Assembly (NCBI RefSeq): GCF_012911005.2
Contig: NZ_WTVS01000002.1
Location: 1 to 64,000 of the forward strand
Origin: Aromatoleum toluolicum
GTDB taxonomy: Bacteria; Pseudomonadota; Gammaproteobacteria; Burkholderiales; Rhodocyclaceae
DNA: 64,000 bases
Direction of reading: 5' to 3'
A program made the translations under genes and the position numbers. Shown here piece by piece: positions 1-64,000 of the stretch. A model generated the notes under the pieces. That model ran no database searches. It was not told the DNA's origin and saw nothing but the letters and a program-made list of their open reading frames with translations. Every line of letters starts with the position of its first letter. Position 1 is the stretch's first letter.

Positions 1-29
1 GTCCCTGGCCGCCCCACTCGACAGAAGGC

Positions 30-362
30 TCAGGCGTTGTCCTTGATTGTCGCAGTCGCCCCGTTTTCCTTCACGCTGGCGATGCCGGCGTCGCGGGAGG
101 CTGCGGACGGATACATCTGGCTCGTACCGATGACCTGGCTATTGGCCGCCTTCAGATTGAAGAACTCCTTCCCGGCAGACGACGTCTTCCGTTCATAGCG
201 CTCATCGTTCCCGCAGTTGGCCTGCACCGATGCGATTCCGTTCTCCGCAGAACCCTTGGCCTTATACAGCTCGCTAGTGAGAATCGTCTCGCCGTTACCT
301 GCCTTGAGAACAAAGCGAAACTGCCCATCGCTACTCTTGCTCAGTTCGAACCAACCCGCCAT
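30..362 (-). CDS. YegP-like DUF1508 protein
   Basis: A small soluble protein of 110 residues made of two copies of the DUF1508 (YegP) fold. The first repeat runs from about residue 3 to 50 (FVLKAGNGETILTSELY) and the second from about 55 to 105 (FNLKAANSQVIGTSQMY), each ending in an IASV segment. I start it at the ATG at 362, which has a good ribosome site (AAGGGGAG) in front; an upstream in-frame TTG would add eight residues without a ribosome site. The biochemical function of YegP proteins is not established. It sits just outside the recognisable cassette array. Confidence 0.85.
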   Translation of the reverse strand: MAGWFELSKSSDGQFRFVLKAGNGETILTSELYKAKGSAENGIASVQANCGNDERYERKTSSAGKEFFNLKAANSQVIGTSQMYPSAASRDAGIASVKENGATATIKDNA

Positions 363-451
363 TCGGATGCTCCCCTTGTTGAACAAAGAATATGCACTAT
401 TACGCAGTGATCACGCGGCAAAGACCAAACGTTCAAAGCCGTAACATTTGG

Positions 452-850
452 CTACAGCAGCTCGCGCGGAATATTTCCGCCGTTGTCCGCCAAGCGCTGC
501 AGGACAGTCTTGTGCAGCCAGATGTTCATCTGCGCGGAGTCACCCATCTTGTCTGCCGGGCAGCCAAGCTCGGTTGCGAGCTCCTTCCGTGCGGCAAGAC
601 TGCTGTCCAGGCCAAGCAGCTTCATGAGGTCGACGATCGAGACCTTCCAGTTGAGCGCCTGAGGATTCGCGGCTGAAAGTGCCTCAAGCTTCGCTACGAC
701 GTCGACCTGTGATATCGCAGCAGGGGTTGCGGACGCTGAAGGCGCGGGCTGCGCTCCAGCGCTTGTCGAGGCCGGGGCGGCCGAACCTGCGGGGGTTGGT
801 GCGTCATCGCCGAACCCCAACTTCGCGAGGATGCTGCTGAAAAGTCCCAT
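452..850 (-). CDS. DUF3597 domain protein
   Basis: This 132-residue protein has a short N-terminal segment (MGLFSSILAKLGFG), an Ala/Pro/Ser-rich linker of about 30 residues and a C-terminal DUF3597 domain from about residue 47 to 130. A strong ribosome site (AAAGGAG) precedes the ATG. There is no signal peptide or membrane segment. The family is found in many Proteobacteria and its function is unknown. The low-complexity linker may let the N-terminal segment and the helical domain move independently. Confidence 0.8.
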   Translation of the reverse strand: MGLFSSILAKLGFGDDAPTPAGSAAPASTSAGAQPAPSASATPAAISQVDVVAKLEALSAANPQALNWKVSIVDLMKLLGLDSSLAARKELATELGCPADKMGDSAQMNIWLHKTVLQRLADNGGNIPRELL

Positions 851-1011
851 GACGACTCCTTTAGGATGACCCGCCGACCGCGGGATGCCGTCGGCAACAC
901 TTCACCATACCGCAAATTCGATACGCATTGTTCATCCGCGCCGTCCGATGCTCACGGTGAGAAGCCGGGGCAAGCGTATGAAATTTGGTGACGGACCAGG
1001 ATTCGCACGCA

Positions 1012-1329
1012 TCATTGCTTTCCTTCAATGTCGGCCTCGTACCTCTCCAGCCGGTCCATCACCACACGGTTGCCCCTGTATTTCGCTTTCAAATCTCGAA
1101 GGGCCTGATCCGAGCCCTTGCAGTAATGAAGCAACTGGGCGGCAATGAAATCTCGCCGTTCCAACTCTTCGCTCGAGGCCCCCTCGGGCCAAGGCTCCGC
1201 GCGGAAATGCTCACACGCGTCGCGGCGCCCGATGTACTCGGAGACCTCCGTTGGGAATATCTCGCTCGCGAGTGCGCTCCTGCCAAAAGGACACTGATCG
1301 CCACAGGAAATTGTTTCGTCATGTTTCAC
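1012..1329 (-). CDS. hypothetical protein with N-terminal cysteines
   Basis: I do not recognise this 105-residue protein. It starts at a GTG and has a Cys-x3-Cys pair near the N terminus (SCGDQC), two later cysteines (about residues 38 and 69) and a charged helical C-terminal half. The start lies inside an imperfect palindrome (TTTCACCTCACGTGAAA, 1324-1340 on the plus strand) that could be a regulatory site or chance. The spacing of a GAGG motif to the GTG is poor, so the start is uncertain. No attC flanks it, so it is probably outside the cassette array. Confidence 0.5.
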   Translation of the reverse strand: MKHDETISCGDQCPFGRSALASEIFPTEVSEYIGRRDACEHFRAEPWPEGASSEELERRDFIAAQLLHYCKGSDQALRDLKAKYRGNRVVMDRLERYEADIEGKQ

Positions 1330-1427
1330 CTCACGTGAAACCGATCCGACTACACCGCTTCCCCCACAGGACGAAGATCAGTGACGGCCACAACATGGTG
1401 AGCTCCAGCCGGAGAACGACGAACAGA

Positions 1428-1706
1428 CTATTCAACTGCTCGACTGCTCGGCTGGCGCGACGCTTCAACGACTTCCTGCGGAACCGGCTCGACCAGCAAT
1501 GCTCGCAGACCGCGAACCAATGCTGCCAGTTCAGGAGAGAGCGCTGCATGTGGAGATGAAAGAAGTTGGCGAAGGACTTCGGCAACATCCTGGCCGAGAC
1601 GAGCGTTGTCGGTAAAGATTAACTTGAAAAGGGTTGAATTCAGCTGGAGTTGAGCAGATACCATTTTTTCCAGATAGGCAACGCGGCCTTCGAGTGATTC
1701 TGCCAT
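1428..1706 (-). CDS. small helical hypothetical protein
   Basis: A 92-residue protein with no recognisable domain. The first 30 residues have heptad-like hydrophobic spacing (MAESLEGRVAYLEKMV) and could form a coiled coil. The remainder is leucine/alanine-rich helix ending in a Pro/Ser tail. An AGGATAAGAG ribosome site lies eight bases before the ATG, which supports the start. Other frames across it are open but lack ribosome sites. It is the last gene to the right of the unknown leftmost group and borders the most distal attC-like site. Confidence 0.6.
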   Translation of the reverse strand: MAESLEGRVAYLEKMVSAQLQLNSTLFKLIFTDNARLGQDVAEVLRQLLSSPHAALSPELAALVRGLRALLVEPVPQEVVEASRQPSSRAVE

Positions 1707-1777
1707 TCTCTTATCCTTTAAAAGAAGCGTACGCGGGAAGACATTCTGATTCGAATGCGTCGCGCTAATTTACGGAC

Positions 1778-1840
1778 GACCAACGTTTGCGCCCACGCGA
1801 AGGCCCGCACGGGCGGGCCACATCCAGTTCATGATTACGC
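1778..1840 (-). other. attC-like site, distal end of cassette array
   Basis: This 63-bp segment follows the RibD-like cassette. It contains a strong hairpin (GGCCCGC, four-base loop, GCGGGCC) and, on the minus strand, a GTTGGTC end that resembles the R' core GTTRRRY. The other core (ATTACGC on plus) is degenerate. I see no further attC to its left, so the recognisable array ends here. Confidence 0.5.
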
Positions 1841-1844
1841 GGAG

Positions 1845-2395
1845 CTATTTACCAACCTCATATCGCAGCTCAACCATGCCAACCCCCATCTGGCGAACTG
1901 AGACAAGGCGCAGGATTGGGCTGAGAACTCGGCGCGGAAACACTTGCTTGCCTCTGCCCAGGGTCACTGAGCCGATCTGGATGATCAGCTCATCCAGAAG
2001 CCCTGCATCATGAAACTGTCCCGCCAAGTCTCCACCCCCACAATCCAGATATTTTTTTCCCCGGCGGCCACGCGCATCTCATTGTGAATCTCGCGCACAT
2101 CACCTTTCACAAATCTAATGTCTGAACCTTCAACTGCCGGCATAACGCGACTGGTGAACACCCAGACAGGCTGGGTGTACGGCCAAGGTGATCCAGTCTC
2201 GGCTGCAACCTTGTCGGCATTGCGGACGATCCATTCGTAGGTGGCGGCCCCCATTGCCAGTGCGCCGACTTCCGCAATGAAACTCGGGTAGCTGGAGTCA
2301 TTCAGATCCGCAAGAGGGAACAGCCACTCCAACGAGTCATCCTCGGTGGCGATAAATCCATCAAGACTTGATGCGGTGTAGTACTGGGTCTTCAT
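1845..2395 (-). pseudogene. RibD C-terminal/DHFR-like reductase, frameshifted
   Basis: This cassette encoded a dihydrofolate-reductase-like protein of the RibD C-terminal family (small NADPH reductases such as YyaP). The intact N-terminal part (2395 down to about 2040) starts MKTQYYTASSLDGFIATEDD and carries the family pattern through the GAATYEWI segment to IWIVG. There the frame breaks: a run of five G (2035-2039) appears to have lost one G. Restoring it gives IWIVGGGDLAGQFHDAGLLD and then the rest of the domain (DELIIQIGSVTLGRGKQVFP) in the frame ending at 1845. As it stands, a truncated 136-residue product would end at 1985. It is either a decayed cassette or a homopolymer sequencing error. 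Confidence 0.85.
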
Positions 2396-2400
2396 GACAT

Positions 2401-2489
2401 CGATAACCTCTCGTAAGGTGTCGACTGCCTATGGTTTGCACTCTCCGGACGGCGCAGCGTTTCGCGTAGGCTGCAATAGCTTGTCTGGA
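2401..2489 (-). other. attC site (long form, degenerate R'')
   Basis: On the plus strand CGATAAC (2401-2407) gives the R' core GTTATCG of the RibD-like cassette, 12 bases before its ATG. The opposite core is GTCTGGA (2483-2489), one or two changes from consensus. About 89 bp lie between, with partly complementary arms (CGGACGGCGCAGCG region). Confidence 0.6.
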
Positions 2490-2505
2490 AGCACGCTGTT
2501 CTTGA

Positions 2506-2730
2506 TCAAGATTCAACCCTTCTCGAAAGAAAAGCAACGACTACAAGAAAAACCGCAAGGCCCCAAAGGACGTAAGCCTGTCATTGCAGCACGAGGTACG
2601 TGAATGCAATCTCGTATGCTCAGGACAGACGGCCGCGGTATGGCGGAATGTCTGGAGAGAACCATTGAACGACCCCGAGCGGCAAGAAGACCAGAGCGAG
2701 CCCTAGGGCCTGTTTATCATTACGACTCAC
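2506..2730 (-). pseudogene. decayed small membrane ORF in same cassette
   Basis: Downstream of the 66-residue membrane protein, a second reading frame starts at a GTG that overlaps the upstream stop region. It reads 75 codons to a TGA at 2506 but contains two further in-frame TGA codons, at 2620-2622 and at about 2581-2583. Read through, it would be a second small membrane protein with hydrophobic stretches (QALGLALVFLPLGVVQWF near the start, VLWGLAVFLVVVAFL near the end). The hydrophobic pattern persists across both stops, which suggests nonsense mutations, possibly TGG to TGA, rather than random DNA. The first 36 codons could still be translated. Confidence 0.45.
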
Positions 2731-2920
2731 CCTCTGACATGCAGGTGATGAACTTGTATGTGAGATAGCCGGGAATGCCCATTAGCACAGCCAGCGAATA
2801 GCGACCAAACGGCCCTGTCAAACCGAACAGATAAGACAGTTGGCCAGCGATAAGCCATGCGGCGATTGCAAGACCAAGCCATTCATTTCGAGTGAAAGGT
2901 GAGGAATTTGAAGGCGACAT
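2720..2920 (-). CDS. two-helix small membrane protein (cassette)
   Basis: A 66-residue protein of unknown function with two predicted membrane helices (about residues 14-33, WLGLAIAAWLIAGQLSYLFG, and 38-56). The N terminus is polar and Ser-rich. It is the first ORF of its cassette and its stop region overlaps the GTG of the decayed ORF behind it. The ribosome site is weak, as in most of the cassettes here, which have very short leaders. Confidence 0.6.
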   Translation of the reverse strand: MSPSNSSPFTRNEWLGLAIAAWLIAGQLSYLFGLTGPFGRYSLAVLMGIPGYLTYKFITCMSEGES

Positions 2921-2928
2921 TTCCTACG

Positions 2929-2997
2929 GTCTCACGTCAGAATTCACCGTCCTGACGCGCCTTGCCGCGCCAGTTCCAGTGGGATGATGGGTTGAGG
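2929..2997 (-). other. attC site with mutated R' core
   Basis: The plus-strand core GTTGAGG (2991-2997) is a good R'' equivalent and a near-perfect hairpin (CCTGACGCGC against GCGCCAG) lies between the cores. The other end reads GTGAGAC on the minus strand where GTTRRRY is expected, so this end is mutated and may recombine poorly. Confidence 0.6.
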
Positions 2998-2998
2998 C

Positions 2999-3688
2999 TC
3001 ATTTGGTTACGAGTTCTACTGCCCGCTGTAGTAGCTGAGTCGCCTTAGATAGGACTGGCCCCGCCATAGCATCTTGTTGCAGAACGGCGAATGGCCCCTC
3101 GCCGAAATAGAGGCCGTCAGAAACGAGAAATGTGATTCGGACGTTTCCCGCCCTCGGTGGTGGAAGCCGTTGCCTATCCCAAGGTCCGATCTTGTTGACG
3201 ATCGGTTGAGAGACAGAAAGCAACTCTTTCGCCATACCCTCGACCGGGTTTCCCTGGCCTTCGAAGATTGCCAGTTTTCCGGATTGATTTAGATAACGCA
3301 CACCGCCTTCCGAAAAGGCTGCCAGTACGTCGAGACCCTGCTGAAGAGGAACCTCTACGATTACCCCGAGCAAACGCTTGGGTGGTACGGTCTCACCCAA
3401 TGCGCGCAACCGATTGTAGGCGACGGCGCGAACTCTACCTTCGTTGGCTTCATCATCGGCTACTTTGCGAAGTGCCGTCTTGTCTGGCCGTTCTGCCAGC
3501 AGAGTGCCCCAGAGACCAACACTCTTTTCGGCGCCATGCGTCTTGAAGAGATTGATGTCATCGCAGAAGAGAAGATTGTAGAGGAAGTTTACGTGCGATT
3601 CGGCATACGGTTTGTAGAGTTCTGCGCCGGCCGTCGAACCGCTCGCTGCCAACGTAATGCCGATTGCGGCTAGGAGTTTCTTCAGCAT
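2999..3688 (-). CDS. exported hypothetical protein (cassette)
   Basis: A 229-residue protein of unknown function with a clear Sec signal peptide (MLKKLLAAIGITLAAS, cleavage near STAGA-EL). I start at the ATG at 3688; an upstream TTG lies within the recombination core and is less likely. The mature part has one cysteine in an NLLFCDDINLF segment and a region repeating helical, charged sequence; part of it (ADDEANEGRVRAVAYNRLRAL) looks like a short HEAT-like helical repeat. It probably acts in the periplasm. The attC follows its start within 16 bases, so any promoter must be upstream in the array. Confidence 0.7.
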   Translation of the reverse strand: MLKKLLAAIGITLAASGSTAGAELYKPYAESHVNFLYNLLFCDDINLFKTHGAEKSVGLWGTLLAERPDKTALRKVADDEANEGRVRAVAYNRLRALGETVPPKRLLGVIVEVPLQQGLDVLAAFSEGGVRYLNQSGKLAIFEGQGNPVEGMAKELLSVSQPIVNKIGPWDRQRLPPPRAGNVRITFLVSDGLYFGEGPFAVLQQDAMAGPVLSKATQLLQRAVELVTK

Positions 3689-3697
3689 CTTTATTAG

Positions 3698-3765
3698 CCC
3701 CAACGCCGGAAATCACCGGACCTGCGCAACTCTTCGCGCAGGTCCGGTTGATTGAAAGGTTCGAC
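3698..3765 (-). other. attC site
   Basis: The cores are CCCCAAC (3698-3704, giving GTTGGGG on the minus strand) and GTTCGAC (3759-3765). Between them are long inverted arms sharing CCGGACCTGCGC with the attC at 7153-7219, so the two sites belong to one sequence subgroup. Confidence 0.8.
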
Positions 3766-3774
3766 CGCGTAACA

Positions 3775-4398
3775 CTAGTATTCGAACCCCAAGAACCTGC
3801 CTTCTTTTCCCTCGCCATCGGTGAGAACCAACAAATCCTTCTCCCGCTTGAATTTGTAACTAATTGGCGGCTGGTTACGTGGTGTGATGATAAGAGTGTC
3901 GTAGGTCGTGCGATACGTTCCCATGAGCGTCTGAAATGGAACGCTTAGCTGTACAACGCCAGTGCGGGAATATCGCATCAGGGCCGGGCCGCCCGTGTAA
4001 TGTTTAAAAGTCCACTCACCTACGATTGGATGCGCACCTTTGTATGGCCTGCCGGTGCGCTTCATAATTTGCTTTCGATCCGGCGTTTTGGGATTCTGAG
4101 TCAGAGTGTCACCATCAACTGAGAATTCCTGGATCGACACTTCCCCTGTGAGAGAGCCATCCGGGGCAAGCAGCGTCATCTTGATTCGATTTCCATCGAT
4201 CTCGTACAAGAAGTCAACCAATGCGCCGAATGCATGGGTTACGTTTCCATCCTTCGAAAATATCCATTGTGGTCCGAGACCGCCCTTGGTGCGTGACGAT
4301 GACGACCAGATTCCCGCGACATCATCTTCCGCGATAGCCGGGAAGACGCCAAGAAATGCCAAACAGCTCAGCAAGAGGGCTCGTGCAGGTGCGTTCAT
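3775..4398 (-). CDS. exported lipocalin-like hypothetical protein (cassette)
   Basis: A 207-residue protein with a signal peptide (ALLLSCLAFLGVFPAIA, cleavage near AIA-ED). The mature protein is rich in alternating beta-type sequence with two GxW motifs (VAGIWSSSS near the start and IVGEWTFKHY at about residue 125), which suggests two small beta-barrel or sandwich units of the kind seen in lipocalin-like cassette proteins. That fold is inference. Ligand and role are unknown. Confidence 0.7.
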   Translation of the reverse strand: MNAPARALLLSCLAFLGVFPAIAEDDVAGIWSSSSRTKGGLGPQWIFSKDGNVTHAFGALVDFLYEIDGNRIKMTLLAPDGSLTGEVSIQEFSVDGDTLTQNPKTPDRKQIMKRTGRPYKGAHPIVGEWTFKHYTGGPALMRYSRTGVVQLSVPFQTLMGTYRTTYDTLIITPRNQPPISYKFKREKDLLVLTDGEGKEGRFLGFEY

Positions 4399-4407
4399 TA
4401 GATTAGC

Positions 4408-4444
4408 GATCTACGTTTGAGCTCAGGCCGCGGCGCGTCAGGGC
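4408..4444 (-). other. truncated attC-like remnant
   Basis: Between two cassette ORFs the expected attC is only about 37 bp. It retains GTAGATC in place of GTTRRRY and GTCAGGGC at the other end, with GGCCGCGGC at the centre. It looks like an attC that lost its middle, which would fuse the two cassettes into one unit. Confidence 0.35.
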
Positions 4445-4956
4445 CGTCGAGCCAGCAGCGAATGGTTAGAGCGCCCCCGGTATATGAGAAGCGCCCAGAT
4501 ACAGATTGCCAGCTCCACTGCAAACGACCAGTGCAGGATAAAGCTCAGCCACCATGGTTTGAACCCCGCGGCCACCGTGAACATGGCGTACGGTTGGTCA
4601 ATGAATGGGGCAAACCACCATATGTCTCCTACAAAGGAGTCGAGGACTACGTGCAACACACCGCCCACGCAAAGAACCAGCGACAGGATGGCGGCCTTCG
4701 ACTGTCTGGCGTACCCGAACCACAATGCAGAGGCTGTGGCCAACGTTAGCCAAATGATTGGCCAATGTGACAGGTACTTGTGATGGTGGGTCTGCCTATT
4801 GTCGATAACGTGGAAATACACCATGTCGAAGTCTGGCGCCAACGCGCCAACGATTCCGGCTGCAACAATTGCCTTTGCGGAGACCGCAACGCTGGCGACC
4901 CGCCCCATGATCGAAGTTGCCAGAATGTAACCGGAAGGAGCGTGGGCGATGATCAT
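4438..4956 (-). CDS. YdjM-like membrane-bound metal-dependent hydrolase (DUF457)
   Basis: A 172-residue membrane protein of the YdjM/DUF457 family of putative zinc-dependent membrane hydrolases. The N-terminal part carries the characteristic Asp-x-Asp and His cluster (APDFDMVYFHV followed by HHHKYLSH), with more His/Asp in HVVLDSFVGD, and about five membrane helices. I start at the ATG at 4956 (MIIAHAPSGYIL), 13 bases after the recombination core; the longer reading frame would begin inside the attC. The substrate is unknown. Such proteins are frequent integron cargo. Confidence 0.75.
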   Translation of the reverse strand: MIIAHAPSGYILATSIMGRVASVAVSAKAIVAAGIVGALAPDFDMVYFHVIDNRQTHHHKYLSHWPIIWLTLATASALWFGYARQSKAAILSLVLCVGGVLHVVLDSFVGDIWWFAPFIDQPYAMFTVAAGFKPWWLSFILHWSFAVELAICIWALLIYRGRSNHSLLARRP

Positions 4957-4962
4957 TGGGTG

Positions 4963-5045
4963 CTCTAACGAATTGAGTTCCGCGGACGGACGTAAACAGT
5001 GCAAAGCGCCGCTCGTGGCCCGCCCACTGCAACGATTGGTTGGGC
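4963..5045 (-). other. attC site
   Basis: The cores are CTCTAAC (4963-4969) and GTTGGGC (5039-5045). This attC closes a cassette whose coding part, expected between 5046 and the IS element, is not recognisable any more. Only repeats are found there. Confidence 0.75.
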
Positions 5046-5131
5046 CTCACGATGCCTCGCGTGGAGGTTGTCTGGTGAAATTGAACCCTTCCTCCCTCCA
5101 AAATTGCAGATCATGAAAATTGGGAAATATA

Positions 5132-5173
5132 ATGGGAAATAGGGGACAGACCATGGGAAATAGGGGACAGACC
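5132..5173. repeat. two tandem 21-bp GGGGACAGACC repeats
   Basis: Two perfect tandem copies of a 21-bp unit (5132-5152 and 5153-5173) contain AATAGGGGACAGACC. The same core appears in inverted orientation in the adjacent 49-bp repeats, so RNA or single strands from here could fold into hairpins with stems over 20 bp. Confidence 0.9.
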
Positions 5174-5181
5174 ACGGTTTC

Positions 5182-5279
5182 GGAAACAACAAATAGCAAA
5201 ACCGTGGTCTGTCCCCTATTTTCTAAACCCGGAAACAACAAATAGCAAAACCGTGGTCTGTCCCCTATTTTCTAAACCC
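5182..5279. repeat. perfect tandem duplication of a 49-bp REP-like unit
   Basis: Positions 5182-5230 and 5231-5279 are identical. Each unit contains GTGGTCTGTCCCCTATTT, the reverse complement of the motif in the neighbouring 21-bp repeats. Motifs of the form GTGGTCTGTCCCC are known to me as interspersed REP-like sequences in betaproteobacteria, often near REP-associated transposases. No such transposase gene is visible here. Confidence 0.9.
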
Positions 5280-5328
5280 GGCTTTATGCGCAAGGGGAAG
5301 TTCCCACGAAAAAGTGAGCACCCGCTAG

Positions 5329-6138
5329 TCATGCGAATTGAAACTCGAATTCGACGGGTGATTGGTAACCCAAGGCTGAGTGTAGCCTCCGGTGATTGTA
5401 GTAATCCACGTAATCGCGAATGGCGCGATGAAGTTCGTGATCAGAGTTGAAACGATGGCGGTGGTACATGTCGGATTTCATCGATTTATTCCATGATTCC
5501 ATGTGCGCATTGTCGGTCATGCGGCGCGGCCGATTGACGGATTGATCGAGGCCTGCGCGCTGCAGTGCACGCTTGAAGCCGGCAGCAAGGAATTCGACGC
5601 CTCGATCGCTATGGAACGTGACGCCCGGGGCGGGATTGCGCGACCTCACGGCCGCAGCCAGCGCTCGACGCGTTAAGGCAGCGGTCTTGTCGGGACCAAG
5701 AGACCATCCGAGCAAGCGCCTCGAATGGCGATCCATCACTGTGGCGAGATAACGCCACTGATTGCGTACTTTTAAATACGTGACGTCACCGACCCAGACC
5801 TGATCGGGACGCTCGACGTCGATCCTGTGTGCCTTGCTCTCAACACTGTCGAAGAACTGCGCAAGGCGAGGCATACGACGGTAAAGCGTCGCAGAACAGG
5901 CGCGAACACCGTGCTCACGCATCAGGCGCTCTACGCGTCGCTTACCGACACCTTCGCCGGCCTTTCTCAATGCCGCATGCACGCGCGGACTGCCGTAGGT
6001 CTCGCGACTGGCCTGATGGACCGCTTGAATCTTGTCCAGAAGACGGGTGTCCTCATTGGCACGAGCGCAGGCCGGGCGCTGTCGCCAAGCATAATAGCCA
6101 GAGGGGCTGACACCGTAGAGCCGGCACATCGTTCTCAC
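5329..6138 (-). CDS. IS3-family transposase OrfB
   Basis: A 269-residue catalytic part of the IS3 transposase. It has the HTH_21-like N-terminal region ([16 protein letters not shown]), then an rve integrase core with the DDE residues visible in WVGDVTYLK (first Asp), FHSDRGVEF (second Asp) and [11 protein letters not shown] (Glu). It ends with the conserved [15 protein letters not shown]. It overlaps orfA by four bases and is in the -1 frame, so it is normally made as an OrfAB fusion by frameshifting. The reading frame is complete, so the element may be active. Confidence 0.93.
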
Positions 6139-6491
6139 CTGGAACGCTTCCTTGCAGTGCTCGATGAAGGCGAAGACGTCCCCTTTCGAGCGGAAGTGAA
6201 CGCGATGGCTTTTTTTAACAGATCGTGCTCCAGCTTCAGGCGCTCGTAGTCCTTCTTGAGCTTGCGCAACTCCTTGAGCTCGGCCGCCACGTCCTTATCG
6301 ATTTCGACTGTCTTGGTCAGGATCAACCCCTCACGCGCCTGCTTGCGCCATCGCGACAGCATAAACGGATGAATGGAAAGCGAGGCCGCGACATCATTCA
6401 CCCTTACCCCCGGCAACTGGCTCAGCCGTACTGCCGTTGCCTTGAAATGAGCACTATATCGGTTGGTCGTCCTGGGTCCTGGTTTGGGCAT
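6135..6491 (-). CDS. IS3-family transposase OrfA
   Basis: A 118-residue protein with a helix-turn-helix ([20 protein letters not shown], then [14 protein letters not shown]) followed by a leucine-zipper region ([20 protein letters not shown]). It binds the IS ends and regulates transposition. I start at the ATG at 6491 after CAGGAG. Alone it terminates at 6135 with a Ser/Arg-rich tail, which is what reading past the slippery site in frame 0 gives. Confidence 0.92.
6209..6215 (-). promoter_or_regulatory. -1 programmed frameshift site A-AAA-AAG
   Basis: On the minus strand orfA reads TTA AAA AAA GCC. Slipping back one base on A-AAA-AAG continues as [19 protein letters not shown] and runs directly into OrfB, giving the expected IS3 fusion with no gap. 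This is a direct reading of the sequence and matches the standard IS3 mechanism. Confidence 0.88.
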
Positions 6492-6565
6492 TGCACACAC
6501 TCCTGAACAGTTTGTTCAGGGTGTCCACCAAACCGTAGGAACCGCCCGGTCCGGTTGACCGAGAG

Positions 6566-6572
6566 GTTATGC
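6566..6572 (-). other. attC half-site cut by the IS3 element
   Basis: GTTATGC on plus (GCATAAC on minus) matches the R'' core and equals the core of the adjacent cassette start at 6704-6710. The arm after it (CTCTCGGTCAACCGGACC on minus) runs into the IS end at 6547. Confidence 0.6.
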
Positions 6573-6579
6573 GTCGCCA

Positions 6580-6684
6580 CTATTGCTGCTCAACTTTTCG
6601 TTCCTTGATGGATTTGATTTTCGTGTCCTTCACGATGCAAACCGCAGCTCTAGTCTTCTCTAGATCAGGTTCGTCTTCTAGCAA
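6580..6684 (-). CDS. possible 34-residue peptide in a minimal cassette
   Basis: The tiny cassette between 6566 and 6710 holds an open frame with a TTG start at 6684 and a TAG at 6580. The peptide is highly charged (LEDEPDLEKT, then KDTKIKSIKERKVEQQ). An AAAGGGAAG sequence sits immediately before the TTG, which is too close for a good ribosome site. It could be a real small peptide, the tail of a deleted gene, or a non-coding cassette. Confidence 0.3.
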   Translation of the reverse strand: MLEDEPDLEKTRAAVCIVKDTKIKSIKERKVEQQ

Positions 6685-6703
6685 CTTCCCTTTGGATTAA
6701 GAC

Positions 6704-6772
6704 GCATAACGCGTAAATCAACGGACGTCAAAAGCGCAGCTTTTGGCGGTCCGATGCATTGATGGGTTAGAG
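6704..6772 (-). other. attC site
   Basis: The cores are GCATAAC (6704-6710) and GTTAGAG (6766-6772). The arms contain CGGACGTC, AAGCGCAGCTTTTGGCGG and GTCCG, the same arm sequence as the attC sites at 7512 and 8839. Confidence 0.85.
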
Positions 6773-6773
6773 G

Positions 6774-7127
6774 TCATTGTGCGCCCTTAAAAAAAGACCT
6801 CTGGCTCGACTCGTAAGTACTTCGCGAACCTGAGTCAGTTTTGGAGGCAGTCAGTGCAGAGCCCGCCGGTTCTTGAGGTCGTGATGATTTTGTTCCCTCT
6901 TGAACACAAAGGTATCTCGCGCTTCCGTTTGCAAACTGCATAGTCACGGTTCGGACCATCTTGAGATTTGCGTAGGCTGGATCATCGCAATAGAAAAGAC
7001 CCGCACCACCGACCAAGCGGATTGAGTCTCCTTCTCCTATTTCAAGCACTAGGTCTTTTTTTTGAGCGCAGGCCATTAGAAATATGGTGATCGCAAATAG
7101 TGTCAACAGCTTTATCTTATTCTTCAT
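6774..7127 (-). CDS. small lipoprotein (cassette)
   Basis: A 117-residue protein with a lipoprotein signal (LLTLFAITIFLMACAQ; lipobox LMAC, Cys about residue 20). The mature part opens with QKKDLVLEIGEGDSIRLVGG and has two later cysteines (FYCDDPAY and RYLCVQEG) that could form a disulfide, then a Ser/Thr-rich tail. It should be anchored in the outer or inner membrane facing the periplasm. Function unknown. Confidence 0.7.
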   Translation of the reverse strand: MKNKIKLLTLFAITIFLMACAQKKDLVLEIGEGDSIRLVGGAGLFYCDDPAYANLKMVRTVTMQFANGSARYLCVQEGTKSSRPQEPAGSALTASKTDSGSRSTYESSQRSFFKGAQ

Positions 7128-7152
7128 CGGAATGAAATGCTGACGACAAGTT

Positions 7153-7219
7153 CTCTAACGTGGAGATCACCGGACCTGCGCGGCTTGCCGCGCAGGTCCG
7201 GTGGATTGCAGGGTTAAAG
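7153..7219 (-). other. attC site with a 15-bp perfect stem
   Basis: The cores are CTCTAAC (7153-7159) and GTTAAAG (7213-7219). The centre is CCGGACCTGCGCGGC, two bases, then its exact complement. Confidence 0.88.
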
Positions 7220-7220
7220 C

Positions 7221-7508
7221 TCATAGGCCGCCCATCAAACCGAGAACAAGAGTTGCGGCAAGCGCCAGAACAAGCGGGGATAGCAGAAGCGCTAGTTGGA
7301 CGCGGCCGAGTTTTCGGCGCCCAACGCATGCCAGTACAGGCAAACCGAGCCAAGCCGGGAAACCATAAATCAGCCCGAGACCGAAACCAATGCCGAATTC
7401 ATTGCGGAGCGGGTTGTGTGGCTGCACCGCCCACTGCGCCGCGTAGTACGCCATGATCGAAGCCGCGAGACCACCCCAGGCAAACGCGCCCCATCGGAGG
7501 ATGTTCAT
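7221..7508 (-). CDS. small membrane protein (cassette)
   Basis: A 95-residue protein with about three membrane helices (near residues 5-24, 42-61 and 70-92) and small-residue motifs (GIGFGLGLIYGFPAWLGLP). It starts 10 bases after the recombination core at 7518 and stops two bases before the next attC, so it fills the cassette. Family unknown. Confidence 0.65.
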   Translation of the reverse strand: MNILRWGAFAWGGLAASIMAYYAAQWAVQPHNPLRNEFGIGFGLGLIYGFPAWLGLPVLACVGRRKLGRVQLALLLSPLVLALAATLVLGLMGGL

Positions 7509-7511
7509 GAG

Positions 7512-7581
7512 CTTTAACGTGGTTCTTCAGCGGACGGAAAAAGCGCAGCTTTTGACGGTCCGCTGCAAGGGGGGGTTAGCC
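7512..7581 (-). other. attC site
   Basis: The cores are CTTTAAC (7512-7518) and GTTAGCC (7575-7581). The arms AGCGGACGGAAAAAGCGC and TTTTGACGGTCCGCT pair as expected. Confidence 0.88.
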
Positions 7582-7588
7582 ATACACA

Positions 7589-8059
7589 TTAGAAGCTCAC
7601 CACCCGGTAGTTGAACTTCGTATTAGGGAAGCCACAGTCTTTTCGCATCGCCGCTATGGCGGAAGCGTAGGCGATTTGCAGCGTTTCCTCCGTGACTGAA
7701 CCGCGCGAAGCAGTATTTGTCTTGATGAGGTCGAGCAGATGGCCGACGGAGTTCATCACTTCATCAGGAGCCCATAGGGCCGCCTCGTCGTATGCCTCGA
7801 GGAAGCGCTTCTGATCGTCGACGTTGCTCCGCGTGCTTGCGTTCAGGAAGACGCGCAGTGATACGGAGAGCTTGGTGTATACGTTGCGCCGCCTGACTAA
7901 TAGCTCTTGCTCCCGAGCGCCTGCGAGTCGTTCATTCTCAAGAATGCGCGCAGCCCACACGCCACCAAGCCACTTGGCGAGCGCGAACACAATGGCCGCA
8001 CCACCGCCAAGAGCCAAGAGTACAGAGCCAGCAATTGATAGAAGTTGGGAAAAATCCAT
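7589..8059 (-). CDS. single-span membrane protein with cytoplasmic helical domain (cassette)
   Basis: A 156-residue protein with one N-terminal membrane helix (about residues 8-36, SIAGSVLLALGGGAAIVFAL) followed by a charged helical domain (ARILENERLAGAREQELLVR and on to residue 150). I recall proteins of this arrangement as common cassette cargo, but no function has been assigned. It begins 23 bases after the recombination core. Confidence 0.7.
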   Translation of the reverse strand: MDFSQLLSIAGSVLLALGGGAAIVFALAKWLGGVWAARILENERLAGAREQELLVRRRNVYTKLSVSLRVFLNASTRSNVDDQKRFLEAYDEAALWAPDEVMNSVGHLLDLIKTNTASRGSVTEETLQIAYASAIAAMRKDCGFPNTKFNYRVVSF

Positions 8060-8075
8060 GGTGGCGAGACTGCAG

Positions 8076-8133
8076 GGCTAACGTTGGAATTCATCCGCGG
8101 CCGTAGGCCGTCGGTTGCAATGACTTGTTAGGC
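8076..8133 (-). other. attC site
   Basis: The cores are GGCTAAC (8076-8082) and GTTAGGC (8127-8133) with the stem CCGCGGCCGTAGG / CCG in between. The preceding ORF reads into this site. Confidence 0.88.
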
Positions 8134-8831
8134 TGTTTTCCAACATCAGCGTGAGCACTCGAATGCACCTTCAGGTTGTACGTGGCGACTTTCACCGAAT
8201 CTTCCGAGAAACCTGAGAAGACGCTACAGGCAGGACCGCCGGCATCTGTTTTTAGCGACACGTGATAGAAGCCCTTTCCGCCAAACCTTGAAATGATGTG
8301 TTCGTTCAACAAGTCAACCACCTTGTGTGACCAAGCAATTACCTCATCGTACTCAGACTTGGCCAAGGCTTGTTCGGATTCGATCGTGCGAATTGTTCCT
8401 CTATGTAGAACCTCTCCGCATTTGTTGTACAGCGTCTTGAATTCAGAGAATGTAAGTGCGTTGGGTTTTGAGTTTGCAACCAAGCTCCAACCGTCGGCCG
8501 TCTTGGTGCGGACCAGGCTCTGTGGGAATGCGTGGGGGTGACTTCGCTGGAGAAGTTTCATGATTCGCTCTGCATGCCATTCCGTTTTGGCCGACCCTAC
8601 TCTGGCAGCCGGCATGTCACCATGCAACTGAAGGCACCCTAGCGCGACCAGCTCGCAGATTCTCCGAAACTGCAAGAAGCAATACTCCCTCGCGAACGGA
8701 GGCGATAGATTGAGCGCTCCAGTGCATGCACGAGCGACGAGGTCAATTCGGATCTCAAGCTCGTGCATGAGCCGAAGATATTCTCGAACGGCTGATTCTT
8801 CATCAAACGCCTGCGCCGAGTTGAGCATCAT
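8091..8831 (-). CDS. hypothetical helical protein (cassette)
   Basis: A 246-residue cytoplasmic protein of unknown function, mostly helical, with no membrane segment. The first 190 residues look like one domain (EYLRLMHELEIRIDLVARAC through EVIAWSHKVVDLLNEHI). The last dozen residues (PNKSLQPTAYGRG) are encoded by the attC itself, a typical sign that a cassette gene has lost its native stop or was captured without it. Two ATGs are possible (8831, 8828); both lie 14-17 bases from the core with no ribosome site. Confidence 0.7.
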   Translation of the reverse strand: MMLNSAQAFDEESAVREYLRLMHELEIRIDLVARACTGALNLSPPFAREYCFLQFRRICELVALGCLQLHGDMPAARVGSAKTEWHAERIMKLLQRSHPHAFPQSLVRTKTADGWSLVANSKPNALTFSEFKTLYNKCGEVLHRGTIRTIESEQALAKSEYDEVIAWSHKVVDLLNEHIISRFGGKGFYHVSLKTDAGGPACSVFSGFSEDSVKVATYNLKVHSSAHADVGKQPNKSLQPTAYGRG

Positions 8832-8838
8832 TTGAGAA

Positions 8839-8911
8839 GCCTAACGTTGGCCTTCAGCGGACGGCAAGAAGCGCCAGCTTCTTGACGGTCCGCTGCAAGC
8901 ACTTGTTAGCG
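8839..8911 (-). other. attC site of the first cassette
   Basis: The cores are GCCTAAC (8839-8845) and GTTAGCG (8905-8911), a good fit to RYYYAAC/GTTRRRY on the minus strand. The arms CAGCGGACGGCAAGAAGCGC and CTTCTTGACGGTCCGCTG pair. Confidence 0.92.
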
Positions 8912-8951
8912 CGACGGGCGTGAATCAAATTGCTCGTGTAAGGCATCATAT

Positions 8952-9404
8952 TTAAAAGATTTCAACGGATTCGAAGAGAAGGCCGCCGAATCGAGCAACT
9001 GGGGTTCTCGGACTTGTCCATCCGCGAATAGGGCGAGTAACTGCAGTACTTTGAATTTCCTCGGCCGCGAAGAGCTTTGCGTCTCGCTCGGGGAATTTAT
9101 GTGCGACGTCGAAGCGTTGAAAGTGTGGCGAGACCAAAGTTCTCGTAGTTCCGTGACGTTCCACTCCCAGTATTCGATATACAACGTGAACCAGATCACT
9201 GACAATTACGGCAACGACGTCAATTTGCGGTTTGCCGTCCGCATGAAAGTCGTATCTCGAATTTGACGGCTGAACAAGCGTGTACTCCTCAATTGTTCCA
9301 CCTGCATTGAGAAGTGCTGGAAGTAACGTGTTGCTGTGACGCAGAAGCATTATGTGCTCTGGCCCAACGTTCAATTCGCGGGAAATTAACTTGCCGAGGT
9401 TCAT
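8952..9404 (-). CDS. conserved hypothetical protein, first cassette
   Basis: A 150-residue soluble protein. The N-terminal part (GKLISRELNVGPEHIMLLRH) and the central segment (YDFHADGKPQIDVVAVIVSD, then VHVVYRILGVERHGTT) resemble a family of cassette and phage-defence proteins that I know only as hypothetical. The C terminus (RPIRGWTSPRTPVARFGGLL) completes that pattern, so the gene looks full length. An AGGAAGT ribosome site precedes the ATG. As the first cassette it should be best expressed from any promoter in attI or intI. An overlapping frame (8906-9205) is a shadow. Confidence 0.65.
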   Translation of the reverse strand: MNLGKLISRELNVGPEHIMLLRHSNTLLPALLNAGGTIEEYTLVQPSNSRYDFHADGKPQIDVVAVIVSDLVHVVYRILGVERHGTTRTLVSPHFQRFDVAHKFPERDAKLFAAEEIQSTAVTRPIRGWTSPRTPVARFGGLLFESVEIF

Positions 9405-9418
9405 GAATACTTCCTAAT

Positions 9419-9527
9419 CGCTAACGTGTTGTAGACAGCAGCGCTGCTGCATATGCACGGTGTGTGCTGCATAAGTCGGTGCGCATGTCACTCATCATTG
9501 CCATTGTAATCATATCCTTATTGGCTA
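9419..9527 (-). other. attI region between intI and first cassette
   Basis: The boundary core with the first cassette is GTTAGCG on the minus strand (9419-9425). The roughly 100 bp up to the intI promoter is where attI and a cassette promoter should lie. An imperfect inverted stretch (CAGCAGCGCTGCTGCATATGC) is visible at 9435-9456. I cannot assign further integrase-binding sites or a promoter from sequence alone. Confidence 0.6.
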
Positions 9528-9531
9528 TACT
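9526..9531 (+). promoter_or_regulatory. intI -10 element, near-leaderless promoter
   Basis: TATACT lies six bases before the intI ATG, with TTGTAA 15 bases upstream as a possible -35. If used, transcription would start at or next to the ATG, giving a leaderless message. There is no ribosome site in front of the ATG, which agrees. Confidence 0.5.
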
Positions 9532-9547
9532 GTACTTATGAACAGTA
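9528..9547 (+). promoter_or_regulatory. LexA (SOS) box over the intI start
   Basis: TACTGT-N8-ACAGTA is a perfect six-base inverted repeat with the CTGT-N8-ACAG spacing of the gamma/betaproteobacterial LexA box. It overlaps the -10 region and the ATG (9538). LexA control of integron integrases is well established in other integrons. Confidence 0.88.
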
Positions 9548-10554
9548 CAGCTAACGTACCCAAACCCGCCGCGCGCCCTGCAGTCGATCCCCAACGGGCC
9601 GTGAGACTGCTCGACCAAGTGCGCGAGCGCATCCGCTACAAGCACTACAGCATACGAACCGAGCAGGCGTATGTCTATTGGGTCCGTCTTTTCGTTCGGC
9701 ATCAAGGCCTGCGCCATCCGCGCGAGATGGGAGCGCCCGAAGTGGAGAATTTTCTGAGGTGGCTGGCGAGCGAGCGCGCGGTTGCTCCTTCCACGCACAC
9801 TCAGGCCCTTTCTGCGCTCCTGTTCCTCTATCGGGAGGTGCTCGGGATCGACTTGCCGTGGCTTAACGAGATTGGCCGGCCCAAACAGCGGGAACGGGTT
9901 CCGGTGGTCCTGTCGCGCGGCGAAGTGTCGCGATTGTTGGTCGCAATGGATGGCGAGGCGCATGACCTGGCGCGACTCCTGTACGGCACGGGCATGCGAC
10001 TCATGGAGGCGCTGCGCTTGCGCGTCAAGGATGTGGACTTTGATCGCAGCGAGATTACGGTGCGCGAAGGAAAGGGAGGCAAGGACAGGCGGGTGATGCT
10101 GCCAGCGATGCTGGCACCCGCATTGGTCGCCCAGTTGGAGCGCGCACGTGAAGTGTGGAGGCAGGACCGGTTGACGGGTGTCGCCGGCGTTTGGATGCCT
10201 GATGCGCTGGCGCGGAAGTATCCACGCGCCGCCGAGTCATGGCCGTGGTTCTGGGTGTGGCCATCCGACAGGCTTGCGACGGACCCGCAATCGGGGGCCG
10301 TGCGCCGCCACCATCTGTATGAACAGCGTCTCCAGCGTGCCGTGCGTCGGGCGGTGGGCGAGGCGAAGATAAACAAGCCGGTGAGCGTGCACACGCTGCG
10401 CCACTCCTTCGCGACGCATTTGCTCGAGGGCGGGTACGACATTCGCACGGTTCAGGAATTACTTGGTCACGCGGACGTTTCGACGACGATGATCTACACG
10501 CATGTGCTCAATCGCGGCGCGCACGGCGTTGTCAGCCCCCTCGACAACCTGTAA
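9538..10554 (+). CDS. intI: integron integrase IntI (tyrosine recombinase)
   Basis: A complete 338-residue site-specific tyrosine recombinase that inserts and excises gene cassettes at attI and attC. The N-terminal SAM-like core-binding domain spans about residues 18-100 and the catalytic domain 120-325. The catalytic residues are visible: R154 ([10 protein letters not shown]), H285 and R288 ([10 protein letters not shown]), H311 (LLGHADVS) and nucleophile Y320 (TTMIYTHV). The stretch [20 protein letters not shown] with [12 protein letters not shown] (about 223-259) is the extra region specific to IntI proteins and separates it from XerC/D. It faces away from the cassette array, as in classic integrons, and converges on leuA with a 42-bp gap. 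An SOS box covers its start. Nothing suggests inactivation. Confidence 0.96.
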
Positions 10555-10596
10555 CCGCCGCACGGAGCGGACGCCGGAGCGCCCGCCTCCGCCCTG

Positions 10597-12294
10597 TCAG
10601 GCCGCGTGCGGCCTCTCCGTCGCGAGCGCCGCGCCGCCGGCGCGGTTCAGCGCGCTCACCATCGCCTTGATCGACGCGGTGACGATGTTCTCGTCGATGC
10701 CGACGCCGTAGCAATCACCGCCCGCACCGGGCTTCGCCACTTCGATCAGCGCGTAGGCGCGGGCGTCGCCGCACTGGGCGCTGCTGCCGAAGGAGCGTTC
10801 TTCATAGCTGCGCACCTGCAGGTCGATGCCGAGGCTGTGGAGCGCGCGCACCGCGGCGTCGATGGGGCCGTTGCCTTCGGCGACGAGGGTGTGTTCCTGG
10901 CCATTGACGTCGAGCGTGAGGCGGATGCCCTGGGCGTCGCCGTGCTCGAAGAGGTGGTGCTCGACGTAGCGCACCGACGTGTCGTTGGCGAGGTAGGTGT
11001 CGGAGAACAGGCGCCAGATGTCGGCGGCCATGACTTCGCCCTTGTGCGTGTCGGCGTGCTTCTGCACGACGGCGGCGAACTCGACCTGCAGGCGCCGCGG
11101 CAGGACCATGCCGTATTCGGTTTCGAGCAGGTAGGCGATCCCGCCCTTGCCGGACTGGCTATTGACGCGGATCACCGAGTCGTAGCTGCGTCCGACGTCC
11201 GCCGGGTCGATGGGGAGATAGGGCACGTTCCACTGCTGATCCGCCTTGTGAGCGGCAAAGCCCTTCTTGATGGCGTCCTGGTGGGAGCCGGAGAAGGCAG
11301 TGAAGACGAGGTCCCCGACGTAGGGGTGGCGCGGGGAGATGGGGAGCTGGGTACAGTGCTCGACTGTTCTGGCGACGGCGTTGATGTCCGAGAAGTCGAG
11401 GCCCGGATTGACGCCCTGGGTGTAGAGGTTGAGCGCAAGCGTGACGATGTCGACGTTGCCGGTGCGCTCGCCGTTGCCGAAGAGGCAGCCTTCGACGCGG
11501 TCGGCGCCGGCCATGAGGGCGAGCTCGGCGGCGGCGACGGCGGTGCCGCGGTCGTTGTGCGGATGCACGCTGATGAGGACGCTGTCGCGGCGGGCGACGT
11601 TGCGGTGCATCCACTCGATCTGGTCGGCGTGGATGTTGGGCGTGGCGACCTCGACGGTCGCGGGGAGGTTGAGGATGACCTTGTTGTCGGGGGTCGCGCC
11701 CCAGGCCTCGGTGACCGCGTTGCAGACTTCGAGCGCGAAATCGAGCTCGGTGGCGGTGAAGGTCTCGGGGCTGTACTGGAGGCGGATCTCGGTCTCGGGC
11801 TGTTCTGCGGCGAGCTGCTTGATGAGCTTCACGGTCGACACGGCCAAGTCGACGATCTGCGGCTTGGTCATGCCGAAGACGGTGTCGCGGAAGGTCTCGG
11901 AGGTGGCGTTATAGACGTGCACGATGGCGCGCTTCGCGCCGCGGATCGATTCCAGCGTGCGGCGGACGAGCTCTTCGCGCGCCTGGGTGAGGACCTCGAT
12001 GGTGACGTCGTCCGGGATGTGATTGCCGTCGATGAGCTCACGCACGAAGTCGAACTCGATCTGCGATGCCGACGGGAAGGCGACTTCGATCTCCTTGAAG
12101 CCGATGTCGCACAGCGTGTGGAAGAGCTGCATCTTCTTCGCGGCGTCCATCGGCTCGAAGATCGACTGGTTGCCGTCGCGCAGGTCCGTGCTCATCCAAA
12201 TCGGATGCTTGTCGATGACGCGGCCGGGCCACTGGCGGTCCGGGAGGTTCACCGGCGGGAAGGGGCGGTACTTGCGGGACGGGTCGGTCAACAT
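10597..12294 (-). CDS. leuA: 2-isopropylmalate synthase (type 2 LeuA)
   Basis: This enzyme makes 2-isopropylmalate from acetyl-CoA and 2-oxoisovalerate, the committed step of leucine synthesis. The 565-residue protein matches the long (type 2) LeuA family, which starts at [16 protein letters not shown]. The catalytic TIM barrel carries [10 protein letters not shown] and HPHNDRG (metal-binding His), and [12 protein letters not shown]. The C-terminal ~120 residues form the leucine-binding regulatory domain. I place the start at 12294 by family length; an upstream frame extends to 12411 but lacks similarity and a ribosome site. It is transcribed divergently from an Lrp-type regulator, which may control it. 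Confidence 0.93.
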
Positions 12295-12464
12295 GATGGG
12301 GATCCGGGGCTGAATTTCGTTGTCGATGGGAAGCATGTTACGCAAAAGGCGTTGGCAGAGGCTTGCGTTCTTGCAGTGCATCACGGAAATTTTTGGCAGC
12401 TTATTGCGCACTTGACGTGTTTACGAATATATATACGCACACTCACCAACAATCCGGCAATCCC

Positions 12465-12935
12465 ATGGAACTCGACCGCTACGACCGCGAGATCCTGCGC
12501 GTGCTGCAGCAGGACGGACGCATCAGCAACCAGGATCTGGCCGACCGCATCGGCCTGTCGCCTTCGCCTTGCCTGCGGCGCGTGCGCGCGCTGGAGGAAT
12601 CCGGCCTGATCGCGGGCTACCGGGCGCAGGTGAATGCGAAGGCGCTGGGCCTGACGCTGATGGCGCTGATCCAGATCTCGATGGACCGGCACACGCAGGA
12701 GCGCTTCACGGACTTCGATGCGGCGGTGCTGGACATCCCGGAGGTGCTGGAGTGTCTGCTGATCACCGGGCAGGCGTCGGACTACCAACTGAAGGTGGTG
12801 GTGCGCGACATGGACGCCTACCAGGAGCTGCTGCTCAACCGCATCACGCGCATTCCGGGCGTGACGGGGGTGCATTCGAGCTTCGTGCTGCGACGGGTGG
12901 TGGATCGGCAGGCGCTGCCGGTGGGGGATGCGTAG
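12465..12935 (+). CDS. Lrp/AsnC-family regulator
   Basis: A 156-residue feast/famine regulator. An N-terminal winged HTH (ILRVLQQDGRISNQDLADRI, then LSPSPCLRRVRALEESG) is followed by an AsnC-type ligand and oligomerisation domain (ALIQISMDRHTQERF to the VTGVHSSFVL beta strand). It lies head to head with leuA across 170 bp, so leucine or another amino acid may be its effector. The start at 12465 fits the family; the upstream extension crosses the intergenic region. Confidence 0.92.
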   Translation: MELDRYDREILRVLQQDGRISNQDLADRIGLSPSPCLRRVRALEESGLIAGYRAQVNAKALGLTLMALIQISMDRHTQERFTDFDAAVLDIPEVLECLLITGQASDYQLKVVVRDMDAYQELLLNRITRIPGVTGVHSSFVLRRVVDRQALPVGDA

Positions 12936-13002
12936 GGCGGACGCGCGAACGGAAGCACTGCTTCGGCGGACTAACTGCGCAGGTAGCACTTCAGGAGGCT
13001 GA

Positions 13003-13638
13003 ATGCTCAGGATCGCCATTGTCGATGACCACCAGATCGTGCGCGCGGGGTTTCGCGAGATGCTCGCGGACGAGCTGGACCTGGAGGTCGCCTTCGAGGC
13101 GGCCTCGGGCGAGGATGCGCTCGACGCGCTGCGCGAGACGGGGTGCGACGTCGTGCTGCTGGACCTCGCCCTGCCCGGCCAGAGCGGGGTCGACGTGCTG
13201 CGCGCGATCCGCCAGCGCTTCGAGGGCGTGCGCGTGCTGGTGCTGTCGGGCTTCCCCGAGGAGCGCTATGCGATGGCGATGATCCGCAACGGCGCCGACG
13301 GCTACCTGTGCAAGGACTGCGAGCGCGACGAGCTGATCCGCGCAATCCGCACCGTGGCGGAGGGTCGGCGCTACGTGTCGGCGCGCACTGCGGAGCTGCT
13401 CGCGGAGGAACTGGCGGGCGGCGCTACGGCGCCGCCGCACGAGTCGCTGTCCGACCGCGAGCTGCAGGTGTTCCTGCGTCTGGCGCGCGGCGAGTCGGTG
13501 ACGGACATCGCGGACTCGCTCACGCTGAGCGTGAAGACCGTGAGCACCTACCGGTCGCGCCTGCTGGAGAAGCTGGAGGTCGCGAGCAATGCCGAGCTCG
13601 CGGCTTACGCGATCCGGCACGGGCTGCTGGTGGAGTGA
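13003..13638 (+). CDS. NarL/FixJ-type response regulator
   Basis: A 211-residue DNA-binding response regulator. The receiver domain has its acidic pocket at D8/D9, phospho-acceptor D54 (VVLLDLALPG) and the KD switch pair (YLCKDCERDE). A LuxR-type HTH occupies the C-terminal 65 residues (LSDRELQVFLRLARGESVTD, KTVSTYRSRLLEKL). It has a good AGGAGG ribosome site. The histidine kinase on the opposite strand nearby is its likely partner. Confidence 0.93.
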   Translation: MLRIAIVDDHQIVRAGFREMLADELDLEVAFEAASGEDALDALRETGCDVVLLDLALPGQSGVDVLRAIRQRFEGVRVLVLSGFPEERYAMAMIRNGADGYLCKDCERDELIRAIRTVAEGRRYVSARTAELLAEELAGGATAPPHESLSDRELQVFLRLARGESVTDIADSLTLSVKTVSTYRSRLLEKLEVASNAELAAYAIRHGLLVE

Positions 13639-13651
13639 GGGCGGCAGGACG

Positions 13652-14062
13652 ATGACGCCGCACACGCCCCCTCCGCTGAGAATCCTGCTGATCGAGGATT
13701 CGCCGCTCCTCGGCAGCCTGCTGAGCGCGATGCTGGACGAGCTGGAGGGCGTCGCGGTCGTCGCCGTCGCGGGCGACGAGGCCGCGGCGCTGGCGGCGCT
13801 GGAGGAGCGGCGCCCGGATCTGGCGATCGTCGATCTCAACCTGCGCGAAGGGAGCGGACTCGGGGTGCTGAGCGCGCTGCGGGCGAAACCCGAACGCTAC
13901 GGCCGGCCGGCGACGGCGGTGTTCACCAACCACGCCCACGCGCACCTGCGCGAGCGCTGCCGCACGCTGGGGGTGGATCGCTTCTTCGACAAGGCGCTGG
14001 AGATGGACGCCCTGCTCGACTACGTCGAGTTCCTGCGCCGAGCGGCCACCGAAATTCACTGA
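13652..14062 (+). CDS. stand-alone receiver-domain protein
   Basis: A 136-residue protein that consists of only a receiver domain: acidic residues E15/D16, phospho-acceptor D61 (LAIVDLNLREGSG) and a lysine near 115 (RFFDKALEMD). There is no output domain, so it probably works as a phosphate shuttle or sink or by protein contacts. It follows the LuxR-type regulator by 13 bases and its stop overlaps the kinase gene by seven bases tail to tail, which ties the three genes together. Confidence 0.9.
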   Translation: MTPHTPPPLRILLIEDSPLLGSLLSAMLDELEGVAVVAVAGDEAAALAALEERRPDLAIVDLNLREGSGLGVLSALRAKPERYGRPATAVFTNHAHAHLRERCRTLGVDRFFDKALEMDALLDYVEFLRRAATEIH

Positions 14063-15492
14063 GCGGCGTCGGCGGCCGGCTCTGCCTGCACGACGCGCTC
14101 GTACGGCAGGCTCGTGCGGATCTGCGTGCCCTCGCCCGGGCGGCTGTCGATCGCGAACTCGCCGGCGAACATTTGCACGCGGTGGCGCATCCCCGCCAGG
14201 CCGTGCCGGCCGTGCGCCGCGTCCGCGTCGAAACCTGCACCGTCGTCTGCCACGACGAGTTGCAGGCGCTCGGGTGTGATCCGCAGCGACAGCTCGACGT
14301 GGCTGGCATGCGCATGGCGGCGCACGTTGGTGAGCGCTTCCTGCGCGATGCGGAAGAGCGCGAGCGAGGTTTCGGGCGGCAGGGGAAGGTCGCCGTCGGG
14401 GAGGTCGAGCGCGACGTGGATGCCGGTATTTTTCGCGAACTCCTCGCCCAGCGTGCGCAGCGCGGCGACGAGACCCAGTTCCTGCAGCAGCGGCGGGCGC
14501 AGGTCGTCGATGATGCGGCGCTTGAGCGCGATGCCGCTGTCGAGCGTGTGCAGCAGGCGGTCGAAGCGCTCGCGGTGCGGTGCGAGGGCGGCCGGGTCGA
14601 GCTTGCGGGCGATCCACGCGACGTCCATGCGCACCGCGGTGAGCAAGGCGCCCAGCTCGTCGTGGAGTTCGCGCGCGAGCCGCGCCTTTTCGGCCTCGCG
14701 CGTGTTGGTGAGGTAGCTGGCGAGGTCGGAAAGCTCGGCCGTGCGGGCGCGCACCTGCCTTTCGAGGCGGACGTTTTCCTGTGCGAGCAGCCTCGTGATC
14801 TGTTCGCGCAGGCGCACCTGGGCGCGCAACGCGAGGAACAGGACGACCAGCAGCGCGAGCGCACCGCCAGCCAGCGTCGCGACGACCCAGCGCGTGCGAT
14901 CGACGTGGGCGATCGACTCGTCGAAGGACTGCTGGCCCTGCACGCGGGTGCGGCGCTTGATCTCGCCCAGCGTCCTGCGGATCTCGTCCATGTAGCGCCG
15001 GCCGTCCGCGGAGGCCGAGCGGTCGATGAGCTGGCCGCGCTCGACTTCGTCGGAGAGGATGCGCATGCGCAGCGTGATGAGCCCGGTGAGCTGGGCGAGG
15101 ATCTGCTCGTGCTCCGGCCCCTTGCCGAGGTCGAGGTGGATGTCGTCCAGCGTGTAGGTGACCGTGGCGAGGCTGTTGAGATAGGGCTCGAGATAGGCAC
15201 GGTTGCGCGTAAGCAGGTAGCCGCGCACGCCGTTCTCCGCTTCGACGAGCTGGATCATCAGGCTGTCGACGCGCCCGGTGCGCTCGGCGTGCCGTTGCAG
15301 GTCCCCGAGCGCCCGCAGGCTGGTGCCGGCCTGCCAGAAGCTCGAACCGAAGAGCGACAGCACCAGCACGCAGCCCAGCGCCAGCAGGCCAATGCGGCCG
15401 AAGCGCGCGATGCGCTCGGCGCGCATGTACGCGCGAAGGGACGTACCAAGGGACGCACGAAGGGACGCATGTAAGGGCGTGATCAGTTTCAT
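14056..15492 (-). CDS. CHASE3-domain sensor histidine kinase
   Basis: A 478-residue inner-membrane kinase. Membrane helix 1 spans about residues 34-51 and helix 2 about 203-223. Between them is a periplasmic CHASE3 sensor (AENGVRGYLLTRNRAYLEPY). The cytoplasmic part has a coiled coil (about 225-265), a HisKA_3 phosphoacceptor (RELHDELGALLTAVR, His277) and a HATPase_c domain (EALTNVRRHAHAS, DDGAGFD, GLAGMRHRV). HisKA_3 kinases pair with NarL-type regulators, which fits the neighbour at 13003. The signal is unknown; adjacent small envelope proteins hint at envelope stress, but this is inference. Confidence 0.92.
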   Translation of the reverse strand: MKLITPLHASLRASLGTSLRAYMRAERIARFGRIGLLALGCVLVLSLFGSSFWQAGTSLRALGDLQRHAERTGRVDSLMIQLVEAENGVRGYLLTRNRAYLEPYLNSLATVTYTLDDIHLDLGKGPEHEQILAQLTGLITLRMRILSDEVERGQLIDRSASADGRRYMDEIRRTLGEIKRRTRVQGQQSFDESIAHVDRTRWVVATLAGGALALLVVLFLALRAQVRLREQITRLLAQENVRLERQVRARTAELSDLASYLTNTREAEKARLARELHDELGALLTAVRMDVAWIARKLDPAALAPHRERFDRLLHTLDSGIALKRRIIDDLRPPLLQELGLVAALRTLGEEFAKNTGIHVALDLPDGDLPLPPETSLALFRIAQEALTNVRRHAHASHVELSLRITPERLQLVVADDGAGFDADAAHGRHGLAGMRHRVQMFAGEFAIDSRPGEGTQIRTSLPYERVVQAEPAADAAQ

Positions 15493-15694
15493 GGCAAATC
15501 TCCACGGCGGGCCGCGTGCGCCCCGTGTCTTGCAGGAATCGTCCTACACGCGATTCCGCCTCGTCCGACAGACCCTCTCCTGCGCGATCCCTAACATGGG
15601 TCTTGCTCGCAGCGAGCCCCGCACAAGGCGCGAAGCAGCACCGCCGGGCGAGGCCGCGAACGAACGATAGCCCCACAACTGCAGGAGAAGAGCG

Positions 15695-16060
15695 ATGAAA
15701 AACATTCTTACCGTGCTCGCACTGGCAGTCGCCGGCTCGATGCCGGTTGCGGTGACGGCTGCAGACCCGGCCCAACCCGCGACACCGGCCCAGCGTGCAA
15801 CGCCGGCACAGCCCGCGACACCGGCAGGCGCCGCGAAGACGCCGCCGCAGGGCGTGGCGCCCGAGGCCGGCCGCACCGAGCTGCCGCCGATGTTCAAGGA
15901 GCTGGACCAGGACAAGGACGGGCAGATCTCGAAGGACGAGAGCAAGCGTTCCGCCGAAACCCAGTCGAGCTTCGATTCGATGGACACCGACCGCAACGGA
16001 AAGATCTCGCTGGTCGAGTGGAGCGCGGCCGACAAGTCGAAACAGCGCTCGAAACAGTAA
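15695..16060 (+). CDS. exported EF-hand protein
   Basis: A 121-residue periplasmic protein. A signal peptide (ILTVLALAVAGSMPVAVTA) is followed by a Pro/Ala-rich linker (residues 24-55) made of repeated PATPAQ units, then two EF-hand calcium-binding loops: DQDKDGQISKDE (71-82) and DTDRNGKISLVE (97-108). Both keep the acidic ligands at positions 1, 3, 5 and 12, apart from Asn at position 5 of the second. It probably binds calcium in the periplasm. It starts a run of five small envelope genes. Confidence 0.9.
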   Translation: MKNILTVLALAVAGSMPVAVTAADPAQPATPAQRATPAQPATPAGAAKTPPQGVAPEAGRTELPPMFKELDQDKDGQISKDESKRSAETQSSFDSMDTDRNGKISLVEWSAADKSKQRSKQ

Positions 16061-16188
16061 GCACGGCCCGCGTCGGCTGAACCTCGCCAGGCGCCGCGCG
16101 GAGGGGGCACGACTCGCACGAGTCCGCACTCCGCCACCGCCCGGCCGAATCGGCCGCACGACCGCCGTCCATTGCAAGGAGACCTTCC

Positions 16189-16827
16189 ATGCTTCGACAA
16201 CTGAGAATCTGTCTCGTCTGGATGCCGCTGATGCTGGCGCCCGTGGCGCTTCATGCGCAGGAAAGCACCCCCGATACGCTAGTGAAGGGCGTCACCGAGG
16301 ACGTGCTGACCGTGCTGCGCGAGGACAAGGCGCTGCAGGCCGGCGACCAGCGCAAGGCGATGACGCTGATCGAGGAGAAGATCGGCCCCCATTTCGACTT
16401 CCCGCGCATGACCAGCCTGGCAGTCGGCCAGGGGTGGCGCCAGGCGGCACCCGAGCAGCGCGAGGCGCTGACGCGCGAGTTCCGCACGCTACTGGTACGC
16501 ACCTACGCGAACGCGCTGACTTCGTACAAGAACCAGACGGTGAGCTATAAGCCGGCGGCCCCGGCGCGCGAGGACGGCACGGCGATGGTGCGCACGCAGA
16601 TCAACCAGCCGGGCGGCCAGCCGATAGCGGTGGATTACCGGCTCGCGAAAAACGCCGGCCAGTGGAAGGTGTTCGACGTCAGCATCGACAACGTGAGCCT
16701 GGTGACGAACTACCGCGGCAGCTTCTCGACCGAGCTGTCCAAGGGCGGCCCGGATGGGCTGATCCGCACGCTCCAGGAGAAGAACCGCGGCGCGGCGCCG
16801 CAGCCCGGCAAGGGCGGCAGTACCTGA
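16189..16827 (+). CDS. MlaC/Ttg2D-family phospholipid-binding protein
   Basis: A 212-residue periplasmic protein with a signal peptide (cleavage near LHA-QE) and the MlaC fold (VTEDVLTVLREDK, IEEKIGPHFDFPRMTSLAVG, QREALTREFRTLLVRTYA, YRLAKNAGQWKVFDVSIDNV). MlaC proteins carry phospholipids between the outer and inner membranes with the MlaFEDB complex. No other mla gene is adjacent, so this copy is an orphan. The surrounding genes are small envelope proteins. Confidence 0.9.
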   Translation: MLRQLRICLVWMPLMLAPVALHAQESTPDTLVKGVTEDVLTVLREDKALQAGDQRKAMTLIEEKIGPHFDFPRMTSLAVGQGWRQAAPEQREALTREFRTLLVRTYANALTSYKNQTVSYKPAAPAREDGTAMVRTQINQPGGQPIAVDYRLAKNAGQWKVFDVSIDNVSLVTNYRGSFSTELSKGGPDGLIRTLQEKNRGAAPQPGKGGST

Positions 16828-16852
16828 TCGCAGATAACAAGGAGGACTCATC

Positions 16853-17161
16853 ATGCAACGCATCATTGCCAGAACGACCCTGCTCTTCGCCCTGCTGACC
16901 GCGCTGTCGGCCTGCAGCGGCTCGCCGACCCGCGAAAGCACGGGCGAATACCTCGACGACAGCGTGATCACGACCAAGGTCAAGGCGGCCTTCGTCGAAG
17001 ACAAGGCGGTCAATGCCCTGGACATCAAGGTCGTGACCTTCAAGGGCGCCGTGCAGCTCTCGGGCTTCGCGAACAACCCGCAGGAGATCGACCGTGCCGT
17101 GCAGCTCGCCCGCACCGTGAAAGGCGTGACGTCGGTGAAGAACGACATCCGCCTGAAGTGA
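16853..17161 (+). CDS. BON-domain lipoprotein
   Basis: A 102-residue lipoprotein with the lipobox LSAC (Cys about residue 20) and a single BON domain (DDSVITTKVKAAFVEDKAVN to GVTSVKNDIRL). BON domains, as in OsmY and DolP, bind membranes or phospholipids. It lies 25 bases behind the MlaC-like gene and likely belongs to the same transcript, consistent with a role in envelope lipid balance or stress. Confidence 0.9.
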   Translation: MQRIIARTTLLFALLTALSACSGSPTRESTGEYLDDSVITTKVKAAFVEDKAVNALDIKVVTFKGAVQLSGFANNPQEIDRAVQLARTVKGVTSVKNDIRLK

Positions 17162-17185
17162 TACGCGCATAAACAGGAGAACACC

Positions 17186-17431
17186 ATGAGCACCAGGAAT
17201 TCATCCCGCAAACTTGCCCGGCCACTGCTGATCGCGGCCCTGATGGCGCCGCTGCTGCTCGCGGCCTGCGACAAGAAGGAAGCGCAAACGCCGATGCCGC
17301 CCAGCACGACGGCGCCACCCGCGTCCCCGCCGATGAGTTCGCCGCCGCCGGCAACGCCGAGCGAGCCGACGCCACCGGCAACATCGGCACCGCCGGCCGC
17401 CCCGGCGACCGGCAGCGAACCGGCGAAGTAA
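17186..17431 (+). CDS. proline-rich small lipoprotein
   Basis: An 81-residue lipoprotein. The lipobox is LAAC (about residue 28) and the mature part is almost entirely Pro, Ala, Ser and Thr (TTAPPASPPMSSPPPATPSE). It has no defined domain and could be a flexible surface or periplasmic tether. It has its own AGGAGA ribosome site and sits in the envelope cluster. Confidence 0.75.
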   Translation: MSTRNSSRKLARPLLIAALMAPLLLAACDKKEAQTPMPPSTTAPPASPPMSSPPPATPSEPTPPATSAPPAAPATGSEPAK

Positions 17432-17492
17432 GCGCGGCAACTCCGGCCCCACCGGTGGATCCGGCGGGCCGGCCTTCCGCAAGGAGCACATC

Positions 17493-17690
17493 ATGAAAAG
17501 CCAAAGCCTGAAATCGATTCTCGTCGCCGTGGCCGCTGCCTTCAGCCTGTCGGCCTGCACGCACACCGGCGGTACCGTTCTCGGCGCCGCGGTCGGCGCA
17601 GGGGTGGGCCACGCCGTCACGGGTTCAACCGCCGGCGCAGTGGGCGGTGCGGCCGTCGGCGGCATCATCGGCCACGAAATCACCCATTGA
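17493..17690 (+). CDS. glycine-zipper lipoprotein
   Basis: A 65-residue lipoprotein with lipobox LSAC (about residue 21) followed by a glycine-zipper segment (VLGAAVGAGVGHAVTG, GAVGGAAVGGIIGHEI), as in the 2TM glycine-zipper and SlyB/OsmB families. Such segments pack in membranes. It is the last gene of the envelope cluster and is followed at once by a terminator. Confidence 0.88.
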   Translation: MKSQSLKSILVAVAAAFSLSACTHTGGTVLGAAVGAGVGHAVTGSTAGAVGGAAVGGIIGHEITH

Positions 17691-17694
17691 TCCC

Positions 17695-17721
17695 GCCCCC
17701 GGCACTCCGCCGGGGGCTTTT
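17695..17721 (+). terminator. rho-independent terminator of envelope cluster
   Basis: A perfect nine-base stem GCCCCCGGC / GCCGGGGGC with a five-base loop is followed by TTTTC, five bases after the last stop codon. Confidence 0.85.
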
Positions 17722-17752
17722 CATTTCCGGCGCGCCCTTGCCGGCAGGCATC

Positions 17753-17769
17753 CGATACTTCAAGTATCG
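17753..17769 (+). promoter_or_regulatory. perfect 8-1-8 palindrome upstream of gcl
   Basis: CGATACTTCAAGTATCG is a perfect inverted repeat about 110 bases before gcl, in the only promoter-sized gap of the operon, so it is a good operator candidate. Its half-site reads CGATACTTGA on the minus strand, which also occurs in the motif upstream of xsc. Confidence 0.5.
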
Positions 17770-17876
17770 ACAGAAAGGACCCCCGCTCCAATTCATTCCG
17801 ACAGCGTTCCTCCCTATCCTGCATCCAACGTCAATCAGCGGCATCAAGCCGAAATCAGGAACAGGAGGAGACAACC

Positions 17877-19652
<1,776 letters not shown>

Positions 19653-19672
19653 AATCAAGGGAGAAACGGAAA

Positions 19673-20452
19673 ATGCCCAAATTCGCTGCCAACCTGACGA
19701 TGCTCTTCAACGAGGTCGGCTTCCTCGACCGCTTCGAGGCGGCTGCCGATGCCGGCTTCAAGGGCGTCGAGTACCTCTTCCCCTACGCGTTCCGCAAGGA
19801 TGAGCTGGCCGAGAAGCTCGAGCGCTTCGGCCTCACCCAGGTGCTGCACAACCTGCCGGCAGGCAACTGGGACTCCGGCGAGCGCGGCATCGCCTGCGAT
19901 CCGTCGCGCGTCGGCGAATTCCAGGACGGTGTCGGCCGCGCGATCGAGTACGCACAGGCGCTCGGCTGCAAGCAGGTGAACTGCCTCGCCGGCAAGACGC
20001 CGGCCGGGGTCGACGCGGGGCGCCTCCGCGAGACCTTCATCGAGAACCTGCGCTTCGCCGCGGGCGAGCTGAAGGCGGCGGGCATCCGCCTGCTGGTCGA
20101 GCCGATCAACACCTGGGACATCCCCGGCTTCTACCTCAACCGCACCGCGCAGGCGGCCGAGATCCTGGAAGCGGTCGGCTCGGACAACCTCTTCATCCAG
20201 TACGACATCTACCACGCGCAGCGCATGGAAGGCGAACTGGCGAACACGATCAAGCACTACCTGCCGCAGATCGCCCACATCCAACTCGCCGACAACCCGG
20301 GCCGCAACGAACCGGGCACCGGCGAGATCAACTACCGCTACCTGTTCGACTTCATCGACCGCAGCGGCTACGACGGCTGGATCGGCTGCGAATACAAGCC
20401 GGCCGCGACGACGCGCGAAGGCCTGGGCTGGATCGAGGCGCTGACGCGCTGA
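19673..20452 (+). CDS. hyi: hydroxypyruvate isomerase
   Basis: A 259-residue TIM-barrel isomerase that interconverts hydroxypyruvate and tartronate semialdehyde. It has the family segments MPKFAANLTMLFNEVGFLDR at the start, LVEPINTWDIPGFYL and the metal-site region QYDIYHAQRMEG. It follows gcl by 20 bases with its own ribosome site. Confidence 0.95.
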   Translation: MPKFAANLTMLFNEVGFLDRFEAAADAGFKGVEYLFPYAFRKDELAEKLERFGLTQVLHNLPAGNWDSGERGIACDPSRVGEFQDGVGRAIEYAQALGCKQVNCLAGKTPAGVDAGRLRETFIENLRFAAGELKAAGIRLLVEPINTWDIPGFYLNRTAQAAEILEAVGSDNLFIQYDIYHAQRMEGELANTIKHYLPQIAHIQLADNPGRNEPGTGEINYRYLFDFIDRSGYDGWIGCEYKPAATTREGLGWIEALTR

Positions 20453-20504
20453 GCCCCCTGCCCCACAGAGACCACACCTACATACGGATAAAGGAGCAGC
20501 AATC

Positions 20505-21389
20505 ATGGCGAATATCGGATTCATCGGACTCGGCATCATGGGCACCCCGATGGCCCAGCACCTCATCGACGGCGGCCACACGCTGTTCGTCAATACCCAC
20601 GGCAAGATGCCGCGCACGATCATCGACGCCGGCGCGACCGCCTGCGAGACCGCACGCGAAGTCGCACACAAGTCGGAGTTCATCATCCTGATGGTGCCCG
20701 ACACGCCCAACGTCGAAGAGGCGCTGTTCGCCGCGAACGGTGTCGCCGAGGGCCTGTCGCCCGGCAAGATCGTCATCGACATGAGCTCGATCAGCCCGGT
20801 CGCGACCAAAGTTTTCGCCCAGCGCATCAACGACCTCGGCTGCGAGTACCTCGACGCGCCGGTGTCGGGCGGACAGGTCGGCGCGAAGGCCGGCACGCTG
20901 TCGATCATGGTCGGCGGCAAGCACGCCACCTTCGAGAAGGCGCTGCCGCTGTTCCAGCTGATGGGCAAGAACATCACGCTCGTTGGCAAGAACGGCGACG
21001 GCCAGACCTGCAAGGTCGCGAACCAGATCATCGTCGCGCTGAACATCGAGGCGGTTGCCGAGGCGCTGCTGTTCGCGGCGAAGAACGGTGCCGACCCGGC
21101 CCGCGTGCGCGAGGCGCTGATGGGCGGCTTCGCCTCGTCGCGCATCCTCGAGGTGCACGGCGAACGCATGATCAAGCGCACCTTCGACCCGGGCTTCCGC
21201 ATCGAGTTGCACCAGAAGGACCTGAACCTCGCACTGACCGTGGCGCGCCAGATCGGCATGTCGCTGCCGAACACGGCGACCGCGCAGGAACTGTTCAACG
21301 CCTGCGCCGCGCATGGCGGCGCGGGCCGTGATCATTCAGCGATGGTGCAGGCGCTGGAGAAGATGGCCAACTTCGAGATTGGGCAATGA
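20505..21389 (+). CDS. glxR: 2-hydroxy-3-oxopropionate (tartronate semialdehyde) reductase
   Basis: This beta-hydroxyacid dehydrogenase reduces tartronate semialdehyde to D-glycerate. The Rossmann motif GFIGLGIMGTPMAQHL is at the N terminus, the substrate-binding signature DAPVSGGQVGAKAGTLSIMV near residue 120, and the catalytic lysine in GQTCKVANQI. At 294 residues it is full length. Third gene of the gcl operon. Confidence 0.95.
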   Translation: MANIGFIGLGIMGTPMAQHLIDGGHTLFVNTHGKMPRTIIDAGATACETAREVAHKSEFIILMVPDTPNVEEALFAANGVAEGLSPGKIVIDMSSISPVATKVFAQRINDLGCEYLDAPVSGGQVGAKAGTLSIMVGGKHATFEKALPLFQLMGKNITLVGKNGDGQTCKVANQIIVALNIEAVAEALLFAAKNGADPARVREALMGGFASSRILEVHGERMIKRTFDPGFRIELHQKDLNLALTVARQIGMSLPNTATAQELFNACAAHGGAGRDHSAMVQALEKMANFEIGQ

Positions 21390-21437
21390 GCGTCCAGTGA
21401 GCAGCCGGCAAGGCGCCGGCGGCGCATACGCGTAATA

Positions 21438-21476
21438 CCGGATGTTCGCCCGCACCCTGCGCGGGCGAACATCCGG
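21438..21476. repeat. 16-bp perfect hairpin between glxR and the glycerate kinase gene
   Basis: CCGGATGTTCGCCCGC, a seven-base loop, then the exact complement. No T run follows, so it may act in mRNA processing or attenuation of the downstream genes rather than as a simple terminator. Confidence 0.75.
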
Positions 21477-21567
21477 TCGCGGCTTGCCGACGAACTCGAA
21501 AACGCACTGTCGAATGCGCTGAGCGTCCTGCCGCCCTTGCCTTCCTTACCCCGATACGGATCCCGCC

Positions 21568-22836
21568 ATGAGCACTGAAACCGACATCCGCGCCCTGCTG
21601 CGAGAGATGTTCACCGCGGCCGTGCAGGCCGCCCAGCCCGAGCGCTGCATCCCGCGCCACCTGCCTGCGCCGCCGAAGGGCCGCACCGTCGTCATCGGCG
21701 CCGGCAAGGCTTCGGCCGCGATGGCACAGGCGCTGGAACGCAGCTGGCCGGGTCCGCTCTCCGGCCTCGTCGTCACCCGCTACGGCTACGCCGTGCCGTG
21801 CGAGCGCATCACCATTGTCGAAGCGGCCCACCCGGTGCCCGACGCCGCGGGGCTCGCCGCCGCGCGCGGCATGCTTGAAACCGTGAAGGGCCTCAGCGAG
21901 GACGACCTCGTGATCTGCCTGATCTCGGGCGGCGGCTCGGCACTGATGCCGCTGCCGGCCGAAGGCATCACGCTGGAGGACAAGCAGGCGATCAACCGCG
22001 CGCTGCTGAAATCCGGTGCGACGATCTCCGAGATGAACTGCGTGCGTCGCCACCTCTCCGCGATCAAGGGCGGGCGCCTCGCCGCGGCCTGCCATCCGGC
22101 ACGCGTCGTGAACCTGCTGATCTCCGACGTGCCCGGCGACAACCCGATCGACATCGCCTCCGGCCCCACCGTCGGCGACCCGACGAACTGTGCCGACGCG
22201 CTGGAGATCGTCGCACGCTACGGCATCGACCTGCCTGCGGCCGCGCGCGCGCAGCTTGAGAGCGGCGCCGGCGAATCGATCAAGCCGGGTGACCCGCGCC
22301 TCGCGCGCGTGACCACCACCCTCATCGCCACGCCGCAGATGGCGCTCGAAGCTGCCGCGAAGGTCGCCGCCTGCGCCGGCTACACGCCCGTGCTGCTGGG
22401 CGACAGCATCGAGGGCGAGGCGCGCGACGTCGGCAAGGTCATGGCCGCCATCGCGCTGCAGGCGCGCCGCCACCGCCAGCCGGTCGCGACCCCCTGCGTG
22501 CTGCTGTCCGGTGGCGAGACGACGGTCACCGTGCGCGGCCAGGGGCGCGGCGGACGCAACGTCGAGTTCCTGCTCTCGCTCGCGGTCGCCCTCGATGGCG
22601 AACCGGGCGTATATGCGGTCGCGGGCGACACCGACGGCGTGGACGGCCTCGAAGAGATCGCCGGCGCCTTCGTCACCCCCGACACCCTCTCGCGCGCCTG
22701 GGCGCAGGGCATCCGCCCACGCGATGTGCTCGCGAACAACGACGGCCACGGTTTCTTCGAGGCGCTGGGCGACTCGCTCGTGACCGGCCCGACGCTCACC
22801 AACGTGAATGATTTCCGCGCGATCGTCGTGCTGTAA
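21568..22836 (+). CDS. ttuD: glycerate 2-kinase / hydroxypyruvate reductase, MOFRL family
   Basis: A 422-residue member of the GckA/TtuD family. Such proteins are annotated as hydroxypyruvate reductase, but biochemistry of the family supports a glycerate 2-kinase. Visible motifs are VVIGAGKASAAMAQAL, CLISGGGSAL (phosphate-binding), NCVRRHLSAIKGG, LISDVPGDN, and the MOFRL-domain GGETTVTVRGQGRGGRNVEF. In this operon it would phosphorylate the glycerate made by GlxR to 2-phosphoglycerate, which enolase and the pyruvate kinase two genes on turn into pyruvate. Confidence 0.93.
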   Translation: MSTETDIRALLREMFTAAVQAAQPERCIPRHLPAPPKGRTVVIGAGKASAAMAQALERSWPGPLSGLVVTRYGYAVPCERITIVEAAHPVPDAAGLAAARGMLETVKGLSEDDLVICLISGGGSALMPLPAEGITLEDKQAINRALLKSGATISEMNCVRRHLSAIKGGRLAAACHPARVVNLLISDVPGDNPIDIASGPTVGDPTNCADALEIVARYGIDLPAAARAQLESGAGESIKPGDPRLARVTTTLIATPQMALEAAAKVAACAGYTPVLLGDSIEGEARDVGKVMAAIALQARRHRQPVATPCVLLSGGETTVTVRGQGRGGRNVEFLLSLAVALDGEPGVYAVAGDTDGVDGLEEIAGAFVTPDTLSRAWAQGIRPRDVLANNDGHGFFEALGDSLVTGPTLTNVNDFRAIVVL

Positions 22837-22875
22837 CGCCGACGCCGCACCATTACACATCAGGAGAAAACTGCA

Positions 22876-23277
22876 ATGAAGACCATCAAGGCCCTCACCC
22901 TCGACGACGTCAAGCGCATCGCCGCCGCGGCCGAATCCGAGGCACTCAGGAACAGCTGGGCCGTGACGATCGCCGTGTGCGACGCCGGCGGTCACGCGCT
23001 GTGGCTGCAGCGCCTGGACGGCGCGCCGCTGTCGAGCGCGCTGATCGCCCCCGAAAAAGCGCGCACCAGCGTGATGGCAGGCAAGCCCAGCAAGGCGCTG
23101 GAGGATATGATCAACGGTGGCCGCTTCGCGGCGCTGGCGATGCCGGTGGTGCCGCTGGAAGGCGGCGAGCCCATCGTCGTCGATGGCGTAGTGATCGGCG
23201 CAGTCGGCGTGTCGGGCGTCAAGGCCTCGGACGACGCGCAGATCGCGCGCGCGGGTATCGCCGCGCTGAACCAGTAA
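22876..23277 (+). CDS. GlcG/HbpS-family protein
   Basis: A 133-residue protein of the GlcG/HbpS-like domain (ESEALRNSWAVTIAVCDAGG, LIAPEKARTSVMAGKPSKAL, GAVGVSGVKASDDAQIARAG). Family members bind heme or small ligands, and glcG genes accompany glycolate/glyoxylate genes in many bacteria. It follows the glycerate kinase by 39 bases. Its molecular role in the pathway is not known. Confidence 0.9.
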   Translation: MKTIKALTLDDVKRIAAAAESEALRNSWAVTIAVCDAGGHALWLQRLDGAPLSSALIAPEKARTSVMAGKPSKALEDMINGGRFAALAMPVVPLEGGEPIVVDGVVIGAVGVSGVKASDDAQIARAGIAALNQ

Positions 23278-23303
23278 GACACAAGAACAAGGAGGAGACA
23301 CCC

Positions 23304-24722
23304 ATGAGACGCCACCGCCAGTCGCGCATCCTCGCGACGCTCGGGCCGTCGAGTTCCAGCCCCGAGCGCATCCGCGCGCTGGTCGAGGCAGGCGCCGACG
23401 TGTTCCGCCTGAACTTCAGCCACGGCGCCCACGCCGACCATGCCGAACGGTTGCGCCAGATCCGCGACATCGAGCGCGAGGTCGGCCGCCCGATCGGCGT
23501 CCTGATGGACCTGCAGGGACCGAAGCTGCGCATCGGCAAGCTCGCCGACGGCAAGGTCATGCTCGCCGCCGGCAGCCGCTTCCGTCTCGACCTCGACGCG
23601 ACGGAGGGCGACGCGACGCGCGCCAACCTGCCCCACCCCGAAATCTTCGCCGCACTTGAAACCGGCACCGAGCTGCTGCTCGACGACGGCAAGCTGCGCC
23701 TGCGCGTCGAGGCCTTCGGCCCCGACTTCGCCGACACCACGGTGCTCGTCGGCGGACCGCTCTCCGACCGCAAGGGCGTCAATGTGCCCGGCGTCGTGCT
23801 GCCAATCTCGCCGCTCACGCCCAAGGACCTTGCCGACCTCGATTACGGCCTGTCGCTGGGTGTGGACTGGGTCGCGCTGTCCTTCGTGCAGCGCCCCGAG
23901 GATGTCCGCGAGGCGCGCGAGCTCATCGGCGACCGCGCTTGGATCATGGCCAAGCTGGAAAAGCCGGCCGCGATCGAGCGCCTCGACGAGATCGTCGCGC
24001 TCGCCGACGGCATCATGGTGGCGCGCGGCGACCTCGGCGTCGAGCTGCCGCCGCAGCAGGTGCCCATCCTGCAGAAGCGCATCGTCCGCGCTGCCCGCGC
24101 CGCGGGCAAGCCGGTCGTCGTCGCGACGCAGATGCTCGAATCGATGATCAGCGCCCCGGTGCCGACGCGCGCCGAAGCCTCCGACGTTGCCACTGCGATC
24201 TACGACGGAGCCGACGCGGTGATGCTGTCGGCCGAATCCGCTTCGGGCCAGTACCCGGTCGAGGCGGTGACGATCATGGACCGCATCATCACCGAGGTCG
24301 AGCAGGATCCCGAATGGCGCGCGGGCCTCGAGGCGAGCCACACGCCGGCTGCCGCGAACACCCCCGAAGCGATCTGCTGCGCACTACGCCGCGTGACCGC
24401 GCTGCTGAACCCCGCCGCGACCGTCGCTTACAGCGCCAGCGGCTTCAGCTGCCTGCGTGCAAGCCGCGAACGCCCGAGCACGCCGATCCTGGGCCTCACG
24501 CCGCAACTCGCGACCGCCCGCCGTCTCGCCCTCGTGTGGGGCGTGCATCCGGTACCCTTCGAGGACGTGCACGACGTCGCGGAGATGGTCGAGCACGCGA
24601 GCGCTGCGGTCGTCACGCATGGTTTCGCGCAACCCGGCGACGACGTCGTGATCATTGCCGGGCTGCCCTTCGGGCGCAGCGGCAGCACCAACCTGCTGCA
24701 TGTCGTGAAGATCCCGCAGTAA
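23304..24722 (+). CDS. pyk: pyruvate kinase
   Basis: A 472-residue pyruvate kinase, transferring phosphate from PEP to ADP. It carries the TIM-barrel signature RLNFSHGAHADHAERL, LMDLQGPKLRIGKL, the catalytic-lysine region WIMAKLEKPAAIERLDEI, MVARGDLGVELP and SAESASGQYP, then the C-terminal domain. The GGAGGAG ribosome site fixes the start; a longer frame upstream overlaps the GlcG-like gene and is spurious. Its place here makes the operon a complete glyoxylate-to-pyruvate route except for enolase. Confidence 0.95.
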   Translation: MRRHRQSRILATLGPSSSSPERIRALVEAGADVFRLNFSHGAHADHAERLRQIRDIEREVGRPIGVLMDLQGPKLRIGKLADGKVMLAAGSRFRLDLDATEGDATRANLPHPEIFAALETGTELLLDDGKLRLRVEAFGPDFADTTVLVGGPLSDRKGVNVPGVVLPISPLTPKDLADLDYGLSLGVDWVALSFVQRPEDVREARELIGDRAWIMAKLEKPAAIERLDEIVALADGIMVARGDLGVELPPQQVPILQKRIVRAARAAGKPVVVATQMLESMISAPVPTRAEASDVATAIYDGADAVMLSAESASGQYPVEAVTIMDRIITEVEQDPEWRAGLEASHTPAAANTPEAICCALRRVTALLNPAATVAYSASGFSCLRASRERPSTPILGLTPQLATARRLALVWGVHPVPFEDVHDVAEMVEHASAAVVTHGFAQPGDDVVIIAGLPFGRSGSTNLLHVVKIPQ

Positions 24723-24742
24723 TCCCTGCCGGCCGCGCCTCC

Positions 24743-24771
24743 GCAGGCCGTTCCGCACCGGGACGGCCTGC
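24743..24771 (+). terminator. hairpin after pyk, no U tract
   Basis: A 12-base stem GCAGGCCGTTCC / GGGACGGCCTGC with loop GCACC lies 21 bases after pyk. It lacks a T run, so it could be a weak or rho-assisted terminator or a processing hairpin. Confidence 0.5.
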
Positions 24772-24810
24772 AAATGCCGCGCATTTCGACTACATCCATA
24801 GGAGGGCGAC

Positions 24811-24840
24811 ATGCCCGATCCCGAAAGGAGAAGTCGATGA
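24811..24840 (+). CDS. 9-residue leader peptide overlapping doxX
   Basis: GGAGGG is followed by ATG and the short frame MPDPERRSR, whose TGA overlaps the ATG of the DoxX gene (ATGA). The AAAGGAG ribosome site of doxX lies inside this mini-ORF. This arrangement suggests translational coupling, but it may be chance. Confidence 0.35.
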   Translation: MPDPERRSR

Positions 24841-25226
24841 AAGACGCAACGGCGCTGGTCGCGCGCATTCTTCTCGCATTCATCTTCATCGTCGCCGGCT
24901 GGGGCAAACTCGGCGCCGGCTATGCGGGCACCCAGCAATACATGGCCTCGATGGGCGTCAGCGGCGCCCTGCTGCCGCTCGTGATCTTCGCCGAGCTCGG
25001 TGGCGGTCTCGGCGTGCTGTTCGGTGCGCTCACCCGGCTCGCGGCCGCGGGGCTTGCCGCGTTCTGCATCCTCAGCGCATTGTTGTTCCACACCGATTTC
25101 GCGAACCAGACGCAGTCCATCATGTTCATGAAGAACCTCGCGATCGCGGGCGGCATGCTGATGCTGGCCGTGCATGGCGCGGGCGCGTGGAGCCTCGATG
25201 CGTGGTGGCAGGCACGCAGGAAATGA
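24837..25226 (+). CDS. DoxX-family membrane protein
   Basis: A 129-residue inner-membrane protein with four predicted helices and the DoxX pattern (RILLAFIFIVAGWGKLG, QYMASMGVSGALLPLVIFAE, GLGVLFGALTRLAAAGLAAF, FMKNLAIAGGMLML). DoxX proteins are linked to redox and thiol stress systems in some bacteria. The AAAGGAG site supports the start at 24837. Downstream is an FMN reductase, which would fit a redox role. Confidence 0.9.
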   Translation: MKDATALVARILLAFIFIVAGWGKLGAGYAGTQQYMASMGVSGALLPLVIFAELGGGLGVLFGALTRLAAAGLAAFCILSALLFHTDFANQTQSIMFMKNLAIAGGMLMLAVHGAGAWSLDAWWQARRK

Positions 25227-25298
25227 ACTGCCGGGGCGCTCTCCGATCGTAGGTGAATATTCGACCGACTCACGACCACCACCTCAGGAGACGCCCCG

Positions 25299-25889
25299 AT
25301 GTCTTCCGTCCAACTCCTCGCCATGCCCGGCAGCGCCCGCCGGGATTCGTGGAACCGCCGCCTGCTTGCCGTGCTCGTGCGCGGCGCCCGGGAGGCCGGC
25401 GCCGAGGTCACGCTATACGAGCCGCGCGACCACGTGATGCCGCTCTACGACGGCGACCTCGAAACCGCCGAAGGCATCCCGCCCGCGGCCGCGCGCCTGC
25501 AGGCGATGTTCGCCGAGCACCACGGCCTGCTGCTCGCGACGCCGGAATACAACGGCTTCTTCCCGCCCCTGGTGAAGAACACCTTCGACTGGCTGTCGCG
25601 CCCCCTGCCCGACGGCTCCGGCAAACCCGGCACGGTGCATGTGCGCGGCAAGCCCGCAGGGATCGTCGCGGCCTCGCCCGGCGCGCTCGGCGGCATCCGC
25701 TCGCTGCAGCACACGCGGCAATACCTCTCCAACCTCGGCTTCCTCGTCGTCCCCGATCAGGTCGGGGTGCCCAAGGCGGACACCGCCTTCGACGCGGAAG
25801 GCCAGCTGCATGATGCGCGCGTGCGGACCTCGGTCGAGGCCGTCGGCGCGGCGGTCGCGCGGCTCGCGCTGAAGATCGCCACCGGCTGA
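25299..25889 (+). CDS. NADPH-dependent FMN reductase family protein
   Basis: A 196-residue flavodoxin-fold reductase. The phosphate loop of the flavin site is GSARRDSWNRRLL and the second flavin motif is LLATPEYNGFFPPLVKNTFD. Members reduce FMN, quinones, chromate or azo dyes with NAD(P)H; the substrate here is not evident. It converges on the hyf-like operon with a 38-base gap. Confidence 0.9.
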   Translation: MSSVQLLAMPGSARRDSWNRRLLAVLVRGAREAGAEVTLYEPRDHVMPLYDGDLETAEGIPPAAARLQAMFAEHHGLLLATPEYNGFFPPLVKNTFDWLSRPLPDGSGKPGTVHVRGKPAGIVAASPGALGGIRSLQHTRQYLSNLGFLVVPDQVGVPKADTAFDAEGQLHDARVRTSVEAVGAAVARLALKIATG

Positions 25890-25927
25890 TCGTGCGCGGT
25901 CGGGACAGTAGCTCCCCGATTGCGACG

Positions 25928-26491
25928 TCAGTTGAAACCGGGCGCGAAATCCGCCTGCGCGGCCTCGCCCTCGCCGACCGGCGGGCGCGCGCGCACCGCG
26001 GCCAGTATCCCCGCAAGGAGCTCCGCCGGGGGCGGCGGACAGCCCGGCACGGTGACGTCGACCGGGATCACGTTCGCCACGCCGCCGCAGCTCGCATAGC
26101 TCTCGCCGAAGATGCCGCCGTTGCGGCCGCAGTCCCCGACCGCGACGACCAGCTTCGGCGCCGGCGTCGCGTCGTAAGTGCGCCGCAGCGCGACCTCCAT
26201 GTGGCGCGACACCGGTCCGGTGACGAGCAGCATGTCGGCATGGCGCGGGCTGGCGACGAAGCGGATGCCGAGGCCCTCGATGTTGTAGTAGGGGTTGTTC
26301 AGCGCATTGATCTCGAGCTCGCAGCCGTTGCACGACCCGGCATCGACGTGCCGGATTGCCAGCGCGCGGCCGAGGATGGCGAGGAGCTCGTCATGGATCA
26401 GGTGCGCGGGGCGGCGCGCGCCCACCAGCGGTTCGGGCGGCGGCTCGGTCACACGGCCGCGGCGCGCGACGTATTTCAGGATGTGCCACAT
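25928..26491 (-). CDS. hyfI: Hyf/NuoB-like 20-kDa FeS subunit
   Basis: A 187-residue subunit homologous to NuoB/HycG/HyfI. It keeps the four cysteines that bind the proximal [4Fe-4S] cluster: C54 and C57 (SCNGCELEI), C121 (VGDCGRNGG) and C151 (VPGCPPPP). Its start overlaps the large-subunit stop by one base (TAATG). It is the last gene of the operon and contacts the large subunit at the membrane surface. Confidence 0.93.
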   Translation of the reverse strand: MWHILKYVARRGRVTEPPPEPLVGARRPAHLIHDELLAILGRALAIRHVDAGSCNGCELEINALNNPYYNIEGLGIRFVASPRHADMLLVTGPVSRHMEVALRRTYDATPAPKLVVAVGDCGRNGGIFGESYASCGGVANVIPVDVTVPGCPPPPAELLAGILAAVRARPPVGEGEAAQADFAPGFN

Positions 26492-28035
26492 TACAGATCC
26501 TGCCCCGAATAGCTGAGATTGAAGGACTTGTTGATCAGCGGGAAGTCCGGAACGATGTTGCCGATGATCGCGTGCTCGAGCACCGGCCAGTTCTGCCACG
26601 ACGGATCGTGGCAGTGGCAGCGCGCGATGCGCCCCTGCGCGTTGGTTTCCAGTGCGACGAACACTTCGCCCCGCCAGCCCTCGACCCAGCCGGCGCCGAC
26701 GCCGTCCCGCGTCGCGAGGGCCGGCTCGTGGAACGCGCCGCCCGGCAGCCCGGCGACCAGCGCGTCGATCATCCGCAGCGACGCGAAGCACTCCTCGAAG
26801 CGCATCGCCACGCGCGCCGCGACGTCGCCGTTGCGATGCGTGCAGGCCGTGACCGCGAGGCCGTCGTAGGGCGGCCACGGGAAGTCCGCGCGCAGGTCGG
26901 CCGACTGCCCGCTCGCCCGTCCGGCAAGCCCGGTCAGCCCCAGGCGCTGGGCGAGTTCCGGCGTGACCCGGCCGGTCGTTACGAGACGGTCCTGCAGCCC
27001 GGCGTGCTCGTCGTAGATGTCCTTCAGCTCGGCGACTTCGCGCGCGATGTCTTCGACCTGGCGGCGCAGTTTCGTGCAGGCGTCCGCGTCGAGATCGCGC
27101 GCGACCCCGCCGGGACGGACGCCGTCCATCATCAGGCGGTGGCCGAAGCATTCGCGGTTCAGGCGCAGCCAGTCCTCGCGCAGGCGCGAGAACTGCGCGA
27201 GGGCGAAGCCGAACGCGGCGTCGTTGCCGAGCGCGCCGAGGTCGCCGAGGTGATTCGCGACACGCTCGCGCTCGAGCATCAGCGCGCGCAGCCACACCGC
27301 GCGCTCGGGGGCCTTCGCCCCGACCAGCGATTCCGCCGCCATCGCGTAGGCCCACGCGTACGCGACGGTGCTGTCGCCCGACACCCGCCCGGCGAGGCGC
27401 GCGCCCTCGTCGGTGTCCATTCCCATGAAGCGGCGCTCGATGCCCTTGTGCTTGTAGCCGAGCCGCTCCTCGAGCCGCAGCACCTTCTCGCCGACCACCG
27501 AGAAGCGGAAATGCCCCGGTTCGATCGTGCCGGCATGCACCGGCCCGACCGGGATCTCGTGCACGCCGTCGCCTTCGACGGTAACGAAGGGGTAGGCATC
27601 GGCCTGCGCCTCGAAGCGTTCCTGGCCGGTGTTGTCGAGGCGCAGCGGGAAATAGTCCGCCGGCCACGCGCCGTGACGCAGCCACGGACGGCCGTCGCCC
27701 GCATCCTCGGCCTCGATCCCGACCAGATCGCGCGCGGCGCGCTGCATGCGGATCGCGGCGGGGAAGAAGCGCGAGATGTCCGGGTAGGCCGGCTTGCCCG
27801 CATCCAGGCCCAGCTTTGCCCACAGCAGTCCGTCCGCGCTCGCGTACGCCGCCGACACCGAGAAGCCGTCACCCGCGGCGCGCTCGTCGCTGCCCCACAG
27901 GCTCACGAGCCGCCCCTTCGCCTCCGCCACGGCCAGCGCCAGCGCGCTCCACTGCGCGCCATGCACCCGTGCGGCGAAGATCGGCACGGGGGCGTCGAGC
28001 CGTTCGAAGCGGCAATCCAGTCCGAAAACGTCCAT
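26491..28035 (-). CDS. hyfG: Hyf/NuoCD-like large subunit lacking NiFe cysteines
   Basis: A 514-residue fusion of a NuoC-like (residues 1-120) and a NuoD/hydrogenase-large-like domain (130-514). It has the family segment GYKHKGIERRF. The N-terminal NiFe motif RxCGxC reads RVSGDS (217-222), so both cysteines are serine. The C-terminal DPCxxC position reads NLSYSG (506-511), again without cysteine. The protein therefore cannot hold a NiFe centre. It resembles the Ehr (energy-converting hydrogenase related) complexes. Only the neighbouring NuoB-like subunit binds FeS. Its start lies two bases after the hyfF stop. Confidence 0.9.
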   Translation of the reverse strand: MDVFGLDCRFERLDAPVPIFAARVHGAQWSALALAVAEAKGRLVSLWGSDERAAGDGFSVSAAYASADGLLWAKLGLDAGKPAYPDISRFFPAAIRMQRAARDLVGIEAEDAGDGRPWLRHGAWPADYFPLRLDNTGQERFEAQADAYPFVTVEGDGVHEIPVGPVHAGTIEPGHFRFSVVGEKVLRLEERLGYKHKGIERRFMGMDTDEGARLAGRVSGDSTVAYAWAYAMAAESLVGAKAPERAVWLRALMLERERVANHLGDLGALGNDAAFGFALAQFSRLREDWLRLNRECFGHRLMMDGVRPGGVARDLDADACTKLRRQVEDIAREVAELKDIYDEHAGLQDRLVTTGRVTPELAQRLGLTGLAGRASGQSADLRADFPWPPYDGLAVTACTHRNGDVAARVAMRFEECFASLRMIDALVAGLPGGAFHEPALATRDGVGAGWVEGWRGEVFVALETNAQGRIARCHCHDPSWQNWPVLEHAIIGNIVPDFPLINKSFNLSYSGQDL

Positions 28036-28037
28036 CG

Positions 28038-29492
28038 TCAGCCTCCGATCATCAGGGCCGCCTGCCGGTACCAGCCGTCGAGGTAGGGCGGGATGTAAAG
28101 CCCGAGCATCAGGGCGAGCCCGAGATGGACGAACACCGGCAGCAGCGCCGGCGGGTGGGCGAGCGGGCGCAGCGAGGTCTCGCCGAACACCATCGGCTGC
28201 ACGCGGCCGAAGATCGCCGCGAACGCGACGCCCAGCGCGACCAGCAGGAAGGGCGTGGCCCACGGCGCTTCGCGCATCGCGGTCGTCAGGATCAGGAACT
28301 CGCTCGCAAACACGCCGAAGGGCGGCATGCCGAGGATCGCCAGCGAGCCGAGCATCAGGCCCCAGCCGACCGTCGGACTCACTTTCAGCAGACCGCGGAT
28401 GTCCTCCATCGCCTGCGAACCGGCCTTCTGCGCGGCGTGGCCGACGGCGAAGAAGATCGCCGACTTCACCAGCGCATGCACGGTCATGTGCAGCAGCCCG
28501 GCGAAGTTCGCGATCGGGCCGCCCAGGCCGAAGGCGAAGGTCATCAGGCCCATGTGCTCGATCGACGAATACGCGAACATGCGCTTGACGTCGCGCTGGC
28601 GCGACAGGAAGAAGGCCGCGACGACGACCGTGACGAGGCCGAAGCCGATCATCATGCGCCCCGGCAGACCGTTCGCGAGCGCCCCGTCGGCGAGCACCTT
28701 GCAACGCAGCACCGCGTACAGCGCGACGTTCAGCAGCAGGCCCGACAGCACCGCCGAGATCGGCGTCGGGCCTTCCGCGTGCGCGTCCGGCAGCCAGTTA
28801 TGCACCGGCACCAGGCCCACCTTCGTGCCGTAGCCGAGGAGCAGGAAGACGAAGGCGAGCGACAGGATCTCGGGGTCGAGCAGATGCTTGGACTGGGCCA
28901 GGTGCGTCCACAGCAGCGCCTCGTCGCCGCCGCCGATCGCGCGCTCGGCGGCGAGGTAGAGCAGGATCGTGCCGAACAGCGCCTGCGCGATGCCCACGCC
29001 GCACAGGATGAAGTACTTCCACGCCGCCTCCAGGCTCGCCGGCGTGCGATACACCGACACCAGCAGCACGGTCGTGAGCGTCGCCGCCTCCATCGCCACC
29101 CACAGGATGCCGAGGTTGTTGGTCGTCAGCGCGACCAGCATCATGCCGTTGAACAGCTGGTACATGCTGTGGAACAGCCGCATGCGACCGGGGGTCATCT
29201 TGCCGTGGTCGCGCTCGATGCGCATGTAGGGGCGCGAGAACAGCGAAGTCGTGAAGCCGACGAAGGCGGTCAGCGTGACGAGGAAGACGTTGAGCGGATC
29301 GACGAAGAACCACTCGCCCCACGCCGTGAGCGGCCCGTCGCGCACGACGATCGCCGTGAGCCAGACGGACGCGGCGAGGGTGAGCAGGCTCATCGCGGCG
29401 TTGAGGTCTCCCGCCCGCTCGCGGTCGCCCCACAGCGCGAGCAGCACGCCGCCGAGCAGCGGAAACGCGAGGACGAAGAGGAGCGGATCCAT
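28038..29492 (-). CDS. hyfF: HyfF/NuoN-like antiporter subunit
   Basis: A 484-residue polytopic membrane protein of the Mrp-antiporter/NuoL-M-N fold, expected to move protons or sodium. Key charged positions are visible in YGTKVGLVPVHNWLPDAHAE, a broken-helix segment with Lys, and SIEHMGLMTFAFG. It overlaps the hyfE stop by one base. It is one of two antiporter-like subunits in the complex. Confidence 0.93.
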   Translation of the reverse strand: MDPLLFVLAFPLLGGVLLALWGDRERAGDLNAAMSLLTLAASVWLTAIVVRDGPLTAWGEWFFVDPLNVFLVTLTAFVGFTTSLFSRPYMRIERDHGKMTPGRMRLFHSMYQLFNGMMLVALTTNNLGILWVAMEAATLTTVLLVSVYRTPASLEAAWKYFILCGVGIAQALFGTILLYLAAERAIGGGDEALLWTHLAQSKHLLDPEILSLAFVFLLLGYGTKVGLVPVHNWLPDAHAEGPTPISAVLSGLLLNVALYAVLRCKVLADGALANGLPGRMMIGFGLVTVVVAAFFLSRQRDVKRMFAYSSIEHMGLMTFAFGLGGPIANFAGLLHMTVHALVKSAIFFAVGHAAQKAGSQAMEDIRGLLKVSPTVGWGLMLGSLAILGMPPFGVFASEFLILTTAMREAPWATPFLLVALGVAFAAIFGRVQPMVFGETSLRPLAHPPALLPVFVHLGLALMLGLYIPPYLDGWYRQAALMIGG

Positions 29493-30151
29493 CAGTCTTC
29501 CTTCAGCTTTTCGAGGTGGCGGATGTCCAGGCTGTCGAACTGCTCGCGGATCTGGAACATGAACACGCCGAGGATCAGGATGCCGACCAGCACGTCGAAC
29601 GCGATGCCCAGCTCGACGATCATCGGCATACCGCTGGTCGCCGCGGTGGCCGCGAAAAACAGGCCGTTCTCCATCGACAGGAAGCCGATCACCTGCGGCA
29701 CCGCCTTCGCGCGCACGATCATCATCAGGAAGGACAGCAGCACGCACGCGAGCGCGATGCCGAGCGTGCCGCGCGCGATCGAGGTCGACAGCCCCGCGAT
29801 CGGCGCCGCCAGATTGAACGCGAAGATCACCAGCACGATGCCGATCAGCATCGTCGTCGGGATGTTGAACAGGGTCTCGACGTCCCAGCGCACGTTGAGG
29901 CGCAGGATCACGCGGTGCAGCAGGATGGGGATCAGCACCACCTTGAGCACGAAGGTCAGCGCCGCGGAGAAGTACAGGTGGTGCTGGCCGGTGAGATAGC
30001 CGACGATCAACGTCGCCGCGGCCAGCGCCGCCCCCTGCAGCGTGAACAGGTGGATCAGCGTCAGGATGCGGCGCTGCGCGATCATCGCGAACGCGAGCAC
30101 GAGCAGCACGACCGCGAAGAGGTTGATCGACTGGGAAAGCAAACTCGTCAT
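29492..30151 (-). CDS. hyfE: HyfE-like membrane subunit
   Basis: A 219-residue protein with about seven membrane helices, related to HyfE (its N-terminal part resembles NuoK-like helices: MIAQRRILTLIHLFTLQGAA). It ends with a charged cytoplasmic tail (REQFDSLDIRHLEKLKED). I start at the ATG at 30151, close to the hyfC stop; an upstream start inside hyfC would add only seven residues. Confidence 0.9.
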   Translation of the reverse strand: MTSLLSQSINLFAVVLLVLAFAMIAQRRILTLIHLFTLQGAALAAATLIVGYLTGQHHLYFSAALTFVLKVVLIPILLHRVILRLNVRWDVETLFNIPTTMLIGIVLVIFAFNLAAPIAGLSTSIARGTLGIALACVLLSFLMMIVRAKAVPQVIGFLSMENGLFFAATAATSGMPMIVELGIAFDVLVGILILGVFMFQIREQFDSLDIRHLEKLKED

Positions 30152-30152
30152 C

Positions 30153-31100
30153 TCAGGCCCCCAGCAGCACATGCACCAGCAACGCGATCACCGCGAGCAG
30201 GAAGGCCGTCGCGAGGAACTCCGGCACGCGGAACAGGCGCATCTTCGCGTTGATCGTCTCGATCAGCGCGAGCAGCACGCCGCCGACCGCGAGCTTCACC
30301 ACCAGCATCGGGATCGCGAACAGGATCGCAATCGGCGTCCCCGCCTCGGCCACGCCCCACGGCACGAACAGTGCGAGGCCGATGCACGAATACGCGAACA
30401 GCTTCAGCGACGCGGCCCATTCGACCAGTGCCAGATGGCGCCCCGAGTATTCGAGGATCAGCGCCTCGTGGATCATCGTCAGCTCAAGGTGGGTGGCCGG
30501 GTTGTCCACCGGCACGCGCGCGTTCTCCGCCAGCGACACCATCGTGAACGCGACGCCCGCCACCGCCAGGCTCGGATAGATCGCGAACGGCTGGTGCGCG
30601 AGCGTTTCGACGATCATCGCGAGCGAAGTCGACTGCGTGATCAGCGAGGCCGAGAACAGCACCATCAGCAGCGCCGGCTCGGCGAGGAAGCCGATCAGCA
30701 TCTCGCGCCGCGCGCCGAGCGTGCCGAACGAGGTGCCGATGTCCATCGCCGCGAGCGAGATGAATACGCGCGCGAGCGCGAACAGGCCGACCAGCGCGAT
30801 CGCGTCGGCCGCGGGCGCCAGCGGCAGGTCGGTCGACAGCGTCGGCGCGATGCCGCACGCGAGCGCCATGCAGCCGAACATGATGTAGGGCGCGACGCGG
30901 AAGATCGGCGTTGCGTGCTCGGCGACGACCGATTCCTTGTTGAACAGCTTGTGCAGCACGCGATAGGGCTGCAGCAGGCCCGGCGCGCGCCGCCCCTGCA
31001 GCCACGCCCGCCACTGGTTCACCCACCCCGTCAGCAAGGGCGCCAGCGCCAGCGCGAGGGCAATGGCGAGGAGTTGCGCGAACAGGCCGACGATGCTCAT
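30153..31100 (-). CDS. hyfC: HyfC/NuoH-like membrane subunit
   Basis: A 315-residue NuoH-family subunit, which anchors the soluble arm to the membrane domain. Conserved loops are visible (QPYRVLHKLFNKESVV, SLAENARVPVDNPATHLELT, EYSGRHLALVEWA), carrying the acidic residues of the family. It overlaps hyfB by four bases (ATGA), so translation is coupled. Confidence 0.94.
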   Translation of the reverse strand: MSIVGLFAQLLAIALALALAPLLTGWVNQWRAWLQGRRAPGLLQPYRVLHKLFNKESVVAEHATPIFRVAPYIMFGCMALACGIAPTLSTDLPLAPAADAIALVGLFALARVFISLAAMDIGTSFGTLGARREMLIGFLAEPALLMVLFSASLITQSTSLAMIVETLAHQPFAIYPSLAVAGVAFTMVSLAENARVPVDNPATHLELTMIHEALILEYSGRHLALVEWAASLKLFAYSCIGLALFVPWGVAEAGTPIAILFAIPMLVVKLAVGGVLLALIETINAKMRLFRVPEFLATAFLLAVIALLVHVLLGA

Positions 31101-33097
31101 GATTTCACCACCAGCAGCAGGACCATCAGGGTCACGAAGCTGTACAGCAGGTAGATCGCGATGCGCCCCTGCTGCAGCCGCCCGACGCCGCGCGCGATGA
31201 GGGACGTGAGGCGCGCGACCGGCAGGTACAGCCAGTGCCAGAAATGGTCCTCGATCGTGACGCGGTAGTGCGGTTTCGCGTCGAACGGCGACGGCAGCTC
31301 GCGGCGCATGCGGAAGAAGGGCTCGAAGATCTGGCGGATCGGCTGGCCGAAGCCCTCGGCCGTATCCTGCATGCGCGCGGTCTGCGCCGGAAAGCCGCAG
31401 TCCCACGCCGGGGCGCGGCGCAGGCGCCCGTGATAGAGCTTGCGCACGAGCACCGCCGTGAGCAGCACCGCGAGGCTCACGACGCCGAGGAACACCAGCG
31501 GACCGTAACTCGCGCGGTCGATGGAGCTCGGCGACAACAGCAGCCAGCCGTTCGCGCGCACCGTGTCGGCAATGCCGCCGCCGACCAGCAGCCGCGTGAC
31601 CCGGTCGATCAGGCCGATGACCTGCACCGGGAAGAGCCCCAGCAGCACGCAGCCCGCGCCGAGCCACACGAGACCAGCACGTTCGAGCGGGGACGCCGGG
31701 TGCGCGTCGGCGAGCTTCGGCTCGCGCGGCTGGCCGAGGAAGATCACGCCGAAGAACTTCACCATCGTGTAGCCGGCCAGCGCAGCCACCAGCGCAATAC
31801 CCGCCGCGAGCACCGGCACCAGCATGTTGAGGAAGGAGTCCGGCAGCCCCGTCGTGAACAGGAAGCTCTGCAGCAGCAGCCATTCCGACACGAAGCCGGA
31901 GAACGGCGGCAGGCCCGAACTCGCCAGCACGCCGACGAGCGACAGCCACGCCACCCACGGCATGCGCCGCATCAGGCCGCCGAGCTTGCCGAGGCTGCGC
32001 TCGCCGGTCGCGTGCAGCACCGAGCCGGTCGCGAGGAACAGCAGGCTCTTGAAGAAGGCATGGCCGAGGACGTGGTACAGCGCCGCTGTCAGCGCCAGCG
32101 CGGACAGCGCCTTCATCCCGTAGGCGTTGAACAGCACGCCGAGGCCGATGCCGACGAAGAGCAGGCCGATGTTCTCGATCGACGAATACGCGAGCAGGCG
32201 CTTCATGTCCGTCTGCACCGCGCTGAACACCACGCCGTACAGCGCGGTCGCGAGGCCCACCGCCATGAGCAGCACGCCCCACCACCACTGCTGCGCGCCG
32301 AGCAGGTCGAAGCTCACGCGCAGCAGGCCGTAGATCGCCGTTTTCAGCATCACGGCGCTCATCAGCGCGGACACCGGCGACGGCGCCGCCGGATGGGCCT
32401 CCGGCAGCCACACATGCAGCGGCAGGATGCCGGCCTTCGCGCCGAAGCCCACGGTCGCAAGCAGGAAGGCCGCTGAGGCCCACAGCGGCGACAGCGACTG
32501 CGCGCGCATGTTGGCGAAGGTGTAGTCGCCGGTGTTGGCCTGCAGCACGCCGAAGCACAGCAGGATCCCAAGCGCGCCGATATGGGCGATGAGCAGGTAC
32601 AGGAAACCCGCCTCGCGGATCGCCGGCACGCGATGGTTCGCGGTGACGAGGAAGAACGAGGACAGCGCCATCGTCTCCCACATCACCATGAAGGCGTAGG
32701 CGTCGTCGGCCAGCACGACCAGCGCCATGCTGGCGAGGAAGAGATGGTACTCGAGGCACATCAGCCCGGGCGGCGTGCCCTCGCCGTGACGGAAATAGCC
32801 CGCGGCGAAGATCGAGATGCCGAAGGCGATCGCGCCGATCACGAGCAGGAAGAAGGCCGACAGCCCGTCGAGCCGCAGGTGGAAAGGCAGGTCCGGCAGG
32901 CCCAGCGCGAGCACCGCGGTTTCCGGGGTGCCGAGCAGCCCGGCGACGGCGAACCCCGCAAGCGCCACCGCCAGCACGGCCCCGGCCGGAAACAGCACGC
33001 GGGCGACGAACGCGGTGTTGCGCAGTGCGCCGATCCCGGCGACCCCCAGCGCGAGCCAGCCCGCGATGACGATCAGGATCCAGTCGAGAACCAGCAC
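31097..33097 (-). CDS. hyfB: HyfB/NuoL-like antiporter subunit
   Basis: The first gene of the operon codes for a 666-residue NuoL-type proton-conducting subunit (FGAKAGILPLHVWLPEAHPA with the Lys of the broken helix, SSIENIGLLFVGIGLG) with an extended C-terminal part (RAPAWDCGFPAQTARMQDTA) typical of HyfB. I start at the GTG at 33097 behind GGGGGAGG; a longer frame to 33145 has no ribosome site. The promoter lies in the AT-rich gap shared with the divergent ribbon-helix-helix gene. Confidence 0.93.
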   Translation of the reverse strand: MLVLDWILIVIAGWLALGVAGIGALRNTAFVARVLFPAGAVLAVALAGFAVAGLLGTPETAVLALGLPDLPFHLRLDGLSAFFLLVIGAIAFGISIFAAGYFRHGEGTPPGLMCLEYHLFLASMALVVLADDAYAFMVMWETMALSSFFLVTANHRVPAIREAGFLYLLIAHIGALGILLCFGVLQANTGDYTFANMRAQSLSPLWASAAFLLATVGFGAKAGILPLHVWLPEAHPAAPSPVSALMSAVMLKTAIYGLLRVSFDLLGAQQWWWGVLLMAVGLATALYGVVFSAVQTDMKRLLAYSSIENIGLLFVGIGLGVLFNAYGMKALSALALTAALYHVLGHAFFKSLLFLATGSVLHATGERSLGKLGGLMRRMPWVAWLSLVGVLASSGLPPFSGFVSEWLLLQSFLFTTGLPDSFLNMLVPVLAAGIALVAALAGYTMVKFFGVIFLGQPREPKLADAHPASPLERAGLVWLGAGCVLLGLFPVQVIGLIDRVTRLLVGGGIADTVRANGWLLLSPSSIDRASYGPLVFLGVVSLAVLLTAVLVRKLYHGRLRRAPAWDCGFPAQTARMQDTAEGFGQPIRQIFEPFFRMRRELPSPFDAKPHYRVTIEDHFWHWLYLPVARLTSLIARGVGRLQQGRIAIYLLYSFVTLMVLLLVVKS

Positions 33098-33169
33098 GCG
33101 CCCTCCCCCGAGGAGTGTGTCATTGCATTCGTATTTGTTGCACACTACATTAATACCAATACTGCTTTC

Positions 33170-33191
33170 AATGTTAATTTAATGTTAATTG
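33170..33191 (+). promoter_or_regulatory. direct repeat in the hyf/RHH divergent promoter
   Basis: Two adjacent copies of AATGTTAATT (33170-33179 and 33181-33190), 11 bases apart, end 20 bases before the ribbon-helix-helix gene. RHH proteins often bind short repeats spaced by one helical turn, so this is an operator candidate. Confidence 0.45.
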
Positions 33192-33210
33192 CCGCAGTCG
33201 CCAACGCGTG

Positions 33211-33396
33211 ATGAAAGAGAATCGAACCGCCCGCCTGACCTTGCTGATCGACCCGGAGAAGAAGAAGCTCTTCGAGGAAATCTGCGCCAGCAAGGACCTG
33301 ACGCCGTCGCAGGTCGTGCGCCGTCTGATCCGTCAGTACGTGCAGGAGAATGCCGGCAACCGGACGCTGCCGGAGTGGCTGAAGGACAACGACTGA
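33211..33396 (+). CDS. ribbon-helix-helix (CopG-like) regulator
   Basis: A 61-residue protein with the RHH arrangement: a beta strand (ARLTLLIDPEKKKLFEEI) then helix-turn-helix (SKDLTPSQVVRRLIRQYVQE). It lacks a toxin partner. It is divergent from hyfB and is the natural candidate to control that operon and itself. A GTG three bases upstream is an alternative start. Confidence 0.85.
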   Translation: MKENRTARLTLLIDPEKKKLFEEICASKDLTPSQVVRRLIRQYVQENAGNRTLPEWLKDND

Positions 33397-33478
33397 GGGG
33401 TGTCGGCCGGCACCGACGCTCGGGACGCCGGACGCACCCCAGTGATCCGTATCCGTGCCCGTGGATGGGGACGCCGCA

Positions 33479-33559
33479 GGGCGGATGAGCCGCGCAGCGG
33501 CGTTATCCGCCGAATGCGAGGCGTGCGAGCATGGCGGAAGGCGCTGCGCTTTTCCGCCC
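33479..33559. repeat. REP/BIME-like double hairpin
   Basis: An 81-bp element bounded by GGGCGGA and TCCGCCC. It contains two hairpins: GGCGGAT...ATCCGCC (33480-33511) and GGCGGAA...TTCCGCC (33534-33558), each with GC-rich inner pairs around CGCAGCG or GCGCTGCGC. Sequences of this kind are scattered in many proteobacterial genomes. It occupies most of the 190-base gap here. Confidence 0.75.
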
Positions 33560-33586
33560 TACGATCCGTTCATGCAACTGGTCTGA

Positions 33587-34435
33587 TCAGGGCACCCGCC
33601 GACGCATGTCGCCCGCCGCCGCCGGGTCGGCCACGCGCGCCGTCACCAGGCCCGGCAACTCCCCCCGGTCGAACACCGGCTGTGGCGCAGCGTATGCGCG
33701 CGGCAAGCCCCAGCGCACCACTTCCATGCGCCCGTCGAGGTGCTCGACGATCGCGGTGCAGCTGTCCACCCAGTCGCCGCAGTTCAGGTAACGCACGCCC
33801 TCGACCTCGCTGTCCGCCGCCCAGTGGATGTGGCCACAGATCACGCCGTCCAGCCCCTTGCGCCGCGTCGCGTGGGCGATCGACGCCTCGAAGTCGAAGA
33901 TGAAATTCACCGCGCGCTTCACCTTCTGCTTCGCGTAGCCCGCCAGCGACCAGTAGCCGGGGCGGCGCAACAGTCGGCGCACGCGCGACAGCCACAGGTT
34001 GATGCGCACCAGCGTGTTGTACGCAACGTCGCCCAGCAGCGCGACCCAGCGGTGATGACGCGTGACCTGGTCGTACTCGTCGCCATGCACGACCCAGTAG
34101 CGGCGGCCGTCGGCGGCCTCATGCACCCACTCGGATTCGACGCGGATGTCGCCGAACGCGATCCCGGCGTACTCGCGCAGCGCCTCGTCGTGGTTGCCCG
34201 GAACGAGGAACACCTTGCACCCCTGGCGCGCGCGCCGCAGCACCTTCTGCACCACGGTGTTCTGCATCACGTCCCACTGGATGCCGCGGTTCATGGCCCA
34301 GAAGTCGATGATATCGCCGACCATGTAGAGGTAGTCCGACGGATGCTCGCGCAGGAAATCGAGCAGCGGCCCCGCCTGGCACGCGCGGGTGCCGAGATGG
34401 ACGTCGGAGATGAAGACGGAACGTACCTGCGGCAT
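33587..34435 (-). CDS. LpxH-like metallophosphoesterase
   Basis: A 282-residue calcineurin-fold phosphoesterase related to UDP-2,3-diacylglucosamine diphosphatase. All metal motifs are present: D11-x-H13 (ISDVHLG), GD41 (VGDIIDFW), GNHDE (80-84), HGDE (117-120) and GHIH (201-204). It is longer than E. coli LpxH (240) because of a C-terminal tail. The upstream glycosyltransferase gene ends two bases before its start, so both may serve one lipid or glycolipid pathway. The exact substrate is uncertain. Confidence 0.88.
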   Translation of the reverse strand: MPQVRSVFISDVHLGTRACQAGPLLDFLREHPSDYLYMVGDIIDFWAMNRGIQWDVMQNTVVQKVLRRARQGCKVFLVPGNHDEALREYAGIAFGDIRVESEWVHEAADGRRYWVVHGDEYDQVTRHHRWVALLGDVAYNTLVRINLWLSRVRRLLRRPGYWSLAGYAKQKVKRAVNFIFDFEASIAHATRRKGLDGVICGHIHWAADSEVEGVRYLNCGDWVDSCTAIVEHLDGRMEVVRWGLPRAYAAPQPVFDRGELPGLVTARVADPAAAGDMRRRVP

Positions 34436-34437
34436 CG

Positions 34438-35664
34438 CTAGCGCACCGTGGCCTTGGCGGGAATGAAGGCGGGAAGCGCGGCCTGCGCCTCGTCCACCAC
34501 GTGCTGCAGCAAGGTCGCGAAGCGGTCGTGGATGCGCTCCCAGTCGAGCGATTCGCTGCGCCGGCGGGCCGCTTCGGCGATGCGCGCGCGCAGATCCCGA
34601 TCGGACGCGGCGACCACCGACTCGGCCACAAAGGCCGCCGCCGCACCGGGCCGCACGAGCAGTCCGTCGCCGCCGCACGAGATCACCTCGGCGGCCGCGG
34701 CGCAGTCGTAGGCCACGACGCACAGTCCGCTCGCCATCGCCTCCAGCGTGACGTTGCCCCAGGTTTCCGACAGGCTGGGGAACAGGAACAGGTCGCCCGA
34801 CGCGTAGTGCGCGGCCAGATCCTCGCCGCGGCGCGCGCCGGCGAACACCACATCGGGGTTGTCCGCCTGCAGGGACTTGCGCAGCGGCCCGTCGCCCACG
34901 ATCACCAGCCGCGCGTTCGGCGTCCGGCGGCGGATCGCGGCGAAGGCCTCCAGCACCAGCGGCAGGTTCTTCTCCGGCGCGACGCGCCCCACCCACACCA
35001 CCGCCAGCGCGTCCGCAGCGACACCCCACGCTGCGCGCAGGGCTGCGCTACGGCGCGCCGGGTCGAACAGTTGCGTATCCACGCCGCGCGCGACCACCTC
35101 CACGGAGCGGTAGCCGCACGCGCGCAGGTCCTGCGCCATCGCGCGCGTCGGCACGAAGGTCACGGCCGTGCGGTTGTGCATGCGCTTGAGCCACGCGGCG
35201 ACCGGCCGCTCCAGCCAGCCGACGCCGTAGTGCGCGCTGTAGCTGTCGAAGTTGGTGTGGAAGTCCGACGTCACCGGAATGCCGAGGCGGAGCGACGCCG
35301 ACACCGCCGACCAACCCAGCGGCCCCTCGGTCGCCACATGCACGAGGTCCGGCCGCTGGCGCGACCACAGGCGAAAAAGCCGCGTGCGGGCGGGCAGCCC
35401 GAAGCGCAGCCCGTCGTACTTCGGGATCTTCATCCCGCGCGCGAGCACCTCCTCGAAACCCGGGCCGGACGCCGCCCGGTCCGACAGGGCCTGGCGTGGG
35501 CGCACGAGCTGCACGCGGTGCCCGCGCGCGATCAGGCCATCGACCATCCGCCCCAGCGTCATCGCCACGCCGTTGATCTCCGGCGCCCACGTCTCGGTGA
35601 CCAGCGCGATGCGCAAGCTGGGCCGCAGACAACGTTCTTCGGTCACGAAATCTACGTCTTTCAT
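34438..35664 (-). CDS. GT4-family glycosyltransferase
   Basis: A 408-residue GT-B fold transferase. The acceptor domain opens with ALVTETWAPEINGVAMTLGR and includes TSDFHTNFDSYSAHYG; the nucleotide-sugar domain has WVGRVAPEKNLPLVLEAF and the EX7E-type FPSLSETWGNVTLEAMASG. It is close to alpha-mannosyl- or sulfoquinovosyl-transferase-like proteins that act on membrane lipids. It is coupled to the LpxH-like gene. Confidence 0.9.
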   Translation of the reverse strand: MKDVDFVTEERCLRPSLRIALVTETWAPEINGVAMTLGRMVDGLIARGHRVQLVRPRQALSDRAASGPGFEEVLARGMKIPKYDGLRFGLPARTRLFRLWSRQRPDLVHVATEGPLGWSAVSASLRLGIPVTSDFHTNFDSYSAHYGVGWLERPVAAWLKRMHNRTAVTFVPTRAMAQDLRACGYRSVEVVARGVDTQLFDPARRSAALRAAWGVAADALAVVWVGRVAPEKNLPLVLEAFAAIRRRTPNARLVIVGDGPLRKSLQADNPDVVFAGARRGEDLAAHYASGDLFLFPSLSETWGNVTLEAMASGLCVVAYDCAAAAEVISCGGDGLLVRPGAAAAFVAESVVAASDRDLRARIAEAARRRSESLDWERIHDRFATLLQHVVDEAQAALPAFIPAKATVR

Positions 35665-35759
35665 GAACCCGAACGCTAACGGCCGGAAACGAAAAACTCG
35701 TGACCGATGGATTAAGCTTCGGTTACATGCCCCCTTTTACTACCGGACACACGATCCAC

Positions 35760-36017
35760 ATGAAACGTACCGCGCTCCTCGGCCTCGCCACCCTCGCCCT
35801 CCTGCTGGGGGCCTGCAGCAAGCTCACCGTCGAGAACTACGACAAGCTCAAGATGGGCATGACCTATAACGAGGTGAAGCAGTTGCTCGGCGCGCCGGAC
35901 AAATGCAGCGACCTGCTCGCGGTGAAAAGCTGCACCAGGGGCGACGACGCCCGCTACGTGCAGGTGAATTTCGTCGCCGACCAGGTCGTGCTGTTCAACT
36001 CCGCGAACCTGCGCTGA
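35760..36017 (+). CDS. small SmpA/OmlA-like lipoprotein
   Basis: An 85-residue lipoprotein with lipobox LGAC (Cys about residue 18) and the small SmpA/OmlA-type motif KLKMGMTYNEVKQLLGAPDK. Two cysteines (KCSDLLAVKSC) may pair. It may be related to the BamE/DUF3862 group. It stands alone between the glycosyltransferase and the antiporter operon. Confidence 0.8.
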   Translation: MKRTALLGLATLALLLGACSKLTVENYDKLKMGMTYNEVKQLLGAPDKCSDLLAVKSCTRGDDARYVQVNFVADQVVLFNSANLR

Positions 36018-36206
36018 GATCGGTTCCGCCTGGCCGACCGCGAGCGGCACCCGGGCGGGGGACGCAATCAGTTACATTTGCACAAATTCATCTTTCTAAA
36101 ATAGTATTAATTCTCTTGATGCCTCTCCACCCTTCCGGATAAATCGCTCCCCCACCACTGTCGGAGGGAGATAGAACACCATACCGGCTTCGGAGGACTC
36201 CCCTTG

Positions 36207-37409
36207 ATGGACCTGCTGATCTGGCCGGACTGGCCACTGGCGCTTGGCGCCCTTTTCCCCGTTGCAATCGCCCTCGTGCTCACTGCCCTCGTCGGCGAAG
36301 CCGGCGGGCGCTTCGGCCTGCCGCGCGTGAGCGGCTACGCCCTTGCCGGCCTCGTGCTGGGGCCGCTCGTGCTGGGCTGGTTCGACGCCAACGACCTCGC
36401 CGGCCACCGCCTGGTCATCGACTTCACGATCGCGCTGGTGCTGTTCGAGCTCGGCATCCGCCTCGACCTGCGCTGGCTGGCGGCGAACCGCTGGGTCGTC
36501 GCGACCAGCGCGGGCGAAATCGCCCTCACCTTCGCCCTCACCTTCGGCACGCTGTGGGCCGTCGGCACCGGCACCGGTATCGCGCTCGCCGTGGCCGCGA
36601 TCGCGGTCGGCACCTCGCCGGTGATCCTCATGCACGTCACCAACGAGCTGCGCGCCGCCGGCCAGACCACCGACCGCCTGCTCGCGCTGTGCGCGCTCAA
36701 CGCCGCGGTGTCGGTGATCCTGCTGAAGCTCCTTGTCGGCGCCCTGCACGGTGTGCACTCGGGCTGGCAACTCGCGCTGCTCCACCCCCTGTACCTGCTG
36801 ATCGGCTCTGTGCTCGCCGGCGCCATCATCGCCGCCGCCTATCTCGGCCTGCGCAAGCTCGTCGACCCGGCCACCGAACAAGGCCTCGCCGCGATGATCG
36901 CGCTGCTGCTCGCCGCCATCGCGCTCCTGTCCGCGCTGCGCCTGCCCACCGTACTCGCACCGCTGTTCGCCGGCGCCCTCATCAAGTGGCGCGACCCGCG
37001 GCCCCACCTGTGGCCGCAGCAGTTCGGCAGCCTGGGCGGCGTGCTGGTCATCGTCACCTTCATGCTCGCGGGTGCGGCCGTCACCGCGGGCGAACTCTTC
37101 GCCGGCGCCGGCGTCGGAATCCTCGCGATCGTCGCCCGCGCTGCGGGTAAGCTCGGCGGGGCGGTGGCGTTCGGCCCGCCCAGCGGTCTCGACCTGCGCA
37201 AGAGCGTCGCCCTCGGCCTGGCACTGCTGCCGCTGTCCGCATTGGCGCTGTTGCAGGCCGTGGACGTGCGCCTGCTGTATCCGGAATTCGGCGACCGCCT
37301 GATGCCGATCGTGATCGCAATGACGGTGGTGCTCGGGCTGCTCGGCCCGATCGCCACCCGGCGGGCACTGATCCACGTCCGCGAAACCCGTCGCGGAGAA
37401 ACGTCATGA
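36207..37409 (+). CDS. CPA2-type cation:proton antiporter (Kef-like)
   Basis: A 400-residue membrane protein with about 12 helices and CPA2 features ([60 protein letters not shown]). It lacks the C-terminal RCK/TrkA domain of KefB/KefC. The start at the ATG at 36207 fits a GGAGGA ribosome site. Its last bases overlap the start of a YbdK-like ligase (ATGA), so the pair is translationally coupled. Confidence 0.9.
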
Positions 37410-38533
37410 GCCTGGAAAACTTTGCCTCCTCGCGCGCCCTGTCCCTCGGCGTCGAACTCGAACTGCAGCTCGTCAGCACGCACGACTACGACCTCGTCTC
37501 CTCCGCGGAGGACCTGCTGCGCGAAATGGCGCGCAAGGACGTGCCGGGCGAGGTCAAGCCCGAGATGACCTGCTCGATGATCGAGGTGTCGACCGGTATC
37601 TGCAGCGACTACGCCCGCGTCGCCGAAGAGCTCGAAGCGCTGCGCGCCGCACTCACCGACGCGGCCCGCAAGCTCAACATCGGCATCTGCGGCGGCGGCA
37701 CGCATGCCTTCCAGGACTGGGGCGAGCGCCGCATCTTCGACAAGCCGCGCTTCCACTACCTCTCGGATCTGTACGGCTACCTCGCCAAGCAGTTCACCGT
37801 GTTCGGGCAGCACGTGCACATCGGCTGCCCGGGCCCCGACGCCGCGCTCTACCTGCTGCACGGCATGTCGCGCTACATCCCGCACCTGATCGCGCTGTCG
37901 GCGTCCTCGCCCTACGTGCAGGGCAAGGACACCGGCTTCCAGTCCGCCCGCCTCAACTCAGTGTTCGCCTTCCCGCTGTCGGGACGCGCGCCCTTCGTCG
38001 AGACCTGGCAGGACTTCGAGGCCTATTTCAACAAGATGAGCGACACCGGCGTCGTCCAGAGCATGAAGGACTTCTACTGGGACATCCGTCCCAAGCCGGA
38101 ATACGGCACGATCGAAGTCCGCGTGATGGACACGCCGCTCACCGTCGGCCGCGCCGCCGCGATCGCCGCCTACATCCAGGCGATCGCCCGCTACCTGATG
38201 ATCGAGCGCCCCATCCGGCTCTCCGAGGACGATTATCTCGTCTACACCTTCAACCGCTTCCAGGCCTGCCGCTTCGGCTTTTCAGGCAACTACGTGCATC
38301 CGGAAACACACGAACACCGCTCGGTCGCCGAGGAAATCGAGGACAGCTTCGCGCGCATCGAACAGCACGCCATCGAGCTCGGCTGCGACGGCCCGCTCGG
38401 CGAACTGCTGCGCCAGGTACGCGAAGGGCGCAACGACGCGGCCTGGCTGCGCGAGCGCCACACCGGCGGCGAATCGCTGCCCGAAGTCGTGATGGATCAG
38501 TGTGGGCGCTGGATGGGGGGAGACGCGATGTGA
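37406..38533 (+). CDS. ybdK: YbdK-family carboxylate-amine (glutamate-cysteine) ligase
   Basis: A 375-residue GCS2-family ATP-dependent ligase, joining the gamma-carboxyl of glutamate to an amine in the best studied members. Conserved stretches are [55 protein letters not shown] and [16 protein letters not shown]. Both borders overlap neighbours (antiporter upstream by four bases, amidotransferase downstream by four), which implies a common function. Confidence 0.92.
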
Positions 38534-39312
38534 GCAGGACACCGCTGCGCATCGGCCTCTCGGCCCGCCTGCTGCACACGCCGCCGGCGGAACTCGGCTT
38601 TCCGGGCAAGACCCTGCAGTACCTGGAACAGTCGATGGCCCACTGGATCATGTCGCACGGCGGGCTCGTCCTCATGGTGCCCACGATCGGCCAGCACCTC
38701 GGGCTGCGGCGCGCGCAGATCTCGGTGCACGACTACGTCAGCGTGCTCGACGGGCTCGTGCTGCAGGGCGGCGCGGACGTCAGCCCCACCACCTACCGCC
38801 AGGAACCGCTGCGCCCCGAATGGACCGGCGACCGCGTCCGCGATCTCTACGAGATCGAGCTGCTGTGGGAATTCGTCATCCAGGGCAAACCCGTGCTGGG
38901 CGTGTGCCGCGGCGCGCAGCTCATCAACGTCGCGTGCGGCGGCACGCTGTGGCAGGACATCTCCGAATACGTGCCCGGCGCCGCCGCGCACCGCGATGTC
39001 GACCTCTACGACAAGCACCACCACGAGATCGACCTCGTCCCCGGCAGCCGCCTCACCACGCTGTACGGCGGCATCTCCAGCGGGCTGGTGAACAGCATCC
39101 ACCACCAGGCCGTGCGCGATCTCGGCTCCGATCTGCGCATCGAGGCCTACTCGCGCGGCGACAACGTCGTCGAGGCGATCCGCTGGCAAGGCAACGGCTA
39201 TCTCTTCGGCTGCCAGTGGCACCCGGAATTCCACGGCGGCGCGGGCGGCCTGCTCGACGGCAGCCCTATCCTGCAGGACTTCCTCGACGCCGCCGACCGC
39301 GCCCGCGGCTAG
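38530..39312 (+). CDS. class I glutamine amidotransferase-like gamma-glutamyl hydrolase (PuuD-like)
   Basis: A 260-residue protein of the peptidase C26/PuuD family, hydrolysing gamma-glutamyl bonds. The triad is visible: C126 ([10 protein letters not shown]), H231 and E233 (CQWHPEFH). It starts at a GTG overlapping the end of ybdK. With a gamma-glutamyl ligase and an antiporter it forms a three-gene unit. Its stop overlaps the convergent EamA gene by four bases. Confidence 0.92.
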
Positions 39313-40229
39313 CCGCCGGCTCCCGCATCCGCGCATGCCGGCCGCGCATTGCGCCCGCGCATCGCGACCGCGCTGATTCCCAGCAGCGCCACGCCGATGC
39401 ACACCATGCCCCACGACTCCATCGCGGTCGGCCGCTCGCCGAGCTCCACCCAGCCGCTCAGCACCCCCACCGCCGGAATGACCAGCGACGACAATCCCGC
39501 CAGCCCGGCCGGCAGGCGGTCGAGGATGAACAGCCACATCAGCCACGCCAGGCCGGTCGCGAACAGCGCGTTGTACACCAGCGCACCGACGAAATAAGGC
39601 GTGATGCGCGGCGGCTCGGACGGCAGCAGCCACGCGATCACGCACAGCACCAGCGAACCGAGCAGCATCTGCCATGCCGTCAGCGACAACAGGTCGATCT
39701 GCACATTGCCGCGCAGGCGCTTCGCCCACACCGCACTCGCCGCCCACACCAAGCCCGCCAGCACCGCCAGCAGCGTGCTCTGCAGGTCGCCGCGCAAGGT
39801 CCACGGCTCCACGATCAGCACCAGGCCGGCGAACGCCAGCCCCACCGCAACCCACTGCAAACCGCGCATCCGCTCGCCGAGGAAGGTGCGCGCCAGCATC
39901 AGCAGCCAGAACGGCATCGTATACACCAGCACCGCCGTCTTGCCCGCACCGCCGCTCACCAGCGCCCATTGGATCAGGCCCGTAAACGCCGCCGTCTGCA
40001 GCAAACCCAGCCACAAGGTCCCGCCCAGCGCCACGGGCCGCAGCGGGCGCCTGCGCAAGGCGAGCACGATGAACAGGGAGAGCGCGCCGAAGAAGGTGCG
40101 CAGCGCGGAGAAGTCGAAGGGATCGACGTCGCGCAGCACCTTCTTCATCACCACCCAGTTGTAGCCCCAGATCAGGGAGAGGAGAAGAAGCACCCCCGCC
40201 GCGACCAGCAGCCTGCGATCACGAATCAT
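39309..40229 (-). CDS. EamA/DMT-family transporter
   Basis: A 306-residue inner-membrane exporter with ten predicted helices in two EamA repeats (LLSLIWGYNWVVMKKVLRDV in the first; LAGLVWAASAVWAKRLRGNV in the second). Substrates of this family are amino acids, drugs or metabolites and cannot be told here. The ATG at 40229 fits the family; the frame continues upstream without similarity. Confidence 0.9.
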   Translation of the reverse strand: MIRDRRLLVAAGVLLLLSLIWGYNWVVMKKVLRDVDPFDFSALRTFFGALSLFIVLALRRRPLRPVALGGTLWLGLLQTAAFTGLIQWALVSGGAGKTAVLVYTMPFWLLMLARTFLGERMRGLQWVAVGLAFAGLVLIVEPWTLRGDLQSTLLAVLAGLVWAASAVWAKRLRGNVQIDLLSLTAWQMLLGSLVLCVIAWLLPSEPPRITPYFVGALVYNALFATGLAWLMWLFILDRLPAGLAGLSSLVIPAVGVLSGWVELGERPTAMESWGMVCIGVALLGISAVAMRGRNARPACADAGAGG

Positions 40230-40537
40230 CAGCGAATCCCGGAGTCGGGGCACCGTATGCACGGAACCCGAAATTTTGTCTGCAATTTGCTTATTTATTG
40301 TACACGACCAACGACCGGTGCAGCCCGCCCCATTTTGTTGCGGGATGCGCACCACGACAAACCGGCCACCCGACAGCATGCCCCAGTTTCGTGCGCATTT
40401 TCGTGTCGACGCACCACATCAGGGCTGCCGGCGCGTCAATTTCGTGCGCATCGTCAGCAAACCCTTGTTTTGCCGCAATAACGCGCACGGCACACGATTT
40501 GCTTCAGGGGGCCATCCTCGCCATCCGGAGCACACAA
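40230..40537. other. 308-bp intergenic region before amtB
   Basis: This gap holds the EamA gene's 5' region and the amtB control region. I see the sigma-54-type promoter at 40488-40503 and nothing else I can name. Several TGCGCA/GTGCGC words are present but do not form a clear NtrC box. Confidence 0.6.
40488..40503 (+). promoter_or_regulatory. sigma-54 (RpoN) type promoter of amtB
   Basis: CGGCACACGATTTGCT matches GGCAC-N5-TTGC, with GG and GC separated by exactly ten bases as required for -24/-12 elements. It ends 34 bases before the amtB ATG. Nitrogen-regulated sigma-54 control of amtB is well known. Confidence 0.7.
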
Positions 40538-41740
40538 ATGGAGCAGTTCAAGACATCCGCCGATGTCCTCTTCGTTCTTCTGGGCGCCATCATGGTGCTT
40601 GCGATGCACGCCGGCTTCGCCTTCCTCGAACTGGGCACCGTGCGCAAGAAGAACCAGGTCAACGCCCTCGTGAAGATCCTCAGCGACTTCGCGATGTCGA
40701 CGCTGGCCTACTTCCTGATCGGCTACTCGCTGGCCTACGGCAACGGCTTCTTCGTCAACGCCGAGCAGCTCGCCGCCAACTCCGGCTACGAGCTGGTGAA
40801 GTTCTTCTTCCTGCTGACCTTCGCGGCCGCGATTCCCGCGATCATCTCCGGCGGCATCGCCGAGCGCGCCCGCTTCGTGCCGCAACTCATCGCCACCTTC
40901 CTGATCGTCGGCATCCTCTACCCCTTCTTCGAAGGCATCGTGTGGAACGGCAACTTCGGCTTGCAGGACTGGCTCGAAGGCGCGTTCGGCGCGAAGTTCC
41001 ACGACTTCGCCGGTAGCGTCGTCGTGCACGCCTTCGGCGGCTGGGTCGCGCTCCCCGCCGTGCTGCTGCTCGGCGCCCGCCGCGGCCGCTACCACAAGAA
41101 CGGCCAGATCTCGGCGCACCCGCCCTCCAGCATTCCTTTCCTCGCGCTGGGGGCGTGGATCCTCGCCGTCGGCTGGTTCGGCTTCAACGTCATGAGCGCC
41201 CAGCGCCTCGACGCCATCAACGGCCTCGTCGCGCTGAACTCCCTCATGGCCATGATCGGCGGCACCCTCGCCGCCCTCGCTGCCGGCAAGAACGACCCCG
41301 GCTTCGTGCATAACGGCCCCCTCGCCGGCCTCGTCGCCGTGTGCGCGGGCTCCGACCTCATGCACCCGCTCGGGGCGCTCGCCGTCGGCACCATCGCCGG
41401 CGTGCTCTTCGTGCAGCTCTTCACCATCGCCCAGAACCGCTGGAAGATCGACGACGTTCTCGGCGTGTGGCCCCTGCACGGCCTGTGCGGCGCCTGGGGC
41501 GGCATCGCCGCCGGCATCTTCGGCACCAAGGCCCTCGGCGGCATCGGCGGCGTCAGCTTCGCCGCCCAGCTCGTCGGCACCCTCGGCGGCATCGCCATCG
41601 CGCTCGCCGGCGGCGTCGTGGTGTATGGCCTGATCCGCGCAACCTTGGGCCTGCGCCTCGACCCGGAAGAGGAATTCGCCGGTGCCGACCTCTCGATCCA
41701 CAAGATCTCGGCGACCGCGGAGAACGAGACCTCGTGGTGA
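40538..41740 (+). CDS. amtB: ammonium transporter
   Basis: A 400-residue Amt protein with 11 helices. It has the twin pore histidines (VVVHAFGGWVAL and SDLMHPLGAL), FAFLELGTVRKKNQVNALVK near the start and HGLCGAWGGIAAGIFGTKAL late. There is no cleaved signal peptide of the E. coli type. CGGAG precedes the ATG. No glnK lies beside it. Confidence 0.95.
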   Translation: MEQFKTSADVLFVLLGAIMVLAMHAGFAFLELGTVRKKNQVNALVKILSDFAMSTLAYFLIGYSLAYGNGFFVNAEQLAANSGYELVKFFFLLTFAAAIPAIISGGIAERARFVPQLIATFLIVGILYPFFEGIVWNGNFGLQDWLEGAFGAKFHDFAGSVVVHAFGGWVALPAVLLLGARRGRYHKNGQISAHPPSSIPFLALGAWILAVGWFGFNVMSAQRLDAINGLVALNSLMAMIGGTLAALAAGKNDPGFVHNGPLAGLVAVCAGSDLMHPLGALAVGTIAGVLFVQLFTIAQNRWKIDDVLGVWPLHGLCGAWGGIAAGIFGTKALGGIGGVSFAAQLVGTLGGIAIALAGGVVVYGLIRATLGLRLDPEEEFAGADLSIHKISATAENETSW

Positions 41741-41803
41741 GGTGGAAAGAGAAAATCAGCTTGCCCGGAGCGGATTGAAACCTGCCGGGCCGGCCTGATG
41801 AAG

Positions 41804-41830
41804 ATGGCGCGACTAGGTCGCGCCATTTTT
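41804..41830 (+). terminator. rho-independent terminator of amtB
   Basis: A perfect ten-base stem ATGGCGCGAC / GTCGCGCCAT with a three-base loop followed by a T run. Confidence 0.88.
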
Positions 41831-41846
41831 CATGACGCCACGATGA

Positions 41847-42176
41847 CTACCTGCGGCTGCGCTCGCACTTCACCTCTTCCTTGAACTCGTCGCGCTTGAC
41901 ATCCTGCTTGACGAGGCATGGCCCGTCACGGAACTCCGACTTCCACTCGCCACTCCAGTCTGCGCCAATTCCGTCTTTGCATTTGATTTCACGCTTGAAC
42001 TCGCCGCGTTTTGACTCGGATTTCACTTGGCAGGGACCATCCCGGTACTCCTCTTTCCATTCACCTTGCCACCAGCGTCTGTCTGCGGGAGAGCGCAAGT
42101 CATCGGCATGAACTGCAGCTGGCATGACAAGCAGCGCAGCCAGCAAGACGCGAATCAGAGCAGTTATCGAAGGCAT
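41847..42176 (-). CDS. exported protein with two 30-residue Cys repeats
   Basis: A 109-residue protein with a signal peptide (cleavage near VHA-DD). The mature part is two tandem copies of a repeat of about 35 residues: GEWKEEYRDGPCQVK... and GEWKSEFRDGPCLVK..., each ending KREIKC or KEEVKC. Each copy has two cysteines about 19 apart, so one disulfide per repeat is likely. It is highly charged. I know no function. Confidence 0.8.
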   Translation of the reverse strand: MPSITALIRVLLAALLVMPAAVHADDLRSPADRRWWQGEWKEEYRDGPCQVKSESKRGEFKREIKCKDGIGADWSGEWKSEFRDGPCLVKQDVKRDEFKEEVKCERSRR

Positions 42177-42421
42177 GACGGAACTCGCAAATGTCGATAG
42201 TCCGGGTGATGGTATCTCCGGCCCGGTTTTGTCTGACAGCCCGAAGTGCGAGGGGTTGTAACGCCGACTTCACGGCGAGCAGTCGTACGGGAGCGTCGAG
42301 AGGAGACAAACCCGAGCGTCAATATTTCTTGTGACTGTCTATGCGGAGTCCTGCCGTTCAACTACGGTGGAAGCAGCGGCGACAACAGCCGCGGATCCAT
42401 CCCCCGACGAAAGGAGAGATC

Positions 42422-42868
42422 ATGCCTACCGGTACCGTCCGCCTGCACCGCGTGCTGCGCGCAAAACCCGAGAAGATCTACCGTGCCTTCCTCGATGCGG
42501 AGGCCCTCGCCCGCTGGCTGCCGCCCAACGGCTTCACCTGCAAGGTCGACCACCTGGATGCCACCGTGGGCGGCACCTTCAGGATGACGTTCAGGAATTT
42601 CAGCACGGGCAACGCGCAGTCGTTCGGCGGCAAGTATCTCGAACTCGTGCCGCACGAGCGCATCCGCTACACGGACCAGTTCGATGACGCCAACCTGCCC
42701 GGCGTGATGACGACGACGGTCACGCTGCGCGCGGTGGTGTGCGGGTGCGAATTGAACGTCGTGCAGGACGACATCCCGGAAGCCGTTCCGGTGGAGTTCT
42801 GCTACCTCGGCTGGCAGGAGTCGCTCGAGCACCTGGCGCGCCTCGTCGAGCCCGAAATTCCGGATTGA
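42422..42868 (+). CDS. SRPBCC/AHSA1-type protein
   Basis: A 148-residue START/SRPBCC-fold protein, likely of the AHSA1 group (VLRAKPEKIYRAFLDAEALA, RWLPPNGFTCKV, GGTFRMTFRN, GWQESLEHLARLVEP). These bind hydrophobic ligands in a deep cavity. A GGAGA ribosome site fits the start at 42422. Confidence 0.9.
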   Translation: MPTGTVRLHRVLRAKPEKIYRAFLDAEALARWLPPNGFTCKVDHLDATVGGTFRMTFRNFSTGNAQSFGGKYLELVPHERIRYTDQFDDANLPGVMTTTVTLRAVVCGCELNVVQDDIPEAVPVEFCYLGWQESLEHLARLVEPEIPD

Positions 42869-43070
42869 AGCCCCTGCGCGCGCGCCCACTTCGGGACGGG
42901 CGCGCGCGACGCGCTACCGGACACCTGATTGTTGCAATTTCAGCAATCTAATATTTGAAATTGTTGTCTTTTTGGCTGAGATGGACGCACGTAAAGTTCA
43001 TCCAACGCCGCAAGCCCTTCAGCGGCCGAAAGAAGCCTCAACTTCAGCCAAATCGATCAGGAGTCCTCAA

Positions 43071-43649
43071 ATGCACAACTTCGCCAAACTCTTCGCCGCC
43101 ATCGCCCTCTCGACCGCCGCAGCCGCTCCCGCACTGGCCGCGCCGGAAACCTACACGGTCGACGGCACGCATACCTTCCCGCGCTTCTCGTACAGCCACT
43201 TCGGCATGTCGACGCAGTTGAGCCGCTTCAACTCGACGACCGGCACCGTGGTGCTCGACAAGGCGGCGAAAACCGGCGCGGTTGACGTCGTGATCGACAT
43301 GAAGTCGGTCGACACCGGTTACGCGACCTTCAACGGCCACATCCAGGGCGAGGACTTCCTCGACACCGCGAAGTACCCGACCGCGACCTTCAAGTCGACG
43401 AAGGTGACTTTCCAGGGTGACAAGCCGGTGAGCATCGACGGCAACCTGACGATCAAGGGCGTGACCAAGCCGGTGACGCTGAAGGTGACGAACTACATCA
43501 ACATGCCGCACCCGATGCTGAAGACGGACGCGATCGGCGCCGATGCCAGCGTCGTGATCAAGCGCTCCGAGTTCAACGCAGGCAAGTTCGCCCCCCACGT
43601 CGGCGACGACGTGACGGTCACGATCTCGCTCGAAGCGGTCAAGGGCTGA
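43071..43649 (+). CDS. YceI-family periplasmic protein
   Basis: A 192-residue protein with a signal peptide (ALSTAAAAPALA-AP) and a YceI lipocalin-like barrel (YTVDGTHTFPRFSYSHFGMS, HIQGEDFLDTAKYPTATFKS, LTIKGVTKPVTLKV). Such proteins bind isoprenoid-like molecules. CAGGAG precedes the ATG. Confidence 0.93.
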   Translation: MHNFAKLFAAIALSTAAAAPALAAPETYTVDGTHTFPRFSYSHFGMSTQLSRFNSTTGTVVLDKAAKTGAVDVVIDMKSVDTGYATFNGHIQGEDFLDTAKYPTATFKSTKVTFQGDKPVSIDGNLTIKGVTKPVTLKVTNYINMPHPMLKTDAIGADASVVIKRSEFNAGKFAPHVGDDVTVTISLEAVKG

Positions 43650-43737
43650 GCGAAACCTTCGCCGGATGCGGGCGCCCTTCGCGGTGCCCGCTGCCCGCAG
43701 GCGGGGGACGACCGCCTTGCTGCAACAGGGGAAATCG

Positions 43738-44490
43738 ATGAATGACGCATTCCGGTACCTCCCCGAGTTGCACGGCGCGATCATCGGCGCCGAAGCGTCC
43801 GGGCTGCGCATCTCGAACGAGTTGCTCGCCGCCTGGGATGTCCAGGCGCACGCCCGCGGCCTCGGCGCGAATTGGCGGATGTCCGACGAAGCGCTCGAGG
43901 CATCCCGCCGCGCCACGCTCTCAGCCATCGCCGAGTCGCAGGATCTGTGGATCTTCGCCTACGGATCGCTGATGTGGGATCCGGGCTTTCACTTTGCCGA
44001 GGTGCGTCGCGCCTCGCTGCCCGGCTATGAGCGCCGCTTCACGCACAAGACCACGATCGGACGCGGCTCTCCCGAACACCCCGGGCTGGTCCTGTCGCTG
44101 GAACCGCGGACGGGCCGCTGCGACGGCCTGGCCTTCAGGATCGAACGCTCGCTGCTCGAGCGGGAATCCCTCATCTTCTGGCGCCGGGAAATGATCCTGG
44201 GCGGCTATCAACCCCGCATCCTGCCGGTATCGACGCCCCAGGGCGCGCTCGACGCCCTGGTGCTGGTGTCGGACCCCGCGGACGAAACCGGGGCACCGGA
44301 GATGCCGCTCGATGAAGTGGCGAACGTGATCATGCACGCCTGTGGCAATCGCGGCACCAATCTCGATTACCTCCGCCAGGTCGTGGCGCAGCTCGACCGC
44401 CTGTGCGTGACGGACGACTATGTCAGGCGCCTTGCGTGCCTGGTCGGCATCGACCCGCGTACCGGATGCGTGACGACGCTGGCTAGCTGA
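43738..44490 (+). CDS. ChaC-family gamma-glutamylcyclotransferase
   Basis: A 250-residue protein. The first ~70 residues are an extension. The ChaC domain follows with FAYGSLMWDPGFHFAEVRRA and GRCDGLAFRIERSLL. ChaC enzymes cleave glutathione to 5-oxoproline and Cys-Gly. The catalytic Glu should lie in the YQPRILPV/ESLIFWRREM region. It overlaps the convergent FUSC gene by eight bases. Confidence 0.88.
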   Translation: MNDAFRYLPELHGAIIGAEASGLRISNELLAAWDVQAHARGLGANWRMSDEALEASRRATLSAIAESQDLWIFAYGSLMWDPGFHFAEVRRASLPGYERRFTHKTTIGRGSPEHPGLVLSLEPRTGRCDGLAFRIERSLLERESLIFWRREMILGGYQPRILPVSTPQGALDALVLVSDPADETGAPEMPLDEVANVIMHACGNRGTNLDYLRQVVAQLDRLCVTDDYVRRLACLVGIDPRTGCVTTLAS

Positions 44491-45577
44491 AGAGGCGCGC
44501 GGGAACCAGCCGCCGCATCTGCGCACCGACGACGGTGCGGAACCGCGGGCTGTGCAGGCAGATACCGCCCGCGAACCCGACCAGGCAGCCGAGCAGGGTG
44601 TCGAGGAAGCGCGCCTGGATCAGTTCGGTGGCCGAGCCGTGACCCAGCGTCGCGGCCTCCGCGAGTAGGATGGTCAGCGGCGTGATGAAGATCGCGGCGA
44701 AGCCGTAGTGGCGCACCACGGCGGTTTCGACGACGAAGGCCAGCCCGATCATCACCAGCGAGATGGACCACTTGTCCAGCGGCAGGCTCAGCAGCCCCCA
44801 CGACACGAGCATGCCGATGGCGGTGCCGAGCAGGCGATGCAGCTGCTTGTCCCACACGGCGCGCAGGTTCATGCCCTGCATCACCGCGAGGCAGCTCACG
44901 GGCACCCAGTAGGCCCGTTCGAGTTGCAGCAGCTGCGCGAGCGCGAGCGACACGCCGACGCTCAGGCCGATCACGACCGAGTCGAACACCACGAAATCGA
45001 AGCTCGGCGCGGGCAGCGGCTCGACCGGACTGGGATCGCGCCGGCGCAGGATGTACACGCTGTAGAAGAACGCGATCAGGCTCGCCAGCAGGCAGCCCAT
45101 CGCGAACAGCCCGACCTTGAGCGGCACCTCCAGGAGGTCGCCGGGCGAATACGCGCCGATCGACGCCGCCATGATGAAGAACAGGCTCCCCGGCGGCCCG
45201 ACGCGGTAGAAGCGGCACACCATCGTGACGAGGATCGCGGTGAAGGTCAGCACCATCATCATGACCGGCGGCACGAGGTGGCTCATCACCCCCAGCGCGT
45301 AGCTGGCCGTCATCGCGAACGCGCTCGCCATCAGTGCGACCATGCGGTGATGCAGCGGCGTTTCCGGCAGATACAGGAAGACCAGCCCGCCCAGCGACGA
45401 GATCAGGCCATAGTCCATGCGGTCGAACCAGGCGCCCACCAGCAGCGGCAAACCCGTGGCGAGCGCGGCGGCGAACGGCATCTGCCAGGGGCGGTCGCTC
45501 GGCTTGATCGTCATGAGCTGGCGCAGTTCGTCACGGAGCAGCGCCGCGAGCCTGCTCCACCTACCGGGGACTGTCAT
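44483..45577 (-). CDS. FUSC-family (aromatic acid exporter-like) membrane protein
   Basis: A 364-residue inner-membrane protein with two blocks of five to six helices: residues about 35-165, and an FUSC_2-like block about 195-345 (AYWVPVSCLAVMQGMNLRAV, HRLLGTAIGMLVSWGLLSLP). It lacks the large cytoplasmic domains of YccS. It may export aromatic acids or toxic metabolites. The start at 45577 is chosen for family fit; an open frame continues upstream through an octanucleotide repeat. Confidence 0.82.
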   Translation of the reverse strand: MTVPGRWSRLAALLRDELRQLMTIKPSDRPWQMPFAAALATGLPLLVGAWFDRMDYGLISSLGGLVFLYLPETPLHHRMVALMASAFAMTASYALGVMSHLVPPVMMMVLTFTAILVTMVCRFYRVGPPGSLFFIMAASIGAYSPGDLLEVPLKVGLFAMGCLLASLIAFFYSVYILRRRDPSPVEPLPAPSFDFVVFDSVVIGLSVGVSLALAQLLQLERAYWVPVSCLAVMQGMNLRAVWDKQLHRLLGTAIGMLVSWGLLSLPLDKWSISLVMIGLAFVVETAVVRHYGFAAIFITPLTILLAEAATLGHGSATELIQARFLDTLLGCLVGFAGGICLHSPRFRTVVGAQMRRLVPARLFS

Positions 45578-45601
45578 GAGTCGGATCTTTCGAGTTAGGA
45601 C

Positions 45602-45649
45602 GCAAGGGTGCAAGGGTGCAAGGGTGCAAGGGTGCAAGGGTGCAAGGGT
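45602..45649 (-). repeat. six tandem copies of the octanucleotide GCAAGGGT
   Basis: Six perfect copies lie 25 bases upstream of the FUSC start. Because the unit is eight bases, gain or loss of a copy would shift any frame that crosses it and change promoter spacing, as in phase-variable simple-sequence repeats. On the minus strand it reads as ACCCTTGC repeats. Confidence 0.9.
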
Positions 45650-45801
45650 AGCGCACTTCCGCTGCGGGGCCGCGCAACGCCGCCATCGGCCGGGCAGGCG
45701 ACGTGTCGCGGGCTCGATCGGTACGGCATAGGTGCGTGCCGCGAACCGATCGGAAAGAATTCCATCTAAATGTTTCCACCAACCCCAGGAAGGAGGAATT
45801 C

Positions 45802-46482
45802 ATGCACAACACGAAGAAGACGGTGAGGATTCTGGCGGGAGCCCTGGTCATGTTGGGCGCGTCGCTGCCTGCCACGGCGGTCGACATGTCCTTCTTCATC
45901 ACCAGCGCGGGCCCCGGCAACGGCGCGAATCTCGGTGGACTCGAAGGCGCCGACCGACATTGCGAGACGCTCGCCGCGACGGCTGGTGCCGGCAAGCGCA
46001 CCTGGCGCGCCTATCTCAGCACGCAGGCGGCTGCGCTCAATGACACCAATGTCGTGCACGCGCGCGACCGCATCGGCACCGGCCCCTGGTTCAATGCCAA
46101 AGGCGTGCTGATCGCGCGCAATGTCGACGAACTGCACTCGCCGCACTCCAACCTGACCAAGGCCACCCTGCTGGACGAGAAGGGGCAGATGGTGAACGGC
46201 CGCACCGAGAAGCCGAACCGGCATGACATCCTCACCGGCTCGCGCCCTGACGGGACGGCCTTCCCGCCCAGCCCGCCGTTCCATGACATGACGTGCGGAA
46301 ACTGGACGAAGGGCGGCGACGAGGGCATGGCGATGACCGGCCACCACGACCGCGCCGGCCCGACCGGCGATGCGTGGGCGACATCGTGGAACTCGGCCCA
46401 CCCGACGCGCGGCGGTTGCAGCCAGAAGGCGCTGCAAAGCACGGGCGGCGACGGGCTGTTCTACTGCTTCGCGGAGAAGTGA
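45802..46482 (+). CDS. exported lectin-like hypothetical protein
   Basis: A 226-residue secreted protein with a signal peptide (cleavage near TAVDM). The mature sequence begins FFITSAGPGNGANLGGLEGA and has a pattern of spaced cysteines (HCETLAA, MTCGNWT, GGCSQKAL, FYCFAEK) and Trp/Gly-rich loops similar to C-type-lectin or endostatin-like domains. This similarity is by pattern only. A GGAGGA site precedes the ATG. Confidence 0.75.
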   Translation: MHNTKKTVRILAGALVMLGASLPATAVDMSFFITSAGPGNGANLGGLEGADRHCETLAATAGAGKRTWRAYLSTQAAALNDTNVVHARDRIGTGPWFNAKGVLIARNVDELHSPHSNLTKATLLDEKGQMVNGRTEKPNRHDILTGSRPDGTAFPPSPPFHDMTCGNWTKGGDEGMAMTGHHDRAGPTGDAWATSWNSAHPTRGGCSQKALQSTGGDGLFYCFAEK

Positions 46483-46509
46483 GCGCCGCGGCAGGCTGAC
46501 GGCCTGCGC

Positions 46510-47589
46510 CTACGGGCACAGGCAACCGGGGATGATCTGCTCTTCGTAAGTGCAGCATCCCCGGTCGGTCGTCCCGTCTGCCGACAGGCAGAAACGCCCG
46601 CCAAAGCCGATTCTTGCCCGCAGCCGGGCATTGTCGGCGTTGCCACCGCAGCCCACGGCCGACAGCCTGCCCGCCGCGATGTCCGCCGGCGAGCCGTCGC
46701 CGTTCACGCACGCGCGGTTGGCAATGACGGCGCTCACGGCACATTGTTCCCACGACGGCCGCTCCGACGCTGCCGCCACCAACGCACACCCGCGAAGTTC
46801 CTCGCGCCGCATCACGTCGACGTCGTCGCGCTCGGCGCGGGTCGCCTGCGAGCACCATTCCCGGTGCACGGCGGGATTGCCCTGCCAGTGCGCCCCCGAG
46901 AAGCCGCAATTGCGCGCGGCCATCTCGTTGTATCGGGCAACGGCCTCCTCGGCATAACGGTCGCACGCCCCGCCGAGCGTGCGCGCGCGCGTTTCGTACG
47001 CGCGATTGTCGGCACCGGCCTGCTCCCGCTCCGCCGGCTCGACGCACACATGGTCGGTTGGCGAGGCTTCGCGCCACACGTACCCGGGCAGGCAGGCGCG
47101 GCTGCCACGCGTGTTCGCGGCGTTGGCGTTCTCCTCGCGCACGCGCTGCCGCGCGGCAGGATCGACGCACACGAAATCCGTCGGCGACGCCTCGCGCCAC
47201 ACGAAACCCGCGAGGCAGGTGTCCAGGCCGTCGGGGCCGCCGGTGCGGTTGCGGCGCCTGTCGACCAGTTCGTTCTCACGGCGCGCCCTTTCGCGCCCGG
47301 ACGGCGTGACGCAGGTGGTGTCGCCGGCATAGGCCTCGCGCGTGACGAAGCCCGGACTGCAGGCCCCCGGATTCAGGCTCCCCGGCGCCCACCGCGAGGT
47401 CGCGAGGTCGTTGTCGCGCCTTACCCTGTCGCGCACGTCTGGCGTCACGCACACGTAGTCGCCGGGGAAGGCATCGCGCCATACGTAGCCGGCATCGCAT
47501 TGCCAATCGGCCGCAGCCGCCGTCGGGACGGCAACCGGGCACAGTGCCAGGCACGCCGCGATGCGCACCGCCAAGCGCAGGCTCGCCAA
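46510..47589 (-). CDS. exported protein with four Cys repeats
   Basis: A 359-residue secreted protein. I start at the TTG at 47589, six bases after AGGAGGGG; an upstream GTG at 47613 is less likely. After the signal peptide (ends PTAAAA-DW) come four tandem repeats of about 45 residues with the pattern C-x2-G-[YF]-V-x-R-[ED]-A-x4-D-x2-C-V-x-P, ending in Arg/Glu-rich helices. The C-terminal 160 residues hold more cysteines (CDRYAEEA, CGFSGAHW, CALVAAAS, CCTYEEQ). I know no function; it probably lies in the periplasm or outside. Confidence 0.8.
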   Translation of the reverse strand: MASLRLAVRIAACLALCPVAVPTAAAADWQCDAGYVWRDAFPGDYVCVTPDVRDRVRRDNDLATSRWAPGSLNPGACSPGFVTREAYAGDTTCVTPSGRERARRENELVDRRRNRTGGPDGLDTCLAGFVWREASPTDFVCVDPAARQRVREENANAANTRGSRACLPGYVWREASPTDHVCVEPAEREQAGADNRAYETRARTLGGACDRYAEEAVARYNEMAARNCGFSGAHWQGNPAVHREWCSQATRAERDDVDVMRREELRGCALVAAASERPSWEQCAVSAVIANRACVNGDGSPADIAAGRLSAVGCGGNADNARLRARIGFGGRFCLSADGTTDRGCCTYEEQIIPGCLCP

Positions 47590-47778
47590 GGAATCCCCTC
47601 CTCGTAGTCGCACAGATGTCGCGGCGGGGCGTACGCGTCACGCCGCCGTCGGATCCATATCGAAGAATAGACGACTGGCATGAAATGTAATCCGCCCAGC
47701 CGGATAAATCCCGGCACCGCGCCACGAAGCGTGCGTGTGTCGCCGGCGATGAACCCGCACGGCGCCAGCGCCGCGCGC

Positions 47779-48420
47779 CTATCGCCCGGCGCGGACCTCG
47801 GCGATGGCCGCAACGCCGTTTTCCTGCAGCAAACTGAGCGCCAGCGCGAACATGACCAGCGCCATCAGGGCATCGAGCACGCGCCACGCCAGCGCACGGT
47901 CGAAGAGCGGCGCCAGCACGCGCGCACCGTAGGCCAGCGCGAAGAACCACAGCAGGCTGGCGGCGGCCGAGCCGGCACCGAAAACCCAGCGCCCGTGCTC
48001 GCCGTGCTGGTTCGCGAGGCCGCCGAGGAGAACCACCGTGTCGAGATACACGTGGGGATTCAGGAAGGTGAAGCCGAGGCAGGTGACCACGGCGGTCGCG
48101 AGCGGAACGGGCGCCCCCGCCTCGACGTGCAGGCGCTCGCCGTGCCAGGCGCGCCGGGCGGCGAGCGCGCCATAGATGAACAGGAAGATCGCACCGCCAT
48201 AGCGCACAAGGCTCAGGACGACCGGGCTGGACTGGATCAGGGCGCCCAGGCCAGCAATCCCGGCGCCGATCAGCAGCGCATCGGACAGCGCGCAGATCAG
48301 CGTGACCGGCAGCAGGTGCTCGCGCCGGATGCCCTGCTGCAGCACGAAGGAATTCTGCGCGCCGATCGCGACGATGAGGGCCATGCAGGCGAGGAATCCG
48401 GCCAGAAATTGGGTTTCCAT
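47779..48420 (-). CDS. argO: ArgO/LysE-type amino acid exporter
   Basis: A 213-residue LysE-family exporter with six helices (LVAIGAQNSFVLQQGIRREH, ALSDALLIGAGIAGLGALIQ, FLNPHVYLDTVVLLGGL). It is divergent from an ArgP-like regulator, the standard arrangement for arginine or lysine export. Confidence 0.94.
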   Translation of the reverse strand: METQFLAGFLACMALIVAIGAQNSFVLQQGIRREHLLPVTLICALSDALLIGAGIAGLGALIQSSPVVLSLVRYGGAIFLFIYGALAARRAWHGERLHVEAGAPVPLATAVVTCLGFTFLNPHVYLDTVVLLGGLANQHGEHGRWVFGAGSAAASLLWFFALAYGARVLAPLFDRALAWRVLDALMALVMFALALSLLQENGVAAIAEVRAGR

Positions 48421-48516
48421 GAAACGGGCTCGACGAAGGTTGTCGAGGCCACTCTAGCGGGCGAGAATCGATCAGAAAAACTAAACTTACTAAGTTATCG
48501 TTAATTTTTTTGAATC

Positions 48517-49476
48517 ATGAAGATCGACAACGCCCAGCTCGCGGCCTTCGCCATGGTGGTACGCGAAGGCTCGTTCGAAGCGGCCGCGCGCAAGCTGCAC
48601 GTCACGCCCTCGGCGGTGAGCCAGCGCATCAAGCTGCTGGAGGAGCGTCTCGGGCAGGTGCTGATCCGGCGCGCCAACCCGTGCCAAGCGACGGATGCCG
48701 GAAAAACGCTAGTGCGCTACACGGAAGAACTGGCGCTGCTCGAGTCGGAAATGCTCGGCATGCTGGGCGGCACGGACACCACAATGCAGGCGGCCCTGCG
48801 GATGCCCATCGCGGTCAACGCCGACTCGCTCGAAAGCTGGTTTTTCGCGGTCTTCGACGCGATGCCTGCCGAGCCGCCGATCAGCTTCGACCTGCGCGTC
48901 GAGGACCAGGACCACTCCGCCGCGCTGCTGCGCGACGGCACCGTGATGGCGGCCGTGAGCGCGAGCCCGGCGCCGATCCAGGGCTGCACGGTCGAGCCCC
49001 TCGGCGTGATGCGCTACCTCGCGGTGAGCTCGCCGGCATACGTTGTCCGCCATTTCCCGGCCGGTGTCGATGCTGCCACCCTCGGCAGCGCGCCGATGCT
49101 GCGTTTCAACCTGAAGGACGCGCTGCAGCAGCAGTTCATCGAACTCTTCACGGCGGAGACGCTGCAGCCGCCGACCCACATGGTGCAGTCGGTACATGGC
49201 TTCGTCGCGCTGGCGAAGCGCGGGCTGGGCTGGGGCATGGTGCCCGAGCATTTTGCGCAGTCGGCCATCGCGGCGGGCGAACTCGCCGAGATCGCGCCCG
49301 GCCACTACCTCGACGTGCCGCTCCATTGGCACCGCTGGCGCCTCGGCTCGCAGGCCCTGAATGCGTTGAGCGCCGCGGTGCGGGTGGTCGCCCGGAATGC
49401 CTTGCGCCAGCATGCGCGCGAGATCACGGAATGCGTGCTGTCACCCGACGGAGGCCGGCCGTCACCGTCGTCGTAA
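48517..49476 (+). CDS. argP: ArgP-type LysR regulator
   Basis: A 319-residue LysR-family activator. The wHTH is at residues 1-60 (AAFAMVVREGSFEAAARKL, VTPSAVSQRIKLLEERLGQV) and the effector-binding domain follows. In E. coli, ArgP senses lysine and arginine and turns on argO. The AT-rich 96-base gap to argO (TTACTAAGTTATCGTTAATT) is where it should bind. Confidence 0.93.
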   Translation: MKIDNAQLAAFAMVVREGSFEAAARKLHVTPSAVSQRIKLLEERLGQVLIRRANPCQATDAGKTLVRYTEELALLESEMLGMLGGTDTTMQAALRMPIAVNADSLESWFFAVFDAMPAEPPISFDLRVEDQDHSAALLRDGTVMAAVSASPAPIQGCTVEPLGVMRYLAVSSPAYVVRHFPAGVDAATLGSAPMLRFNLKDALQQQFIELFTAETLQPPTHMVQSVHGFVALAKRGLGWGMVPEHFAQSAIAAGELAEIAPGHYLDVPLHWHRWRLGSQALNALSAAVRVVARNALRQHAREITECVLSPDGGRPSPSS

Positions 49477-49507
49477 CCAATCCGGCACGGGCGGCGTCAG
49501 GTCATCC

Positions 49508-50386
49508 TTAGCGTTGGAAATAACCGACTCCGACCAGTTTTCCATCCACGGTGCGGAAGTAGCTGTGCTTCTTTTCGATCTTGCCCGTGGTCGGGTTTCG
49601 CCAACTGTAGTCGAGTTCGCCCTCGCCCTTCTTCGCTGCGAGCCTGACCATCTCGGTGCCGACAGGCTTGCCGTTCGGGTCGCGCACCTCGAAGCCGTTG
49701 CTGCCAACCAGCGCAGGGGTGGCGCCGTGCGCAAGAAAGCGGCCATCCGCCGTGTCGATGACGAAGACGTACAGGTCGTCATGGACGAATGGTCCGTCGA
49801 GACGCTGGAACTGAGCCAGCGCGCCCTTCACATCCGCCGTCATCGCCTTGACCGCATCCTTGAGCATGGCCCTGGCCTGCACCGGCGTGGCACGAGGCGG
49901 GTAGAAACCGACGGCGACGACGATCTCGCCGACCTTGCGGAACATTGTCACCTTCGGCTCGCCGCGGCTGTCGGCGGGATTGAACCAGCGGTACTCGACC
50001 TGTCCGCTCCCCTTCGCTTTCGCCAGTTCGATCATCTCGCGGAAGAACGCCTTGCCTTCGATGTCCGTGTAGTCGAGCACGTTGTCGCCAATCAGCGCAG
50101 CCGACGATCCACCGCTTGCAAGGAAGCGGCCATCCATGCGCACGGCGTAGGCGTAAAGGTCGCGATCGACAAATGCCGCCTGGCGACTGAAGTCGGCGGC
50201 ACCTTTTTCGCCCGTTTGCTCGATGTGCCTGACCGCGCGTTCCAGCAGCGCGGTGGCACGCTTGCCGAGTTCGCTGTCGAACAGGCGGATCGATTCGGCG
50301 TCGGCCGCGCATGCGGCTGACGGCAGAACGCCCGTACCCAGGGCAAGGCCCAGCGTGAGAACGAGTACGCGGACGGGAGCAGACAT
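49508..50386 (-). CDS. periplasmic double-Cache protein
   Basis: A 292-residue exported protein with a signal peptide (cleavage near ACA-AD) and two successive Cache domains (about 30-155 and 160-290; YAYAVRMDGRFLASGG and YVFVIDTADGRFLAHGATPA, each followed by a WxNP motif). There is no membrane anchor or output domain, so it may be a soluble ligand-binding partner for a transporter or sensor. It lies behind dctM and may bind the same substrate. Confidence 0.85.
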   Translation of the reverse strand: MSAPVRVLVLTLGLALGTGVLPSAACAADAESIRLFDSELGKRATALLERAVRHIEQTGEKGAADFSRQAAFVDRDLYAYAVRMDGRFLASGGSSAALIGDNVLDYTDIEGKAFFREMIELAKAKGSGQVEYRWFNPADSRGEPKVTMFRKVGEIVVAVGFYPPRATPVQARAMLKDAVKAMTADVKGALAQFQRLDGPFVHDDLYVFVIDTADGRFLAHGATPALVGSNGFEVRDPNGKPVGTEMVRLAAKKGEGELDYSWRNPTTGKIEKKHSYFRTVDGKLVGVGYFQR

Positions 50387-50426
50387 CGTCGAACCTCTTG
50401 AGAATTCTGTTTCGGTTGTTGTGTGC

Positions 50427-50471
50427 GCCCGGCAACGCAGGAGTGCGCGATGCACTCCTGCGTTGCCGGGC
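50427..50471. repeat. 20-bp perfect hairpin between dctM and the Cache gene
   Basis: A 20-base stem (starting GCCCGGCAACGCAGG) with a five-base loop. No T run follows on the minus strand, so it may protect or process the message rather than end it. Confidence 0.85.
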
Positions 50472-50484
50472 GGGAGGGACTCGC

Positions 50485-51825
50485 TCAGTAGCCGAGCATC
50501 TGCGGCAGCCACAGCGAGAGTTGCGGCACGAAGGCAATCAGGAAGATCGCAGCCGTCGAGGCGAGTACGAAGGGATGGATGCGCCCGACGATTTCTTCCA
50601 CTGTCGAGCCGCCGATACCGGATGCGACGAACAGGTTCTCGCCCAGCGGCGGGGTCTGGAAGCCGACCGACAGCGTGCAGATCACGACGATGCCGACGTG
50701 GGTGGGGTCTGCGCCCATCATGTACATCACCGGCAGCAGCACCGGCACCAGGATCATGATCGCGGCGAGCGTTTCCATGAACATGCCGACGAAGAGCAGG
50801 AACACGATGATCAGCGTCCAGATCATGTAGACGTTGTCGGTGACACTCAACAGCGACTCCGCGATCGTCGCCGGGATGCGCTGTTCGACCAGCAGACGCC
50901 CGAACACCACTGCCGCGAACAGGATCAGCAACACCCGCCCGGTGATCCACGTCGTAGTCTTCAGCGAGTTCAGGATCGCGGCGAACTTGAGCTCGCGATG
51001 CAGCACGAGACCGACGAAGAGCGTGTAGAAGATCGCGACGATGGCCGACTCGGTCGGCGTGAACAGGCCGGTATAGATGCCGCCAAGAATGATCACCGGT
51101 GCAAGCACCGACCATATCCCCCTGCGCAGCGCCTGGCCGATGTCACCGTACGACCATTTCTCGGTCAAGCCGCGATAGCCGCGCTTGTTCGAGATCAGGT
51201 AGTTCGTGACCAGGAGTGCGGCGGCCATGATGATGCCCGGGATGACGCCGGCAATGAACAGCTTGGGAATCGACAGCGACGCGAACTCGCCGTACTTCTC
51301 GACGGCATCGGACGGTGGCGCCATGCCGAGCGCCGAGATGCCGAAGATCACCATCGGGATCGACGGCGGGATGATGATGCCCAGACCGCCCGAAGCGGCC
51401 GTGACCGCCGAGGCGTAGCTGCGTTCGTACTTGCGGTTGACCATCGCGGGGATCATCAGCATGCCGACCGCGGCGGTGGTCGCCGGCCCGGAGCCCGAGA
51501 TCGCGCCGAAGAACAGGCAGGCGAGCACCGTCGCCGCACCGAGGCCGCCGGTGATCGGCCCGGCCAGGGTTTCGGCGATGTCCACCAGCCGCTTCGATAT
51601 GCCGGCGGCCTCCATCAGCGCACCGGCGAGCACGAAGGCCGGCAGCGCCATCAGCGGGAAACTGCCCACCGACGTGAAGGCGATCTGCACGAAGGCGATG
51701 GGATTCTTCCCCAGCACCAGGAAGGCGACCATCGCCGCGCCGGCCAGCGACACCGTGATCGGCGCACCCAGCAGCAACAACGCAAAGAAGCCGCCGAACA
51801 GGATTTCTACCACATATGCTTCCAT
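50485..51825 (-). CDS. dctM: TRAP transporter large permease (DctM/TauM)
   Basis: A 446-residue membrane subunit with about 12-13 helices (FVLAGALMEAAGISKRLVDI, ACLFFGAISGSGPATTAAVG, SGGLGIIIPPSIPMVIFGI, SVGFQTPPLGENLFVASG). It drives uptake with a sodium gradient. In this context it is probably the taurine TauM. dctQ ends 25 bases upstream. Confidence 0.93.
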   Translation of the reverse strand: MEAYVVEILFGGFFALLLLGAPITVSLAGAAMVAFLVLGKNPIAFVQIAFTSVGSFPLMALPAFVLAGALMEAAGISKRLVDIAETLAGPITGGLGAATVLACLFFGAISGSGPATTAAVGMLMIPAMVNRKYERSYASAVTAASGGLGIIIPPSIPMVIFGISALGMAPPSDAVEKYGEFASLSIPKLFIAGVIPGIIMAAALLVTNYLISNKRGYRGLTEKWSYGDIGQALRRGIWSVLAPVIILGGIYTGLFTPTESAIVAIFYTLFVGLVLHRELKFAAILNSLKTTTWITGRVLLILFAAVVFGRLLVEQRIPATIAESLLSVTDNVYMIWTLIIVFLLFVGMFMETLAAIMILVPVLLPVMYMMGADPTHVGIVVICTLSVGFQTPPLGENLFVASGIGGSTVEEIVGRIHPFVLASTAAIFLIAFVPQLSLWLPQMLGY

Positions 51826-51850
51826 CGTTTTTCTCCGCGGACGATCCGTG

Positions 51851-52399
51851 TCAGGCATTCGCCGCGGCGGCGGCACGCTTCAGGCTCTCGAGTTCCTCGG
51901 CTTCCGGATCGAGAATTTCGACGCCCTTGAACAGCGACAGGTAGTTGTTCCACACGATGCGGATCGACATCAGCGTGAAGGCGATCGGCAGGATCATGTA
52001 GAAGTACTTCATCGGCAGCCCGATGGTCTGCGACTTCCAGAACAGGTTCATGCGATTGAAGACGAAGTCGTAGCTCAGGAAGGCGAAATAGAGGTTGAAG
52101 CCGACCCACAGCAGGTCGGCGATCGCCTCGCTGACTTTCTTCACGATCGGCGGAAAGAACTTGAAGTGGAAGGCCACGCGGTTGTGCGCCGACATCTTGG
52201 CCGCCACGCAGGCACCAAGGTAGGCAAACCAGACGAAGAGATAGGTTGCGAGTTCTTCACCCCAGGGCAGCGAGTACTGGAAGAACTGGCGCAGCAGGAT
52301 CTGAACGAAAAGCAGCACGACGAAGAACGCGAGCAGCGCCTCGCACAGATACTCTTCGATGTTGCTGATGAATTTGAGGAAGATGCGCCCTACGGCCAT
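51851..52399 (-). CDS. dctQ: TRAP transporter small permease (DctQ/TauL)
   Basis: A 182-residue subunit with four helices (EALLAFFVVLLFVQILLRQF, PWGEELATYLFVWFAYLGAC). It bridges DctM in the membrane. Confidence 0.93.
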   Translation of the reverse strand: MAVGRIFLKFISNIEEYLCEALLAFFVVLLFVQILLRQFFQYSLPWGEELATYLFVWFAYLGACVAAKMSAHNRVAFHFKFFPPIVKKVSEAIADLLWVGFNLYFAFLSYDFVFNRMNLFWKSQTIGLPMKYFYMILPIAFTLMSIRIVWNNYLSLFKGVEILDPEAEELESLKRAAAAANA

Positions 52400-52524
52400 G
52401 ACAAACTCCAGAAGATCCGGTGCGCCCGATTACGCCGGGACGGCCCCTGCCGCCAGCTGGAGTCGTCCGGAATCGTAGCGACGTGTTGTGCGCGCGATCG
52501 GCGGACGTCGCGGCTCAGGCGTCG

Positions 52525-52562
52525 GCATGCGGCATGAGCCGTGGCTCGTGCACCGCATGCCT
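52525..52562. repeat. stem-loop between dctP and dctQ
   Basis: GGCATGCGGCATGAGCC pairs with GGCTCGTG..CCGCATGCC with a two-base bulge and a two-base loop. Stem-loops here commonly raise the amount of the binding protein over the membrane subunits. Confidence 0.75.
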
Positions 52563-52594
52563 TGCTGCCGGAAGCCGCCTCCGCCCGCGGTGGT

Positions 52595-53593
52595 TCAGCG
52601 GCCGAGCACCTTCTGCGCGCGGTCGAGCTTTTCCTTGCCGCCAATGCTCTTGTAGAACTTCGGCCACACTGCGGTGGTCGCCTTCGCGATCCACTCCTTC
52701 TCGCCGTTGGCCGGGTCGGTGATCTGCATGCCGCGCGCCGCGAGATCCTTCTTGATCTTGTCTTCGGTTTCGAGCAGATACTTGAAGCTGTGCTCGGTGG
52801 CTTCCTGGCCGGCTTCAAGGATCGCTTTCTGCACCTCGGGCTTCTGCGACTTGAAGACCGACTCGCTGACCACCAGCGGCTCGAGCGAGAAGATGTAGCG
52901 GATGTTGGTGATGTACTTCTGCACCTCGTAGAACTTCATCGCCGAGACGGTGATGTAGGGGTTGTCCTGCCCGTCCACGACGCGTTGCTGCAGGCCGGTG
53001 AAGGTTTCCGACCACGACATCGGGGTCGGGTTGATGCCCCACGCCTGATAGGCCGAGATCATGATCTCGTTCTTCGGTACGCGGATCACCAGGCCCTTGA
53101 GATCTTCCAGCGTCTTGACCGGCCGCTTCGAATTGGTGAGCACGCGGAAGCCCGAGTAGGCCCAGCCGACGATGCGTACGCCGGCATCGCGCACCGTGTT
53201 GTCGGTCAGCTCCTTGCCGACTTCACCCAGGGTCAGCTTCTTCGCTTCATCGGCGCTCTGGATCAGGTAGGGCATCGTCAGCAGGCCGACCGTCGGCGAG
53301 AACGGGGTGATGTTGTTCACCGCCAGGATCGAGAAATCCAGCGTGCCCATCGCGGCGTTGTTGATCGTGTCTTCCTCGCTGCCGAGTTGCCCGTTGGGGA
53401 ACAGGTCCACCTTGTGCTTGCCGCCGGTCTTCTGCTGGAACAGCTTGGCGAAAGTCGTGCCGAGCTCCCACTGGGTGCCGCCGGCGGCGTCACCCACGGC
53501 CATCTTGAAAGTCTCGGCGACCGCTACAGGCGCGGCCACCAGCAGGCTGGCGGCAGTGACGAGCGGCATCAGTACGTTCTTGCTGAATTTCAT
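52595..53593 (-). CDS. dctP: TRAP transporter substrate-binding protein (DctP/TauK)
   Basis: A 332-residue periplasmic receptor with a signal peptide (VAAPVAVA-ET). It has DctP features (FNGQLGSEED-type FPNGQLGSEEDTI, LKGLVIRVPKNEIM, and the substrate-carboxylate Arg in IRVP). Given tauXY and xsc it likely binds taurine or a related sulfonate. Confidence 0.92.
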   Translation of the reverse strand: MKFSKNVLMPLVTAASLLVAAPVAVAETFKMAVGDAAGGTQWELGTTFAKLFQQKTGGKHKVDLFPNGQLGSEEDTINNAAMGTLDFSILAVNNITPFSPTVGLLTMPYLIQSADEAKKLTLGEVGKELTDNTVRDAGVRIVGWAYSGFRVLTNSKRPVKTLEDLKGLVIRVPKNEIMISAYQAWGINPTPMSWSETFTGLQQRVVDGQDNPYITVSAMKFYEVQKYITNIRYIFSLEPLVVSESVFKSQKPEVQKAILEAGQEATEHSFKYLLETEDKIKKDLAARGMQITDPANGEKEWIAKATTAVWPKFYKSIGGKEKLDRAQKVLGR

Positions 53594-53673
53594 TTCTGTC
53601 TCCTCGATCTCATTATGTTTTGGCAGGTCTTGCTGCCGAGGGGTATCAAGGTGCTGCTTCTTACAACGGCTTG

Positions 53674-55110
53674 TTACAGGACTTCGTCCTTGAAGTGGTA
53701 CCAGCGGTACAGCCACCACTGGCCGAAGCGGCGGAAGGGCGCGAACATCTCCGCTTCGACCATCTCGCGCACGTTCGGGAAGGGCAGTTTCGAGCGGAAG
53801 ATCGGCAGCTCCGGCGTACGGATGCCGGCGATGTTCTCCGCCAGCCGCCGGCCGGCCTGCGCCGAGTACATGACGCCGTTGCCGCCGTAGCCGAGCGCGT
53901 AGTAGATGGTTTCCTTCGGGTCCGGCTGGTAGATGCGCGGCATCATGTCGTGGCTCACATCCACCCAGCCCCACCACGAGTAGTCGATCTGGATGCCTTC
54001 GAGCGCCGGGAACTTGCGGTGCAGGTCGCGGATCAGGAACTGCTTGTACTTGTCCTCGGGCGCGTCGCGGCCGGTGATCGCACTGCGGCTGCCGATCTGC
54101 ACGCGGCCGTCGGGCATCAGGCGGTAGTAGTGGCGCAGGATTCGGGTGTCGGTGATGACCTGGGTCGTGCGGAAATTGCACGCGTCGATTTCGGCCTTGG
54201 TCAGCGGGCGGGTGACGATGGAGTTCGACAGGATCGGCAGCAGGCGATTCTTCAGCTCACGGTGGAGGCCGTTCGACGTGTAGCCGCCGGTCGCGATGCC
54301 GACCGCGCGGGCGCGTACGATGCCGCCGGGGGTGCGCAGGTAATGCACGCCGTTCTTCGTCTCCCAGCCCATCACCGGGCTCGCGGGGTGCACCTTCACG
54401 CCCATCGCGCGCGCCTTCTTCAGGTAGCCGAAGGCGAGCTTGCCGGCATGGATGCCGATGCCCTCGGGCTCGTGCATCGCGCCCGCGGCTTCCTTGTCGT
54501 CGACGTATTCGCGCTTCACGGTGTCGGCGTCGAGGATGCGCGCGTCGTACTTGAAGACCTCGCGCAGGAGCTTCGCTTCCTTCTCCAGCACCGGCATCAC
54601 GCGCGGCTTGTGCGCGATGTAGAGATGGCCACCGGTCTGCGGCTCGCAGTCGATGTCGCGGATCATGTCCTTGAAGTACGCCATCGCGTCGCACACTTCC
54701 TCGTGCAGGCGCAGCGCGGTGTCGAGGCCGTAGCGCTCGATCCACTGCGAGCGCTTGAGCCGCCCCGAGGCGCACTGGGCCTGGCCGCCGTTGCGGGTGC
54801 TGCAACCCCAGGCCGTGCGGTTGGCCTCCAGCACCGTCGCCTTGATGCCGTGCTTCTCGGCAAGCGCGATCGCCGCGGTGAGCCCGGTGAAGCCGGAGCC
54901 GATGATCGCGACGTCGACGTCGATGTCGTGCGTCACCGGGCCGTCGTCGGCGGGCGGCTCGCCGGCGGTGCCGATCCAGTAGGTCGGCGCGTAGTCGCGC
55001 CCCTGCCCCGGCGTCACCGCTACGAGCGGGTCGTACGCCGGATCGTAGGCCTGCACCGGCGCGGTGGCGCGTCCGCTGGTTACGATCCGCTTCTCTGCAA
55101 TGGCTTCCAT
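53674..55110 (-). CDS. tauY: taurine dehydrogenase large subunit-like FAD oxidoreductase (TauY)
   Basis: A 478-residue DadA-like flavoprotein. The FAD-binding site is DVAIIGSGFTGLTAAIALAE (about 67-86) and the C-terminal flavin contact is YALGYGGNGVMYSAQAGRRL. By family alone it could be a gamma-glutamylputrescine or glycine oxidase. The SnoaL-like small gene upstream and xsc nearby make TauY, which oxidises taurine to sulfoacetaldehyde and ammonia, the best call. A 31-base gap separates it from tauX. Confidence 0.82.
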   Translation of the reverse strand: MEAIAEKRIVTSGRATAPVQAYDPAYDPLVAVTPGQGRDYAPTYWIGTAGEPPADDGPVTHDIDVDVAIIGSGFTGLTAAIALAEKHGIKATVLEANRTAWGCSTRNGGQAQCASGRLKRSQWIERYGLDTALRLHEEVCDAMAYFKDMIRDIDCEPQTGGHLYIAHKPRVMPVLEKEAKLLREVFKYDARILDADTVKREYVDDKEAAGAMHEPEGIGIHAGKLAFGYLKKARAMGVKVHPASPVMGWETKNGVHYLRTPGGIVRARAVGIATGGYTSNGLHRELKNRLLPILSNSIVTRPLTKAEIDACNFRTTQVITDTRILRHYYRLMPDGRVQIGSRSAITGRDAPEDKYKQFLIRDLHRKFPALEGIQIDYSWWGWVDVSHDMMPRIYQPDPKETIYYALGYGGNGVMYSAQAGRRLAENIAGIRTPELPIFRSKLPFPNVREMVEAEMFAPFRRFGQWWLYRWYHFKDEVL

Positions 55111-55141
55111 GTCCCGACTCCTGATGTCCCGGCGGATCCGC

Positions 55142-55561
55142 TTAGCTGCCGACCTTGGCGACCGGCGGGCGGTCCTTGCGGTAGGCGTTCTTGACCGCGA
55201 TCTTGCCGTCGCGGAAGGTGAAGACATCGACCATGCGCGCCTCGATGCGGGTGCCGTCGGCCTTGGTGCCGCTGAAGGTCGATTCCGATACGCCGCGGTC
55301 GCCGCAGACGAAATGGTCGCCGTCGAGCCAGGCCGCATCGGGGAAGGTCTGCCACGCGAGCTGGAAGCCCGCGCGTACCGCTTCGCGGCCTTCGAAACTC
55401 TTGCCGAGGAGGTCGGGGCCGGCGACCGCATGGAATACGCAATCCTCGGCCATGAAACTCATCAGGGCCTCGATGTCGTGACGGTTCCAGGCGTCGGCGA
55501 AGGCCTTCAGCGTGTCGACGGTGGCTTCGCTGCGGATCGGGGTGGCGGTGAGGCTGCTCAT
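55142..55561 (-). CDS. tauX: taurine dehydrogenase small subunit-like SnoaL protein (TauX)
   Basis: A 139-residue NTF2/SnoaL-fold protein (FADAWNRHDIEALMSFMAED, FEGREAVRAGFQLAWQTFPD, FTFRDGKIAVKNAYRKDRPP). Alone it would be a generic ketosteroid-isomerase-like protein. Beside tauY it matches TauX, the small subunit of taurine dehydrogenase. It is the first gene of the tauXY-dctPQM run and has two copies of the shared operator in its upstream region. Confidence 0.8.
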   Translation of the reverse strand: MSSLTATPIRSEATVDTLKAFADAWNRHDIEALMSFMAEDCVFHAVAGPDLLGKSFEGREAVRAGFQLAWQTFPDAAWLDGDHFVCGDRGVSESTFSGTKADGTRIEARMVDVFTFRDGKIAVKNAYRKDRPPVAKVGS

Positions 55562-55608
55562 GAAAGTCGGTCTCCGAAGATCTGATTTTTGGTTAATACG
55601 AAACGTTT

Positions 55609-55630
55609 TGTACCGTTTTTCGAAACTTGA
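55609..55630 (+). promoter_or_regulatory. shared operator motif, copy A (tauX)
   Basis: TGTACCG, four bases, then TCGAAACTTGA. It lies 48 bases upstream of the tauX start and agrees with copy B upstream of xsc at 18 of the 22 positions. Confidence 0.55.
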
Positions 55631-55663
55631 TTTACATTAGGACTGCGCCGATACGCTGTCAAG

Positions 55664-55685
55664 CAATATTTCGAATATCGGTACA
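55664..55685 (-). promoter_or_regulatory. shared operator motif, copy D (tauX)
   Basis: On the minus strand TGTACCG, four bases, then TCGAAATATTG. It faces copy A with 33 bases between. Both have a TTCGAA core. Confidence 0.45.
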
Positions 55686-55729
55686 TTTTTCTATATTTTT
55701 TGAAATTCAACCCACTTTGCGCGCAGCGC

Positions 55730-56551
55730 TCACGCGATGCGACCGGCCATCGGCGACGACGGCGAGGCGGCAAAGCGGCGCGGCATGCGGCCCGCGAGGA
55801 AGGCCTCGCGCCCGGCCTGCACTGCCAGGCACATCGCCCGCGCCATGCGCACCGGCTCGCGCGCGTGGGCGATCGCGGTGTTCATCAGCACCCCGTCGCA
55901 CCCGAGCTCCATCGCGATCGCGGCATCGGACGCGGTGCCCACGCCGGCATCGACGATCACCGGCACCCGCGCCTGCTCGATGATGAGCGACAGGTTCCAC
56001 GGATTGAGGATGCCCATGCCCGATCCGATCAGGCTCGCCAGCGGCATCACCGCGACGCAGCCGATGTCCTCCAGGATGCGCGCCTGGATCGGGTCGTCGC
56101 TGCAATACACCATCACCTCGAAGCCGTCCTTCACCAGCGCCTCGGCCGCCTTGAGCGTCTCGGGCATGTTCGGGAACAGCGTCTTCTCATCGCCGAGCAC
56201 CTCGAGCTTGCACAGCGGATGGCCGTCCAGCAGCTCGCGCGCGAGCTGCAGGGTGTACACCGCGTCCTTCGCGTTGAAGCAGCCGCCGGTGTTGGGCAGG
56301 ATCGTGAAGCGGTCGGGCGGCACAGCGTCGAGCAGGCTCGGCTCGTGGGCGTGCTGGCCGATGTTCACGCGGCGGATCGTCACCGTGACGATCTCGGTGC
56401 CGCTCGCATCGACCGCGGCGCGGGTCTCGTCGAAATCGCGGTACTTGCCGGTGCCCACCAGCAAGCGCGACGCGTAGGTGCGCCCTGCGATCGTGAGCCC
56501 CGCCTCGGACGCGGCCGGCCGGACTTCATCGGGGGAGTCGTTCAAGTTCAT
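55730..56551 (-). CDS. thiG: thiazole synthase
   Basis: A 273-residue ThiG that builds the thiazole phosphate of thiamine from DXP, dehydroglycine and ThiS-thiocarboxylate. The Schiff-base Lys sits in [10 protein letters not shown]. Other conserved parts are [43 protein letters not shown] and [20 protein letters not shown]. It follows thiS by 26 bases. Confidence 0.95.
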
Positions 56552-56577
56552 TCCGTTCGCTCCTCATCTATTTGTTT

Positions 56578-56787
56578 TTAGCCGCCGCCGATCGCGACGA
56601 CGACCTCGACGCGATCGTCCGGCTTCAGGATCCGGCCCGGCCAGCGTGGCGACGGGATCACCTCGCGGTTGATCGCTACGGCGACGCGCTTGCCCAGCAG
56701 GTCGAGGCTCGCGATGAGGTCGTGCAGCGTGCGGCCGGCGCGCAGCACATGCGCAGCGCCGTTCACTTCTATCGTTACGCTTACCAC
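56578..56787 (-). CDS. thiS: sulfur carrier protein ThiS
   Basis: A 69-residue ubiquitin-like sulfur carrier. It ends VVVAIGGG; the terminal Gly is adenylated and thiocarboxylated. It starts at a GTG behind GGAGGA. No thiF, thiO, thiC or thiE is adjacent. Confidence 0.92.
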   Translation of the reverse strand: MVSVTIEVNGAAHVLRAGRTLHDLIASLDLLGKRVAVAINREVIPSPRWPGRILKPDDRVEVVVAIGGG

Positions 56788-56800
56788 GGTCCGTCCTCCG

Positions 56801-57844
56801 TCATTGCGCCGCGATCAGGCGGGCGGCGAAGACCACTGCCAGCATGTAGGTGGCGACGAACAGCGCTTCGCCCGACAGCAGCACGATCGGCTTCCAGCCC
56901 AGTTCCGCGAGCTTCTCGAGCGACGTCTTCACGCCCAGTGCGGCGATCGAGATCACGAGGCACCAGCGCGACAGCGTCGAACTCGCCTCGACCACCGCGT
57001 GCGACAGCAGGCCCAGGCTGTTGAGCGTCGCCAGCGCGGCGAAGGCGACGAGGAAGAGCGGCAGGATGGGGGTCTTCTTGCCGCTGCTGCCATTGACCTT
57101 GCTGCGCTCGCTGTGAAACACCAGCGCAAGCACGACGACCACCGGCATCAGCATCGCAACGCGGAACATCTTCGCGAGCGTCGCCGCGTCACCGACCTCG
57201 GGCGAGATGATCAGGCCCGCCCCGACGACCTGCGCGACGTCGTGGATCGAGCCGCCGAGGAAGAGACCCGCCTCGCTCACCGACAGCCCGGTGGCCTTCA
57301 CGACCAGCGGGTACAGCACCATCGCAACGGTGGAGAAGATCGCCACACCGATCGCGGTGAGCAGCGTGTAGCGCTCGGTCTCGCGCGTGGCGGGCAGCGT
57401 CGAGGAGATCGCGAGCGTCGCCGAGATGCCGCAGATCCCCGTGCCGCCGCCCGACAGCAGGCCCAGCAGGGGTGGCAGGCCGAGCACACGGGCGAGCAGC
57501 AGGCCGAAGCCGATGGTCAGCACCACCGCGCCGACCAGCGCGCCGACGCCGATCAGGCCCAGGTCGCTGACGTCGCTGGCGACAATGCGCGCCCCGAGCA
57601 GCGCGACGCCAAAGCGCACGAGCTTCTTCGCGGAAGCCTCGATGCCCGGGATGCACTTGTCGCTGTCGGACAGGAAGTGGAACGCGATGCCCAGCAGCAG
57701 CGCGTAGAGAAACTGCGGTCCGCCGTAATGCTCGGACACGAAGGTCGCCGCGACGGCAATCACCGCGCACAGCATGAAGCCCGGCATCAGCACGCGCACT
57801 TCGCTGAACATCGCGGGCGGCGCAACGGTCGTTTCAGTGGTCAT
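56801..57844 (-). CDS. YeiH-family putative sulfate/sulfite exporter
   Basis: A 347-residue polytopic protein (about ten helices) of the UPF0324/YeiH group (GGTGICGISATLAISSTLPA, GSIHDVAQVVGAGLI). Members near xsc are thought to export sulfite or sulfate released from sulfonates. It lies between xsc and thiS. Confidence 0.88.
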   Translation of the reverse strand: MTTETTVAPPAMFSEVRVLMPGFMLCAVIAVAATFVSEHYGGPQFLYALLLGIAFHFLSDSDKCIPGIEASAKKLVRFGVALLGARIVASDVSDLGLIGVGALVGAVVLTIGFGLLLARVLGLPPLLGLLSGGGTGICGISATLAISSTLPATRETERYTLLTAIGVAIFSTVAMVLYPLVVKATGLSVSEAGLFLGGSIHDVAQVVGAGLIISPEVGDAATLAKMFRVAMLMPVVVVLALVFHSERSKVNGSSGKKTPILPLFLVAFAALATLNSLGLLSHAVVEASSTLSRWCLVISIAALGVKTSLEKLAELGWKPIVLLSGEALFVATYMLAVVFAARLIAAQ

Positions 57845-57923
57845 TGGATCGGGGTCCGGTCGGGATGTCGGGCAGCGACGGGGTGACCTTGTGGGTCACC
57901 CCGCCTACTTCAGGCGCTACGGA

Positions 57924-59735
57924 TCAGACGTAGTCCTTGTACTTATCGAGGAAGCGCACCGGCTTCGAGAGCGCGTCGCGGCGGAACGGGTCGCCCAGTT
58001 CGCGCGTGCACATGATCTCGATGATGCAGGTCTTGCCGTGGTTCATCTGCAGGTCGATGGCCTTCTTCAGCGCCGGGCCCACGTCCTCCAGCCGATCCAC
58101 GGTGATGCCCTCGGCGCCCATCGCGCGCGCAATCTCCGCAAAGCTCTGGTTATCCAGCTCGCCCGCGACGAAGCGGCGGTTGTAGAAGTCCACCTGGTTC
58201 TTCTTCTCCGCGCCCCACTGGCGGTTGTGGAACACCACCGCCGTCACCGGGATGTTGTGCCGCACGCAGGTCATCGTCTCCATCAGGCTCATGCCCCAGG
58301 CGCCGTCACCGGCGTAGGACACCGCAGGACGGTGCGGCGCAGCCACTTTGGCGCCGATGATCGTCGGGAAGGCGTAGCCGCAGTTGCCGAAGCTCATCGC
58401 GGCGAAGAAGCTGCGCGGCTTCTCGAAGCGCAGGTAGCTGTTGGCGACCGAGTTGATGTTGCCGATGTCGGTCGACACCATCACGTCGGGCGGCATCGCC
58501 TTCTCGAGCTCGCGCAGCACCTGGCGCGGGTGCAGGTATTCGCCGCCGTTGAAGGTCTTTTCCTTGGCGTTCTCCTCGATCATGTCGAGGCTGAACGGGT
58601 CGCGCTCGTGCGTCCATTCGTCGAGTTCGCGCTCCCACGCGTCCTTCTCGGCCTGCACCTTGGCGAAGCGCTGCTCGCGCGTCGCGTCGCATTCCAGCGT
58701 GCGGCCGGTCAGGCGCGACACCAGCGCCTTGGCCGCGGCCTTGGCGTCGCCGCAGATGCCAACCGAAATCTTCTTCACCAGGCCCAACATCTTGTTGTCG
58801 GCGTCGATCTGGATGATCTTGGCAGTCTTCGGCCAGTAGTCCATGCCGTGCTGCGGCAGCGTGCCGAAGGGGCCGAGGCGCGAACCCAGCGCGATCACGA
58901 CGTCGGCTTGCGCCATCAGCTTCATCGCCGCCTTCGAGCCCTGGTAGCCGAGCGGGCCGCACCACAGCGGATGGCTCGCGGGGAAGGAGTCGTTGTGCAG
59001 GTAGCTATTCACGACCGGCGCGCCCAGGCGCTCGGCAAGCGCCTTGCACTCCTCGACCGCATCGGCCATCACGACGCCGCCGCCCGAGATGATCACCGGG
59101 AACTTGGCGGTTGCCAGCAGCTCGGCCGCTTCGTTGAGGCTCGCTTCGCCGCCGGCCCCGCGGTCCAGCCGGCTGGGCTTGGGGATCTCGCAGGTGATCT
59201 CGCCGTAGAAGTAGTCGCGCGGGATGTTGAGCTGGGTCGGGCCCATCTCGCTCATCGCGCGGTCGAAGCAGCGGCCGGTGTATTCGGCCATGCGCGCGGG
59301 GTGGGTGACGTGGCCCTGGTACTTGGTGAATTCCTGGAACATCGGCAGCTGCTTGCATTCCTGGAAGCCGCCGAGGCCCATCGTCATCGTGCCGGTCTCG
59401 GGGGTCACGATCACGACCGGGCTGTGCGCCCAGTAGGCCGCCGCGATCGAGGTCACGCAGTTGGAGATGCCCGGGCCGTTCTGGCCGATCACCACGCCGT
59501 GGCGGCCCGACACGCGCGAGAAGCCGTCGGCCATGTGGCCGGCGCCCTGCTCATGCACCACGGGAATCAGGCGGATGCCGGCCGGCGCGAAGATGTCCAT
59601 CGCGTCCATGAAGGCCGAGCCCATGATCCCGAACATGTCGGTCACGCCGTTGGCCACCATGGTTTCCACGAAGGCTTCGGACGGGGTCATCTTGTGCGGG
59701 CCGCTGACGACGGTGCGGCGGTCTTGTTCGCTCAT
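57924..59735 (-). CDS. xsc: sulfoacetaldehyde acetyltransferase
   Basis: A 603-residue ThDP enzyme converting sulfoacetaldehyde and phosphate to acetyl phosphate and sulfite. It has the catalytic Glu of ThDP enzymes (E62, VVHEQGAGHMADGF), and the ThDP-Mg motif GDGAWGMSLMET...NNRQWG-type (VVFHNRQWGAEKKNQVDFYN), which is typical of Xsc. I start at 59735 (MSEQDRRTVVSG). It is the key enzyme of this cluster. Confidence 0.95.
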   Translation of the reverse strand: MSEQDRRTVVSGPHKMTPSEAFVETMVANGVTDMFGIMGSAFMDAMDIFAPAGIRLIPVVHEQGAGHMADGFSRVSGRHGVVIGQNGPGISNCVTSIAAAYWAHSPVVIVTPETGTMTMGLGGFQECKQLPMFQEFTKYQGHVTHPARMAEYTGRCFDRAMSEMGPTQLNIPRDYFYGEITCEIPKPSRLDRGAGGEASLNEAAELLATAKFPVIISGGGVVMADAVEECKALAERLGAPVVNSYLHNDSFPASHPLWCGPLGYQGSKAAMKLMAQADVVIALGSRLGPFGTLPQHGMDYWPKTAKIIQIDADNKMLGLVKKISVGICGDAKAAAKALVSRLTGRTLECDATREQRFAKVQAEKDAWERELDEWTHERDPFSLDMIEENAKEKTFNGGEYLHPRQVLRELEKAMPPDVMVSTDIGNINSVANSYLRFEKPRSFFAAMSFGNCGYAFPTIIGAKVAAPHRPAVSYAGDGAWGMSLMETMTCVRHNIPVTAVVFHNRQWGAEKKNQVDFYNRRFVAGELDNQSFAEIARAMGAEGITVDRLEDVGPALKKAIDLQMNHGKTCIIEIMCTRELGDPFRRDALSKPVRFLDKYKDYV

Positions 59736-59792
59736 TGCTGCTGTCTCCTTGTCGAGTATTCGCGAGGGCAAGATATCGTTTTCGGTACTTTT

Positions 59793-59814
59793 TGTTCCGA
59801 TTTTCGATACTTGA
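59793..59814 (+). promoter_or_regulatory. shared operator motif, copy B (xsc)
   Basis: TGTTCCG, four bases, then TCGATACTTGA, 58 bases upstream of the xsc start. A more degenerate inverted copy may exist at 59843-59869. The rest of the 288-base gap (59736-60023) is unusually T-rich. Confidence 0.55.
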
Positions 59815-60023
59815 GTTCAATGTACGTCGACATTTTCGAGACGTCAATACGAATTTCGTTTTTCTGAACTTTTTGTCTCTTTTTTTGAACTTCACTCGAT
59901 CGCAGCACAATCTGCGTGGCGCAGACGTGAAAACGGCATCCGTGCCGATCGGCGCCGGATGCCGTTTTCCGCGGGTGCGGCGACGTGAGGCCGGTGGCGG
60001 CCCCTGCCCCGCCTGCGAGGGGA

Positions 60024-61478
60024 TCAGGACTTCTCGAAGGCCTGGGAATCGATCATCACCGGTGCGAGGTCTGGTTTCGCCCTCCACAGGCTTTTCATGC
60101 CGTACAGGGCGAGCAGGATGGCCAGGCTCACGACGCCCAGCAGCAGCGGTGTGCGCTGCTCGGGGATGAAGGCCATCGCGACGACGATCGCGAGCATGCC
60201 GACGATCGCAACCCAGGTGAGGTAGGGGTAGCACCACATCTTCACGCGCAGCCGGCTCGGGTCTTCCTTCTCCAGTCGCGCGCGCAGGCGCAGCTGCGAG
60301 ATGGCGATCGACACGTAGACGAAGATCGCGACCGTCCCGTAGGAATTGACGAGGAATGCGAATACCGTGTCGGGCGAGACGTAGGACATCACGACCGCCC
60401 CGTACCCGAACAGCGTGCCGAGGAGGATCGCACGCACCGGTACGCCGTTGCGGCTCACCGTCGCGAGGCCCTTGGGCGCGTCGCCGCGGCGCGTCAGCGC
60501 GAAGAGCATGCGCGAGGAAGCGTAGAGGCCGGAATTCAGCGCCGAGAGCACGGCGGTCAGGACGATTGCGTTCATGATCTGCGCAGCTGCCGGGATGCCG
60601 ATCGCATTGAGCGCGCTGACATACGGCGTCGCCATCGCGGCGGAGTTCCACGGTACGAGACATACGACCAGCAACACCGAGCCGACGTAGAAGAACAGCA
60701 CGCGCGTGATCACGGAGTTCGTCGCCTTCGCCACGGCACGTTCGGGCTCGGCCGTTTCGGCCGCTGCGACCGTGACGATCTCGGCGCCGAAGTAGAAGCC
60801 CGTCGCTGCAACCGCACCGGTCAGCACCGGTACGATGCCGTTCGGCATGAAGCCGCCGTGCTCGGTCAGGTTGGCGACGCTGGCCGTGGCGTCCGGCCAC
60901 ATCCCCAGCACGTACAGGCCGCCGAGGAACAGGAACACGACGATCGCCGCGACCTTGATCGACGCGAACCAGAACTCGAACTCGCCGAAGGACTTCACCG
61001 ATCTCAGGTTGGTCATCGTGAGGGTCACGAGCAGCACCAGGCTGATGATCCAGGCGGGCACATCGGGCAGCCAGTAGCGCACCAGGTCCGCGCCGGCAAC
61101 GGCTTCGAGCGCGACGACGATGACCCAGAAGTACCAGTACATCCAGCCCGTGAGGAAGCCGGCGAGATCGCCGACGGCCGGCCTGTCCGCCCAGGCGGTG
61201 CGCGCGAACTCATAGAAGGCACCGACCGCGGGCGTCGCGACGGCCATCTCGCCAAGCATGCGCATCACCAGCACCACCAGCCCGCCAGTGATCAGGAAGG
61301 ACAACACTGCGGCCGGCCCGGCCGACTTGATCACGACGCCGCTGCCGACGAAGAGGCCCGCGCCGATCACGCCGCCCAGCGCAATCATCGTCATGTGCCG
61401 CTGCTTTAGGCCGTGCTGCAGCCCGCCCGAATTTCCAGATTCCGGTTTCACGTCCGTCTCCTCCGTTGGCGCGGCCAT
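60024..61478 (-). CDS. APC-family amino acid permease (GabP-like)
   Basis: A 484-residue permease with 12 helices of the AAT group (GLKQRHMTMIALGGVIGAGL, GFYFGAEIVTVAAAETAEPE, NSGLYASSRMLFALTRRGD). It resembles GABA/amino acid permeases; next to taurine genes it may carry an amino acid or a related amine. No clear ribosome site precedes the ATG at 61478; a GTG nine bases upstream is an alternative. Confidence 0.88.
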   Translation of the reverse strand: MAAPTEETDVKPESGNSGGLQHGLKQRHMTMIALGGVIGAGLFVGSGVVIKSAGPAAVLSFLITGGLVVLVMRMLGEMAVATPAVGAFYEFARTAWADRPAVGDLAGFLTGWMYWYFWVIVVALEAVAGADLVRYWLPDVPAWIISLVLLVTLTMTNLRSVKSFGEFEFWFASIKVAAIVVFLFLGGLYVLGMWPDATASVANLTEHGGFMPNGIVPVLTGAVAATGFYFGAEIVTVAAAETAEPERAVAKATNSVITRVLFFYVGSVLLVVCLVPWNSAAMATPYVSALNAIGIPAAAQIMNAIVLTAVLSALNSGLYASSRMLFALTRRGDAPKGLATVSRNGVPVRAILLGTLFGYGAVVMSYVSPDTVFAFLVNSYGTVAIFVYVSIAISQLRLRARLEKEDPSRLRVKMWCYPYLTWVAIVGMLAIVVAMAFIPEQRTPLLLGVVSLAILLALYGMKSLWRAKPDLAPVMIDSQAFEKS

Positions 61479-61621
61479 TTCGGCCACGGCAGGTGCTTGT
61501 CGTCTTGTTGTGCGTCCGGTTGCGGCCCAACCCATCCAGGCTGATGCACCGATTCGCTGTTTTGATCTGAATTTAGGATCAAGTCCCGACGACGTCAAGC
61601 TTTATTTCTTTTTTCGGAACG

Positions 61622-61643
61622 TCTTGTATCTTTAACCGGAACA
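61622..61643 (-). promoter_or_regulatory. shared operator motif, copy C (APC/cobS gap)
   Basis: On the minus strand TGTTCCG, four bases, then AAGATACAAGA. It agrees with copy B at 16 of 22 positions. CGGAAC is repeated directly 22 bases apart (61615 and 61637). It lies 40 bases upstream of the cobS-like gene. Confidence 0.4.
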
Positions 61644-61682
61644 TGTCTATCATGGGATCGCATAGAACCCAAGGAGACTGCC

Positions 61683-62660
61683 GTGACGGAACTCGCGCTC
61701 GACACCCCGGACCAGCTGGTCTCGGTCCGCTCGCTGTTCGGAATCGATTCCGACCTGAAGGTGCCCGCCTTCGGCACCCGCGACGACCACGTGCCCGAGA
61801 TCGACACGGCCTACCGCTTCAATCCGGACGTGACGCTGGCGATCCTCGCCGGCTTCACGCGCGACCGGCGCGTGATGGTCCAGGGCCTGCACGGCACCGG
61901 CAAATCGACCCACATCGAACAGGTCGCCGCGCGCCTGAACTGGCCCTGCGTGCGCGTGAACCTCGACGGCCACATCAGCCGGCTGGACCTCGTGGGCAAG
62001 GACGCGATCGTCGTGCGCGACGGCCGCCAGGTCACCGAATTCCAGGAAGGCATCGTTCCGTGGGCGCTGCAGCGCCCGGTCGCGCTGATCTTCGACGAGT
62101 ACGACGCCGGCCGCCCCGACGTGATGTTCGTGATCCAGCGCATCCTCGAGCGCGATGGCAAGTTCACGCTGCTCGACCAGAACCGCGTGATCCGCCCGCA
62201 TCCGTATTTCCGCCTGTTCGCGACCTCGAACACGGTGGGTCTGGGCAATCTCACCGGCATGTACCACGGCACCCAGGTGCTCAACCACGCACAGATCGAC
62301 CGCTGGAACATCGTCGCGACGCTGAACTACCTGCCGCGCGACGAGGAAGTGGCGATCGTGCTCGCGCGCGTGCCGGCCAAGGACTACGACAAGGGCCGCC
62401 AGCTCGTCGCGTCGATGGTCGCGGTAGCGGATCTCACGCGCAAGGGCTTCGCCGCGGGCGACCTGTCGACGCTGATGTCGCCGCGCACCGTGATCACCTG
62501 GGCGGAAAACTGCGAGATCTTCCGCAATCCGGCGCTCGCGTTCCGGCTGTCCTTCCTCAACAAGTGCGACGAGGCCGAGCGCCCCATCGTCGCCGAGTAC
62601 TACCAGCGCTGCTTCGGCGAGGAGCTCGACGAATCCTGGATGCGCGAGGCGGCGGCGTGA
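61683..62660 (+). CDS. CobS-like AAA+ ATPase
   Basis: A 325-residue MoxR/CobS-type AAA+ ATPase starting at a GTG behind AAGGAG. Walker A is GLHGTGKST and Walker B is [22 protein letters not shown] is sensor 1. CobS works with CobT and CobN in aerobic cobalt insertion. No cobN or other cobalamin gene is in view, so this pair may serve another metal or maturation task. Confidence 0.85.
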
Positions 62661-64000
62661 GCAGCGCGGGCAGCGCCCAGCAGCAGGCGCGACGCCAGCA
62701 GAAGGTCGAGGAACTGTGCGCGGCGACGCTGCGCGCGCTCAGCGGCCGCCCCGCCCTGCACTACCGCGGACGCCGCCTGTATGCGGGCGAGCGGCCGCTG
62801 CCCGTAAATGCGCCCCACTTGCGCGTCGACGCGGGCGTCGATGCCTTCGCCGACTGCCGCGCCTCGGCCGACGGCATCGCGCTGCGCCTGCTGCATTCGG
62901 ACCCTGCGCTGCACGCGCGCCTATGTCCCGCCGACCCGGTCGAGCGCCTGGTGTTCGAACTGCTCGAACAGTTGCGCGTCGAGACCCTCGCGCCCGCCGA
63001 CATGCCGGGCATGGTGCGCAACCTGCACGACCGCTTCCACAGCTGGTCGCGCGCCTTCTACCGCTCGGGGCTCACCGAAGGCAGCGTCGGCATCCTGCTC
63101 TACACCGTCGCCCAGATGTGCTGGTCGCGCCTGAGCGCGCGGCCGGTCCTGGAAGACACCGAGGACTACATCGAAAGCACGCGCATGGGCCTCGTCTCGG
63201 CCCTGGGCACGTCGCTCGCGGGCATCCGCCGTCATCGCGACGACCAGGCGGCCTTCGCCCCGCATGCGCTGGCGATCGCGCGTGTGGTCGGCGAACGCGT
63301 GCGCGCCGAGCAGGCGGCCGCCGCGGAGGACGAGGCCGACGCGCAGGATGAGGACCGCAAATCCGGTTTCGCGCTGCTGCTCGACTTCGACGACGCGGGC
63401 GAGGACAGCGACGGCATCGCCGCCGCGACGACGGGAACGAGCAAGGTGTTCGCCGACGCCGCCCTCGCCTACCGCGTCTACACCACGCGCTTCGATAGCG
63501 AGGTCGCCGCGGGCAGCCTGGTGCGCCGCGCGCTGCTGCGCGAATACCGCGAACGGCTCGACCGCCGCGTGGCCGAACAGGGCGCGAACGTGCCACGCCT
63601 CGCGCGCCAGCTCGCCGCCATCCTCGCTCGCCCGGCGCGCGACGGGTGGCGCTTCGGCGAGGAAGAAGGCCACATCGACGGCCGCCGCCTCGCGCAGCTC
63701 ATCAGCTCGCCCGCCGAGCGCCGCGTCTTCCGCCAGGAAAGGCAGGTGCCGCAGGCCGACTGCGTCGTGAGCTTCCTGCTCGACTGCTCGGGCTCGATGA
63801 AGACGCACATCGAGGCGGTCGCCGTCCTGCTCGACGTCCTGCTCCGCGCCCTCGACATGATCGGCGTCACCACCGAACTGCTGGGCTTCACGACCGGCGC
63901 GTGGAACGGCGGGCGCGCCTGGCGCGACTGGATGAGCCGCGGCCGCCCGCCCCATCCCGGCCGCCTCAACGAGGTCTGCCACATGGTGTTCAAGGACGCG
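62657..64000 (+). CDS. CobT-like VWA protein, cut by window end
   Basis: The first 448 codons of a CobT-like protein, open to the end of the window. It starts at a GTG overlapping the cobS-like stop by four bases. The N-terminal helical domain (about 1-220) is followed by a short acidic segment (about 224-255) and a VWA domain whose MIDAS motif DCSGS begins at residue 376. True CobT has a longer acidic region. It should act with the upstream ATPase as a chelatase- or MoxR/VWA-type pair. Confidence 0.85.

Follow-up and report, generated by a model that had tools for sequence, protein, structure and literature searches.

What kind of complex is encoded by a set of hydrogenase-4-like genes when the large subunit bears none of the cysteines that hold a NiFe centre? 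The question is raised by a six-gene cluster on the minus strand (33097-25928) of the window, as we call the whole stretch of 64,000 nucleotides analysed here, which encodes homologues of HyfB, HyfC, HyfE, HyfF, HyfG and HyfI. Clusters of this kind, known as Hyq, are often named as hydrogenases or NADH dehydrogenases, and plasmid records label the large subunit as NADH dehydrogenase subunit C, nickel-dependent hydrogenase or HypE. If the complex were an ion pump linking a soluble carrier to quinone, the energy balance of nitrogen fixers, of autotrophs and of bacteria that degrade aromatics would have to be reckoned anew, and if the published claim of H2 activity is correct, we would be dealing with a hydrogenase that has no known site for H2.

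Adjacent genes of the cluster, all on the minus strand, overlap or are separated by 1-2 bases, within exactly the limits given in the original prediction, and they include the two antiporter-like, the NuoH-like and the HyfE-like subunits that it had described. HyqB (31097..33097; 666 aa, GTG start at 33097) matches PF00361 (7.5e-56) and NCBIfam PRK06521 (922 bits against a cut-off of 667), and HyqF (28038..29492; 484 aa) matches PF00361 (3.9e-51) and PRK06458.1-5 (903 bits against a cut-off of 543). GluTM5, LysTM7 and LysTM12 are present in both, together with LysTM8 in HyqB. The membrane anchor HyqC (30153..31100; 315 aa; PF00146, 2.3e-34) is NuoH-like, and the residues of its acidic loop (E192, D199, E206, E212) are kept in 54-55 of 55 rows; judged by sequence, both this coupling loop and the ion-channel residues of HyqB and HyqF are intact. 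HyqE (29492..30151; 219 aa) had no match in Pfam and hit NCBIfam PRK11492 (8.6e-24) under that profile's cut-off. The large subunit HyqG (26491..28035; 514 aa) fuses NuoC- and NuoD-like parts (PF00346, 2.4e-36; PF00329, 9.5e-10), and the NuoB-like HyqI (25928..26491; 187 aa; PF01058, 2e-30) has its predicted four cysteines, C54, C57, C121 and C151, conserved in 55, 55, 55 and 54 rows of a 55-row alignment in which the window's copy is counted twice. They form a motif for one N2-type 4Fe-4S cluster.

That all four NiFe ligands are absent from the large subunit, the core of the original prediction, was borne out. RVSGDS stands at the site of RVCGIC in E. coli HycE/HyfG, and NLSYSG plus 3 residues ends the protein where the E. 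coli subunits have DPCYSC plus 35, the ligand positions being occupied by S219, S222, S508 and G511. The 35-residue tail after the last motif is found in all six cysteine-bearing rows of our alignment, whereas HyqG has no C-terminal extension of the kind cleaved on maturation. Among 87 aligned large subunits, 73 belong to what we group ourselves as Hyq-type; 71 of these are without any NiFe cysteine, two keep the first only, and none has the hydrogenase tail. The 14 other rows comprise six with four cysteines, three of NuoD type and five others (L111, which is partial, L113, L115, L167 and L190). The label "hydrogenase 4", which the NCBIfam profiles give to HyfB and HyfF above their cut-offs, is off, as had been anticipated.

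At the former nickel site lies a conserved, remodelled pocket (RxSGDS/NxSYxG) with a new, invariant aspartate, D221, and, as in complex I, a His-Asp pair. H167, as in NuoD, and D272 each occur in 72 of the 73 Hyq-type rows, the latter position being Asp in the three NuoD rows and Phe or Leu in the six NiFe rows. Where complex I has its quinone Tyr, 71 of the 73 have Gly, as in hydrogenases; we take the NuoD quinone-site residues to be those numbered H38, Y87 and D139. By sequence, the nearest solved chain is 7z0s_E of formate hydrogenlyase (6.6e-67), and the new motif is shared by alphaproteobacteria, betaproteobacteria, a methanotroph and Rhodococcus.

A missing nickel site might mark a decaying relic of hydrogenase 4, but the frames are open, the recurrence of one new motif in distant bacteria is hard to reconcile with decay, and dN/dS against five congeners (0.03-0.25 over the six genes) indicates purifying selection; on these grounds gene decay was rejected and a relic is scarcely credible. 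An ordinary hydrogenase 4 was discarded as well, since ligands and tail are missing and some carriers are without HypD. The loss of the NiFe site, together with two antiporter-like subunits that retain their channel residues, would also suit an ion/proton antiporter of the Mrp kind, performing no net redox chemistry and bearing a vestigial peripheral arm. However, that arm is constrained, with FeS cysteines and pocket nearly invariant and a dN/dS of 0.10-0.25 for HyqG and HyqI, which makes such an antiporter improbable.

A phylogeny of the large subunit, built from the 87 rows minus 11 (10 near-duplicates and one partial), placed the window's sequence inside a clade with 100/100 support, distinct from both the three NuoD rows and the six catalytic Hyf/Hyc-type rows, in line with the part of the check proposed beforehand that concerns Hyf and NuoD. 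L167 and L190, the large subunits read in two genomes with matches at 205-216 bits, also lack NiFe ligands and sit on a very long branch. Two sister clades were resolved, which differ in three further cysteines, C258, C491 and C497 of Azorhizobium caulinodans HyqG: one clade mostly has them, whereas none of the 30 tree rows of the window's clade has an equivalent, the window's own residues being G270, I501 and L507. In 2012 both CxxC motifs were stated to be missing from HyqG of eight genera, and these three cysteines to be conserved instead (PMC3357923). Gene order, judged by stop codons, was B-C-E-F-G-I in 51 of 54 contexts chosen from a larger number of matches, the window included; the exceptions were L098 (I first), L156 (B beyond the stretch) and L099 (E/F frames unclear).

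The absence of hyp maturation genes, a second check, gave a divided answer: the window's own genome does contain HypD (G000:C100), but HypD-free carriers are common. Clusters scoring above 500 bits were found in 50 of 396 sampled proteobacterial genomes (95% completeness cut, drawn evenly across the phylum, rows not independent), which range from nitrogen-fixing soil bacteria to a reduced genome of 0.9 Mb; left aside were G165, a partial match, and G099, G283 and G348, which reached only 205-216 bits, and these are not in the HypD list. HypD was absent from 26 of these 50 carriers and, among 61 genomes of relatives, from 6 of 30 carriers, own genome included, as against none of 12 genomes whose homologues score 319-349 bits, a score band that we label NiFe and in which the four cysteines were read in two cases (L168, L169). 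The Hyp dependence of group 4 NiFe hydrogenases is thus not seen at the family level. HypD was also commoner among carriers than among others (24/50 vs 61/346), so that carriers as a group are not indifferent to hydrogen.

The HypD-free carriers would also suit an H2:quinone oxidoreductase able to activate H2 with no NiFe centre, an activity implied by the papers on the "endo-hydrogenase" of A. caulinodans (PMC2650096, PMC2930871, PMC3357923). According to the accessible parts of the latter two, deletion of hyq raised H2 release about 15-fold at 20 uM O2 and under microaerobiosis brought it down to 0.4 of the parental value, and H2 recycling persisted in a hup/hyp deletion and in a hyq+ hup/hyp- species. 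The same parts admit an extra NifA-dependent H2 source and report no purified activity, which leaves the genetics indirect; furthermore, the four ligands are missing from the window's clade, as are C258, C491 and C497, and for the Acidithiobacillus ferrooxidans cluster the available portion of PMC7735108 gives a non-hydrogenase call by HydDB and no group 4 subunit during growth on H2. We consider this reading quite unlikely. That Hyq needs neither nickel nor an iron-carbonyl cofactor nor Hyp proteins to activate H2, using instead a chemistry in the RxSGDS pocket and at the N2 cluster, seems very unlikely indeed; if true, the window's clade without the three cysteines would mean that the pocket is enough by itself.

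A small-carbon substrate as redox partner, or a role in inorganic-carbon or formate metabolism, possibly by way of another dehydrogenase, was suggested by the distribution of RuBisCO, which occurs in 28 of the 50 carriers and 47 of the 346 others once 21 genomes whose only matches were weak and RuBisCO-like are left out (30/50 vs 66/346 with them). Because carriers cluster by family (11/12 in f65, 5/5 in f74), this count is not independent, and the window's own genome had no RuBisCO match. SulP-type permease genes lie directly upstream of hyqB in L184, L109 and L159, and 2.1 kb upstream on the opposite strand in L105, but were confirmed next to only 4 of 54 operons. In the excerpts available from PMC5596200, a CO dehydrogenase adjoins hyfBCEFGI in comammox Nitrospira nitrosa. 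On balance a carbon role appears unlikely. The clustering of neighbours, whose 28 largest clusters were mostly antisense frames of GC-rich DNA, was used for SulP, HTH and spermidine-synthase-like neighbours only, and Pfam was run on selected neighbours.

Nitrogen fixation was rejected as the main role: nifH is commoner among carriers (15/50 vs 24/346), yet 35 of the 50 are without it, contrary to the statement in PMC2930871 that hyq is generally absent from non-diazotrophs. FixX, a marker of the ferredoxin-reducing FixABCX, was matched in 10 of 50 carriers against none of 30 control genomes (Fisher p 0.01), never above the curated cut-off, and the window's genome yielded no match; as 8 of these 10 genomes also have nifH, FixABCX is no general partner. 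As for regulation by NifA and sigma-54, the excess of sites across contexts was weak (9 of 10 bases matched in 6/54, while 11/270 random stretches matched 9 or more bases; p 0.046) and the window is not part of it, although such control may escape a consensus scan. A consensus scan allowing up to 2 mismatches gave no sigma-54-type site upstream of the window's hyqB, where the best matched 7 of 10 bases; the whole window held fewer such sites than shuffled sequences, and a promoter and terminator scan gave no signal above chance. A divergent gene for a 61-aa ribbon-helix-helix protein (33211..33396, plus strand; PF19839, 8.4e-32) is a possible local regulator. Counting the window's own, 17 of 57 context loci have a homologue of this RHH_9 type no more than 1.3 kb upstream of hyqB; all 17 belong to the window's clade, and the gene diverges from the operon in 13 of them and runs the same way in 4.

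We tentatively favour, at somewhat less than an even chance, a carrier:quinone ion-translocating oxidoreductase with one FeS cluster and no nickel, in which carrier, quinone and ion transport are inferred. Such a complex would be a six-subunit minimal complex I without the NADH module and without the ferredoxin-like NuoI/HyfH subunit. A soluble one-electron carrier of ferredoxin or flavodoxin type might dock at HyqI/HyqG in the place of NuoI, the single cluster would pass electrons to quinone between HyqG, HyqI and HyqC, and the energy would drive ion export via HyqB and HyqF; at high proton-motive force, a reverse run could yield the low-potential carrier. HyfA-, NuoE/F/G-, NarG/H-, PFOR-, HypB- and HypD-like frames were absent from the 54 context stretches, and HyfH/NuoI-like frames occurred only in separate second operons of L096 and L156; this dearth of dedicated redox modules points to a shared soluble carrier. 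Also in favour are the lost NiFe cysteines and tails, the retained H167/D272 pair and HyqI, antiporter and HyqC residues, the difference in HypD between carriers and the 319-349-bit band, and the genome G205 (about 0.9 Mb, GC 33%). There Hyq is the sole complex-I-like machine found, beside fumarate reductase (FrdAB), with F1-ATPase, GlpC, a FixX-like ferredoxin and a small ferredoxin; searches for NuoF, COX1, HypD and nifH found none, and for NuoD a fragment only. Counted against this carrier:quinone reading are the Gly at the quinone Tyr position, the few carriers with FixX, the enrichment of HypD and the published genetics of A. caulinodans, which tie the sister-clade complex to H2 uptake and evolution.

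Compared with known systems, the window's complex shares NuoB-, NuoCD-, NuoH- and NuoL/M-type parts and the NuoD His-Asp pair with respiratory complex I, from which it differs by lacking the NADH module and NuoI and by the Gly for the quinone Tyr. E. coli hydrogenase-4 (Hyf) and formate hydrogenlyase (Hyc) have homologous B, C, E, F, G and I subunits, but no HyfA, D, H or J lies near the window's operon, NiFe ligands and tail are missing, and the cluster is common in HypD-free genomes. Ehr complexes, reportedly treated by Marreiros et al. in 2013, likewise combine a group-4-like large subunit without Ni/Fe ligands with antiporter-like subunits. They are also described in the available parts of PMC6349859 and PMC10284858. 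Ehr is a loose class, to which the window's complex is likened by ligand loss and its antiporter-like, NuoH-like and NuoB-like subunits. That the complex, originally proposed to be Ehr-like, is of Hyq/Ehr type is nearly certain.

The hyqBCEFGI/hyfBCEFGI cluster is not new as a kind. Cupriavidus metallidurans CH34 has the same six genes, with a large subunit (L095) in the window's clade at 63% identity and no separating feature found, and so, by its description in PMC7735108, has At. ferrooxidans; the accessible texts judge these clusters unlikely to serve lithotrophic growth (PMC2864759) or non-hydrogenase (PMC7735108). The gene set is also that of the published Hyq cluster with claimed H2 activity, which the original prediction did not mention. 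The six structural genes and their order recur in A. caulinodans hyqRBCEFGI, where HyqG is likewise devoid of CxxC, HyqI has four cysteines, and HyfA, HyfD and HyfH are missing. This operon differs in its first gene, the HTH gene hyqR, no such frame being recognised directly upstream in the window, where an RHH_9 gene lies near hyqB instead, as it does in 17 loci of the clade. No sigma-54-type site stands out ahead of the window's genes. Rhizobium johnstonii 3841, which we take to be the former R. leguminosarum bv. viciae 3841, carries the operon on pRL11, HTH gene first, and the alphaproteobacterial relatives compared are 45-48% identical to the window's, whereas the large subunit of genome G001 is 95% identical. 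A 19-mer from a published primer for A. caulinodans hyqG matched 66 other contigs, none of them Azorhizobium, and the species was compared by its published description. What is new here are the HypD and nifH absence counts, the invariant Asp and His-Asp pocket, the 0.9-Mb genome and the placement of the window's sequence in a strongly supported sister clade from which the three other HyqG cysteines are missing too. The 2012 authors reported hyq-dependent H2 metabolism in Azorhizobium despite the missing CxxC motifs (PMC3357923); two sister clades, one mostly with and the other without the three cysteines, make that claim testable in soil bacteria that are harmless, with the window's branch as the test case.

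The six-gene hyq cluster spans 33097 to 25928 on the minus strand, exactly the interval in which the original prediction had placed a Hyf-type complex. Its adjoining or overlapping genes encode two antiporter-like subunits, a NuoH-like, a HyfE-like and a NuoB-like subunit (HyqI), and a large subunit in which NuoC- and NuoD-like parts are fused (HyqG); the overlaps and all of these subunits, though not the fusion in HyqG, had been named at the outset. A divergent gene upstream of hyqB, encoding a ribbon-helix-helix protein of 61 amino acids (RHH_9, PF19839; 33211-33396, plus strand), was absent from that prediction. Downstream, the cluster is flanked by genes for an FMN reductase and for a DoxX protein, and upstream by genes for a metallophosphatase and a glycosyltransferase, none of them related to it. 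Positions 1-8000 of the window have a GC content of 0.55-0.56, compared with 0.60-0.71 in the remainder, which suggests that this segment is acquired DNA.

In alignments including a large subunit of formate hydrogenlyase (7z0s_E, 6.6e-67), the window's HyqG reads RVSGDS and NLSYSG where Escherichia coli HycE/HyfG read RVCGIC and DPCYSC, bearing out the proposed loss of all four NiFe ligands; only 3 residues follow the last motif, against 35 in the E. coli proteins. Among the 73 rows that we classed as Hyq-type in an 87-row alignment of large subunits, 71 carry none of the four ligand cysteines and two retain the first alone (loci L142 and L187; RICGDS, RSCGDS). The residues replacing the four cysteines are themselves conserved: serine at ligands 1, 2 and 3 (68, 67 and 64 of 73 rows, respectively) and glycine at ligand 4 (70/73). 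Position 221 is aspartate in all 73 Hyq-type rows and isoleucine in 6/6 NiFe rows, and position 506 is asparagine in 71/73. His167 (72/73) and Asp272 (72/73, with glutamate in the other row) are as in NuoD, the latter being phenylalanine or leucine in the six NiFe rows, whereas the complex I tyrosine is replaced by glycine in 71/73, as in hydrogenases. We take the aligned NuoD positions to be the quinone-site residues H38, Y87 and D139 of complex I.

All four HyqI cysteines are kept in 54-55 of 55 rows, in agreement with the intact FeS cysteines originally noted in the NuoB-like subunit; of the same number of rows, 49-54 have the channel residues in HyqB and HyqF, and 54-55 the acidic HyqC loop. 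The cluster is under selection: against five congeners, dN/dS of the window's genes lies between 0.03 and 0.18 in B, C, E and F, between 0.15 and 0.25 in G and between 0.10 and 0.22 in I. Judged by stop codons, 51 of 54 contexts share the order B-C-E-F-G-I, the exceptions being Rhodococcus, with I first, one stretch that is cut, and L099, where the frames of E and F are ambiguous.

Across the 54 context stretches, no frame resembled E. coli HyfA, HyfJ, HycB, HycI, HypB or HypD, nor NuoE, NuoF, NuoG, NarG, NarH, FrdB or the PFOR YdbK, and frames like HyfH/HycF/NuoI and HyfD occurred at two loci only, L096 and L156, each time in a second, separate operon. Judged from gene content, Hyq is a complex with no predicted redox module of its own. 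The N2 cluster of HyqI would be accessible to a soluble carrier, as expected from a single cluster and no NuoI-like subunit; the opposite end of the electron path would be quinone, given the intact His-Asp pair and HyqC loop; and the redox reaction would move ions, given the intact channel residues. On these features we rank first, tentatively and at somewhat less than even chance, carrier:quinone oxidoreduction coupled to ion transport.

Several other genes were observed near the operon in relatives. SulP sulfate/bicarbonate permease genes lie near or directly upstream of hyqB in four contexts (L184 1832-3991, L109 13622-15763, L159 16299-18029 and L105 2175-4022). On a Methylovirgula plasmid, an F-type ATPase operon adjoins hyq on the opposite strand (L100 1-6183), its gene order presumably resembling that of the sodium-translocating N-ATPase. 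A spermidine-synthase-like gene lies upstream of hyqB in L096 (annotated) and L180 (PF01564), and clustering places similar frames near the operon in L095, L110, L151, L155 and L161.

The Hyq complex occurs in 30 of 61 genomes, the window's own (6.16 Mb, 289 contigs) included, and in 14 of 17 within the genus; four of these 14 lack nifH and three lack HypD. The expected absence of hyp genes did not hold for the window's genome, where HypD and nifH are both present, but HypD is missing from 26 of the 50 carriers (above 500 bits) among 396 genomes of the phylum at least 95% complete; 35 carriers lack nifH and 25 lack both. Each of the 12 genomes whose homologues score 319-349 bits has HypD, and in two of these genomes the four ligands were read. 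HypD (24/50 vs 61/346), nifH (15/50 vs 24/346) and RuBisCO (28/50 vs 47/346) are commoner in carriers than in other genomes, an enrichment that may reflect shared lifestyle or kinship. Roles of Hyq linked to inorganic carbon or formate, our second-ranked reading, are improbable.

Since a NuoF-type protein was found in 49 of the 50 carriers, Hyq normally occurs in addition to complex I. G205 is a reduced genome of about 0.9 Mb, with 33% GC in the part read, in which hyq B to I lie at the ends of two contigs (L202 12481-14693; L218 12461-17400), the C gene being split across both, and only a 107-residue piece of NuoD was found (L202 5279-5599). F1-ATPase subunits are present; a piece of the fumarate reductase flavoprotein, its FeS subunit and GlpC exceeded the NCBIfam cut-offs, and FixX-like and YfhL-like ferredoxins scored below them. 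Searches of G205 found no NuoF, COX1, HypD or nifH, and E. coli queries for cydAB, narG and PFOR had no match in the 835,617 bases read. Hyq thus seems to have outlived complex I in G205.

In a maximum-likelihood tree of 76 large-subunit rows, the window's HyqG belongs to a clade of 30 rows (100/97, starred); the clade beside it, with 32 rows (94/86, not starred), contains R. johnstonii, Bradyrhizobium and Azospirillum. Six four-cysteine rows fell outside both, so that the phylogeny proposed as a check sets the window's protein apart from them. None of the cysteines C258, C491 and C497 of Azorhizobium caulinodans HyqG occurs in any of the 30 rows of the window's clade; 23 of the 32 neighbouring rows have all three, six have two and three have none, two of the latter sitting on a very long branch. 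At 17 loci, every one in the window's clade, hyqB has an RHH_9 homologue no more than 1.3 kb upstream, and in several relatives belonging to the 32-row clade it is preceded by a gene for an HTH regulator. One genome, G019, holds both types of large subunit (L018, L110). A third, long-branched type (SIxGDS, FDLSYCG) was observed in second operons of Variovorax sp. PBL-E5 and G431 (L096 691-3467; L156 5275-9633), together with a HyfD-like frame and a frame of 253-258 amino acids matching both HyqI and HyfH/NuoI.

The same six genes are described as hyqBCEFGI of A. caulinodans (PMC2650096) and as hyfBCEFGI of C. metallidurans (PMC2864759), At. ferrooxidans (PMC7735108) and Nitrospira (PMC5596200). 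Two Rhizobium plasmid records (H39, H43) carry the large subunit under the label 'hydrogenase expression protein HypE'. PMC3357923 reports both CxxC motifs missing from HyqG of eight genera and judges a NiFe site uncertain if not unlikely; nevertheless, it describes hyq-dependent H2 uptake at 20 uM O2 and H2 evolution below 1 uM, and PMC2930871 describes H2 recycling without hup/hyp genes. H2 activity without NiFe, ranked third, appears more doubtful still than the carbon- and formate-linked roles. Under the carrier:quinone reading, the Azorhizobium data would instead reflect an altered supply of low-potential electrons to nitrogenase and to a second, NifA-dependent H2 source, which PMC3357923 mentions. 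That paper also calls the three other HyqG cysteines completely conserved, but with all three in only 23 of 32 rows they are not fully so even in the 32-row clade. No statement of the two-clade split was found in searches of open-licence PMC papers. Ehr complexes are likewise described as devoid of Ni/Fe-coordinating residues (PMC6349859, PMC10284858). Ligand loss having been described for both HyqG and Ehr, the window's cluster is, as a kind, already in print; new here is the separation of Hyq into two clades that differ in the HyqG cysteines and, at a number of loci, in the regulator gene near hyqB.
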